Shown here piece by piece: positions 1 through 29,604 of a stretch of 29,604 bases of DNA; positions within the stretch are counted from its first letter, which is position 1, and every line of letters starts with the position of its first letter. A program made the translations under genes and the position numbers. The notes below the pieces were generated by a model. It was not told the origin of the DNA. It did no database searches and worked only from the letters and a program-made list of their open reading frames with translations. Where the stretch lies: the IMG/VR virus record IMGVR_UViG_3300010370_000166, positions 1-29,604 of that record; one strand, given 5' to 3'. This DNA comes from a virus.

Positions 1-94
1 ACGCGCGAGGCCTCCAAGCGCACAGTCGTGGCAGGCGGGCGGGCACAGCATGCCCGTTGGGCATATGCGTTTAAAAAACGCGGGGGCCGGGCCA

Positions 95-365
95 ATTGTC
101 ACAGTTGGGAGGGTGGGGTTACACAGCGTAGTGGCAAATGTGATAATGCTGTGCTAAACAGTCACATTGCGGTCGTTTCTACATGTCTTTAAACGATGAC
201 ATTAAACTGTGACAATCATATCATAGGAAGGCTGGTCCTGTCAATGGGCGGGTAGCCACTTCGTGGCACCCAAAACCAGCTCGTGAATCGGCTTTGGAGG
301 CGGGCGATCATTGTCACAATATTGTCACAATTCCTAGCACTTTTTGACACACAAAATTGTCACAG
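95..365. repeat. Five-copy ATTGTCACA(A/G) site cluster
   Basis: Exact 10-mers ATTGTCACAG or ATTGTCACAA occur at 95-104, 310-319, 321-330 and 356-365 on the plus strand, and at 207-216 on the minus strand. Near matches are TTGACACA at 344-351 and AGTCACA at 160-166. The copies at 310 and 321 are 11 bases apart, one helical turn, so a protein bound to both would sit on the same face. The octamer differs from the usual DnaA box (TTATNCACA). It may be a site for a phage initiator or repressor. Confidence 0.75.
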
Positions 366-392
366 CATTTCGGCCCCGCGAGCGGCCCACAG

Positions 393-456
393 ACCCCCCT
401 TCACATTTTTATGGCCAAAAACAGTGCATTTTTGCACTCAAAAGTGTGAGAGGGGG
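393..456. repeat. Nested inverted repeat, C-run/TTCACA arms
   Basis: The left arm ACCCCCCTTCACA (393-405) is matched by the inverted right arm around 443-456 (GTGTGAGAGGGGGT) with one offset. Between them sits a perfect inner hairpin AGTGCA-TTTT-TGCACT (423-438). A sister structure lies at 584-630. Confidence 0.6.
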
Positions 457-583
457 TGGCTGATTGTGGTGTGAAGGGGGTCGATTGCGTGGATTTTGGT
501 CACTACGCGCAACCGCGGCCCTTGCGGCGTCTGGCTCCGACTTTGCAAAAAATCCAACTCGCGCGCGTTTCCATGCATGGGGG

Positions 584-630
584 ACCCCCCCTCTTCACAT
601 TCTTTTTAGCAGTTTTTGTGAAGGGGGGGT
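584..630. repeat. Inverted repeat, C-run/TTCAC arms, sister of 393-456
   Basis: ACCCCCCC-TC-TTCAC at 584-597 faces GTGAAGGGGGGGT at 618-630, separated by about 20 T-rich bases. Arm sequence and spacing echo the structure at 393-456, so the pair looks like a duplicated element rather than chance. Confidence 0.6.
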
Positions 631-736
631 GGGGGGCTTGTCGGTGGGGATTTTTGGCCGCAAATGGTGCTCGGTGAGGTGGACAAATGGCGGTTTGTAT
701 GTCCACGGTTTAAAGTTTACTGAACGGCTAAACCAC

Positions 737-1822
737 ATGGCTAATAACTCCGAGATAGTTTTGCTGCGGGACAGCTACGCTCTTCGGGATATAACCTCCG
801 CCGAGTCCCGCGAGAAGCTAAGCCAGACTCTTCTGGAGCTGGACCAGCGCTCCTTTACGGAGTTGGAATTACGACGCTACTTCGATGGATTAAAATTAGC
901 CATGGGTGCTTTTATCCAGAAGGTGACTCTTCTGGAGACGAACATCCTCGATCTTAGAAGAGACCAGGTCGCGGCAGAGAGCCGCATGGAAGCGATGTAT
1001 CTGAAAGCCCAGCTCGAGATCCAGGAGCTCCGATCGGAGATCTCAGAGATGCGATTGAGTAAGGGCCGGATCAATCAGATCGTGAAGGTGGCCAAGGCTC
1101 TGCGCGGTAACGCCTACGCTCCCTACGCTGTTAAATCCCTCGTTGAGGGGGTGATGGCTTCTCCGCAGAATAGTAAAGTTGCTAAGTTAGATACTACAAA
1201 ACTACCGAGCGATTTTACCAACAGACTGGAGTTCGCTCAGCAGAACGGTTTTAAGTGGAATCAGAATAATCGGATACCCAGCAAAGCTACCAAGCAACTA
1301 GAGGTTCTTGAGGAGTGGGAGAATCAGTTCTGCGAGGTGGAGGGCATGACGATGGATCAGGTTCTGGACAAGGCGTACATAACCAACGTGGGGCCGGGAG
1401 CGGTGGCCGGAGCGCTGATGCTGCTTGAGCGGGAGTTAGGCGCGCTCCTACCGGAGCGCAAGACCCTCTCGATATTCAACTGCTACCAGCGAGCTGTAAA
1501 ACTATACAACGAGAAAACGGCAGAGAGGGCCCTCTGCCCGTCCCCTACTTTCGATATTAAAAGCCTTGTTTTCGCGGCTTTTTGCCACCTCCCTATAGAG
1601 GAGATAGAAGACATAGAAAAGCGGTTCAAAACTCGGATTTTAAGCACGACGGAGCAGGCCATCTCAGCCATCAAAAAAACGGTATCCAGGTCCATTCTCC
1701 CCGCTTTTGTGCAATGGCGCGAGGAGGATGAATCGGATACCGAAAAGATGTATTCTCTGCAGTCTGGAGAGTACGACTCTCAGCTGGAAAGTTTTGTGGT
1801 TAGGTACAAGCTTACCAGCTAA
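737..1822 (+). CDS. Coiled-coil protein of unknown function
   Basis: The start is taken at ATG 737 (361 residues, MANNSEIVLL...). The frame stays open back to 464, but that stretch is low-complexity and crosses the repeat region. Residues about 20-110 are rich in charged heptads (for example DLRRDQVAAESRMEAM and LEIQELRSEISEMRL), indicating a long coiled coil. The rest is mixed alpha-helical with a conserved-looking segment around VGPGAVAGALMLLEREL. There is no signal peptide or membrane segment. Two perfect hairpins (679-706, 707-734) sit directly upstream of the start and there is no Shine-Dalgarno sequence. It converges with the next gene with no spacer: the two stop codons are adjacent at 1820-1825. 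I do not recognise the family. Confidence 0.75.
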   Translation: MANNSEIVLLRDSYALRDITSAESREKLSQTLLELDQRSFTELELRRYFDGLKLAMGAFIQKVTLLETNILDLRRDQVAAESRMEAMYLKAQLEIQELRSEISEMRLSKGRINQIVKVAKALRGNAYAPYAVKSLVEGVMASPQNSKVAKLDTTKLPSDFTNRLEFAQQNGFKWNQNNRIPSKATKQLEVLEEWENQFCEVEGMTMDQVLDKAYITNVGPGAVAGALMLLERELGALLPERKTLSIFNCYQRAVKLYNEKTAERALCPSPTFDIKSLVFAAFCHLPIEEIEDIEKRFKTRILSTTEQAISAIKKTVSRSILPAFVQWREEDESDTEKMYSLQSGEYDSQLESFVVRYKLTS

Positions 1823-3070
1823 CTACAGGATGTAAGTATCATCGTCTAGGCTGATCACCTTACGAGTGGAACACTTGGTATAGAGGAGGCGCTCGACATC
1901 GATAGAGTTTTTGGCGTAGATGTGATTATTTACGTCATTGAGGATCTTGTACTTGGTATTGGAGTCGCTGGCACTCGCCCAGTTACCTAAGCAACCAGCT
2001 CTGCAGAAGAACTCCTTTACCTCGATCTCGCACTTATCAAGCTCATCCATAGTTTTGTCGTTCGTAAGAACGAGTCCAAATCTGGAGAACTTCTGATCTT
2101 CTAGTCCGTACGCTTTGACAAATTTATAAGCGTCCGTGAGATCTTGGGAGGTTGTCGGTCCGTTCTTCTTGATGAATTTGAAGTTCAGTAGATGAGTGAC
2201 GATGCATCCCACCGCTCTAAGATTATCAACCACAAGACTTATTTTGCTTCCCACGACTTTGATCATATGCCGTAGAGTCGCGGCGTAAAGATCCCCAGCC
2301 CAACTTAGTACTTCCTGAGTTGTAAAGGAGTTCCACATCCAGTGCATGGTGTGTGACCTACTCACGAGAAGAAGCTTGCCTAAAAGCCTCGGGATAAAGT
2401 CTCTCTGAAAGGAGTCGGTTGCGTACGCGCAGTGGAGTTTCTTGATGTACTTTGTGAATGTCGACTTGGACGCTGAGGTTGATCCCAAGCCGTAATTGCT
2501 CAGCCCAGCAAACACCTCCTCCTGAGTAATGACATTCTCGTTGCTCAGAATGATCAGAGTCTCCAGGGAGAAAGGCCAAGTCGTGCCGTAGTTTAGCGCG
2601 GACCGGTAGATCTCCTGAACTTTCCCCAGAGTCGCCGGCGTCTTAATCGCCCTTCTAAAAGCCCCGAGGGACATGTACTGAACACACTTATCTAAGCTCG
2701 CCGAATCGAGATTGGGGCTCAGCAGTATCGCCCAACCAAAATAATCCTGGGACTGTGTCCTTGAGAACCCTAACGTGCCTCTGTTGGTCAGTAGAAAGTC
2801 CCAGGGGTTGTTATAGGCTGCGGAGACTTTCATCAGCCAGGGGTCATCGTCGAATAACTCGAGCATGGAGAACCCCGGATTGCTCAGCACTTCCTCTAGA
2901 TAGAGCCGAGCCGCTTCCTTCAGGAGCCTTGGGCCAGCGTTGGGATTGCTGGCCACGGCTTTTCTTACTTTTACCGACCTACTCGTCCTCCAGAGCGCAA
3001 AGAGCTTGTTCTCCGAAGTGCTCTCATCGAGAGCCAAAGCGAGGTCTTTTTTAGTATCGCTGGAGGGCAT
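1823..3070 (-). CDS. Helical-repeat protein, function unknown
   Basis: 415 residues, leftward. The N-terminal part has VRKAVASNPNAGPRLLKEA followed by a second weaker unit, EEVLSNPGFSMLELF. This resembles the variant leucine-rich (LRV/HEAT-like) repeat consensus of the type VRxAVAxNPxxxxxLLxxLA. The rest is alpha-helical with many aromatic residues and no catalytic motif I can name. It is the last gene of a three-gene leftward unit; its start lies 1 base beyond the stop of the zinc-finger gene, so translation is probably coupled. A protein-protein interaction role is inferred from the repeat fold only. Confidence 0.75.
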   Translation of the reverse strand: MPSSDTKKDLALALDESTSENKLFALWRTSRSVKVRKAVASNPNAGPRLLKEAARLYLEEVLSNPGFSMLELFDDDPWLMKVSAAYNNPWDFLLTNRGTLGFSRTQSQDYFGWAILLSPNLDSASLDKCVQYMSLGAFRRAIKTPATLGKVQEIYRSALNYGTTWPFSLETLIILSNENVITQEEVFAGLSNYGLGSTSASKSTFTKYIKKLHCAYATDSFQRDFIPRLLGKLLLVSRSHTMHWMWNSFTTQEVLSWAGDLYAATLRHMIKVVGSKISLVVDNLRAVGCIVTHLLNFKFIKKNGPTTSQDLTDAYKFVKAYGLEDQKFSRFGLVLTNDKTMDELDKCEIEVKEFFCRAGCLGNWASASDSNTKYKILNDVNNHIYAKNSIDVERLLYTKCSTRKVISLDDDTYIL

Positions 3071-3071
3071 A

Positions 3072-3296
3072 TCACCGACCCCGCTTGCGGTCGGTCATCA
3101 GTTTGAGAAAGATATCGTACCACATCTCACGGGAGCACTCCTCGCTGCAGCAGTACTCCACGGCATACACGGACTTATAGTGGGTCTTTTTTCCGCACAC
3201 TCCGCAGTAACCCATCTTATGCTGCTGGCGATACACGTCTCCTTGGTACTCGACCCAGAGCTTATTTCGGAAGAGGGATTTTAGTTGCTGTGCCAT
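3072..3296 (-). CDS. Small zinc-finger protein (treble-clef-like)
   Basis: 74 residues. Cysteines lie in the pattern CGVCG (C31, C34) and YCCSEEC (C49, C50, C54), resembling a treble-clef or zinc-ribbon knuckle followed by a helix, with a basic tail (DRKRGR). Zinc binding is inferred from the spacing. It is the middle gene of the leftward unit and may act on nucleic acid or as a small regulator together with the ribbon-helix-helix protein upstream. The family is not recognised. Confidence 0.75.
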   Translation of the reverse strand: MAQQLKSLFRNKLWVEYQGDVYRQQHKMGYCGVCGKKTHYKSVYAVEYCCSEECSREMWYDIFLKLMTDRKRGR

Positions 3297-3319
3297 TTTA
3301 CTGGGCTAATTACGCCTCT

Positions 3320-3586
3320 CTATTCTACTCCCTTTGGCGGGATCAAGTCAACTAGCTCCTCGGCCGGTTTACGTTCAGTAACAAACCGGTCCCGCGCTTT
3401 GCGCTTCTTATCCCTCACCCTCTTCAGCTCCCTTCTCGCCAGGGCGAATATCCTCCACATCACCTCGGACATCGAGGCGTCCTCGAATAGGTCTCTCCAC
3501 TCATCGAGCTGCGCAGCGACCTCTTCGCGAACGCGAATAGTTCTGTACTTAATCGGTTTCTGATTGGAGTCCTTTAGAGAAAGCAC
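3320..3586 (-). CDS. Ribbon-helix-helix-like DNA-binding protein
   Basis: 88 residues. Residues 14-55 show a short strand (YRTIRVREEV) followed by two amphipathic helices (AAQLDEWRDLF and SMSEVMWRIFALARREL), the layout of MetJ/Arc-type repressors, then a very basic linker (KRVRDKKRKARD). It is first in the leftward three-gene unit and starts about 30 bases downstream of a minus-strand extended -10 box that overlaps the opposing promoter. A dimeric RHH protein at that divergent promoter could regulate itself; this is inference. Confidence 0.7.
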   Translation of the reverse strand: MLSLKDSNQKPIKYRTIRVREEVAAQLDEWRDLFEDASMSEVMWRIFALARRELKRVRDKKRKARDRFVTERKPAEELVDLIPPKGVE

Positions 3587-3613
3587 GGGATTAGTTGCGA
3601 CTTAATGGTTTAT

Positions 3614-3624
3614 GGTATTATATC
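3614..3624. promoter_or_regulatory. Overlapping divergent extended -10 promoters
   Basis: On the plus strand TGGTATTAT (-10 TATTAT at 3616-3621) faces the gene starting at 3649. On the minus strand the same bases read TGATATAAT (-10 TATAAT at 3622-3617), facing the gene starting at 3586. Both carry the TG extension. No clear -35 box is seen on either side, and two polymerases could not occupy the site at once. Confidence 0.6.
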
Positions 3625-3648
3625 ACGATACACTTTAACCCACATTTC

Positions 3649-4002
3649 ATGAGAAAGGAGCGGTACTGGCCCGAGATCTACGTAGACGCTGCCTTCCTCG
3701 ATAGGGGAGACATCATCAATAAGGTACTCCGCGTCGATGAGGAGACGTACAATGTCAACTTCGAGCATCCGGTCCTCGGTCAGGTCGTGGAGATATACGA
3801 AATCGTCGATGATGATACTCTATGCCTGAAGTCCGTCTACCCGATAGAGATGCAGGATGATCAGGATCAGATCGATATCGCTAAGGACTACTACAACAAC
3901 TTCCTTCTCGATGGCCAGGAGACGTACCTGGAGTACTTCAATGAGGAGATCGGCTACTTCCTCCTGTCACGAAATGTGAAGGAGACGGACAGTAAGCTCT
4001 GA
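3649..4002 (+). CDS. Small acidic protein, function unknown
   Basis: 117 residues from ATG 3649 (MRKERYWPEIYVDAAFLDRG...). A TTG start at 3595 is possible on paper but lies upstream of the -10 box, so 3649 is preferred. The leader would be only about 20 bases with no Shine-Dalgarno sequence. The protein is acidic and beta-rich in its first half (KVLRVDEETYNVNFEHPVL, EIYEIVDDDTLCLKSVY), resembling small barrel-like phage proteins, with a helical second half (QDQIDIAKDYYNNFLL). The family is not recognised. It precedes the topoisomerase gene. Confidence 0.7.
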   Translation: MRKERYWPEIYVDAAFLDRGDIINKVLRVDEETYNVNFEHPVLGQVVEIYEIVDDDTLCLKSVYPIEMQDDQDQIDIAKDYYNNFLLDGQETYLEYFNEEIGYFLLSRNVKETDSKL

Positions 4003-4007
4003 ACGTG

Positions 4008-4016
4008 TGATAGAAT
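4008..4016 (+). promoter_or_regulatory. Extended -10 promoter (TGATAGAAT)
   Basis: TG-A-TAGAAT sits 28 bases before the GTG start of the topoisomerase gene, just after the preceding stop. It has no clear -35 box, as at the other extended -10 sites in the window. Confidence 0.5.
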
Positions 4017-4043
4017 GGCTTGAGATAGTAGTAGGTTGCCGCA

Positions 4044-5942
4044 GTGCCGCTTCAGAACGTCCTTCAAGTTTCCCTTTCGGAAGAGCTTCAGAGTAGTTAT
4101 CTGACGTACTCCGTCGCCATCTTTAACCGAGCTCTTCCAAGTGTCGTTGACGGACTCAAATCCGCTCAGCGTCGCATCATTCTCGGTCTCAAGGACCTTA
4201 GCCTAAAACCCGATGGACAATACAAGAAAGTCTCAAGGCTCGAGGGCCACGTCCTCGGCTCCTACCACCCGCAGGGTGGATGCGCCGGAACGGCTATTAA
4301 CATGGGCCAATCTGTGGCCTTTCGTTACCTACTCACTGATATACACGGGAACGTTGGTGGTAGCATTCAATCCGGGCCGAGTGTTGGACAATCCATTTCT
4401 GAGGACGCTCCTGCCGCTGCACGATATCTTGAGGTCAAGTCAACAGCGCTGACTCAGCGCATGCTGGTGGACGAGATCGATAAGCACTCCTGCCAGTGGA
4501 GGGATAACTACGACGGCTCGACAAAGGAGGTAGTAGAGATTGTCCCGATGCTTCCTAGCCTCCTCATCAACGGGGCTCAGGGCATCGCCGCTGGCTACGC
4601 CTGCCATCACATCTCGTATAATCTCGGTGAAGTGATCAAAGGGGTGACGGAGTACATCAAGAATCCCCGCCTCACCTCCAAGTCTCTCTTCAAGTTCATC
4701 AAAGGACCCGATCTTCCCAACGGTGCCCGGATCCTCAACGACGATTGCGTCTTCCAAGCCTTCGATAAGGGCTCAGGATCGTTGAAAATCTATGGAACAT
4801 GGGAGGTTAAGAAGATCGCCCATGGCAAAAGGTCCACACGAGATGCTATTATTATTACCTCTCTGGCTAGCGGGAGCTCGGAGCGATTCCTCGAAAAACT
4901 CAAGGAAGGAGTGGAGAGTGAGAAGATTGTTGGAGTTATCGACGCCCAAGACCACTCGTCCCGCGACGGTATTGAGATTCAAGTCATCCTGAAGACGGGT
5001 ACCGACCCACAGGAGGTAATCGGTCAGCTCCTGGCCTTTACGAATCTCTACGACACCATAGGTGTTAACGCTACGGCCATCTCCGGCTGCCTTCCCACCA
5101 TCTTCGGAGTCAAGGACATCATCGCGGAGTGGTACGATGCCCGATGCGAAGCACTTCGTAACCGCTACAGGGCCGAATGCGACCGCCTCAATGACAAAAT
5201 CCATATCCTCGATGGCCTTCTGACCATCCTCGCGGACATCGATGAGGTGGTGAAGCTGATCCGCTCCTCCAAGACCAAAGAGACGGCAGCCGAGAAGCTG
5301 AAAAAGCGGTGGAAATTGAGCGATGCTCAGACCTCCGCGGTGCTGGCAATGCCGCTCAGCCGACTCGTTAACGCGGAGAAGCTCGAACTACAGTCCCAGA
5401 AGTTCGATCTGGAGGTCCAGGTGGCCCTTCTGATGGGTATTATTGGAGATCAGGCTCAGATGAACGCCCATATCATCGCCCAAGTCGAGTCGCTGAAGGA
5501 ATTTGCGGACAAACGTCGGACTAAAATCGTCGATAAGTCGGAGATCGGTGTGGAAAAGGCGAAAACGACCACATCGAGTGGCACCCGTAGGGTGAAATTA
5601 CCCTCAGCCAAGGACAAAATCAAGGAGGAGGGGAAGAAGATGGGGATGAAGAGGACAGAACTCGCGAAATTCTTCGCGGATAATGCTGGTAGTACCGACA
5701 TAAAGGCAAAGTGGAGTCAATTTGTAGAGGACTGGAAGCACGAAAAGTCCCTAAGTACCCGAGAAGGGCGCGCGGAGCGCAAAACCCAGCTCGAGAAGAT
5801 GAAGCAAGACGCCATTAAGCGCGGATTGCCGAAAAGAGGGCAGCATTGCTGGAATAAATTCATGGAAGGCCGGGAGAAAGACCGCCTTAAGGACCTCGAA
5901 GTGGCAATCAAAGACTGGATGGCCAACATAACAGCCATCTGA
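4044..5942 (+). CDS. Type IIA DNA topoisomerase, A/medium subunit (gp52/GyrA-like) with C-terminal extension
   Basis: 632 residues from GTG 4044. The protein matches the breakage-reunion domain of GyrA/ParC/T4 gp52: QRRI at 42-45, EGHVLGSYHPQG at 67-78, the catalytic AAARYLE with R127-Y128 (the tyrosine that attacks DNA), and PSLLINGAQGIAAGYAC in the toprim-facing region. The coiled-coil gate follows to about residue 480. T4 gp52 is about 440 residues; here roughly 150-190 extra Lys/Arg-rich residues follow (VKLPSAKDKIKEEGKKMG...) instead of the GyrA beta-pinwheel. The ATPase (large) subunit is not in this window. It probably relieves supercoiling during phage replication. Next to it is a T4-type glucosyltransferase homologue. 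Confidence 0.93.
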   Translation: MPLQNVLQVSLSEELQSSYLTYSVAIFNRALPSVVDGLKSAQRRIILGLKDLSLKPDGQYKKVSRLEGHVLGSYHPQGGCAGTAINMGQSVAFRYLLTDIHGNVGGSIQSGPSVGQSISEDAPAAARYLEVKSTALTQRMLVDEIDKHSCQWRDNYDGSTKEVVEIVPMLPSLLINGAQGIAAGYACHHISYNLGEVIKGVTEYIKNPRLTSKSLFKFIKGPDLPNGARILNDDCVFQAFDKGSGSLKIYGTWEVKKIAHGKRSTRDAIIITSLASGSSERFLEKLKEGVESEKIVGVIDAQDHSSRDGIEIQVILKTGTDPQEVIGQLLAFTNLYDTIGVNATAISGCLPTIFGVKDIIAEWYDARCEALRNRYRAECDRLNDKIHILDGLLTILADIDEVVKLIRSSKTKETAAEKLKKRWKLSDAQTSAVLAMPLSRLVNAEKLELQSQKFDLEVQVALLMGIIGDQAQMNAHIIAQVESLKEFADKRRTKIVDKSEIGVEKAKTTTSSGTRRVKLPSAKDKIKEEGKKMGMKRTELAKFFADNAGSTDIKAKWSQFVEDWKHEKSLSTREGRAERKTQLEKMKQDAIKRGLPKRGQHCWNKFMEGREKDRLKDLEVAIKDWMANITAI

Positions 5943-5976
5943 GCGGTTTAAAGCGTAACATAAGCCACTACTTTAA

Positions 5977-7248
5977 ATGAAATTGCCCAGAACGGCCATA
6001 TTAATGCTCCGTGGAGTGGAGGGATGTGGGGTGAGTACCTACGCCCGCCACTTCAAAGCATTTTTCGACGATAATCAGTCTACGTGTGACATATTTGCTC
6101 TTAATCTGAACGTTGGTCGCCCAGACACCTCCACAGACATAGATATCAAGGTATTTGCCTTCTCCGAAGCCGCGGAGATGGTTCGCAGTATCAATAAAAA
6201 CTACGACTTAGCTCTGGTTTTTAGCGTACCTGCCAAAAATGCGTCTCAAGTGATCGTAGATAACTACGTAGAGTTCATCATCGATCCGATCAAAGTGCCG
6301 AAGTGGATGATCAATCACGACCACCACTTTTTAAGCATCGGCAGGAACGCGGATTACGTTAATGCCATCGAGGCGTGCGATGGGCTTCTCTGCCACTCCC
6401 TCACGGAGACCAAATCCGGCTTCATCTCGTGGTTGAAGAAGAGAAACATCACCAAGCAGGCGAAGAAGATGGATGTTTTCTTCCACGTACCCTTTGTCCA
6501 GGATCTTATGACCCTGGAGAAGGAGGGAAGACATAAACGTCTTATCAACGCCGCTCGTGCCGTGGCGTGGAAGCGTGGAAGCATTGTTCTAAATCTCCAC
6601 AATGTTCTTGCGGACCGCGGATTTGTGACGGAGATGATTGGCTTCGAAAGATCAATTGCCGGTTACTCGCAGCTCAAGAACTACGAGGGAAAAGTGAAGT
6701 GGTATCAGACAAATAACTTCTATAAGCCTGTCAGAGCGCCATCGGCTTTCTCATCGGCTCGGGTTAATAGCGACCTATTCGACTTGATAGATCAGGAAGG
6801 ACAGAATCCTGATTTCATGTACGTTATTGGGTCCTACGACTATAAGAGGGGCCTTAGACGTATCTCGGAGAGCGCCTTTGCCTCCCATCCCCGCTCCTTC
6901 GAGCACAATAATCTCGATTACGGAAATAATTTCGAGTACCAAGGCCTGGAAGCGGCCCTGCTCGCAGTCCCTGTCTTTCACCGCCACTTCCTTGAGACTG
7001 TTACGCTGCCAGGAACGGACACTACACTGAGTTCCACAGGTGTTTTTCTATCAGTCGATGACGACAACCGCCACTTGAAGGAAGGAGGTCCGCAAGTTCT
7101 GGAGCCGGAGAGATTCGCTCAAATCCTCGACGAGGTGTGGAACGATCACACCGAGTACTATCGGATGAGAAGGAACTCCGTGGACCTTATCCGTGCTTAC
7201 TACTCCTCCGACGCTGTGGTCCCGCGGCTACTATCCGCTCTGTCATAG
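5977..7248 (+). CDS. T4 alpha-glucosyltransferase-like protein (DNA glycosyltransferase family)
   Basis: 423 residues. The N-terminus (LRGVEGCGVSTYARHF, residues 11-26) parallels the start of T4 Agt (ARGLEGCGV...). VFSVPAKNAS (81-90) and the NHDHHFLSIGRN block (113-124) match the T4 NSVPATS and QHDHSVLSLRRN regions, with H114-D115 in the same place as the T4 active-site pair. A C-terminal FEYQGLEAALLAVPVF block (319-334) is the GT-B donor-site region. T4 Agt moves glucose from UDP-glucose onto 5-hydroxymethylcytosine in DNA. The base modified here is not known: no hydroxymethylase is visible in the window. It lies 34 bases downstream of the topoisomerase gene with no promoter of its own evident. 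Confidence 0.8.
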   Translation: MKLPRTAILMLRGVEGCGVSTYARHFKAFFDDNQSTCDIFALNLNVGRPDTSTDIDIKVFAFSEAAEMVRSINKNYDLALVFSVPAKNASQVIVDNYVEFIIDPIKVPKWMINHDHHFLSIGRNADYVNAIEACDGLLCHSLTETKSGFISWLKKRNITKQAKKMDVFFHVPFVQDLMTLEKEGRHKRLINAARAVAWKRGSIVLNLHNVLADRGFVTEMIGFERSIAGYSQLKNYEGKVKWYQTNNFYKPVRAPSAFSSARVNSDLFDLIDQEGQNPDFMYVIGSYDYKRGLRRISESAFASHPRSFEHNNLDYGNNFEYQGLEAALLAVPVFHRHFLETVTLPGTDTTLSSTGVFLSVDDDNRHLKEGGPQVLEPERFAQILDEVWNDHTEYYRMRRNSVDLIRAYYSSDAVVPRLLSALS

Positions 7249-7306
7249 TTTCCTAACATTTGGTTAAAGGATACGTAGAGAAGTGCGGGTTTCCGGCTTT
7301 TTCCTC

Positions 7307-7312
7307 TATAAT
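7307..7312 (+). promoter_or_regulatory. psbA promoter -10 within a palindrome
   Basis: The -10 box TATAAT (7307-7312) lies inside a perfect inverted repeat CCTCTA-TAA-TAGAGG (7303-7317). No good -35 box is at 17 bases. The leader to the psbA start is about 55 bases. The palindrome could serve as an operator or form a 5' hairpin. Confidence 0.6.
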
Positions 7313-7373
7313 AGAGGGGTGGGAGGCCCAACCTTCCTCATTTCTTAGAAACTCGACAACCCGTATTACTACT

Positions 7374-8453
7374 ATGGTAGCTTCAATCGCTCAACGCGAG
7401 CAAAGCAACGCATGGCAGCAATTCTGCGAGTGGATCACATCCACCAACAACCGCCTCTACGTGGGCTGGTTCGGTACTCTGATGATCCCCACCCTCCTCG
7501 CGGCTACTATCTGCTTTATCGTTGCCTTTGTCGCGGCCCCTCCCGTCGACATTGACGGAATTCGTGAGCCGGTGGCCGGTTCGCTGATGTATGGCAACAA
7601 CATCATCTCAGGTGCCGTTGTTCCCTCCAGCAATGCCATTGGTCTTCACTTCTACCCCATCTGGGAGGCTGCTAGCCTCGACGAGTGGTTGTATAACGGT
7701 GGGCCTTTCCAGCTGGTAGTATTTCACTTTCTGATTGGTATCTATGCCTACATGGGCCGTGAATGGGAACTTTCTTACCGACTCGGTATGCGTCCTTGGA
7801 TTTGTGTTGCCTACAGCGCACCCGTTGCTGCTGCTTCTGCAGTGTTTCTCGTGTATCCCTTTGGACAAGGTTCCTTCTCTGATGCTATGCCGCTCGGCAT
7901 TAGTGGAACATTTAACTACATGCTTGTTTTTCAGGCGGAGCATAACATCCTCATGCACCCCTTCCATATGCTTGGGGTGGCTGGTGTATTTGGCGGTTCT
8001 CTGTTCTCTGCTATGCATGGATCTCTGGTCACTTCGTCCCTCGTTCGCGAGACGACAGAGGTAGAGAGCCAGAACTATGGCTACAAGTTCGGTCAGGAAG
8101 AAGAGACATACAATATTGTCGCAGCTCATGGTTATCTTGGTCGCCTAATTTTCCAATATGCATCCTTTAATAATAGCCGTTCTCTTCACTTCTTTCTTGC
8201 TGCTTGGCCTGTGGTCGGAATATGGTTCGCGGCGCTAGGTGTTAGCACCATGGCCTTCAACCTCAACGGTTTCAATTTTAACCAGTCACTGCTTGATAGC
8301 AGTGGTCAAGTTGTTAATACTTGGGCCGATATTCTCAACCGAGCCAACCTTGGATTCGAGGTGATGCACGAGCGCAATGCTCACAACTTCCCTCTCGATC
8401 TGGCTGCTGCAGATGTCACTCCCGTGGCGCTGACGGCTCCGACGATTGGCTGA
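7374..8453 (+). CDS. psbA: Photosystem II reaction-centre protein D1
   Basis: 359 residues from ATG 7374, so the numbering matches cyanobacterial D1 exactly. The frame is open upstream to 7260, but that adds 38 non-D1 residues across the promoter. Visible functional residues are Y161, D170, E189, H190, H198, H332, E333, H337, D342 and A344 (Mn cluster, TyrZ, chlorophyll and carboxy-terminal processing site), followed by a 15-residue tail. E130 is glutamate, as in high-light D1 forms. D1 turns over quickly in light, and phage copies keep photosystem II working during infection. The gene is monocistronic, with its own promoter and a strong terminator. No intron or frameshift is seen. Confidence 0.98.
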
Positions 8454-8468
8454 TACTCAAACCCACCG

Positions 8469-8494
8469 GGCCCCATTAGGGGCCTTTTTTTTTT
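8469..8494 (+). terminator. Rho-independent terminator after psbA
   Basis: GGCCCC-ATTA-GGGGCC (8469-8484) is followed by ten T residues, 15 bases after the psbA stop. Confidence 0.93.
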
Positions 8495-8568
8495 ATGATC
8501 GACGAGTCCACTCCTTACAAACTCGCTGAAATAATACGTGCAACGTGGCCCAACTTGAACCTCTCTTG

Positions 8569-8577
8569 TGGTAAAAT
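8569..8577 (+). promoter_or_regulatory. Extended -10 promoter (TGGTAAAAT)
   Basis: The -10 box TAAAAT at 8572-8577 with TG at 8569-8570 lies just 6 bases before ATG 8584. Transcription would start at or next to the A of the ATG, implying a leaderless message for the next gene and possibly one promoter for the long run of small genes that follows. Confidence 0.5.
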
Positions 8578-8583
8578 AGAACC

Positions 8584-9096
8584 ATGGAACAAGACCCTCA
8601 AATCCTCCACCTCTCGTACAGAGAGTGCAGGCCGGACTCGGAGTACAAGTGGCTCAGAGTCAATGTAGTTTTTAGAGTTTTTGACGAGCACGATATAATA
8701 ATGTGCGATGGTGAATCTTCAGAGCACGTTAAGACTTATCTATGGGAGGTAGATGACCCGGAGAAGATCAGCCTTCACTTCGCGCACACTCGCATGCAGT
8801 GGTCCGAGGAGGACGAAAATGGCCTCTCAAGACTAACCGAGTGGATCACGGAACCAAAGTACGACATCTCCGGCGCCAAGAGGGAAGGTTGGCAAAGCAA
8901 TCTCAATCAGCTTCTTACAAAGATAGAGAAGTTTAACGTGTACCGGTACAGCGATTATGTCGAGGATAATCCTGTTACTCGAGGAGCACTTCAGATGCTA
9001 GAGGATTTAAAGCGCGATGGGAAGAACGGGTCCAGGTTCGTCCCTTCCTCCACGCTACTACGCAGTTTAAGGGTCCTTGACATCTTCTGGGACTGA
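8584..9096 (+). CDS. Conserved-looking phage protein, function unknown
   Basis: 170 residues, acidic and beta-rich at the start (YKWLRVNVVFRVFDEHDIIM), with tryptophans at WSEEDENGLSRLTEWI and a helical C-terminal half. No signal peptide, membrane segment or catalytic motif is visible. It is the first gene of the compact run 8584-12880, directly behind the psbA terminator and an extended -10 box that would give a leaderless transcript. The family is not recognised. Confidence 0.75.
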   Translation: MEQDPQILHLSYRECRPDSEYKWLRVNVVFRVFDEHDIIMCDGESSEHVKTYLWEVDDPEKISLHFAHTRMQWSEEDENGLSRLTEWITEPKYDISGAKREGWQSNLNQLLTKIEKFNVYRYSDYVEDNPVTRGALQMLEDLKRDGKNGSRFVPSSTLLRSLRVLDIFWD

Positions 9097-9099
9097 AAG

Positions 9100-9351
9100 A
9101 TGAATTTCCAACTGTACTACGTTTCTCTGGCAAGCCTATTTCTCGTAGTAGCTTACATGATGTACGTTGACCCAAACGTAAGTAAGTTCATTGTTCTGTT
9201 GTGGAAGATGGCGGTGATTCAGTACCACCGAGCGATTTTCTGGGTTAAATTCTACCCGCGCCTTCGCTACGATACTTTTATTCTCAAGCTCAGATCAAAG
9301 ATGATTTTGAGAAACACCTCTAAGAGTTTGCCATTAGATGAACCAGAATGA
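9100..9351 (+). CDS. Small membrane protein
   Basis: 83 residues. A hydrophobic segment near the N-terminus (LYYVSLASLFLVVAYMMYV, residues 5-23) should span the membrane. A second amphipathic stretch (FIVLLWKMAVIQYHRAIFW) follows, then a basic C-terminal tail. It starts 3 bases after the preceding stop and overlaps the next gene by 14 bases. Small holin-like or membrane-remodelling roles are possible, but nothing specific is recognised. Confidence 0.65.
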   Translation: MNFQLYYVSLASLFLVVAYMMYVDPNVSKFIVLLWKMAVIQYHRAIFWVKFYPRLRYDTFILKLRSKMILRNTSKSLPLDEPE

Positions 9352-9626
9352 TTACACTCAGCTCCAAAAGATGCACGAGCAGATTCGCCAAACCGGCGTG
9401 GCAGCTTTTGACTCGGCTTATCTGGAGCGTTACACAGAACTGCTCGCAAAGTCCTTGGAGGGGAAGAGCGACGCTAGGCAACCCAGATCTTCCAGCGCTA
9501 GACCCTACAACCCCATGGTATGAGTGGCATTCTTACCTAGAATGCTGCTATAGTCTTGGTGTTACTCCATCTTTGCAAAGGTTTATGCGCTACAACGAAT
9601 ACTACAGGAGCGTTACAAATGATTAG
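9338..9626 (+). CDS. Small protein apparently read through a +1 frameshift
   Basis: The first frame starts at ATG 9338 and reads MNQNDYTQLQKMHEQIRQ... to a stop at 9521-9523. The codons from about 9477 to 9626 in the +1 frame give equally protein-like sequence (GNPDLPALDPTTPWYEWHSY...FMRYNEYYRSV) but have no start codon near their beginning. Joining the frames at GCT-AGG-C (9473-9479) gives one protein of 95 residues. The next gene starts at ATG 9619, overlapping the +1-frame stop at 9624-9626, as expected if that frame is the real 3' end. Alternatives are a sequencing indel, a recent frameshift mutation, or two genes with a missed start. Confidence 0.55.
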
Positions 9627-9795
9627 AATCTTCCGAGATCTTTTCGACTACCGCGACCGTTATGCCGCAGATGGTCAAGAGGATCTACTTGATCGCATAG
9701 AGGCTCTTGAGATTACGGTTGCGGAACTGGAACAGAGGATTGACTTGCTCCAGGATCCGGAGTATAATCTTAGTAGGTACACTCTAGGCAAATAG
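9619..9795 (+). CDS. Short coiled-coil protein
   Basis: 58 residues from ATG 9619, overlapping the preceding stop. The open frame extends upstream, but that part is the shadow of the previous gene. EDLLDRIEALEITVAEL followed by EQRIDLLQD forms a clear heptad coiled coil, after a charged start (IRIFRDLFDYRDRYA). It may oligomerise. No family is recognised. Confidence 0.65.
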   Translation: MIRIFRDLFDYRDRYAADGQEDLLDRIEALEITVAELEQRIDLLQDPEYNLSRYTLGK

Positions 9796-9797
9796 CT

Positions 9798-9971
9798 ATG
9801 TACGAGAATTTAACAGAATTCGAGCGAGCTTTAGCTCGTTTCGGCGACAAAGTGGCTCTAATCGCCGGACTGGAGATCTCTCACAAGATGAGCGCTGAAG
9901 ATGCTTATCAGGAGATCAAAACACTCTACAAAGAGCTCAAAACGCTGCGTAAGAAGGAGTCCAATGTCTAA
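9798..9971 (+). CDS. Small helical protein (57 residues)
   Basis: It starts at ATG 9798, two bases after the previous stop, and ends at TAA 9969-9971, overlapping the next gene start (ATG 9964). The protein begins MYENLTEFERALARFGDK and ends with a Lys-rich helix (EIKTLYKELKTLRKKE). Short proteins with the pattern ALxRFGxxV...AYQEIKxLYKxLK are common in cyanophages. Function is unknown. Confidence 0.7.
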   Translation: MYENLTEFERALARFGDKVALIAGLEISHKMSAEDAYQEIKTLYKELKTLRKKESNV

Positions 9972-10455
9972 ATTCGACGAACTCTATCCTTTTATGAACG
10001 AGTTCGAGCAGCATATCACCGATCTCTACTCACTGGAAAAGATTATCGACGCTGCAAACTCGGCCATCGAAAGTTCTGATGAGGATACGGCAATGAACCT
10101 ACTCATCGGGCTTAAAGAGATGCTTAAGTACCAATCTGACGTTCTCCATTCCGATTTCACCAAAGCCTGGCAGGAATTTATGACACCCAACCATAAAACT
10201 AAGTCTTGGATCGGGGAGATCGACGAGGACTACACTCTCACAATCCCCGACTTTATTCTCGAAGAGCTAGGATGGGAGGAGGACGATCTTCTGAACATCG
10301 AAGTCCTTGAGAACAAAACAATCTCTATTACTTTGTCCGCCAAAGCGCCGCAAGAGCGTCCTAGTGGTGGATGCATGGGTGACGTCCTAACAGACGAGGA
10401 GCTCAAAATCATCGAGGAGAAAGGAGTGATGGGACTTCCATCCCCCTGGAGCTAA
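9964..10455 (+). CDS. Phage protein with AbrB-like C-terminal hairpin
   Basis: 163 residues from ATG 9964. The N-terminal 75 residues are helical (FMNEFEQHITDLYSLEKI...). Residues about 85-120 read DEDYTLTIPDFILEELGWEE followed by LLNIEVLENKTISI, the strand-IPxxxxxxLGWxxGDxL-strand pattern of AbrB/MazE swapped-hairpin domains. This hints at DNA binding or dimerisation. The C-terminal tail (VLTDEELKIIEEKGV) is acidic. It overlaps the previous gene by 8 bases. Confidence 0.7.
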   Translation: MSKFDELYPFMNEFEQHITDLYSLEKIIDAANSAIESSDEDTAMNLLIGLKEMLKYQSDVLHSDFTKAWQEFMTPNHKTKSWIGEIDEDYTLTIPDFILEELGWEEDDLLNIEVLENKTISITLSAKAPQERPSGGCMGDVLTDEELKIIEEKGVMGLPSPWS

Positions 10456-10460
10456 ATAAG

Positions 10461-10718
10461 ATGGAGAAGGAAGCTTTTTTCTGCTCGTGTGGAAGCAATG
10501 AGCACTTCTTCGTGCTCACAAAATTCGATGGAGAGGAGGACTTTGTCTATCTCTCCGTGTATCTCGACCGCCCAAGATTTTTTAAGCGCCTAATCAATGC
10601 GTTCAAGTACGTTCTCGGCTATAAGTCCAAATACGGTGAATTTTCTGAAGTATGCCTCGACCGGGAGACTCAGACTCTCCTCCGACAATTTTTAGATCAC
10701 ACAGATGTCACTAACTAG
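10461..10718 (+). CDS. Small protein of unknown function
   Basis: 85 residues, starting 5 bases after the previous stop. The N-terminus has a CSCG pair and His (FFCSCGSNEHFF), a possible partial metal site, then strands (DFVYLSVYLD) and aromatic-rich helices (RFFKRLINAFKYVLGYKSKY). It overlaps the bilin reductase gene by 14 bases. The family is not recognised. Confidence 0.7.
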   Translation: MEKEAFFCSCGSNEHFFVLTKFDGEEDFVYLSVYLDRPRFFKRLINAFKYVLGYKSKYGEFSEVCLDRETQTLLRQFLDHTDVTN

Positions 10719-11361
10719 AAGTATTCGCATGACCTTCCCTGAGTGGGAAGAGACCAACCTCCTGCCAGAAGGCCTGGAGCCGGTGGTGGTGAAGGACGGA
10801 GCGGAAATCCGCTCCTATACATGGTCGGGTGAGATTATCCGTCGCGCCCGCCTATGCGAATTGGCCGTGGAGGGTAAGTTTACCGCCCAAACCCTCGTAA
10901 TCTATCCTAATTGGGAGACAGAGACTCCGATCTTTGGCACAGAGTACATAACCATCGCCGACAAAAAATTCTTCGGCGCCACGGACTTTCATCCGCTTTC
11001 CCAGAACGAGTCGTACATCAAGTCCCAGATCGACGAGTATCTCTACGATTTTCCGGAGCGAACTACGGAGGAATCCAGGTTCTACGATCTTTCCACGTAC
11101 TTCTCGCCTAGGTTTTGGATCCGGAAGTCCGACAAGGACTTCTACTCCGAGTACGTTGACTGGACTGACAGGTACTTAGGGAGGTATCGCATGGCCCTTA
11201 TGGACGGAACGCTCGGACCGAGTAATCGCTCCGCCCACGCCGCCTACGATTCTCACATGGCTGCAAACGACCCCGCCCATGGGATCCTCAAGGCGTACTT
11301 CTCGCCGGAATTCGCCGACTTCTACGTAAACAAGTTCTTATTCGATCTCTCAGACCAATGA
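10705..11361 (+). CDS. Ferredoxin-dependent bilin reductase (PebA/PebS-like)
   Basis: 218 residues. Family hallmarks are LLPEGLEP (19-26), PIFGTEY (75-81), the ATDFHPL block with D94 (proton-donor position), YFSPRFWI (132-139), and the C-terminal AANDPAHGILKAYF with D189 followed by FYVNKFLFDL. These enzymes reduce biliverdin using ferredoxin. The LPEGLE and DPAHG motifs favour the PebA or phage PebS branch (towards phycoerythrobilin) over PcyA. Both aspartates that PebS needs for its two-step reduction are present. No heme oxygenase gene is in the window, so biliverdin would come from the host or a gene elsewhere. ATG 10729 is an alternative start. Confidence 0.85.
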   Translation: MSLTRSIRMTFPEWEETNLLPEGLEPVVVKDGAEIRSYTWSGEIIRRARLCELAVEGKFTAQTLVIYPNWETETPIFGTEYITIADKKFFGATDFHPLSQNESYIKSQIDEYLYDFPERTTEESRFYDLSTYFSPRFWIRKSDKDFYSEYVDWTDRYLGRYRMALMDGTLGPSNRSAHAAYDSHMAANDPAHGILKAYFSPEFADFYVNKFLFDLSDQ

Positions 11362-11747
11362 AGACAGTGAAAATCAACATCCAATCGGATGTTTTTCACC
11401 AGATCAAGCCATCGAAGCTTCAAGAGCTTCAGGAGTTGGTGGATAGTGGATCGAAGCACGCGATGTGCAAGTTCATTCGCACTGTCACCGTTCCCAATCC
11501 TCCGGCTCCTTCAGAAATTTGGGCCGCGCACTATCTCCGGTTCACCAACCAGCAGATTCACGATCTGCTTACTAGAGCGGTTAATATTGTCAAGGATACA
11601 GAGGAGTACGTCACCTACCAACTCAATGAGGCTTTTGGAGACGGAAAAAACAAGCATTACTCTACTCCTCCAGGGACAGTGAGGATCTATGCCCAAGACC
11701 TCGTCTGCTTCTATAATGGAAAAATTTGGAGAAAACTCCAGCCCTAG
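11358..11747 (+). CDS. Phage protein of unknown function
   Basis: 129 residues. It starts by ATGA overlap with the bilin reductase stop, so expression is coupled. The sequence is mixed: an N-terminal strand (KTVKINIQSDVF), helices (KLQELQELVDSGSKHAMCKF) and a C-terminal GTVRIYAQDLVCFYNGKIWR that looks like a small beta unit. No motif is recognised. It overlaps the next gene by 59 bases. Confidence 0.7.
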   Translation: MKTVKINIQSDVFHQIKPSKLQELQELVDSGSKHAMCKFIRTVTVPNPPAPSEIWAAHYLRFTNQQIHDLLTRAVNIVKDTEEYVTYQLNEAFGDGKNKHYSTPPGTVRIYAQDLVCFYNGKIWRKLQP

Positions 11748-12549
11748 CGTTTTTACGTTCAAATACGCCGGTAGAGAGCCACTAACAACAGCGGAACTAC
11801 TACTCCAGAGGCCGGAGTTGACCGATCTCTATGTTTACGACATCTGCCTTACAACCGGCTCCCTTTTGTACTCCTGTGCTGGTGGCATAGGTATTACAAA
11901 GGAGCCTTTTATTGTTGATATGCACAGGTTCATAAAAACCTCTACTTGCGTACATGCGTTAAAATCGTTCTTCAAGGCCGATTTTGGTAATTACTATACC
12001 AGAAGAAAGTACTATATGGCCCGTGAGAGATTCAACGAGCTGGGGTTGGTTGGTGGACTATCCTCGGCGGAAAGCGCTAGGCTCTATCTACTCTGGAGCG
12101 GAGGTGGGTTCAAGCATAGGTACAGAGGCAGAGGCTACGATGCTTTGTACGCTCCCACCAGCATCGACTACGAAGGCTTGGCTCAAACGTCCCGGCTAAG
12201 CCGGGAGAAAAACCTTCTCTTCAGGAGAGAGGATCTGTCCACCTTCTCCGAGGGGATTATCAACGACAACGTATTTGTTCACATGTACCTCCCGTCGGAA
12301 TTTGGGGTCTACGGCGCCGGGTTTAAGTGGAACGAGCGGGAGATGGAGAAATACGTGCGAGTGGTGAGAGAACTCGGCTCTTTTGGATATAAAGTTTGCG
12401 TTTCTGGACTTTTCGAGCGCAGAGGTAAGATCTTCAGGGATTATAGAGAGTTGTTTCCCGAATTCGACCATCTTGTTCTGCCCGGGTTTAAAGTTTCTGA
12501 GTTAACATTTGAGCCTAAGTTCTCAGAGATACATCTTTTTAACTTCTGA
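11689..12549 (+). CDS. Degenerate Dam-like (D12 class) methyltransferase homologue, probably catalytically changed
   Basis: 286 residues from ATG 11689, which has a GAGG ribosome site at a good distance; ATG 11716 is an alternative. DICLTTGSLL (51-60) matches the Dam PFVGAGSVFL SAM loop. FIVDMHRFIK (74-83) matches ILADINSDLI. YYMARERFNEL (108-118) plus SARLYLLWSGGGFKHRYRG (129-147) match the Dam YYQFREEFN and LFLYLNR...CRYN segments. The catalytic DPPY tetrad is replaced by HMYLP (198-202), and the Gly-rich loop is altered. The fold assignment is from eye alignment only. It may be a pseudo-enzyme or act on another substrate. Confidence 0.5.
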   Translation: MPKTSSASIMEKFGENSSPSVFTFKYAGREPLTTAELLLQRPELTDLYVYDICLTTGSLLYSCAGGIGITKEPFIVDMHRFIKTSTCVHALKSFFKADFGNYYTRRKYYMARERFNELGLVGGLSSAESARLYLLWSGGGFKHRYRGRGYDALYAPTSIDYEGLAQTSRLSREKNLLFRREDLSTFSEGIINDNVFVHMYLPSEFGVYGAGFKWNEREMEKYVRVVRELGSFGYKVCVSGLFERRGKIFRDYRELFPEFDHLVLPGFKVSELTFEPKFSEIHLFNF

Positions 12550-12550
12550 A

Positions 12551-12880
12551 ATGGGAAAGCATTTTCTACTCGATCTTTTTGGCGTGGATCCGGTCCTCCT
12601 CAGGGAGATGGAGAGTTTTATAGAGTTTGTAAGCCCAGAACTGAAAGACTGTATGGCCGAGGTACTTGGCGAGTCATCTCATAAGTTCCCTGGGGAGGGA
12701 GGATACACGTATTTAGCTTTGCTCTCCACATCCCATTTTTCTATTCATACATGGCCGGAGAATGAGTGCTGTGCTATTGACATGTTCTCCTGCGGGGAGA
12801 TTATGTCCGATGTTCTGATCTCCTACGTTATTAAGTACTTCTCTCCGAAATCATATAACCTAAAAATGGTCTCTAGATGA
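12551..12880 (+). CDS. speD: S-adenosylmethionine decarboxylase proenzyme (class 1B)
   Basis: 109 residues from ATG 12551, next to the previous stop; the upstream 14 codons are rejected. The start (GKHFLLDLFGVDPVLL) is the family signature. STSHFSIHTWPE (59-70) holds the self-cleavage serine S61 that becomes the pyruvoyl group, with H66 and C81 (MFSCGE) at the positions of the processing histidine and catalytic cysteine in Thermotoga SpeD. The residue before the cleavage serine is Thr60 rather than the usual Glu. The enzyme makes decarboxylated SAM for spermidine synthesis. Cyanophages commonly carry it, presumably for polyamines in DNA condensation or host physiology. No terminator separates it from the next promoter. 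Confidence 0.93.
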   Translation: MGKHFLLDLFGVDPVLLREMESFIEFVSPELKDCMAEVLGESSHKFPGEGGYTYLALLSTSHFSIHTWPENECCAIDMFSCGEIMSDVLISYVIKYFSPKSYNLKMVSR

Positions 12881-12886
12881 TATAAT
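12878..12886 (+). promoter_or_regulatory. Extended -10 promoter (TGATATAAT)
   Basis: TG-A-TATAAT overlaps the speD stop codon and lies 22 bases before the ATG of the 47-residue gene. Confidence 0.6.
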
Positions 12887-12907
12887 AGAGCAGTCTATCG
12901 AGTACTT

Positions 12908-13051
12908 ATGGCCAGAATCACTTTCAATAACGGTAAAAAACTCATCCTAACCAATCCCAAAAACACACGTCAGGGGCAGTCTCGTAATACAAAATTAGCC
13001 GCTACTAGTCGTAACGGCGCAAAGAAGAGATATAGAGGACAGGGGCGTTAA
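12908..13051 (+). CDS. Small basic protein (47 residues)
   Basis: ATG 12908 to TAA 13049-13051: MARITFNNGKKLILTNPK, then a Gln/Arg/Lys-rich part ending KKRYRGQGR. Short, strongly basic proteins with an N-terminal strand and this YRGQG-type tail recur in cyanophage genomes. Nucleic-acid binding is plausible but not shown. It has its own extended -10 promoter. Its stop codon lies in the loop of the terminator hairpin, so it forms a complete single-gene unit. Confidence 0.7.
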   Translation: MARITFNNGKKLILTNPKNTRQGQSRNTKLAATSRNGAKKRYRGQGR

Positions 13052-13066
13052 GCCCCTTCTTTTTTA
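13042..13066 (+). terminator. Terminator overlapping a stop codon
   Basis: GGGGC-GTTAA-GCCCC (13042-13056) is followed by TTCTTTTTT. The TAA stop of the small basic gene is in the loop, and the leftward fibre gene ends directly after the T run. Confidence 0.9.
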
Positions 13067-14767
13067 TCAGTCTGTCATAGAGATACGGGTGATTCTCACC
13101 TGGACTTGAGCGTTTGCAGCGACGGTAGCTGCTGTGGCTGTGAAGGTGAGATTTACGTTGTTACCGGAAATTGTTGCGTCAAGTGTTCCTAGGATGGAGG
13201 CGTTCCATACCGAAGCATACTCAGTCATAAAGGCTCCCGATCCATCGTGGATAAGGAGGACTTCGGCCGAGTGGTAGTTTACTCCTTGCTTCATTTGAAT
13301 CAGGTACTTTCCTGTAACGTACTGTGTTTTGTCAAACGTATTGATCACGGAGGCGGTAGAAGTTCCGGCGGCGATGGTGACGAATGAAGTTTGGAACCTT
13401 GTATTATCCTCGTAAGTCCCAGAGCCGTTGGGCTGGGTCTGAATATCGAGGTGATCTTCGAAGTTCGCTGAGCCATTAAACGTAACGTCTCCAGCGGCAA
13501 TAACATCGCCATCCTTATCAACACTGAACTTACTTACCCCACCAACTTGGAGATCAAGTAGCAGGGAGTCGGCAGCGGAAGAGGTATCAGTTACGTCGAC
13601 TCTTAGAGCGGTCTGCAGGGACCCACCGGTAAATTCGACCTCGTTCTCAGTTTTACCGTAGGCATCTACGGAGAGGTAGCGAGAAGCCGAAGCGTAGAAA
13701 TTGACAAGCTTAGAACCAGCGGCGAAGGCCGTCTCGGTTACCTGGAGATCAATACCGGTAAATGTGATGCCCGAGTTGTTCCATGTAGCGGAACCCTTAA
13801 CCAGAGTGTTTTCAGCAATTGAGCCCTGATCGATGTTAAGAGCGGCGCCGTAGGAAGAGCTATTGATCGCCAGTGCGCCATCTTTACGGAGAAGGAGCTT
13901 CTGATTGCCACCAACGGCAATATCGAGCAAACTCGAAGAAGCCGCCGAAGCGGTATCCACAACATCTATCTCGAAGGCCTTGAAGGACACCCCAGCGCTG
14001 TTCCAGGTCTGATCTATATCAACCGCTGGAGATGAGGACGTTAGCGCCGCGGTAGGCTCTAACTTTATGGATCTGACTTCAATACCACCCTTGGTACCCG
14101 CGAAGTCGGGACGTGGGCTGGGCTGATCAGCCTGTGTATCAGAGCCGTTATAGGTAGCGTCTAAGAGGAAAGTAAAATTATCGGTTAGGTTCTTATATCC
14201 AAAAAATCCCTTCTTCGCTGTACCGTCTACGTAATGGAATTGGATACCAAGATCCTGATCAAGGTCTCTCAGTGGATTGAGAGTGAATTTTTGATCTCCG
14301 CTTCCTGAAGTATTGATTGCGATGGCCTGGCCACCCTGACTGGAGGCGATAGTTATCGTTCTGTAGGTCGCACTTGTTACGGTCTCGTCCTTACTAAGAA
14401 CGTAGTACACCGCTCCGTCTGTTAGTCCCTGGGGTAAAGTCCCTCCGACTCCCAGCTCATACTTCAGAGCGTCTCCTACAGCTATATCGTCAAACGGTGT
14501 TAGTTTATCGTTACCCGCTACAGAGTTGGGAAACTTGATCCTGCCTGGAGTCCCAGAGATGATCGCTTCGGCTGTGTATTGCTTACCCGTATTCCCAAGA
14601 GTAATAACAGGGTCGATAGTAGTAATCGTCCTTGTATCTACGACAGTTGATACGCCCTGTACGGTCAGGTCGTTGACAATTATGTTGCGTTTGTCATCAA
14701 CAAACGGTGAGCCATTTACGCTAATACCGTGCTTAACATCAAACCTTCTGTAGGTGGCGTCAGCCAT
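13067..14767 (-). CDS. Fibre-like virion structural protein
   Basis: 566 residues, leftward. The N-terminus contains NDLTVQGVSTVVDTRTI followed by TIDPVITLG, a pattern typical of cyanophage virion and fibre proteins. The middle has loosely repeated units such as DIDQTWNSAGVSFKAFEI and NSGITFTGIDLQVTETA, each followed by LLDIAVGG/LLDLQVGG and an RKDGAL or DKDGDV turn: repetitive beta structure. The C-terminus (TGKYLIQMKQGVNYHSAEVL) resembles C-terminal caps shared by cyanophage fibres. It is rich in Ser/Thr/Ala/Gly, has no Cys, and is likely exposed on the particle. It is isolated between rightward genes with no obvious sigma70 promoter, so it may use a late promoter. Confidence 0.8.
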   Translation of the reverse strand: MADATYRRFDVKHGISVNGSPFVDDKRNIIVNDLTVQGVSTVVDTRTITTIDPVITLGNTGKQYTAEAIISGTPGRIKFPNSVAGNDKLTPFDDIAVGDALKYELGVGGTLPQGLTDGAVYYVLSKDETVTSATYRTITIASSQGGQAIAINTSGSGDQKFTLNPLRDLDQDLGIQFHYVDGTAKKGFFGYKNLTDNFTFLLDATYNGSDTQADQPSPRPDFAGTKGGIEVRSIKLEPTAALTSSSPAVDIDQTWNSAGVSFKAFEIDVVDTASAASSSLLDIAVGGNQKLLLRKDGALAINSSSYGAALNIDQGSIAENTLVKGSATWNNSGITFTGIDLQVTETAFAAGSKLVNFYASASRYLSVDAYGKTENEVEFTGGSLQTALRVDVTDTSSAADSLLLDLQVGGVSKFSVDKDGDVIAAGDVTFNGSANFEDHLDIQTQPNGSGTYEDNTRFQTSFVTIAAGTSTASVINTFDKTQYVTGKYLIQMKQGVNYHSAEVLLIHDGSGAFMTEYASVWNASILGTLDATISGNNVNLTFTATAATVAANAQVQVRITRISMTD

Positions 14768-14826
14768 AGCAAATCACAGTCTATATCTCTAGTATCTTTA
14801 AACGACGGTCTTTGTCCGAGATGCTG

Positions 14827-14835
14827 TGGTATAAT
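14827..14835 (+). promoter_or_regulatory. Extended -10 promoter (TGGTATAAT)
   Basis: A consensus TG-G-TATAAT 27 bases before the GlcG/HbpS-family gene; transcription would begin about 20 bases before the ATG. No clear -35 box. Confidence 0.7.
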
Positions 14836-14861
14836 ATGAATGAACACAAACACGTAGTTTT

Positions 14862-15287
14862 ATGTACTTTGCAGCAGCAATTCAAGCTATAAACGCCGGT
14901 CTTACCAAGAGTAACGAGATCGGTACTAAGATGAATATCGCGGTGGTTGATCGTGGCGGAAACTTGGTCGCTTTTGCTCGTGAAGATGGCGCGTGGGTGG
15001 GAAGCGTAGATATCTCGGTTAAAAAAGCAAAAACCGCAACTTTCTTTGATATGGAAACTCAGGAGATCGGAAAACTCTCCCAGCCCGGTGGCAGCTTATA
15101 CAATATCGAACATTCCAACAATGGTCTTATCACCTTCCCTGGTGGGATTCCTCTGTCCGCTCCTGATGGAACGATTCTCGGAGGAGTTGGGGTTTCGGGT
15201 TCTACTGTAGAAAACGATTGGATTGTAGCTCAAGCGGCCGTGGAAGGGTTTAAAGTAGTTTTTATGGAGAGTCCTGCCTCGGCATAG
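14862..15287 (+). CDS. GlcG/HbpS-family (DUF336) protein, possible haem-binding
   Basis: 141 residues, full length for the family. Motifs in order: [19 protein letters not shown] (helix 1), [60 protein letters not shown] and [20 protein letters not shown]. These match the GlcG/HbpS/PduO-C fold. HbpS of Streptomyces binds and degrades haem; many GlcG proteins have no known role. It has its own strong extended -10 promoter. In a phage with a bilin reductase, a haem-related role is attractive but inferred. This is an unusual family for a cyanophage. Confidence 0.88.
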
Positions 15288-15319
15288 GATTTAAATACCA
15301 AATACTTAACTAAAGAAAA

Positions 15320-15826
15320 ATGGCAATCAACTACACACTCACCATCGGATCCGTGAAGAAAAGACTTTCCGAGGGAAATTTCTCCAACGTAATCGTGGAG
15401 GCTTCCTTCGGTGTTTCCGCCAGCTCCGACAGCGTCTCATCCGTAGACGAGAATGGGGTGGAAACGGTCACGGTTCCATCGTTCTCCTATTCCTGCGGAG
15501 GAACAAAAGCTTTCTCCGTGGAAGGCCTTGATGAGGAGAACTTTGTCGATTTTGAGAATGTAACTAAGGACACTGTTGTCCAGTGGCTTCTTGCCGAGGA
15601 GGGTGTAAACTCTGTCGAGGAGTTCTCCTACGTAAAGAGCTCCGTTCAGAATATCGCCCAGAGGATCTACGAGTACGGCCTAGAGGTTCCTGCCTCCGTG
15701 CCCGGCGAAGATCCCTCAGGCGCTTCGACTGCTGAATACGTTCCTCCTGCGCCTGCGCCTGCACCTGCGCCTGAAGCCCCCGCTTCCGAAGAAGTTGTAG
15801 ATGCTCCTGCTGAGCCTATTGCATGA
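15320..15826 (+). CDS. Phage protein with Pro/Ala-rich tail
   Basis: 168 residues. The N-terminal domain (NYTLTIGSVKKRLSEGNFSN, then VIVEASFGVSASSDS, and a helix near VTKDTVVQWLLAEEGV) follows the layout of a family of small cyanophage proteins with beta strands plus a DxVxxWV helix. Residues 120-168 are a Pro/Ala/Glu linker-like tail (PPAPAPAPAPEAPA). It may be a virion decoration or structural protein. TTTAAATA lies upstream at 15291-15298, reminiscent of T4-type late promoters. Its stop overlaps the next gene start by ATGA, and a terminator-like hairpin lies 44 bases downstream inside that gene. Confidence 0.7.
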   Translation: MAINYTLTIGSVKKRLSEGNFSNVIVEASFGVSASSDSVSSVDENGVETVTVPSFSYSCGGTKAFSVEGLDEENFVDFENVTKDTVVQWLLAEEGVNSVEEFSYVKSSVQNIAQRIYEYGLEVPASVPGEDPSGASTAEYVPPAPAPAPAPEAPASEEVVDAPAEPIA

Positions 15827-16500
15827 ATCTGACTTACCAGCCATATCTGGGTAAGACTGTAGTATTTTGCCTCCCAGGATCCCATTATTCTGGGAGGTTT
15901 TTAGTAAGTTTTACCCAACTAATCTTAGATTGCCAGAAAATGGGAATAAGAACAGTTATCTCCCAGGACTACAGCTCAATGGTGAACTTTGCGAGATGTA
16001 AAGTTGCCGGAGCAGACGTAACCAGGGGGAACAAGCAATCACCTTTTGGGGGCAGGGTGCAATACGACTACATGATGTGGATAGACTCGGATATCTCTTT
16101 TAAAACAAAGGATTTCGAGTCCCTACTCAAGCTCGACAAACCTGTCTCCTCTGGGTGGTATTCCCAGCCCGGTGGATGCACCCCAGTCGTAGAAAGTATG
16201 GACGACGATTTCTTCCGTCGGCACGGAACTTACAAATTTATCCACTCCACAGAGATGGAGAAGATGCGATCTCCGTTCAAAGCCGATTACATCGGATTTG
16301 GCTGGGTGCTGGTGAAGAAGGGCGTGTTTGAGAGGCTACCGTACCCGTGGTTCGCGCCCAAACGCATGAAGATCGGAGAAGACCTTGAGGATATGTGCTC
16401 AGAGGACGTTGCGTTCTGCCTCGATGCCAGAGCCGCCGGCGTAGATATATGGGTGGATCCTCGTGTTAAAGTGGGGCACGAGAAGATTATAGTTATATAG
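15823..16500 (+). CDS. GT-A type glycosyltransferase
   Basis: 225 residues. It starts KTVVFCLPGSHYSGRFLVSF, then has YDYMMWIDSDISF with the D88-S89-D90 metal/nucleotide-sugar motif, IGFGWVLVKKGVFERL (acceptor-side loop), GEDLEDMCSEDVAFC (catalytic acid region) and VKVGHEK near the end, where a His ligand is expected. This fits GT2-like glycosyltransferases common in cyanophages. The acceptor could be a virion protein or host surface glycan. Translation is coupled to the gene before by ATGA. An intrinsic-terminator-like hairpin lies within the first 80 bases of the gene. Confidence 0.82.
   Translation: MNLTYQPYLGKTVVFCLPGSHYSGRFLVSFTQLILDCQKMGIRTVISQDYSSMVNFARCKVAGADVTRGNKQSPFGGRVQYDYMMWIDSDISFKTKDFESLLKLDKPVSSGWYSQPGGCTPVVESMDDDFFRRHGTYKFIHSTEMEKMRSPFKADYIGFGWVLVKKGVFERLPYPWFAPKRMKIGEDLEDMCSEDVAFCLDARAAGVDIWVDPRVKVGHEKIIVI
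15870..15902 (+). terminator. Terminator-like hairpin inside the GT-A gene
   Basis: CCTCCCAG (15870-15877) pairs with CTGGGAGG (15890-15897), then TTTTT. It is an 8 bp stem with a 12-base loop, located inside coding sequence 44 bases after the upstream stop. It may limit transcription of the glycosyltransferase relative to the preceding gene. Confidence 0.6.
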
Positions 16501-16517
16501 ATACGCTAGGGATTAAA

Positions 16518-17372
16518 ATGGCTCTTGGTTCGTGGCCCGATGGCTGGAGAAACGCTTCCTACTCGGACGAGATGGTTCCGGAGGCGATCCGGAAAACAGC
16601 GACTCCCGGGCAGGTGTACCGAAGCCCGCAGACCGGTCATACACTTCAGAAACAGGCTAATGGCCGGTGGAAGCTGGTGGGTGGGGATGATAGGATGGAG
16701 GGGAAGCAGCGTCAGAGTCCTTCGGGTATGCCAGACATCTCCAAGATGAAAAAGCTAGCCGAAGGCAACTACGGCGTTGTGTATCAGGATCCACAGAGTG
16801 GTCACGTTGTCAAAACCCTCAAGGAGGGGAAGGAGTGGGGCCCCCACGAGGTCGAGCTAGGCAAGAAGATGGGGGAGCTTGGCCACTCTCCAAAAATCTA
16901 TAGCGCTTCCGACTCGCACATTGAGATGGATTTCTCCAAAGGCAAGCCACTGTGGACCGGAGGGTTTAATCGCACCGAGGATGAGAAGGAACGTGATGTA
17001 AAAATGACCACTGATCAGGCTCAGAAAGCTTTTGCGGCCATCAAAGACCTCCATAAGCTCGGTTTCTACCACGGAGACATGCACAACGAACAGTTTCTCA
17101 CTGACGGAGAGGGGGGCAAAGATGCCACTCTGATCGATTACGGCCTCTCGGGTAAGATCCAAGACCAACCTCACAAGGCCATCGTTGACTTCAATAAGGT
17201 GGGAAAGCTCATTGACATCTACAGACCTGAGTTCGATAAGGATCCCTACGTTAACCTCGTACGCGACTCTATCGAGCAGTACAAAGCCGCCAAAGGTCAG
17301 TCCAAAGCCGCTGTTGCTAAACGCTCCCAAATCGGTTTAGAGTACTTTGATAAATTGAAACAGATCGATTGA
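16518..17372 (+). CDS. Protein-kinase-like protein
   Basis: 284 residues. Residues 78-101 show a glycine-loop-like AEGNYGVVYQD and VVKTL with K99 as the ATP-site lysine. H185-G186-D187 in YHGDMHNEQFL is the catalytic loop, and ATLIDYGLS (203-211) with D207 is the DFG equivalent. HGD plus IDYG is the pattern of Kdo-kinase, RIO and phosphotransferase-like kinases. The Mg-binding Asn five residues after the catalytic Asp is Gln192. The N-terminal 75 residues (PGQVYRSPQTGHTLQK...RWKLVGG) form a separate small domain. It could phosphorylate host or virion proteins. The stop codon overlaps the -35 box of the tRNA-Gly promoter. Confidence 0.72.
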   Translation: MALGSWPDGWRNASYSDEMVPEAIRKTATPGQVYRSPQTGHTLQKQANGRWKLVGGDDRMEGKQRQSPSGMPDISKMKKLAEGNYGVVYQDPQSGHVVKTLKEGKEWGPHEVELGKKMGELGHSPKIYSASDSHIEMDFSKGKPLWTGGFNRTEDEKERDVKMTTDQAQKAFAAIKDLHKLGFYHGDMHNEQFLTDGEGGKDATLIDYGLSGKIQDQPHKAIVDFNKVGKLIDIYRPEFDKDPYVNLVRDSIEQYKAAKGQSKAAVAKRSQIGLEYFDKLKQID

Positions 17373-17397
17373 CATACGTCCCTAGATCTGATAAAAT
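17369..17397 (+). promoter_or_regulatory. Consensus sigma70 promoter before tRNA-Gly and porin
   Basis: TTGACA (17369-17374), 17-base spacer, TAAAAT (17392-17397) with TG at 17389-17390. This is the best full -35/-10 match in the window. It drives tRNA-Gly and, by read-through, probably the porin gene. Confidence 0.85.
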
Positions 17398-17453
17398 TAT
17401 CACATAATACTTCTCAGGCGTAACCACTTCGGAGCCCAAACAGAGAAGTCACT

Positions 17454-17524
17454 GCGGGCATGGTGTAGAGGTAACATCTCAGCCTTCCAAGCTGCAGTCA
17501 CCGGTTCGATCCCGGTTGCCCGCT
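17454..17524 (+). tRNA. trnG-UCC: tRNA-Gly(TCC)
   Basis: Acceptor GCGGGCA/TGCCCGC, anticodon loop CTTCCAA on stem CAGC/GCTG, and T arm CCGG-TTCGATC-CCGG. CCA is not encoded. It reads GGA codons. Confidence 0.95.
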
Positions 17525-17525
17525 T

Positions 17526-17588
17526 AGGGGATAACAACGTAGTCGTTGGGCAGACAGCCCAGAAAGACGCGTAACCCCTTCTTTTTGT
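17526..17588 (+). ncRNA. Structured element and terminator between tRNA-Gly and the porin gene
   Basis: AGGGG (526-530) pairs with CCCCT (575-579) around two hairpins, CAACG-TAGT-CGTTG (535-548) and GGGC-AGACA-GCCC (548-560), followed by TTCTTTTT (coordinates +17000). It could simply end the tRNA-Gly transcript. No separate extended -10 box is visible between it and the porin start at 17610, so it could also control read-through into the porin gene as an attenuator. Confidence 0.5.
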
Positions 17589-17609
17589 TCCAATAACCAT
17601 TAAGAAAGT

Positions 17610-18497
17610 ATGAAAAAGCTCGTCTCAGCAATTGGCGCTATCAGCGCAGTTACTATGATTGCTCCGATGTCCGCGATGGCTCAAGTAACTAGCGTCGGTC
17701 AACTGCGCGACGTTCAGCCTACTGAGTGGTCCTATCAGGCCATCTCGAACCTGGTATCTCGTTATGGCTGCATTGCGGGTTTCCCCGATGGCACCTTCAA
17801 GCCAGGTGAGCCTGCTACCCGCGCTCAGCTCGCCGCCCTGACCAACGCCTGCCTCGATCGGATCGCCGAATTCCAAACCGCCGCTGACGCACAACTGGCC
17901 GCTGCTCTTCGCGCGGAATTCGCTCGGGAGCTCGGTGCTACCAATGTCCGTGTAGCACGGCTTGAGAAGGCCGCAGCTCAGAAGTCTCAAGGTGTTGGCA
18001 ACTACGTCGGTGTTGGCGTTCTGCTGAATAAGCAAGGTGTTGATGGTGGCGGTTATACCGAGAACCGTACGATTTCCGGTGCGACCCTCCAAGCTCGTTA
18101 CGCTGCTAAGACTTTCAAAAACCAGAACGCCGTCTCGGTTCGTCCTTACCTGAACGCTGTTGCTGGTCCTAATAGCAATATCGGCACTGCTGGTGGTGCT
18201 CTGCTCTCCTATGACTGGAGCGTTGCCAAGGCTAAGTCCGGTGTGAGCCGCGCGAACATCTACACCGGTGTAGGTTACCAAGTTCCTTTCGCCAATGACA
18301 CTCAGGCCAACTACCAGTCCGCGGTGGGTAGCAAGGGTCAAGTGGTTCTGGCACTTGGCATCGAGGGTCGTCTGACCAACTCTCTGGTGGGATTTGCCGA
18401 TCTGAAGTTCCCCACCACCAACGCTGGGAATAGCTACGGCGGCGCCAACTCCACCTACTCCCCAGTTTTCACCACTGGTCTGGGTATCAAGTTCTGA
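17610..18497 (+). CDS. Outer-membrane SLH-domain porin (host-type)
   Basis: 295 residues. Signal peptide MKKLVSAIGAISAVTMIAPM with cleavage after SAMA. Residues about 27-83 form one S-layer-homology domain: LRDVQPTEWSYQAISNLVSR, YGCIAGFPDGTFKPGEPATR, AQLAALTNACL. A helical linker (FQTAADAQLAAALRAEFARE) precedes about 170 residues of alternating strands ending in GIKF, the typical C-terminal aromatic of an outer-membrane barrel. Cyanobacterial Som-type porins share this order but are nearly twice as long, so the barrel here is short. Codon use looks host-like. Capture from the host and a role in envelope change or superinfection exclusion are inferences. Confidence 0.85.
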   Translation: MKKLVSAIGAISAVTMIAPMSAMAQVTSVGQLRDVQPTEWSYQAISNLVSRYGCIAGFPDGTFKPGEPATRAQLAALTNACLDRIAEFQTAADAQLAAALRAEFARELGATNVRVARLEKAAAQKSQGVGNYVGVGVLLNKQGVDGGGYTENRTISGATLQARYAAKTFKNQNAVSVRPYLNAVAGPNSNIGTAGGALLSYDWSVAKAKSGVSRANIYTGVGYQVPFANDTQANYQSAVGSKGQVVLALGIEGRLTNSLVGFADLKFPTTNAGNSYGGANSTYSPVFTTGLGIKF

Positions 18498-18527
18498 TCT
18501 GTCAGAACCTCCTGACATAGTGGCTAC

Positions 18528-18553
18528 GGGGGCCTTGACTGGCCCCCATTTTT
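18528..18553 (+). terminator. Terminator after the porin gene
   Basis: GGGGGCC-TTGACT-GGCCCCC (18528-18547) is followed by ATTTTTAT. A second small hairpin (TGTCAG/CTGACA) lies directly after the stop. Confidence 0.9.
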
Positions 18554-18554
18554 A

Positions 18555-18563
18555 TGATATGAT
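18555..18563 (+). promoter_or_regulatory. Extended -10 promoter of the hli cassette
   Basis: TG-A-TATGAT directly behind the porin terminator, 29 bases before the hli start, which has an AAGGA ribosome site. Confidence 0.6.
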
Positions 18564-18591
18564 GATTAAGGAAATCTGAAAGGATCGGATT

Positions 18592-18786
18592 ATGACAGTA
18601 ACGACCAACGAACACGGTCAGCAGAATATGTGGGCAAAGGAGCCCACAATGTACTACGAGAATTACGGAATGTATTCTCCCTACGAGGTCAAGGAACGCA
18701 CTAATGGCCGCTGGGCTATGATGGGTGTTATCGCTGGTTTCATCTCTTACGCCGTTACAGGCAACTTCTTCTTCGGAGTATTCTAA
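18592..18786 (+). CDS. hli: High-light-inducible protein (Hlip)
   Basis: 64 residues. The C-terminal single membrane helix has the Hlip signature VKERTNGRWAMMGVIAGFIS, with the chlorophyll-binding ExxNGRxAMxG pattern, and ends TGNFFFGVF. The 30-residue N-terminal tail is polar. Hlips protect photosystems and newly made D1 by binding chlorophyll and carotenoid, which fits with the phage psbA. Its stop overlaps the start of the second hli (TAATG). Confidence 0.95.
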   Translation: MTVTTNEHGQQNMWAKEPTMYYENYGMYSPYEVKERTNGRWAMMGVIAGFISYAVTGNFFFGVF

Positions 18787-18905
18787 TGGACAAAATCTTC
18801 ACTGAAAAAGCTGAAAAGCTCAATGGTAGGCTCGCTATGCTCGGTTTTGTAGCCGCGGTGGGTGCCTACGTTCTCACGGGTCAAGTTATTCCCGGTGTAT
18901 GGTGA
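18786..18905 (+). CDS. hli: Short high-light-inducible protein
   Basis: 39 residues from ATG 18786. The sequence AEKLNGRLAMLGFVAAVGAY followed by VLTGQVIPGVW is an almost minimal chlorophyll-binding helix with the ExLNGRxAMxG motif. It overlaps the previous stop by one base and the next start by one base, so the three genes are coupled. Confidence 0.9.
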   Translation: MDKIFTEKAEKLNGRLAMLGFVAAVGAYVLTGQVIPGVW

Positions 18906-18997
18906 TGGGAGAAGTCATCTTCACTCTTACTAGCATCGCCTTTCTCGTCCTGCTGTTTCACTCCTTGAACCAGCTGGGTAAAACCTACAACATCTGA
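18905..18997 (+). CDS. Single-helix membrane peptide (30 residues)
   Basis: ATG 18905 overlaps the TGA of the short hli. It reads MGEVIFTLTSIAFLVLLFHS and ends LNQLGKTYNI: a single hydrophobic helix with a short polar tail, the size of small photosystem or cytochrome b6f subunits. I cannot match it to a named subunit. The tight coupling to two Hlips supports it being a real gene. Confidence 0.55.
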   Translation: MGEVIFTLTSIAFLVLLFHSLNQLGKTYNI

Positions 18998-19023
18998 GTA
19001 GGAATAGTTTATAGATTACTATC

Positions 19024-19110
19024 ATGGAAAACACCGTCTCCATCACAGCCAAGAACCCCCATTCGTTTGATATCAACAGATATCCGACTGAGGCCCCTCT
19101 TGTCTGCTAA
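19024..19110 (+). CDS. Possible 28-residue peptide
   Basis: The short frame ATG 19024 to TAA 19108-19110 encodes a polar peptide (MENTVSITAKNPHSFDINRY...). It fills the gap between the hli cassette and a strong terminator. There is no recognisable motif and it could be chance. Confidence 0.3.
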   Translation: MENTVSITAKNPHSFDINRYPTEAPLVC

Positions 19111-19146
19111 TGGAGAAAGGTTAAACCGACTCTATAAATAGCAACA

Positions 19147-19180
19147 AGAGGGGGAGGCCAAAAGCTTCTCCCTCTTTTTT
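19147..19180 (+). terminator. Strong terminator after the hli cassette
   Basis: The 12 bp stem AGAGGGGGAGGC/GCTTCTCCCTCT (19147-19175, two G-T pairs, loop CAAAA) is followed by a T run. TATAAATA, the T4 late -10 sequence, occurs just upstream at 19133-19140. Confidence 0.9.
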
Positions 19181-19226
19181 GCTTATGGCCACTCCGGTGC
19201 CAGTGGCACTACTGGCCACCACCCCA

Positions 19227-19255
19227 TTTACAAGTCGGTCTATCCCTGATATATT
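19227..19255 (+). promoter_or_regulatory. Promoter of the main tRNA array
   Basis: TTTACA (19227-19232), 17-base spacer, TATATT (19250-19255) with TG extension. The expected leader begins with the hairpin GGATGGG/CCCATCC at 19264-19283. Confidence 0.75.
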
Positions 19256-19307
19256 AGTCTCATGGATGGGAAACGACCCATCCCGAACCTTGAAAATTTA
19301 ACCCTTC

Positions 19308-19379
19308 GGGTCTGTAACTCAACGGTAGAGTAACGGGCTTTTAACCTGGAAGTTGTGGGTTCGATTCCCACCAGACCCA
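19308..19379 (+). tRNA. trnK-UUU: tRNA-Lys(TTT)
   Basis: Acceptor GGGTCTG/CAGACCC, anticodon loop CTTTTAA, T arm GTGGG-TTCGATT-CCCAC. The top pair of the anticodon stem is mismatched. Confidence 0.92.
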
Positions 19380-19382
19380 TGT

Positions 19383-19473
19383 GGGAGAGTGGCTACTGCT
19401 GGCAATATGTGTAGCAGCGGTCTGTAAAACCGTTACATAGGAACCATCGGGGGTTCAATTCCCTCCTCTCTCA
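19383..19473 (+). tRNA. trnY-GUA: tRNA-Tyr(GTA)
   Basis: 91 bases, type II with a long variable arm. Acceptor GGGAGAG/CTCTCTC (one G-T), anticodon loop CTGTAAA on GCGGT/ACCGT. The D-loop region looks unusually long (GCTAC...GTAGC arms). Confidence 0.88.
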
Positions 19474-19521
19474 TCGCCACTTTGCGCCGGAGCTGATAAT
19501 CCGGAATGCCGGTGGCCCTCT

Positions 19522-19595
19522 GACCCATTAGTGTAGTGGTCTATCACGCCACCCTGTCACGGTGGAGATCACGGGTTCAAATCCCGTATGGGTCG
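19522..19595 (+). tRNA. trnD-GUC: tRNA-Asp(GTC)
   Basis: Acceptor GACCCAT/ATGGGTC with G discriminator, anticodon loop CTGTCAC on CCACC/GGTGG, T arm ACGGG-TTCAAAT-CCCGT. Confidence 0.95.
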
Positions 19596-19784
19596 CTGCG
19601 GTCCGCAATCACCGTCCCGGACGTCTATTGACGCCCCCAAGGGAAAACGAGGTTATCTCAGGATGGCTTTGCTGGTTTACATAGTCCTGGGTGGTAAAAA
19701 TCCAAACCGGCACCAAGCCCCCACCTCTGCTCCGTCCTTATGAGGCGGTTTACGTGTTAAACGCTTTCTGGCGATGGGGCACTT
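19596..19784 (+). other. Unassigned inter-tRNA stretch with inverted repeats
   Basis: No open frame or tRNA is seen. Short complementary arms are CAGGA/TCCTG, GGTTT/AAACC, GTTTA/TAAAC and an outer GCCCC/GGGGC. It could be a folded RNA or a decayed insertion. I cannot assign it. Confidence 0.35.
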
Positions 19785-19858
<74 letters not shown>

Positions 19859-19874
19859 TTGCCTTAGGGCACAA

Positions 19875-19910
19875 CGGGGTGTAGCGCAGCGGTAGCGCGC
19901 CTGTTTTGGG
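19875..19910 (+). pseudogene. Broken 5' half of a tRNA-Pro
   Basis: The sequence has a tRNA-Pro acceptor strand (CGGGGTG), D arm (GCGCAGCGGTAGCGC) and anticodon arm up to CCTGTTTTGGG, then leaves the tRNA pattern with no 3' anticodon stem. A weak T-arm-like GGTTCAAATT follows at about 19926. The same 11-mer CCTGTTTTGGG continues correctly 548 bases downstream in an intact tRNA-Pro, and the HNH gene lies between the two copies. Confidence 0.75.
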
Positions 19911-19945
19911 TTTAAAGATTTTAGCTGGTTCAAATTGATCTTGCT

Positions 19946-20434
19946 ATGATTCACCCAAATTCACTCGCTAACTTACAAAAGGGGAGAACTCGAAATGATC
20001 CAATAGTCCAATGTCCGTATTGTAATAAGCTTATTAAAAAGCCAAATTTGTCCAGACATTCTTCTAAATGCGTACAAAATCCTAAGTTTGGTACACCGTG
20101 TCCTAAGTGCGGAATTCTTAAGCATCCCAAAAAACAAACCTGTAGCACAGGTTGCTATAACAGTTTATTTAGATCAGGACTTAATAATCCTAACCATCAA
20201 AAGGGAAATAATTACAGAACAATTTGTTTTCACCACCATGAGAAGAAATGTTGCGTATGCGGTTTTGATCTAATTGTAGAAGTTCATCACTTAGATGAAA
20301 ATAAACACAATAATGATCCACTTAATCTCGTACCTCTCTGCCCTAATCATCATCAGGTCTGGCATTCAAAGCATAAATTTTTAATAGAAAATCAAATCTT
20401 GAATTACATTGAATCTAAACGGGATATCGCCTAA
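19946..20434 (+). CDS. HNH homing-type endonuclease
   Basis: 162 residues, AT-rich and unlike its neighbours. The N-terminus (HPNSLANLQKGRTRNDPIV) is followed by zinc knuckles (CPYCNKL, CPKCGIL) and the HNH core: CCVCGFDLIVEVHHLDENKH, then NLVPLCPNHHQVWHSKH, with metal and catalytic His residues. Free-standing HNH enzymes spread by cutting a target and being copied in. Its last codons (DIA then TAA) lie inside the 5' end of tRNA-Pro, and it starts 36 bases after the broken tRNA-Pro. The target was probably the tRNA-Pro anticodon region; that is inference. Confidence 0.9.
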   Translation: MIHPNSLANLQKGRTRNDPIVQCPYCNKLIKKPNLSRHSSKCVQNPKFGTPCPKCGILKHPKKQTCSTGCYNSLFRSGLNNPNHQKGNNYRTICFHHHEKKCCVCGFDLIVEVHHLDENKHNNDPLNLVPLCPNHHQVWHSKHKFLIENQILNYIESKRDIA

Positions 20435-20495
20435 CTTGGTCATGGCACCTGTTTTGGGAACAGGAATAATCTCAGTTCAAATCTGAGTATCCCGA
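20420..20495 (+). tRNA. trnP-UGG: tRNA-Pro(TGG)
   Basis: Acceptor CGGGATA/TATCCCG, anticodon loop TTTGGGA on CCTGT/ACAGG, T arm CTCAG-TTCAAAT-CTGAG. Positions 13-15 (TAA, 20432-20434) are the stop codon of the HNH gene. Confidence 0.95.
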
Positions 20496-20501
20496 CTCGG
20501 G

Positions 20502-20609
20502 AACGCCAAGGAACGGCGTTTTAAACGAAGGGTCCCCTAAGCCGCATCGTAGATGCACCCTCTGGTGGGTGATCGTAGGCGGATACCCTCGCCCAGGCGC
20601 CGAAGCGCC
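20502..20609 (+). ncRNA. Run of hairpins between tRNA-Pro and tRNA-Arg, possible folded RNA
   Basis: Hairpin AACGCC/GGCGTT (502-520) is followed by TTTT. Then GGGT-CC (530-535) faces GGATACCC (581-588) and GCC (541-543) faces GGC (578-580), enclosing GCATC-GTA-GATGC (544-556) and ACCC-TCTGGT-GGGT (557-570). A last hairpin GGCGC-CGAA-GCGCC is at 596-609 (coordinates +20000). There is no T-loop sequence, so it is not a tRNA. Its layout resembles the element after tRNA-Gly. Confidence 0.4.
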
Positions 20610-20613
20610 TCAT

Positions 20614-20688
20614 GCCCTTGTAACTCAGCCTGGATAGAGTATCCGACTTCTAATCGGTTAGTCGTAGGTTCGAATCCTACCAAGGGTG
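20614..20688 (+). tRNA. trnR-UCU: tRNA-Arg(TCT)
   Basis: Acceptor GCCCTTG/CAAGGGT (terminal G-T), anticodon loop CTTCTAA, T arm GTAGG-TTCGAAT-CCTAC. It reads AGA. Confidence 0.93.
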
Positions 20689-20717
20689 TTGAAAGATATC
20701 AGTAGTATCTTTCGAAA

Positions 20718-21275
20718 ATGAACAATTGCTTACAGTGCGGTGTAAACACAAAAAACCCCAAATTTTGTAGCAAATCTTGTTCGGCAAGTTGGAATAATAA
20801 AAAAGTTCCCAAGAAAAAGAAAAAAAGTTTAAAAATTGCAGAGTGCTTAAATTGTTCTAAAGTTTTTGAATATAGTTCCTATCACAATAAGGGAAAGTAT
20901 TGTTCAAATAGCTGTCAAGTTAAATTTCAAAGGTCTCAAATTATAGAAAAATGGAAACAAAATCCTAAAAGCTCTATAAGAGCCGGATACAAGATAAGCT
21001 CTGTTATAAAAAACTATCTTATAGAAAAAGCTGAGAGTTGTTGTTCTTTATGTGGATGGAGCGAAATAAACCAATATACTGGTAATGTACCGCTAGAAAT
21101 TCATCACATTGACGGCGATTGCTCGAATAACGCAGAAGAAAACTTGCAAGTATTATGCCCAAATTGTCATTCTCTCTCTCATAATTACAAGGGAGCAAAT
21201 AAATCAAAAGCAAGTTCAATTAGGTCCAAGTATTTTAAAGTAAAACAAAAAGAAAATAATGGGAGTATAGCTTAG
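20718..21275 (+). CDS. HNH homing-type endonuclease, second copy type
   Basis: 185 residues, AT-rich. Two zinc knuckle pairs occur at the N-terminus (CLQCGVN...FCSKSC and CLNCSKVF...YCSNSC), then a basic linker and the HNH core: CSLCGWSEINQY, LEIHHIDGDCSNNAEENLQV, LCPNCHSLSHNYKG. It is clearly a different protein from the HNH at 19946. A perfect hairpin GAAAGATA/TATCTTTC lies directly before the start. The last codons (SIA then TAG) fall inside tRNA-Ile, at the same tRNA positions as in the other HNH gene. Confidence 0.9.
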   Translation: MNNCLQCGVNTKNPKFCSKSCSASWNNKKVPKKKKKSLKIAECLNCSKVFEYSSYHNKGKYCSNSCQVKFQRSQIIEKWKQNPKSSIRAGYKISSVIKNYLIEKAESCCSLCGWSEINQYTGNVPLEIHHIDGDCSNNAEENLQVLCPNCHSLSHNYKGANKSKASSIRSKYFKVKQKENNGSIA

Positions 21276-21334
21276 ATGGTAAAAGCATTCGACTGATAAT
21301 CGAAAGAGCACTGGTTCGAATCCAGTTACTCCCA
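21261..21334 (+). tRNA. trnI-GAU: tRNA-Ile(GAT)
   Basis: Acceptor GGGAGTA/TACTCCC, anticodon loop CTGATAA on TTCGA/TCGAA, T arm ACTGG-TTCGAAT-CCAGT. Positions 13-15 (TAG) are the stop codon of the HNH gene. Confidence 0.95.
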
Positions 21335-21337
21335 CTC

Positions 21338-21409
21338 GCCCTTGTAGCATAACGGTAATGCAGCGCTCTTGTAAAGCGAAGATTGCTGGTTCAAATCCAG
21401 TCGAGGGCT
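21338..21409 (+). tRNA. trnT-UGU: tRNA-Thr(TGT)
   Basis: Acceptor GCCCTTG/CGAGGGC (one T-G), anticodon loop CTTGTAA, T arm GCTGG-TTCAAAT-CCAGT. It directly abuts tRNA-Asn. Confidence 0.94.
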
Positions 21410-21482
21410 TGGGGTATAGTTCAGTTGGTAGAACGGGCGGCTGTTAACCGCTATGTCGTAGGTTCGAGTCCTACTACCCCAG
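21410..21482 (+). tRNA. trnN-GUU: tRNA-Asn(GTT)
   Basis: Acceptor TGGGGTA/TACCCCA, anticodon loop CTGTTAA, T arm GTAGG-TTCGAGT-CCTAC. Confidence 0.94.
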
Positions 21483-21485
21483 CCA

Positions 21486-21572
21486 GGAGGGCCAAGCAGA
21501 TTGGCGACTGCAGCGGTCTTGAAAACCGTCGAGGTGTTAAAGCCCTTGGGAGTTCGACTCTCCCGCCCTCCG
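21486..21572 (+). tRNA. trnS-UGA: tRNA-Ser(TGA)
   Basis: Type II tRNA with acceptor GGAGGGC/GCCCTCC, anticodon loop CTTGAAA on GCGGT/ACCGT, a long variable arm and G discriminator. TTTTT follows directly. Confidence 0.95.
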
Positions 21573-21626
21573 TTTTTGCCGTGTTTAAAGATAATTTGGT
21601 AGCAAATTCTCCAACTCCTCAGCAAA

Positions 21627-22043
21627 ATGGCCAACCTCTTCGGAACTTCGGATGTAAGACTGGCCGTTCTGGAGGAAAAATTAGTTGTTTACGAGGATCT
21701 CTCGAAGGAGATGTTGTCCAAACTCGAGGCTGCGGTGAATAAGATCTCTGAGGCAAACCAGAACGTAGCGAAGATTCTGGTTCGCCATGAGGAGCGTCTT
21801 GACCAAAGTATCCAATCCGATACCGCCATAATGAAGCTCCTTGAGGAGCTCAGAGCCGCTAATCGGCGCGAGGCCAAGGATACGGAGACAAAGATAAATA
21901 CTCTAAGCTCAAGGGTCGACGATCTCTCAAGGTTTAAGTGGGTGGTGGCCGGTATTCTGCTCGTTGTGGGAGTGATTGCGGGGCAGGTTAACGTTCTCGA
22001 GTCGATGTTCCCCCAACCCCCGTCAATCCATTCGGACCGGTGA
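21627..22043 (+). CDS. Coiled-coil membrane protein (XhlA-like)
   Basis: 138 residues. A long heptad region (about 10-95: LAVLEEKLVVYEDLSKEMLS...ILVRHEERLDQS...) is followed by one membrane helix (FKWVVAGILLVVGVIAGQV) and a short Pro-rich tail. Coiled coil plus C-terminal helix is the layout of XhlA-type haemolysin/holin accessory proteins and of similar small cyanophage proteins; a lysis role is possible but not shown. Its TGA overlaps the GTG start of the next gene. Confidence 0.75.
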   Translation: MANLFGTSDVRLAVLEEKLVVYEDLSKEMLSKLEAAVNKISEANQNVAKILVRHEERLDQSIQSDTAIMKLLEELRAANRREAKDTETKINTLSSRVDDLSRFKWVVAGILLVVGVIAGQVNVLESMFPQPPSIHSDR

Positions 22044-22201
22044 GAGGTCAGCGGATTGGCTTCGTGTACAAAAGTACCTGGAAAACGGGTATAATACAAT
22101 GCGTATCTGCTGATTTTCCGGGACACTATGCTGTATTTCTCGTCAAAGATTCCTCTGGCTCAATTATCCCCGTGGATTCACGAGACGTTGCGTACATATG
22201 A
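22040..22201 (+). CDS. Small beta-rich protein (53 residues)
   Basis: GTG 22040 overlaps the previous TGA (GTGA). The peptide reads RGQRIGFVYKSTWKTGIIQC, then GHYAVFLVKDSSGSIIPVDS and RDVAYI, alternating strands like a small barrel. A -10 box lies inside it at 22090. The family is not recognised. Confidence 0.6.
   Translation: MRGQRIGFVYKSTWKTGIIQCVSADFPGHYAVFLVKDSSGSIIPVDSRDVAYI
22090..22095 (+). promoter_or_regulatory. Internal -10 box (GGGTATAAT)
   Basis: TATAAT within the 53-residue gene, without TG extension or clear -35 box. It could start transcripts for the overlapping membrane peptide. Confidence 0.4.
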
Positions 22202-22289
22202 CACAGCGATCGTCGGAGTACTGAGCTTTCTCTTGATCTTTGTGCCCATCTATGGTATAATGTACATACACCAAAAGCCAAAAGACTAG
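22128..22289 (+). CDS. Small membrane peptide overlapping its neighbour
   Basis: An open frame runs from ATG 22128 (53 residues) to TAG 22287-22289. Its C-terminal part (TAIVGVLSFLLIFVPIYGIM) is one membrane helix followed by a basic tail (YIHQKPKD). Most of the first 20 residues overlap the previous gene in another frame, so TTG 22188 (33 residues) is a plausible true start. The second tRNA promoter lies inside its 3' half. Confidence 0.5.
   Translation: MLYFSSKIPLAQLSPWIHETLRTYDTAIVGVLSFLLIFVPIYGIMYIHQKPKD
22233..22261 (+). promoter_or_regulatory. Promoter of the second tRNA group
   Basis: TTGATC (22233-22238), 17-base spacer, TATAAT (22256-22261) with TG extension, 33 bases before tRNA-Ile(TAT). 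Confidence 0.8.
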
Positions 22290-22293
22290 GTAA

Positions 22294-22365
22294 GGGACTG
22301 TCGCCTATCGGTTAAGGCCCACTGCTTATAACGGTGTGAACTGAGTTCGACTCTCAGCAGTCCTA
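22294..22365 (+). tRNA. trnI-UAU: tRNA-Ile(TAT), rare anticodon
   Basis: Acceptor GGGACTG/CAGTCCT (terminal G-T), D arm GCC/GGC, anticodon loop CTTATAA on CACTG/CGGTG, T arm CTGAG-TTCGACT-CTCAG. The unmodified anticodon reads ATA. Most bacteria use a lysidine-modified CAT tRNA for this codon. Confidence 0.88.
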
Positions 22366-22368
22366 CTA

Positions 22369-22441
22369 GCTCCTTTAGCTATCTGGTGAAAGCACCCGAC
22401 TCATAATCGGATATAGGTGGGTTCGATCCCCTCAAGGAGCA
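22369..22441 (+). tRNA. trnM-CAU: tRNA-Met(CAT), elongator type
   Basis: Acceptor GCTCCTT/AAGGAGC, fully paired at 1-72, so not an initiator. Anticodon loop CTCATAA, one T-stem mismatch. An Ile2-type CAT tRNA cannot be excluded, but a separate Ile(TAT) is present. Confidence 0.85.
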
Positions 22442-22465
22442 CTAGCCCATCTCCAAACACTTTCT

Positions 22466-22624
22466 ATGAAGAAAAAGAAGTTCAACGAGCTCATCCAAAA
22501 GCCTCTAAGATTCCACCATCAGGACATCCACGAGGAACTCGACGAGATAAAATCGATGCTTCTGGAACTAAGAAGCCAGATCAAAGATATAAAGGAGACT
22601 TTGCCTGAATGGCGGAATAGGTAG
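22466..22624 (+). CDS. Short basic coiled-coil protein ending inside tRNA-Leu
   Basis: 52 residues from ATG 22466: MKKKKFNELIQKPLRFHHQD, then heptads EELDEIKSMLLELRSQIKDI, ending LPEWRNR. The last 7 codons and the TAG stop (22622-22624) are tRNA-Leu sequence; the stop is the conserved D-loop GGTAG. This repeats the arrangement of the two HNH genes. Function is unknown. Confidence 0.55.
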   Translation: MKKKKFNELIQKPLRFHHQDIHEELDEIKSMLLELRSQIKDIKETLPEWRNR

Positions 22625-22686
22625 ACGCCCTGGTTTTAGGTACCAGTGGGGGTAACCCCGTGGAGGTTCGAGTCCTCTTTCAGGCA
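22603..22686 (+). tRNA. trnL-UAG: tRNA-Leu(TAG)
   Basis: Type II tRNA with acceptor GCCTGAA/TTCAGGC, anticodon loop TTTAGGT on CTGGT/ACCAG, and a variable arm with GGGG/CCCC. Confidence 0.95.
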
Positions 22687-22688
22687 TC

Positions 22689-22760
22689 GGGAGATTAACT
22701 CAGCGGTAGAGTGGCTGCCTTACAAGCAGTAAGTCACTGGTTCGATCCCGGTATCTCCCA
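22689..22760 (+). tRNA. trnV-UAC: tRNA-Val(TAC)
   Basis: Acceptor GGGAGAT/ATCTCCC, anticodon loop CTTACAA on GCTGC/GCAGT, T arm ACTGG-TTCGATC-CCGGT. Last tRNA of the array. Confidence 0.95.
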
Positions 22761-22776
22761 TGGTTTAAATACAAAC

Positions 22777-22932
22777 ATGGAAACCATCACTTTTTCTGAC
22801 AACATCGAGCTTAGCGGAAATGCCTCTGTGCGAATCCAACACCTGGACAATTCCGAGTCTACGATCATCTCCCTCGATGAGTATTGCAAGAAGCACCCCG
22901 AAGCTCCGGAGTGTAAGGAGTACGACGTTTAA
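22777..22932 (+). CDS. CP12-tail-like peptide (51 residues)
   Basis: From ATG 22777; the frame extends upstream into tRNA-Val and is rejected there. The first 30 residues look beta-like (ETITFSDNIELSGNASVRIQ). The last 20 read SLDEYCKKHPEAPECKEYDV. CP12 ends in a motif of the form FCxENPETDECRVYDD, with eight residues between the two Cys; here C...C spacing is also eight, with HPEAPEC in the middle. CP12 uses this loop to bind GAPDH and shut the Calvin cycle, and cyanophages are known to carry CP12. The N-terminal PRK-binding half is missing. Calling it CP12-derived is inference. Confidence 0.6.
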   Translation: METITFSDNIELSGNASVRIQHLDNSESTIISLDEYCKKHPEAPECKEYDV

Positions 22933-22947
22933 CTGTCACAATCCCTC

Positions 22948-22977
22948 TTGACCTGGCCTTCTCCTCTGTGATAGTAT
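22948..22977 (+). promoter_or_regulatory. Promoter TTGACC-18-TAGTAT
   Basis: The -35 box TTGACC (22948-22953) and -10 box TAGTAT (22972-22977) with TG extension lie 27 bases before the next gene. A TGTCACAAT sequence, like the 1-736 repeats, lies just upstream at 22934-22942. Confidence 0.65.
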
Positions 22978-23003
22978 CAATCTATCCAGAGGTTTTTTAG
23001 TAA

Positions 23004-23528
23004 GTGAACATCTTCTTCCTCGACCATGATCCCCAGGAGGCTGCAAAAGCCCACTGCGATAAGCATGTCAACAAGATGATCATCGAGCACCTCCAGATGA
23101 TGAGTGTTGCTCTCGACCACCACGGATTGAACCCGGCTCGTAAAAAAGACGGTAACTTCTACTCCGTGAGAGGCTTCAAGAATCATCCATGCACCAAATG
23201 GGTCAAGGAGTCGGTGGGAAATTTCATATGGACATGGAAACTCACCTGGCATCTCTGCGAGGAGTTTAACCTGAGATACGGTAAGGAACACTCAGGTAAG
23301 CAAAGCCTTAAGTCCATAGATTTACAATCTGTGGTGTTTGACTTTCCGGACTTGGGATACACTCCTCCTGCTCAAGCGATGCCAGACTTCTGCAAAGTCG
23401 ATGGGAACGCGGTCCAAGCCTATCGCAACTACTACAACTGGATGAAGTGGAGATTCGCTACATGGAAAAACGAGCCTCCCGAGTGGTGGGCTCCCTCCTG
23501 CTGCCTCGAGGCCTCGGACCAGTACTAG
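23004..23528 (+). CDS. Conserved phage protein (DHDP...CDKHVNKM family)
   Basis: 174 residues from GTG 23004, preceded by AGAGG. It opens NIFFLDHDPQEAAKAHCDKH followed by VNKMIIEHLQMMSVAL, a pattern shared by many phage proteins of unknown function. HPCTKWVKESVGNFIWTW and a tryptophan-rich C-terminus (YNWMKWRFATW, PPEWWAPSCC) follow. The conserved Asp/His/Cys could bind a metal, but no activity is known to me. It forms a monocistronic unit with its own promoter and terminator. Confidence 0.8.
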   Translation: MNIFFLDHDPQEAAKAHCDKHVNKMIIEHLQMMSVALDHHGLNPARKKDGNFYSVRGFKNHPCTKWVKESVGNFIWTWKLTWHLCEEFNLRYGKEHSGKQSLKSIDLQSVVFDFPDLGYTPPAQAMPDFCKVDGNAVQAYRNYYNWMKWRFATWKNEPPEWWAPSCCLEASDQY

Positions 23529-23533
23529 AGCCG

Positions 23534-23563
23534 GCCCCCAGTCCTTGACTTGGGGGCTTTTTT
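23534..23563 (+). terminator. Terminator whose loop carries the next -35 box
   Basis: GCCCCCA (23534-23540) pairs with TGGGGGC (23551-23557), then TTTTTT. The loop contains TTGACT, the -35 box of the polymerase promoter. Confidence 0.9.
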
Positions 23564-23574
23564 CGTGATACTAT
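23545..23574 (+). promoter_or_regulatory. Promoter of the DNA polymerase gene
   Basis: TTGACT (23545-23550), 18-base spacer, TACTAT (23569-23574) with TG extension, 24 bases before ATG 23598. Confidence 0.7.
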
Positions 23575-23597
23575 AGATATATACAGTTTCAGGTTCT

Positions 23598-26288
23598 ATG
23601 TCCAAACTCAACTCCTTAGGTTATGTAGTCCTTTCAGACTCGATGAACGCCAAGGTGTTTGGAGACGGCATTCAGGCCAAAGATCTGGGAAAAAAGAAAG
23701 TCCTCGAAGTCACCGAGGAGATGGAGGGGTTTGGCGTTAACTTTCCCGTTAAAAACCCCGAGAATTTCTTCATCGACGACTTCGATCTTCCGGAACTTCA
23801 GGCTCCCACAATCAAAGATCACTTCGACACCATCTCCAAGGAAGTCACCGCTAAGCGCGTCCGGCTCATGAAGGATTTTGCTTATACGGAAGTCCCCGAC
23901 GCCCCGGACAAGACAAAGTACTTCCTCCATGCCGGATGGGTTAAGTACCCATTCGACGGAGCTGCCGAAGTCGTGGATGGTATCGAAGAGCAGATCGGAG
24001 TATTTGACTGCGAGACCTTCGTGAAGGGAAGCGACTTCGCCCATCCGATTCTCGCCACGGCCGTTACCGACAAAGCTTACTACATCTGGATGCATCCGAG
24101 TTTTGTCAATCCCAAAGTCCCCTATGAGCCGATGCTCGTCCCCCTAGGTCGCAAGGACGGAGTCTTTATCGCGCATAACGTAGCCTACGACCGCCCTCGG
24201 ACGGCTGAAGCCTACGTCCTCGGAAAGACCAACTCGTGGTTTGACACCATGTCAGCCCACATCAACGTCTCCGGCCTCGCTTCCGGCCAGCGATGGTGGT
24301 ATATTCAGAAACAGGCGAAGAAAGCCACCTACAAAGCCGATCCGATCTGGGCCGATAAGGGCTCGATGAACAACCTCATCGACTGCTATAACTTCCACTG
24401 TCGCCCCGCGATCCCTCTCGAGCAGGAGGACAAGAAGATCCGTAATACGTTCGTAGAAGCTACCTCTATGGAGGATTTCCTGCCAGAGCAGGACGAACTC
24501 ATCCAGTACGCTCTCAACGACGTTAAGATCACCTTCGAGTTATATTCGATTCTCGTTCTCAAGTATCTCCAGAACAACCCGTCCCTGACCACTCTTGCTG
24601 GTCACTTCGGAATCGCCGCCGCTAAACTCCCTGTGGTCTCTGACTGGGAGGATTGGTTCGCTTACTGCGAGAAGCAATGGGAGGATTCTATCGCGCGCCA
24701 GGAGGAGATCCTGGGCAAGATGGCCACTGAGATCTACGAGGCATGGAATGAGGGAGAGCTTAATGACGAGGACATCAAGGAAGATCCGTGGCTCTCACAG
24801 CTCGACTGGGAGGCAAATTTCAAGCTCACCAAGGCTGGAAAGCCCAGCTCGAAGTGGTACGGAGTTCCCAAATGGGTGAGGAGCGTCTCCGCCAAGGACC
24901 TAGTGGATGGCAAACCCGTCATCGAAGGAATCTCGACCAAGAACCGCCTTTCCCACCTTCTGCTCCGCCTCAAGTGGGATAATCAACCCATCCGGTTCTT
25001 CACTGAGAAGGGCTGGTGCTATATGGACGAGGATAGTGGCTCATACGTTCGTATTCCGCACAAGGACGGAGAGGGTGTTAACGTTGGCGGAGTTCTGACC
25101 AAAGATTACGTAGAGGATTTTGAGTCCGGGATTCTGGACTCCGACCTCCCGCAGGCCAGAGAGCTTATCTCGCTCGCTGTTAATGTCGCCTACTGGACGT
25201 CTGTTCGTTCACGTGTGCGAGAGCAGAATGTAGAGACCGTAGACACGCCTAGCGGGAGCAAATTCAAACTTATCGTGCCAGCATCAGTGCCTCATAACAC
25301 CTCCACCAATCGCGCTGGGGAGAATCTCTGGCTGACTGTGCCCGATCCGAAGTACGATAAGATTGGCAGTGAGATCAAGACTCGCGTCCAAGCTCCAGAG
25401 GGCTACGTGTTCGTCGAATCCGACTTCGATGCCCAGGAGGCCGTGGTTGCCTCGATCTTTGCCGACTCCCATCATAAACTGGCCGGGAGTACTCAGTTCT
25501 CCCACTCCATCCTCGCCGGATCTAAGGACGATGGAAGCGATATGCACTCAATGACCGCTAAAGCCATCGGAATCACTCGTGCCATCGCCAAGGGCTGTAA
25601 CTATGGTATGTTGTACGGATGCGGAGCTAAGACCCTGGCCAATACGATCCGCAAGGGTAACAAAAGCATCCCGATGAAGGAGGCCATGGAGATGGGTAAG
25701 AAACTCATCAAGATCAAGAAGGGCGAAAAAGCCTCGAGGCTTTCCCAGACCCTGATCGGTGGATCCGACTCCTACGCATACAACGAGATGGCTCGGATTG
25801 CCAACATGCCCTGCCCAATCAATCCTCTCAGCGGCACCAAGATGTCCACAGCCTTCCGCCCCTCGAGTGTGGGAACGGACTTCTGGACCATGAGGAACAA
25901 CTGGTGCATCCAATCCACCGGGAGTGCCATGCTCCACGCCTTCATGACCGCTATGGAGTGGCTCATCGATAAGTACGAGTTGGAAGCGGAGTTCTGCATG
26001 AGCGTCCACGACAGCATCTTGTATCTTTGTCCCGAAGCCCAGGCGGAAAAAGTCGCGGCCCTCTTCCAGGTGGCTCATGCCTGGTGTTGGGCCTGGATGC
26101 GGTATAATTACGGTATCTATGAGCTCCCAGTGGCCAATGCTTGGCTCTCCTCGATTGAGATCGATAAGATCTTCAGGAAGTCCGCTGACTCCAGCACCAA
26201 AACGGTCTCGCAGCGTACGGACGAGGAGGATGGACGATCCGTCACCATTCAGGATCTCATCCCCGTATTCAATTCGATGTTCAAATGA
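23598..26288 (+). CDS. Family A DNA polymerase resembling mitochondrial Pol gamma
   Basis: 896 residues. 3'-5' exonuclease: VFDCET (D137, E139), AHNVAYDR (N194, D198), YALNDV (Y304, D308). Polymerase: motif A VESDFDAQE (D609), motif B RAIAKGCNYG (R661, K665, Y669), motif C SVHDSI (H804, D805). Beyond these, Pol gamma segments recur in order: FDTMSAHINVSGLASGQRW, KEDPWLSQLDWE, PHKDGEGVNVGG, LWLTVPDPKYDKIGSEIKTR, GSDMHSMTAKAIGI, CIQSTGSAMLH and a C-terminal SSIEIDKIFRK. Human Pol gamma is about 1,240 residues, with a mitochondrial signal and larger spacer absent here. It is presumably the phage replicase, and Tyr669 predicts dideoxynucleotide sensitivity. Its stop overlaps the next start (ATGA). 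Confidence 0.95.
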   Translation: MSKLNSLGYVVLSDSMNAKVFGDGIQAKDLGKKKVLEVTEEMEGFGVNFPVKNPENFFIDDFDLPELQAPTIKDHFDTISKEVTAKRVRLMKDFAYTEVPDAPDKTKYFLHAGWVKYPFDGAAEVVDGIEEQIGVFDCETFVKGSDFAHPILATAVTDKAYYIWMHPSFVNPKVPYEPMLVPLGRKDGVFIAHNVAYDRPRTAEAYVLGKTNSWFDTMSAHINVSGLASGQRWWYIQKQAKKATYKADPIWADKGSMNNLIDCYNFHCRPAIPLEQEDKKIRNTFVEATSMEDFLPEQDELIQYALNDVKITFELYSILVLKYLQNNPSLTTLAGHFGIAAAKLPVVSDWEDWFAYCEKQWEDSIARQEEILGKMATEIYEAWNEGELNDEDIKEDPWLSQLDWEANFKLTKAGKPSSKWYGVPKWVRSVSAKDLVDGKPVIEGISTKNRLSHLLLRLKWDNQPIRFFTEKGWCYMDEDSGSYVRIPHKDGEGVNVGGVLTKDYVEDFESGILDSDLPQARELISLAVNVAYWTSVRSRVREQNVETVDTPSGSKFKLIVPASVPHNTSTNRAGENLWLTVPDPKYDKIGSEIKTRVQAPEGYVFVESDFDAQEAVVASIFADSHHKLAGSTQFSHSILAGSKDDGSDMHSMTAKAIGITRAIAKGCNYGMLYGCGAKTLANTIRKGNKSIPMKEAMEMGKKLIKIKKGEKASRLSQTLIGGSDSYAYNEMARIANMPCPINPLSGTKMSTAFRPSSVGTDFWTMRNNWCIQSTGSAMLHAFMTAMEWLIDKYELEAEFCMSVHDSILYLCPEAQAEKVAALFQVAHAWCWAWMRYNYGIYELPVANAWLSSIEIDKIFRKSADSSTKTVSQRTDEEDGRSVTIQDLIPVFNSMFK

Positions 26289-26566
26289 GTACCTTTGATG
26301 ACATAAACGACTACTTTAGAGCGACTCACGGCTTCTCCCTCTTTCTCAGGGAGGAGCCTACGCTCATGCACAGAGCGAAAAAACCGACTCAGTGGGTTGG
26401 GGCGGACGCTCCCGATATTGTGCTACTTCGCCGAACTGGCTACCCTCCAACCAAGTACCCTAAGTGCCGTGGTATAATTAGTAATGGAGGACACCGGCCT
26501 GTATCAGTATCTACTCTTCTGTCTAACATCAAAGAAGGCAGAAAACTGTTTATGCGATTACAGTAA
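26285..26566 (+). CDS. Small protein coupled to the polymerase gene
   Basis: 93 residues starting by ATGA overlap with the polymerase stop. Charged, with no recognisable motif (DDINDYFRATHGFSLFLREE..., ending VSTLLSNIKEGRKLFMRLQ). Position suggests a replication accessory, but nothing in the sequence proves it. A consensus TGGTATAAT lies inside it at 26470-26478. Confidence 0.65.
   Translation: MSTFDDINDYFRATHGFSLFLREEPTLMHRAKKPTQWVGADAPDIVLLRRTGYPPTKYPKCRGIISNGGHRPVSVSTLLSNIKEGRKLFMRLQ
26470..26478 (+). promoter_or_regulatory. Internal extended -10 promoter (TGGTATAAT)
   Basis: Full TG-G-TATAAT inside the small gene after the polymerase. It could supply transcripts for the RlpA-like gene about 245 bases downstream. 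Confidence 0.5.
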
Positions 26567-26722
26567 TCCCCTCTGTTTAGTTTAAAGTTAAATTCAAGTG
26601 TTTTTCGATCCGAGTCCTCTCGTGTATCGCCGGGCACTTGTCATAGCATCTCTAACTCATCTATAAACAATTGCAGATTGCAAAGATGACCCTGGAATGG
26701 TATGTTCCTTACATTGGAGCTC

Positions 26723-27076
26723 ATGAAAAAAGTAATTGTTACCCTCGGCCTGGCCGCGCTCTCCTTTCTTCCTCTGTCTGCACACGCAGGAAGACAATGT
26801 GGACAAGCAAGTTACTACGGCTTAGGGGACGGATATCAAGGAGGTATTACGGCTTCTGGACGCAGGTTTGATACCTGGTCTAATCAAGCAGCGCACAAGT
26901 GGCTACCCTTTGGAACGGTTGTTACAGTGTCTGCTAATGGTAGAAGCACTAGAGCAGTGATTACCGACCGCGGACCATTTGTTGGCGGTAGGGTCATTGA
27001 CCTGTCTGCGGCATCTTTTAGCGCACTAGGACCTATCTCCCGAGGAGTGCATAACGTTTGCATCTCCTGGAACTAA
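26723..27076 (+). CDS. Secreted RlpA-like double-psi beta-barrel protein
   Basis: 117 residues from ATG 26723, which has GGAG upstream; the frame opens 7 codons earlier. Signal peptide MKKVIVTLGLAALSFLPLSA with cleavage after AHA. The mature part is almost only the RlpA barrel: GQASYYG, GITASGRRFD, AAHKWLPFGT (H58), TDRGPFVGGRVIDLS (D82) and ALGPISRGV. H and D are at the positions of the acid and partner residue in the RlpA lytic transglycosylase. C26 and C113 may form a disulphide. There is no SPOR domain. It would reach the periplasm and could help lysis or wall remodelling. A strong terminator follows. Confidence 0.9.
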   Translation: MKKVIVTLGLAALSFLPLSAHAGRQCGQASYYGLGDGYQGGITASGRRFDTWSNQAAHKWLPFGTVVTVSANGRSTRAVITDRGPFVGGRVIDLSAASFSALGPISRGVHNVCISWN

Positions 27077-27104
27077 GTTCTCTACACAACTGAATACAAA
27101 GAGG

Positions 27105-27132
27105 GCCCCAAGCAATGCGCTGGGGCTTTTTT
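27105..27132 (+). terminator. Terminator after the RlpA-like gene
   Basis: GCCCCA (27105-27110) pairs with TGGGGC (27121-27126), then TTTTTT; it separates the rightward genes from the converging virion block. Confidence 0.9.
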
Positions 27133-27143
27133 AATGCCCGTGC

Positions 27144-27554
27144 TTAGACTTCTAGCACCGACTTCATGAGGTAACAGAGCGTATTGCTGTCTGTCAGGAA
27201 TCCTTCAATAACGTTGACAAATCCAAACTGCTTCTCCTGCTCCGCAACATCCCTGATAAGTTCCAGATCGGACTTGTATCTCATGCACAGCGTCAGTAGC
27301 CACTCCACGAGGTCCGTGGAAGTCGTCCACTCTATCTCCGGAACTTGATTGAAGACGTGAGCAGTGATCTCGATTCCCAGTCCTCTGGCCTGCTCCGCGA
27401 AAGTATCGGTCTGAGCGTCTAAGATCTCATAGACTCTCTGAAAGAGCAGGTGGAGCTGGTAGAAGTCCTTCCCAACAACATTCCAGTGAGCGAGTTGAGC
27501 TGCTCCCTTAAAGCTTAAAAGTGAGGCGAAGACGGAGTAGAAAAGTGAAGTCAT
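27144..27554 (-). CDS. dps: Dps-type mini-ferritin
   Basis: 136 residues. FKGAAQLAHWNVVGKDFYQL (15-34) with H23, H35 in LHLLF, and D50/E54 in QTDTFAEQARGLG match the Dps ferroxidase ligands in exact spacing (H, +12 H, +27 D, +31 E). The rest is a four-helix bundle. Dps oxidises and stores iron and protects DNA from peroxide. This copy is slightly short at the N-terminus and lacks a basic DNA-binding tail. It overlaps the stop of the tail-protein gene upstream by 4 bases, so it is co-expressed with virion genes, which is unusual. Confidence 0.85.
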   Translation of the reverse strand: MTSLFYSVFASLLSFKGAAQLAHWNVVGKDFYQLHLLFQRVYEILDAQTDTFAEQARGLGIEITAHVFNQVPEIEWTTSTDLVEWLLTLCMRYKSDLELIRDVAEQEKQFGFVNVIEGFLTDSNTLCYLMKSVLEV

Positions 27555-28486
27555 GTTAATTTACCGTACGCTGGGTTCGTTTCTAGGTACAGGTCCTGTT
27601 TTGCGGATGTGATCGGTTTTGTATTGGGCACTGTGCCTATCGTGTTTCGCCACAAAGCCGAGTCTATATTTAACTTAAACCACGGAGGGTAGGGTTCGGT
27701 ATGGTCTTTATAGCATTTCCACACCTTCTGAAGGTTTCCTGTTACAACTTTCGAGTTGTCTACTACGCGGTTGCCCTGAGCATTGAAGGATAGCGCCACG
27801 CGAGGAGTGAACGTGTAAGTTGCCCGTCCATCTAGAGCAGGATTGCAAACTATGTCTAAGTTATCAGCTATGTCCCTATCACATCTAGGATCCTCAACGA
27901 GATACTCCTGCTCCTCGTCCGGTCCGATCCTCCTCCTCCATATCGCGATGCCCGTATTCTTTCCATCCGCGGTAATAAGACAACTACGTTGCGGTAGAAA
28001 GTCCCCAAGGGAGATAGGATCGTAGGCTGCACAAGGCTGGGAGTAAAACCTACCATCAGCGAGATTGACTTCGATTGTGAATGTCATCTCATAGATGAAT
28101 TGGGAGGCTTCCGTAACCTGAACGAATCTACCAGTCCCAGGCTCAAAACCGGTCTGGAATTCTAGACCCGGAACCTCCGGTACCCATCCAGTTACGGAGT
28201 CGTAGATCATGTCCATCAGAGGTAGAGCAAAACTATGCCCTTCTCTCTGCGTCTGCTTTTGGATGATGGTGATGGAGTAACTTAGGGATCTAGTTCTTAC
28301 TGTTGGTATGTAAGCGCCCTTATTGGAGTTAGTGGAGTTCTCGTTGGCGTAACTGATAATTATCATGGCCTGCTCGGCCACTCTCCCCGACTCATCGAGC
28401 TCCTCCGCGAGGCGGAGCACCACGGCGCTCTGCCCAAGCACTTTGTGCACTCTCCTATGGAGTTGGTTCTCGATTTCGAGTAGCAT
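27551..28486 (-). CDS. Tail terminator-like virion protein (Mu Gp37/DUF1834-like)
   Basis: 311 residues. The N-terminal half (LLEIENQLHRRVHKVLGQSA...MIIISYANENS...RTRSLSYSITIIQK...LPLMDMIYDSVTGW) follows the alternating strand-helix pattern of Gp37/DUF1834 tail-terminator proteins, which cap the tail tube. About 150 extra residues follow, with several Cys (PCAAYDP, DPRCDRD, DIVCNPA) of unknown role. Position next to a DUF1320-like gene supports the call, since Mu has the same neighbours. Confidence in the exact family is moderate. Confidence 0.6.
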   Translation of the reverse strand: MLLEIENQLHRRVHKVLGQSAVVLRLAEELDESGRVAEQAMIIISYANENSTNSNKGAYIPTVRTRSLSYSITIIQKQTQREGHSFALPLMDMIYDSVTGWVPEVPGLEFQTGFEPGTGRFVQVTEASQFIYEMTFTIEVNLADGRFYSQPCAAYDPISLGDFLPQRSCLITADGKNTGIAIWRRRIGPDEEQEYLVEDPRCDRDIADNLDIVCNPALDGRATYTFTPRVALSFNAQGNRVVDNSKVVTGNLQKVWKCYKDHTEPYPPWFKLNIDSALWRNTIGTVPNTKPITSAKQDLYLETNPAYGKLT

Positions 28487-28488
28487 GG

Positions 28489-28824
28489 TTACCAGGCTCC
28501 GCCACTGATGAAGTTCTGAAGCTCCCAGTTACCTGTAGTATGATTGTAGAGAAGCGCGTCTCCAGGCTTTACGTTCCTAGTGAAGTTTACGTCGGCTAGG
28601 TCCTGAAGCTTCCTAGCCGCTTCTAGGGACATAATGTACTGTCTGAGGGCGGCTGCGTCCTGCTTGTACGGAGTTCCGTCAGGAAACACTCCTACTCGGC
28701 CTCCCATGTTGCCGTAAGTAGAGTCGTAGTAGCATCCACCACCGGCTCCATCAAGGAGCAGGAAAGCGCTGCCATCAGCAGGGCCCGCGTTAAATGGGTC
28801 GTATCCGTAGGGTTGATTGCTCAT
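28489..28824 (-). CDS. Small virion protein, fibre-like motif
   Basis: 111 residues. The N-terminus is Gly/Asp/Tyr-rich (FNAGPADGSAFLLLDGAGGG). The C-terminus has LQDLADVNFTRNVKPGDALL followed by YNHTTGNWE, a motif repeated in many cyanophage fibre and structural proteins (LxDVD...GxxLxYNxTTGxW). It lies between the DUF1320-like and DUF1834-like genes with 2-base spacers. It is probably a minor structural protein. Confidence 0.7.
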   Translation of the reverse strand: MSNQPYGYDPFNAGPADGSAFLLLDGAGGGCYYDSTYGNMGGRVGVFPDGTPYKQDAAALRQYIMSLEAARKLQDLADVNFTRNVKPGDALLYNHTTGNWELQNFISGGAW

Positions 28825-28826
28825 GG

Positions 28827-29597
28827 TTAGAAAGTATTGCCCTCCTGAAGGCCGTTATAGTTATCGAAGTTGCCGTCAGCGCTCTCCGTTGTATTGGTTG
28901 CGTTGAGTGTGTCTCCATCGGCCGGATCCACGGCGTCCTCTGTGTTGGTGAATGAGGCCAATCCTCTGGTCGTCTCAAGTGCGTCAAAGAGTTCATTGAC
29001 CTCCAGAGCCGATTCCGGCATAATGGAGGACATTTGAGAGGCTGAGTTAGATAGACCTTCTGAGTTGATCCTGTTGGCCGAGATCGCCTCCTTGCGTGGG
29101 AACTGCCACCAGCGATTGTTGCCTCCTTCGCGAAGCACCCAGCGGCTCGTTGAGGGTTCGGTAAAGCTCCGGCCTCTTCTGTATGAGCTCTTGGTCATCG
29201 TGCATCCACTACCCCAGTAGCGGTAGGCTTCCTGCCACTTCAATCCGGTAGATGGAGAAGCCTTAGCGGCCCACAGATCAAGCTGCTCAAGGGCCTTCTC
29301 AGCGGCGTCAATGACTTGCTGACGTGGCCGAAGGGTATCTAGGTACCATCTCGCGAGGATGGCCTGTGTGCGGCGGTACGACCCAGCGATCAGGATCTTG
29401 CCCTGGGGAGGCGCTGTGAGGATGTAATTGTTGATAAGAGTCGCGGCGTCGTTGAGAGCGATCTGGATCTTATCGTAGTTAATTTGGTTCCCAGTCGGAT
29501 TATCTATATTTGAGAGCTCAACAGCTTCTTGATAACCGAAAACCTCTATAAAATAGTCTACAGTGGCCGGATTGCAATTATCCGCCACTCCAAACAT
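28827..29597 (-). CDS. Head-tail connector-like protein (Mu Gp36/DUF1320-like)
   Basis: 256 residues from ATG at 29597, close to the window edge; an upstream start cannot be excluded. Residues 1-115 (VDYFIEVFGYQEAVELSNID...IALNDAATLINNYIL...ILARWYLDTL...VIDAAEKALEQLDLWA) follow the DUF1320/Gp36 pattern of a head-completion or connector protein. Residues 116-256 are a polar Ser/Asn/Asp-rich extension not found in typical members. First gene of the leftward virion block in this window. Confidence 0.65.
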   Translation of the reverse strand: MFGVADNCNPATVDYFIEVFGYQEAVELSNIDNPTGNQINYDKIQIALNDAATLINNYILTAPPQGKILIAGSYRRTQAILARWYLDTLRPRQQVIDAAEKALEQLDLWAAKASPSTGLKWQEAYRYWGSGCTMTKSSYRRGRSFTEPSTSRWVLREGGNNRWWQFPRKEAISANRINSEGLSNSASQMSSIMPESALEVNELFDALETTRGLASFTNTEDAVDPADGDTLNATNTTESADGNFDNYNGLQEGNTF

Positions 29598-29604
29598 ATC
29601 GGGG

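Follow-up and report, generated by a model that had tools for sequence, protein, structure and literature searches.

The gene at positions 17610-18497 of a 29.6-kb virus record (hereafter the window, meaning the whole stretch of 29,604 nucleotides that was analysed) raises the question of what a phage gains from a protein apparently built for the outer membrane of its host. Besides this gene, the window encodes psbA, hli, tRNAs and a baseplate-type gene. The original prediction described the product as a host-type Som-like porin, a description that holds for its stalk and fails for its barrel, which comes from another protein family; the fusion of the two was found in no host genome searched. 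The protein is a chimera of a Som-type stalk and an unrelated small barrel. We consider it somewhat more probable than the opposite (roughly 0.55) that it serves as a compact tether between outer membrane and peptidoglycan, made early in infection, which holds the envelope to the wall rather than serving as an open pore.

The gene is real and conserved, and it is under strong purifying selection, with pairwise dN of 0.09-0.14 and dS saturated at values of at least 1.4. Its product carries, in order, a signal peptide, an S-layer-homology (SLH) domain, a coiled coil and an outer-membrane barrel (Table 1). The signal peptide that had been predicted is of a typical Sec type (MKK...APMSAMA) and forms the most variable stretch of the protein, as expected. 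The single SLH domain, also predicted from the outset, was recovered by a Pfam search. Its TRAE/TRAQ motif is kept among relatives when variants are counted, and invariant columns in the alignment of the compact family (relatives sharing this architecture) include C54 within the domain and C81 just past it. The GLGIKF-type beta-signal is likewise conserved in the compact relatives inspected.

Table 1. Positions of the SLH-barrel gene, its domains and its flanking signals in the window
Feature	Position	Strand	Basis
Sigma-70-type promoter, TTGACA-17-TGnTAAAAT, extended -10 TAAAAT	17369..17397	+	11/12 consensus positions
tRNA-Gly(TCC), between promoter and SLH gene	17454..17524	+	ARAGORN, Rfam
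295-aa ORF, compact SLH-stalk / 8-stranded-barrel outer-membrane protein	17610..18497	+	ORF call, domain, profile and structure predictions
Sec signal peptide, residues 1-24, cleavage after AMA	17610..17681	+	Read from sequence (MKK...APMSAMA)
SLH domain, residues 33-75, with TRAQ/TRAE motif	17706..17834	+	Pfam PF00395, E 1.1e-10
Long helix / coiled-coil stalk, residues 91-126	17880..17987	+	Helix predicted by AF2; aligns to por_somb together with SLH domain
8-stranded OmpA/OmpW/OmpX-type barrel, residues 128-295	17991..18494	+	AF2, VIA, profile homology
C-terminal beta-signal GLGIKF, final residue aromatic	18477..18494	+	Sequence
Intrinsic terminator, G+C-rich hairpin then T run	18528..18547	+	
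Promoter of hli gene, overlaps terminator	18535..18563	+	
hli (high-light-inducible protein)	18592..18786	+	phrog_178, E 2.3e-27

Judged by profile homology, residues ~25-127, with the one SLH domain and the coiled coil, make up a stalk of the kind found in picocyanobacterial Som/por_somb porins. A profile of the compact family aligns to 77 host porins within residues 20-134 only (E 1.9e-38). The NCBIfam model por_somb (NF033921, 'iron uptake porin') is matched by residues 26-124 at its positions 1-107 of 485, giving a whole-protein score of 89.7 bits that lies under the NCBIfam cut-off of 100 bits; this cut-off is just passed by two of 13 compact relatives, through the stalk alone. Compared with PHROGs, the whole protein yields a match at chance level. 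The stalk is found in 123 of 151 picocyanobacterial genomes, and its best host matches, among the matches listed, lie in long porin frames, save for a few short frames, of which those checked were cut by contig ends or, in one case, apparently frameshifted. A phylogeny against host SLH porins had been proposed as a way to show host origin; the stalk tree, built on ~100 columns and poorly resolved in its internal branches, gathers the compact form into one clade (100/100 support) and gives it no position near any particular host.

The barrel had been called shortened. Structure prediction did return a C-terminal outer-membrane barrel, and to that extent the assignment as an SLH outer-membrane protein stands, but the barrel is not a shortened Som barrel. 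OprB (PF04966) has no match in the protein and was found in the S-SRM01 porin and one other viral porin by the same tests. A shortened OprB barrel was rejected, since hhalign of the barrel alone against the 77 host porins gave a probability of 0.2%. Eight strands (residues 132-141, 154-168, 174-185, 191-207, 213-224, 244-254, 259-268 and 286-294) are predicted in two AlphaFold runs, the second made with host stalks. The second run raised the confidence of the barrel and did not improve that of the SLH part. Barrel pLDDT is ~60-93; that of the SLH part is ~45-60, and its fold therefore rests on sequence homology. Structural comparison of the barrel by VIA-align gave Z-scores of ~15 for OmpW and OmpA (1bxw, 1qjp), 14 for PagL, OprF and the Thermus outer-membrane protein 3dzm, and 12 for OmpX. 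Foldseek TM-scores were modest, as were the Foldseek E-values of the first model, with its low pLDDT. The top match in BFVD is S-PM2 p168, followed by a stand-alone barrel of S-CBWM1. Outer loops in the predicted barrel are short, at 5-19 aa, and fairly conserved.

The barrel is homologous to stand-alone cyanobacterial PF13505 (OMP_b-brl) proteins, which its profile matches with a best E-value of 2.8e-8 and which align to the phage barrel in hhalign with a probability of 98.8% (E 6e-17). The OMP_b-brl domain is present in both stand-alone cyanobacterial proteins tested; the phage protein itself has no direct Pfam hit to it. Barrel-like stand-alone proteins occur in ~13 of 386 cyanobacterial genomes sampled phylum-wide, the weakest of the 16 rows listed being at chance level. 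A search of 400 genomes from the picocyanobacterial family gave nothing credible for the barrel, the sole hit (E 0.035) containing stop codons. On the basis of the model and of these profile matches, we assign the barrel to an 8-stranded OmpA/OmpX/OmpW type from another protein family than that of Som.

How the two parts came together was considered in the light of these distributions. A contig scan of host genomes with two short patterns found no fused form. Recent capture of a whole host gene was rejected as far as tested, given this absence of a host fusion; it is also opposed by the absence of the barrel from the picocyanobacterial genomes and by the long frames in which the listed host stalks lie. 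The simplest account is that the stalk-barrel fusion arose once, because the compact stalks form one clade, and that it is old enough to have diversified.

Many cyanophages share the fused form. An IMG/VR scan returned ~130 relatives, and the best 80 among these were retained. Phage S-SRM01 encodes a related but full-length 'porin' with an OprB match. A scan with this porin returned 506 viral relatives, a figure that may include compact forms by way of the stalk; the best 80 of the 506 match almost all of this porin. Cyanophages widely carry SLH-OprB porins of full length. Each of 27 large records carries exactly one por_somb-type gene, compact in 13 and full-length in 14, with both forms together in none. 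The compact and full-length forms replace each other, the stalk being constant and the barrel exchanged. Neighbours common to both are hli, a petF-like ferredoxin, a Dps-like gene and several small families, whereas pstS lies nearby in 28 of 75 full-length loci versus one of 59 compact loci. The full-length porin with pstS suggests a phage phosphate-uptake pair. We tentatively entertain a wider reading, possible but not one we would expect to hold in full: that cyanophages carry a one-copy 'envelope tether' locus with a common Som-type SLH stalk and interchangeable barrels, one kind being that of the full OprB porin, in many cases close to pstS, and the other an 8-stranded barrel of OmpX type brought in by exchange. 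By this locus the phage would early take over outer-membrane attachment and, in some lineages, permeability, possibly outcompeting host SLH porins for wall sites.

The transcription signals bear on when the protein is made. The original prediction gave the gene signals of its own, and a sigma-70-type promoter is indeed present; it lies upstream of tRNA-Gly, and the transcript therefore probably carries both the tRNA and the SLH-barrel gene. The strong terminator was confirmed, and hairpins of a similar kind are found 3' of many relatives. The hli gene that follows is the commonest neighbour (20 of 59 compact-form loci). When counted over 57 compact-form loci, a promoter matching at least 11 of 12 consensus positions occurs within 300 nt upstream in 63% of relatives, compared with 17% of other genes at the same loci. 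Some relatives carry a late-promoter-like motif, TATAAATA.

Other genes of the window were also inspected. The SLH gene is adjoined upstream by a gene for a 284-aa protein (16518-17372, + strand) with weak Pkinase, ABC1 and Kdo/WaaP matches, all below cut-off. A haem-degrading HbpS-like protein, in a phage, is encoded at 14862-15287 (+; PF03928, E 1.2e-33). Further along lie genes for a secreted RlpA-like/double-psi barrel protein (26702-27076, +) and a ferritin/Dps-like protein (27144-27554, -), and both families recur close to the SLH gene in other phages. The 896-aa DNA polymerase (23598-26288, +) combines a family A polymerase domain with an exonuclease domain that fits the model for mitochondrial polymerase exonucleases (PF18136, E 8e-53); cyanophage polymerases with this combination have been described before. 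Two HNH-endonuclease-like genes with weak Pfam matches (19946-20434 and 20718-21275, +) sit among tRNA genes, and a tRNA recognised by Rfam (19383-19473, +; 44 bits) is absent from the ARAGORN calls. At 13067-14767 (-), a tail-fibre-connector match (phrog_967) covers the first 250 residues only, and most of the protein's second half has no assignment.

Background from cellular systems frames our preferred reading. Barrels with SLH stalks serve as tethers between outer membrane and wall in diderm Terrabacteria, among them the cyanobacteria, and a cyanobacterial SLH domain binds a pyruvylated wall polymer in vitro (PMC10628300). In Synechocystis, one SLH porin is essential, and a second has an effect on vesiculation and on iron (PMC8707739). 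For the phage encoding the gene at 17610-18497, we infer trimerisation, wall binding, tethering and timing. By analogy with OmpM and SlpA, three copies of the SLH domain and coiled coil would assemble in the periplasm into a stalk gripping the pyruvylated polymer that is attached to peptidoglycan, while the 8-stranded barrel would sit in the outer membrane with a lumen that is narrow at most. The host-type sigma-70 promoter would give early, abundant synthesis in the infected cell, and the homologue in S-PM2 is reported, in a review citing Clokie 2006, to be among the earliest and most abundant transcripts (PMC2984593). The tether would then hold the envelope attached and intact until lysis, while the phage redirects its host. 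It may also compete for the wall sites that host Som porins use, with possible effects on superinfection as an extension. We favour an early compact tether because the stalk is shared by all phage versions and a barrel of eight strands makes a good anchor but a poor pore. Likewise, short and fairly conserved outer loops, as predicted here, fit a structural role better than an arms race. Two facts weigh against tethering as the sole benefit: hosts carry several SLH porins already, and other phages keep the full OprB barrel, often near pstS.

An overproduced phage stalk might instead take the wall sites of host Som porins or co-trimerise with them, such that host porins are replaced, a receptor is removed, and superinfection or grazing is blocked. 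We regard this as unlikely, albeit worth serious consideration. A precedent exists in the Lc porin of phage PA-2, a phage-coded porin that replaces a host porin receptor. The homology of the stalk to host porins is consistent with displacement, as is the early and abundant transcription of the S-PM2 homologue, for which protection against infection or grazing has been proposed (PMC2984593). However, our literature search located no evidence of a Som porin serving as a cyanophage receptor, the short and fairly conserved outer loops argue against such a role, and the full-length form of other phages would leave a porin surface on the cell. Masking of a receptor, as originally envisaged, may still be an effect of the phage protein.

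It is less probable again that the barrel functions as a channel, admitting a small solute (e.g. iron, phosphate or hydrophobic compounds) to the infected cell. Barrels of eight strands usually lack an open diffusion pore, but some, such as OmpW, can conduct small solutes, and OmpW is among the best fold matches here. By this analogy some channel activity of the phage barrel is possible; bulk pore activity is unlikely. The naming of the S-CREM1 homologue as an 'iron uptake porin', the pstS genes near full-length phage porins and the effect of Synechocystis Slr1908 (SLH/OprB) on iron uptake (PMC8707739) also point towards a channel. Against these observations, the porin name derives from the stalk, through the partial por_somb match, whose score falls below the cut-off or reaches it, the protein has no OprB channel domain, and pstS is near a single compact locus. 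The proposal that a new porin alters nutrient uptake is thus unlikely for the compact version, whose barrel is not of porin type; a true phage porin is found in other cyanophages.

The protein had also been suggested to weaken the outer membrane before lysis, which is opposite to the effect expected of an SLH tether. We consider it very improbable that the protein aids lysis or release by loosening the outer membrane at a late stage of infection. Genes of an endolysin-like family and RlpA-like genes lie nearby in some loci, and the late-promoter-like motif of some relatives would suit this role, but an SLH tether should strengthen attachment, the promoter is of early type, and the S-PM2 homologue is transcribed early. 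A virion component, such as a head or tail decoration based on an outer-membrane-like protein, is the most doubtful reading, since conservation of the gene in many cyanomyoviruses is outweighed by a Sec signal peptide and beta-signal that direct the protein to the outer membrane, by an early sigma-70-type promoter in most relatives, and by a position among hli, petF and Dps-like genes outside any structural module.

If the compact tether reading is correct, many uncultured cyanophages possess such a tether, as does the laboratory phage S-PM2, and cyanophages manage envelope attachment as well as photosynthesis. S-PM2 with Synechococcus WH7803 offers a direct test system. The porin and S-layer names, which derive from the stalk only, would be corrected, and claims of phage iron-uptake or S-layer genes would be affected. 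Neither the carriage of an SLH protein by phages nor the idea of protection is new, because both the S-PM2 protein and its possible protective surface role appear in a 2010 review (PMC2984593); an 'S-layer domain protein' cluster of ~570 bp has also been noted in other cyanophages (Sullivan et al. 2010, PMC3037559). In the literature examined, we found no mention of the chimeric build, the identity of the barrel, its absence from picocyanobacteria or the pattern of one form per phage. Nor was a phage-coded tether from outer membrane to wall found in the literature searched, in which searches on cyanophage porins and receptors gave little.

Among known proteins, the closest are those of two cyanomyoviruses, S-PM2 p168 ('putative S-layer protein', 70% identity) and S-CREM1 SCREM1_199 ('iron uptake porin', 83% identity). 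Both are homologous in stalk and barrel, share the compact architecture and were named from the stalk alone; in S-PM2, hli lies downstream of the SLH gene, as it does in the window. It is from the SLH domain that the S-PM2 protein takes its name; in the protein studied here this domain is N-terminal to a beta-barrel and so is expected to be periplasmic. Som/SLH-OprB porins (por_somb NF033921; Slr1841, Slr1908) likewise have a signal peptide, one SLH domain, a coiled-coil stalk and a C-terminal barrel, but theirs is a large OprB barrel in a protein of ~450-600 aa, compared with an unrelated 8-stranded barrel in 295 aa. The same domain order is seen in the SlpA/OmpM connectors and in Deinococcus SLH-coiled-coil proteins, two of which have an 8-stranded OmpA-like barrel and have been put forward as links from the outer membrane to the wall (PMC9388160). 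These Deinococcus connectors are cellular and are likened to the phage protein by their described architecture. The phage fusion appears to be independent of the Deinococcus one, as suggested by the cyanobacterial relatives of both its barrel and its stalk.

Stand-alone cyanobacterial OMP_b-brl proteins (~170-180 aa) have a homologous barrel and no SLH stalk, and occur in larger cyanobacterial genomes and not in the 400 picocyanobacterial ones; Anabaena Alr5049 (169 aa) may be one of them, by size and description only. The phage-coded S-CBWM1 gp38 (156 aa) has a similar predicted barrel (TM 0.70, 22% identity) and matches the cyanobacterial stand-alone proteins, but it lacks an SLH stalk, belongs to another phage lineage and lies near an RlpA-like gene. 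Lom/Ail-type outer-membrane proteins also have 8-stranded barrels, and Lom is phage-coded, without a wall-binding domain. E. coli OmpA, in turn, combines an 8-stranded barrel with tethering of the outer membrane to peptidoglycan, for which it uses a C-terminal OmpA-type wall domain, whereas the wall domain of the phage protein is an N-terminal SLH domain.

Follow-up and report, generated by a model that had tools for sequence, protein, structure and literature searches.

The window analyzed here is the whole 29,604-nt stretch of the virus record IMGVR_UViG_3300010370_000166, whose tRNAs, hli gene, and BLAST hits to Synechococcus phages point to a cyanophage. The locus of interest holds the broken front end of one proline tRNA gene, a small HNH gene, and an intact but different proline tRNA; further to the right, a second HNH gene ends in the same way inside tRNA-Ile(GAT). 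The features are collected in Table 1, in which designations of the type L086 stand for the loci in other contigs and phage genomes that were compared, fetched by similarity to these HNH genes or tRNAs.

Table 1. Features of the tRNA-Pro locus and its surroundings in the window.
Position	Strand	Feature	Supporting observation
about 19600-19783		Sequence between tRNA-Asp and tRNA-Arg(CCT), with AAGCCCCCACCTCTG	Resembles the stretch left of tRNA-Pro in L196 and L244; possibly a second conserved RNA
19875-19910	+	Broken canonical tRNA-Pro, 36-nt 5' half ending after the anticodon (TTTTGGG): CGGGGTGTAGCGCAGCGGTAGCGCGCCTGTTTTGGG	One base different from the 5' half of the intact canonical tRNA-Pro of L196 and relatives; 94.6% over 37 nt to S-RIM50 tRNA-Pro
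19911-19945	+	AT-rich leader between stub and HNH start; 3' half of the broken tRNA absent	Contains GGTTCAAAT, a T-loop-like 9-mer near the position expected in a tRNA (a decayed tRNA remnant or chance)
19946-20434	+	HNH endonuclease gene (HNH1, 162 aa), entering the next tRNA by 15 nt; TAA at tRNA positions 13-15	PHROG HNH E 4e-9; homologues in the same position in L086 and L253
20420-20495	+	Intact type-2 tRNA-Pro(UGG), the proposed replacement tRNA	Called by ARAGORN at 20420-20496; 55 bits in Rfam tRNA
20497-20594	+	Conserved structured block right of tRNA-Pro, a candidate cyanophage RNA (hairpin around AAGGAA, then TTAAACGAAGGGTCCCC...CGTAGGCGGATACCCTCGCCC)	Shared with L112, L196, L201, L242, L244, L246, L249, L253; compensatory changes in 8 of 21 predicted pairs; no Rfam match at E<=1
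20718-21275	+	Second HNH gene (HNH2, 185 aa), ending inside tRNA-Ile(GAT); sister module of a different HNH family	PHROG HNH E 1.5e-23; L112 has tRNA-Arg and tRNA-Ile adjacent without it
21261-21335	+	tRNA-Ile(GAT) joined to HNH2	Called by ARAGORN; matches the tRNA-Ile of L112 at 55 of 74 positions

The arrangement described in the first-pass annotation, namely an AT-rich HNH gene between a tRNA-Pro cut after the anticodon and a complete tRNA-Pro with the same 11-mer into which the gene reads, is real. The stub follows an intact tRNA-Arg(CCT) and is neither called by ARAGORN nor listed as a tRNA by Rfam cmscan at E<=1. The 11-mer CCTGTTTTGGG occurs exactly twice in the window, at 19900 and 20448, and never on the other strand, while the GC content is 34.2% in the HNH ORF against 49.9% for the window. 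The HNH identity of HNH1 is weak in Pfam (16.6 bits, below the cut-off of 21) but clear in PHROGs, and the alignment shows conserved C..C, H, N, and C..H columns. HNH1 has its own start and stop codons, no intron family was matched in Rfam at E<=1, and HNH1 is the only substantial ORF between stub and tRNA, with no integrase or att repeat seen; the 11-mer repeat is the anticodon region that tRNA-Pro genes tend to share.

The two tRNA-Pro sequences belong to different lineages. Exact patterns for the left half and the right 3' half of the window found nothing in viral contigs, whereas looser patterns were productive. The intact tRNA matches Synechococcus phage S-SRM01 over its whole length (87.3%), a genome in which no HNH1 relative was found at E<=1, and a pattern for its D-arm and anticodon found at least 119 viral contigs, of which all complete ones share the same kind of 3' half and fully paired, covarying acceptor stems; this lineage is referred to here as type-2. 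In the type-2 loci (L016-L134), the stretch from D-arm to anticodon is almost invariant while the acceptor and T stems vary with covariation, and 23 loci have an HNH ORF of one of two families ending inside the tRNA. The 5' half of the stub was found in 57 contigs, where intact members carry a canonical 3' half with matching acceptor (for example, CGGGGTG...CACCCCG), the closest differing from the stub at one base, and none joins this 5' half to a type-2 3' half. Because the type-2 pattern fixes the 5' half, a rare hybrid with a type-2 3' half and another 5' half could have been missed, but the canonical search covers the hybrid predicted in the first-pass annotation, which is a single tRNA-Pro made of the left 5' half and the right 3' half.

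Three alleles are found at the same locus, which is marked by the structured block followed by tRNA-Arg(TCT). L196, L201, L244, L246, and L249 carry canonical tRNA-Pro there (a tRNA-Ala lies in between in four of them); L112 carries type-2 tRNA-Pro without HNH; and the window carries stub, HNH, and type-2. These relatives without HNH carry a wholly canonical or a wholly type-2 tRNA-Pro. L112 lacks both HNH genes, since its tRNA-Arg(TCT) and tRNA-Ile(GAT) are adjacent (2640-2788), forming an empty site for HNH2; no tRNA-Ile stub was found upstream of HNH2 in the window, and an HNH 64% identical to it in L135 is joined to tRNA-Ser(GCT) instead. The same module is present in another contig, L086, with its own canonical stub (CGGAATG..TTTGG), an HNH1-family gene, and type-2 tRNA-Pro, while L253 has the HNH and type-2 without a stub. 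A single-protein search with HNH1 missed L086 and L253, its best relatives.

The layout recurs with other tRNA isotypes and other HNH families. L207 and L240, two independent assemblies, carry a canonical tRNA-Pro stub, a gene of another HNH family, and an intact, different tRNA-Pro. L159 carries two cases, Ser and Leu; in the Ser case, the 3' half of the broken tRNA lies right after the intact tRNA-Ser(TGA), the stub and this outer 3' half pair 7 of 7 in the acceptor, and, joined, the halves are read as tRNA-Ser(TGA), so HNH plus a whole tRNA stands inside another tRNA. L272 (Leu) looks alike, with a poorer 5' part. For tRNA-Leu(TAG), L082, L063, L064, L068, and L033 are empty sites carrying one intact resident, whereas L122 is occupied: it keeps the first 23 nt of the resident, followed by HNH, a different tRNA-Leu(TAG) (47 matches in 81-82 nt), and the same right flank; the right flank matches in all, and the left flank best in L082 and L063. 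L066, L127, and L128 have the new tRNA without HNH, and L021 has it with a more decayed stub. L307 (Leu) has a further clear stub, and L244 (Leu), L208 (Val), L142 (Trp), and L279 (Leu) are probable cases. The stubs end in the anticodon loop in six cases but in the D-loop in L122, L244, and L272.

Among 335 loci, phmmer found 255 HNH ORFs, whereas a stricter HNH sequence pattern had recovered only 17. Of the 255, 180 have a downstream tRNA on the same strand, and 107 of these stop within -70..+15 nt of its start, with peaks at -14 and -9. In the comparison with other ORFs of the same loci, 57% of HNH ORFs (93/162) against 8% of other ORFs (35/416) stop within this interval, and 42% against 1% overlap the tRNA; since the loci were fetched by similarity to these HNH genes or tRNAs, the percentages describe this sample and not all phages. 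There are 88 distinct abutting pairs, in three main HNH families and a few small groups, of which only about ten keep a recognizable same-isotype stub. Nine pairs have an upstream 5' half scoring >=37 for the same amino acid as the downstream tRNA, whereas shuffling gives 2.55 on average and none of 10,000 shuffles reached nine. The same statistic computed by top-scoring isotype is noisy because D-arms are shared between isotypes; this version by the downstream tRNA's own amino acid is cleaner. This match of isotype and the recurrence in unrelated contigs show that the arrangement is more than chance.

The best reading, with a probability of roughly 0.7, is that the window holds the product of a tRNA replacement by a free-standing HNH homing cassette, that is, an HNH gene joined to a whole tRNA-Pro of the divergent type-2 lineage, standing where relatives have an intact canonical tRNA-Pro of which only the 5' half remains. 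The analysis itself establishes the structure of the cassette, the allele states, the isotype match, and the loss of part of the resident tRNA, and the history is well supported; cleavage, homing, resistance to cutting, and the function of the carried tRNA are inferred from sequence alone. In this view, during co-infection the HNH protein would cut the resident tRNA gene, and repair from the cassette-bearing genome would copy HNH plus the whole tRNA into the break (intronless homing with co-conversion), removing part of the resident tRNA and leaving a stub that decays. The carried tRNA would be different enough in sequence to escape cutting and, supplying the same anticodon, would keep that tRNA function for the phage, and the HNH gene could later be lost, leaving only the swapped tRNA. 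The overlap of the HNH reading frame with the tRNA physically ties the gene to its tRNA. However, the resident 3' half is gone in the window, so its own insertion is less clean than that of L159 and its reading leans on the relatives. In L208 and L244, the 3' part of the intact tRNA resembles the empty-site tRNA of relatives, so partial replacement is possible there, and type-2 tRNA-Pro also occurs beside a second HNH family without stubs, so some HNH genes may simply have landed in front of a tRNA.

The individual parts of this reading fit the literature. It has been reported that SegB of T-even phages, a free-standing endonuclease among phage tRNA genes, cuts inside tRNA genes, is linked to tRNAs, and promotes inheritance and amplification of the tRNA region (PMC13096335, PMC2988022); SegB, however, is a GIY-YIG enzyme lying between tRNA-Arg and tRNA-Ile, while here the gene is HNH, its frame ends inside the tRNA, and it stands inside the broken copy of the same isotype. 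Fungal mitochondrial mobile ORFs (Allomyces atp6; Glomus atp6, atp9, cox2, and nad3) are likewise inserted in a gene and bring a divergent replacement that keeps it functional, with the native remnant left beside it (PMC3630166), but those replace the 3' coding end of a protein gene and make a hybrid, whereas here a whole tRNA is supplied and the remnant is the 5' half. A divergent intact copy next to the remnant of the interrupted gene is seen in the window, L086, L122, and L159. Elements with a tyrosine integrase also use a tRNA gene as their site and restore its function, but they restore the 3' end by identical sequence. Synthetic cleave-and-rescue or home-and-rescue gene drives, in which a nuclease breaks a needed gene while the element carries a resistant copy, are man-made and comparable by logic only. 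HNH genes have been noted as common in tRNA arrays and suggested to spread them (PMC6409571, PMC5966550), but no description of stub-HNH-intact tRNA triples was found among the open-licence papers searched.

Among the alternatives, the strongest, although unlikely, is coincidental array decay, in which the ancestor carried both tRNA-Pro types, an HNH gene landed in front of type-2 tRNA-Pro, and the redundant canonical copy to its left lost its 3' half independently. L058, L073, L077, and L110 do carry two tRNA-Pro genes in one genome, type-2 exists at this locus without HNH in L112, and phage tRNA arrays contain decaying tRNAs (for example, nt-1). Nevertheless, the layout recurs with matching isotype (p<0.001), the tRNA of the L159 Ser case is nested between both halves of another, the relatives of L122 have only one tRNA-Leu at the site, and six stubs stop in the anticodon loop.

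The interpretation offered in the first-pass annotation, in which an element inserted at the anticodon loop carries its own replacement 5' half while the 3' half is the original one, is only partly supported. That an HNH element broke a tRNA-Pro at the anticodon loop, and that the locus keeps a tRNA-Pro, inferred to be working, that came with the element or its flank, is supported; that only a 5' half is carried and the 3' half is original is not supported and is contradicted for the window, because the type-2 halves occur together in at least 119 contigs and in S-SRM01, no hybrid was seen among the loci with the 5' half of the stub, and the true partner half in L159 lies outside the intact tRNA. 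The wobble pairing of CGGGGTG with TATCCCG, taken as a sign of an original 3' half, is correct (5 WC + 2 GU) but uninformative, since 21% of random combinations of canonical 5' and type-2 3' halves pair fully. The stub can also pair with the right 3' strand in L086 and L207, and perfectly in L142, but stub and inner 3' strand do not match in L122, L307, and L272. Relatives already carrying two adjacent tRNA-Pro genes, named beforehand as evidence against this model, were found only in part, as the two genes in L058, L073, L077, and L110 are not adjacent.

An assembly chimera is very unlikely: the window is a metagenomic contig and joins segments seen apart in relatives, but the HNH1-type-2 module is also in L086 and L253, and the L207 layout is in two independent assemblies. 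Excision of the HNH region as an intron or spacer is the weakest reading, for although the joined left half and right 3' half are called tRNA-Pro by ARAGORN, no Rfam intron family was matched at E<=1, an intact tRNA-Pro already exists, and the L122 stub cannot pair with the right 3' strand (2 WC + 2 GU).

Phage tRNA sets are usually explained by codon use or by escape from host tRNA-cutting defences. If HNH genes carry and swap whole tRNAs, part of this diversity is driven by selfish endonucleases, and tRNA variants can be exchanged one by one between phages. A broader hypothesis, about as likely as not, is that phage tRNA arrays are shaped by natural cleave-and-rescue homing elements, in which several HNH families each carry a whole, cut-resistant tRNA joined to the end of their gene, destroy the resident tRNA of the same isotype in rival phages by cutting it, often at the anticodon loop, and replace it with their own; this would be a natural example of the logic known from engineered gene drives.

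A link between HNH1 relatives and tRNA-Pro extends to jumbo phages. In L002, L004, L005, and L007 (Eneladusvirus, Mimasvirus, and a 366 kb IMGVR record), HNH1 relatives with a different N-terminus lie directly downstream of tRNA-Pro(TGG), but without a stub; in Serratia phage BF, that tRNA is annotated as a pseudo-tRNA. In addition, the leaders of the HNH genes in L122, L208, L129, and L051 contain ATAAATA, like T4 late promoters, and a hairpin such as GGTAGA...TCTACC just before the start codon, like the RBS hairpins of T4 homing endonucleases.

Follow-up and report, generated by a model that had tools for sequence, protein, structure and literature searches.

The window, by which we mean the whole stretch of DNA analysed, is a virus record of 29,604 bases. 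Its genes run in an S-TIM5-like order: topoisomerase II, alpha-glucosyltransferase, psbA, S-adenosylmethionine decarboxylase, a tail/baseplate-type structural protein, a Pyr_excise DNA-binding protein and the DNA polymerase that is the subject of this report. The following genes were located.

5977-7248: alpha-glucosyltransferase
7260-8453: psbA
10705-11361: ferredoxin-dependent bilin reductase
12509-12880: S-adenosylmethionine decarboxylase
14862-15287: HbpS-like haem-degrading protein
17610-18497: SLH-domain protein
23004-23528, plus strand: DNA-binding protein upstream of the polymerase, positioned as in S-TIM5 (phrog_624; Pyr_excise domain)
23598-26288, plus strand: predicted Pol gamma-type family A DNA polymerase, 896 aa (ORF translation, Pfam, phrog_22619 at 1172 bits, phmmer, S-TIM5 match, model fold)

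A cluster of 14 tRNA genes occupies 17454-22760, with HNH endonuclease ORFs interspersed (19946-20434 and 20718-21275). The polymerase ORF begins with ATG, spans 23598-26288 exactly, encodes 896 aa and has no internal stops. Its product looks mitochondrial, which raises the question of whether the contig is a chimera or eukaryotic DNA. We reject this reading as having next to no chance of being correct: the ORF is intact, of bacterial type and set amid phage genes in S-TIM5 order, and copies of the polymerase up to about 90% identical are carried by other environmental IMG/VR contigs, several of them independent. The full-length polymerase shares 72% identity with its S-TIM5 counterpart (YP_007006067.1). 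Judging from its genes, the window is a relative of S-TIM5, that is, an Aurunvirus-like cyanophage.

What kind of polymerase does this phage encode? By homology and by model, the product of the ORF belongs, from end to end, to the Pol gamma (POLG) type of family A DNA polymerases. Pfam detects both DNApol_Exo ('DNA mitochondrial polymerase exonuclease domain', E 8.2e-53) and DNA_pol_A (4e-15), each above the curated cut-offs. In a phmmer search of all PDB sequences, the best match is yeast Mip1 (E 6e-121), with human and mouse POLG at 1e-89 to 7e-97 (human about 3e-92), bacterial Pol I marginal (best E 9e-4) and the T7 polymerase chain without a match at E <= 1. With the two Pfam domains and Mip1 scoring at these levels, the resemblance to Pol gamma lies far beyond chance. 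Identity to the mitochondrial enzymes (Mip1, human) is about 25-29%.

An earlier note on this DNA had described long Pol gamma-specific blocks occurring in the same order as in the mitochondrial enzyme. All are present in the translation and align in order with human/yeast POLG in the phmmer alignment (window sequence given first): DTMSAHINVSGLASGQRW with DTMSMHMAISGLSSFQR, KEDPWLSQLDW with KEDPWLWDLEW, PHKDG...NVGG with PHKDG...NVGS, WLTVPDPKYDKIGSEIK with WLTASNARPDRVGSELK, GSDMHSMTA with GTDLHSKTA and, at the C-terminus, SSIEIDKIFRK with FSAVDIDRCLRK; R-x3-K-x3-Y is also present. The domains and motifs map as follows.

23778-24557, plus strand: 3'-5' exonuclease domain, aa 61-320 (Pfam DNApol_Exo, E 8.2e-53)
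23994-24020, plus strand: Exo I, aa 133-141, IGVFDCETF (D137, E139), by alignment
24168-24194, plus strand: Exo II, aa 191-199, IAHNVAYDR, by alignment
24504-24524, plus strand: Exo III, aa 303-309, QYALNDV (Y304, D308), by alignment
24783-25070, plus strand: short spacer, yeast Mip1-like, from DPWLSQLDW (aa 396) to PHKDG (aa 487-491)
25410-25442, plus strand: polymerase motif A, aa 605-615 (D609, plus E614 where the sugar-selecting Glu normally sits)
25578-25619, plus strand: motif B (O helix), aa 661-674, R661-x3-K665-x3-Y669, YG
26007-26015, plus strand: motif C, aa 804-806, His-Asp-Ser, with Ser for the usual Glu

The predicted structure points the same way. An AlphaFold2 model, computed template-free from an alignment of the window polymerase and its IMG/VR relatives, reached a pLDDT of 81.8 and a pTM of 0.82. 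When it was compared to the PDB with Foldseek, the top 36 matches were all POLG, at query-normalised TM scores of 0.73-0.85 (Mip1 0.83, human 8d33 0.84), and T7 polymerase came next after the POLG entries at 0.38. An ordinary T7-like (T-odd) phage polymerase, resembling Pol gamma only through general family A similarity, would accord with the phage origin, the family A assignment and the presence of motifs A, B and C. It would leave unexplained why T7 goes unmatched where Mip1 scores 6e-121, why the fold is so much closer to POLG than to T7, and why the tree sets the window polymerase apart from T7 and Pol I; we reject the T7-like reading with near certainty. The full-length resemblance to Pol gamma and the distance from T7, both proposed in the earlier note, are thus borne out by profile search, alignment, fold and tree.

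Its proposal of a Pol gamma insert architecture stood in part. The POLG-specific core spacer blocks are present in both sequence and fold alignments, but the human expansion is missing: the stretch from DPWL to PHKDG measures 90 residues in the window polymerase, against 122 in Mip1 (positions 405-527) and some 270 in human POLG (positions 448-718, 5c51 numbering), as counted from phmmer alignments and motif positions. Part of the human-size insert binds the accessory subunit. Gap lengths reveal no insert of that size in the window polymerase, and a POLG2-like anticodon-binding fold (HGTP_anticodon) was found in 0 of 14 POLG phages. The missing insert, together with the lack of a detectable POLG2-like fold in related phages, suggests a Mip1-like single-subunit enzyme.

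In the alignment, the acidic residues of Exo I-III, D609, D805, E614 and the O-helix residues R661, K665 and Y669 are all conserved. The usual motif C Glu (HDE) is absent, as it is from S-TIM5, already named a POLG, and we treat this residue as usual but non-defining for Pol gamma membership. With near-identical copies counted, HDS is found in 92 of 92 distinct sequences of the window's clade and HDE in 41 of 41 other POLGs (S-CBWM1-, A-HIS- and Mic1-type phages, yeast, human and mouse), a pattern for which a single change on the tree suffices. T7 RNA polymerase has HDS at the motif C position (IHDSFG), while T7 DNA polymerase has HDE. We found no description of the HDS/HDE split among POLGs in the largely open-access literature searched. 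Is HDS a neutral change, or does it signify a functional shift that affects fidelity, the use of metal or the range of substrates? A motif C without the usual Glu could alter activity, and both the fixation of HDS throughout the clade after one change and its occurrence in T7 RNA polymerase would fit such a shift. However, the catalytic Asp, E614 and the O-helix Tyr are retained, and in Pol I the HDE Glu is not known to be strictly required; we regard a functional shift as rather unlikely. The window enzyme is still expected to act as a DNA polymerase, since it keeps the motif A Glu and the O-helix Tyr.

Taken as a whole, the ORF is very probably the gene for the replicative DNA polymerase of a cyanophage of S-TIM5-like (Aurunvirus-like) type, a proofreading, Mip1-like single-subunit member of the Pol gamma branch that has a DUF5906 partner and shares ancestry with mitochondrial POLG. 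Sequence and model show an N-terminal 3'-5' exonuclease in which Exo I, II and III are all present; a short spacer of POLG type follows, and then the polymerase domain, which has the catalytic aspartates of motifs A and C and the R-x3-K-x3-Y O helix. It would copy the phage genome with proofreading and work as a single subunit in the manner of yeast Mip1. Its partner would be a phage-encoded DUF5906 P-loop primase/helicase-like protein, not a helicase of the Twinkle/T7 gp4 type.

Why propose this partner? Among 50,697 phage records, the S-TIM5 'DNA primase' (DUF5906, P-loop; NC_019516 143592-145451) matches only the POLG carriers S-TIM5/54/61/66, A-HIS1, S-CBWM1 and Mic1. DUF5906 is present in all four complete POLG phages and absent in T7; it is also present in all nine POLG contigs of at least 110 kb and in 10 of the 12 long POLG contigs. 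The POLG-primase gap is about 107 kb in S-TIM5, so shorter contigs cannot span both genes, and the window, a 29.6 kb fragment, ends short of the primase gene. The reverse test, with contigs of at least 110 kb selected by primase (n=8), returned six already listed as POLG carriers and two others that also carry POLG. Gene trees of POLG and primase are concordant within the S-TIM5-like and S-CBWM1-like groups, the trees being unrooted with long deep branches for A-HIS1 and Mic1. Neither DnaB_C (the Twinkle/gp4 type) nor a T7-type RNA polymerase was detected in any of 16 POLG phages and long contigs, with the T7 control positive for both. The 'primase/helicase' label of the DUF5906 protein comes from Pfam, PHROGs and the P-loop only, and its model has a pLDDT of 64 with the ATPase core below 50. 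The pairing of POLG with DUF5906 (S-TIM5; L105-L108, L183-L192) crosses phages reported as sipho- and myoviruses. A shared replication set of polymerase, FEN, helicase and primase was partly noted for Mic1, A-HIS and S-CBWM1 (PMC7156551); the absence of Twinkle-type helicases from POLG phages was not found described in the largely open-access literature searched.

At least 137 IMG/VR loci match the POLG pattern, and 5 of the 12 long POLG contigs carry photosystem reaction-centre genes. No POLG relative turned up when the genomes of 84,980 prokaryote species, prophages included, were scanned twice by pattern, though divergent copies can escape such scans. The result is in line with the published view that, outside eukaryotes, POLG is known only from cyanophages (PMC7156551).

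Several relatives have interrupted polymerase genes. The motif A codons are a shared interruption site in Mic1-like phages and in locus L093 (L041:7815-8087; L093:9795-10016 and 10935-11141; L180 about 4282-5154). Group I intron matches occur at the polymerase interruptions of L041 (1.9e-10) and L093 (1.7e-7), and L093 has a second, weaker group I intron match at motif B. Judged by eye, GIY-YIG-like reading frames lie within the L093 introns, and the insert in L180 has an HNH-like frame. In contig G014 (IMGVR 3300010354_000050; 81669-85378, L236-L238), an exonuclease ORF and a polymerase ORF lie about 0.9 kb apart with the break in the spacer, possibly a naturally split POLG.

How do these phage enzymes relate to the mitochondrial one? 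When the tree is rooted on T7 and Pol I, the POLGs of phages, the window's included, and of eukaryotes form one group apart from these outgroups (100/99), whose branches are very long. Eukaryotes, represented in our trees by yeast, human and mouse only, are nested among the phages and adjoin Mic1. The unrooted tree separates Mic1 plus eukaryotes from all other phages with support of 100/100; the same split is recovered when each half of the protein is analysed by itself (exonuclease 100/99, polymerase 100/98), and a clade of Mic1 with A-HIS is rejected (p 2.6e-5). The earlier note had suggested that a cyanophage with the Pol gamma insert architecture would be a much closer relative than the T-odd phages. 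On these trees Mic1, not the window's clade, is the phage lineage nearest to mitochondria. The grouping of Mic1 with eukaryotes may itself be an attraction artefact, because the Mic1 and yeast branches are both long. Searching for further phage POLGs of the A-HIS-like and yeast-like kinds yielded few extra loci and left the Mic1 branch unbroken, the Mic1-like ones being about 97% identical to Mic1. Mic1 motif B (L041:8120-8977) reads RDNAKTVVYSRRYSAG, against NYGRIYGAG or similar elsewhere, an unusual O helix even though Mic1 is nearest mitochondrial POLG.

By sequence comparison, mitochondrial POLG and this phage family share ancestry. In which direction did the gene move? The simplest direction would be the passage of one phage POLG gene into an early opisthokont, which the tree does not prove; eukaryotic POLG is limited to opisthokonts according to Harada et al. 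2024, as cited in PMC12230644. Alternatively, the phage family could have taken its gene from a eukaryotic mitochondrial-type POLG. In the rooted tree, with its very distant outgroups, an arrangement of all phages as one clade with eukaryotes outside is not rejected (AU p 0.137), as this reverse transfer would have it. Phage POLG, in which at least four deep lineages can be told apart, is nevertheless far more diverse than eukaryotic POLG, which is confined to opisthokonts, and the best rooted tree puts eukaryotes inside the phages beside Mic1; we judge eukaryote-to-phage transfer improbable. Tentatively, and at somewhat less than an even chance, we propose that mitochondrial POLG came from within the cyanophage family, from a Mic1-like lineage, through single-gene entry into eukaryotes. 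The animal mitochondrial replisome would then be a mosaic whose parts come from different phages, not a T-odd phage replisome inherited as a unit, as suggested by POLG phages that carry DUF5906 with no detectable Twinkle/gp4-type helicase or T7-type RNA polymerase. This constant pairing with a non-Twinkle primase-like protein argues against a joint one-phage origin of the mitochondrial polymerase, helicase and RNA polymerase.

Cyanophage POLG is already known (A-HIS1/2, S-TIM5, S-CBWM1, Mic1), and the window is one more member. The idea in the earlier note, a cyanophage POLG bearing on mitochondrial origin, is not a discovery: it had been proposed by Chan et al. 2011, as relayed in PMC3914683 and PMC7156551, and the S-TIM5 polymerase is a close match. 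Later reports concern S-TIM5 in 2012 (Sabehi et al.) and S-CBWM1 in 2018 (Xu et al.). Mic1 POLG followed in 2020, with a common origin with the mitochondrial enzyme proposed, and the Tyr/Phe difference in motif B among POLGs is also published (PMC7156551, PMC3914683). Apparently new, in that we did not find them published, are the grouping of Mic1 with mitochondrial POLG, the HDS partition, the lack of POLG in the pattern scans of prokaryote genomes alongside at least 137 IMG/VR loci, the DUF5906 pairing with no detected Twinkle/gp4-type helicase or T7-type RNA polymerase, and the minimal Mip1-like spacer. Where the mitochondrial replicase arose is a long-standing question, and the environmental POLG relatives, over a hundred of them, open it to testing by trees. 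By itself the window leaves the picture unchanged; clues to the source of the mitochondrial enzyme lie in the wider group.

Of the known systems, S-TIM5 (genus Aurunvirus) is most like the window in its HDS motif C and in its neighbouring topoisomerase II, alpha-glucosyltransferase, psbA and Pyr_excise DNA-binding protein. It is a different species, and between psbA and the polymerase it carries a cassette of photosynthesis and carbon-metabolism genes; the same interval of the window is taken up mostly by tRNAs, HNH endonucleases and small genes of other kinds. The POLGs of S-CBWM1, Mic1 and A-HIS1/2 share the family and architecture of the window polymerase at 28-35% identity but have HDE; in S-CBWM1 and A-HIS the O-helix Tyr position is occupied by Phe, and in Mic1 a group I intron interrupts the gene at motif A. 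Complete genomes of S-TIM5-, S-CBWM1-, Mic1- and A-HIS-type POLG phages have the DUF5906 primase-like protein in common. Mitochondrial POLG (Mip1, human) resembles the window polymerase in exonuclease, spacer core, polymerase motifs and fold (TM 0.83-0.84), whereas the window enzyme has a shorter spacer, HDS for HDE and no Mip1 C-terminal extension. The T7 gene 5 DNA polymerase is likewise a family A enzyme with a 3'-5' exonuclease, but it has no detectable full-length similarity to the window polymerase, a TM of 0.38 and none of the POLG spacer blocks.
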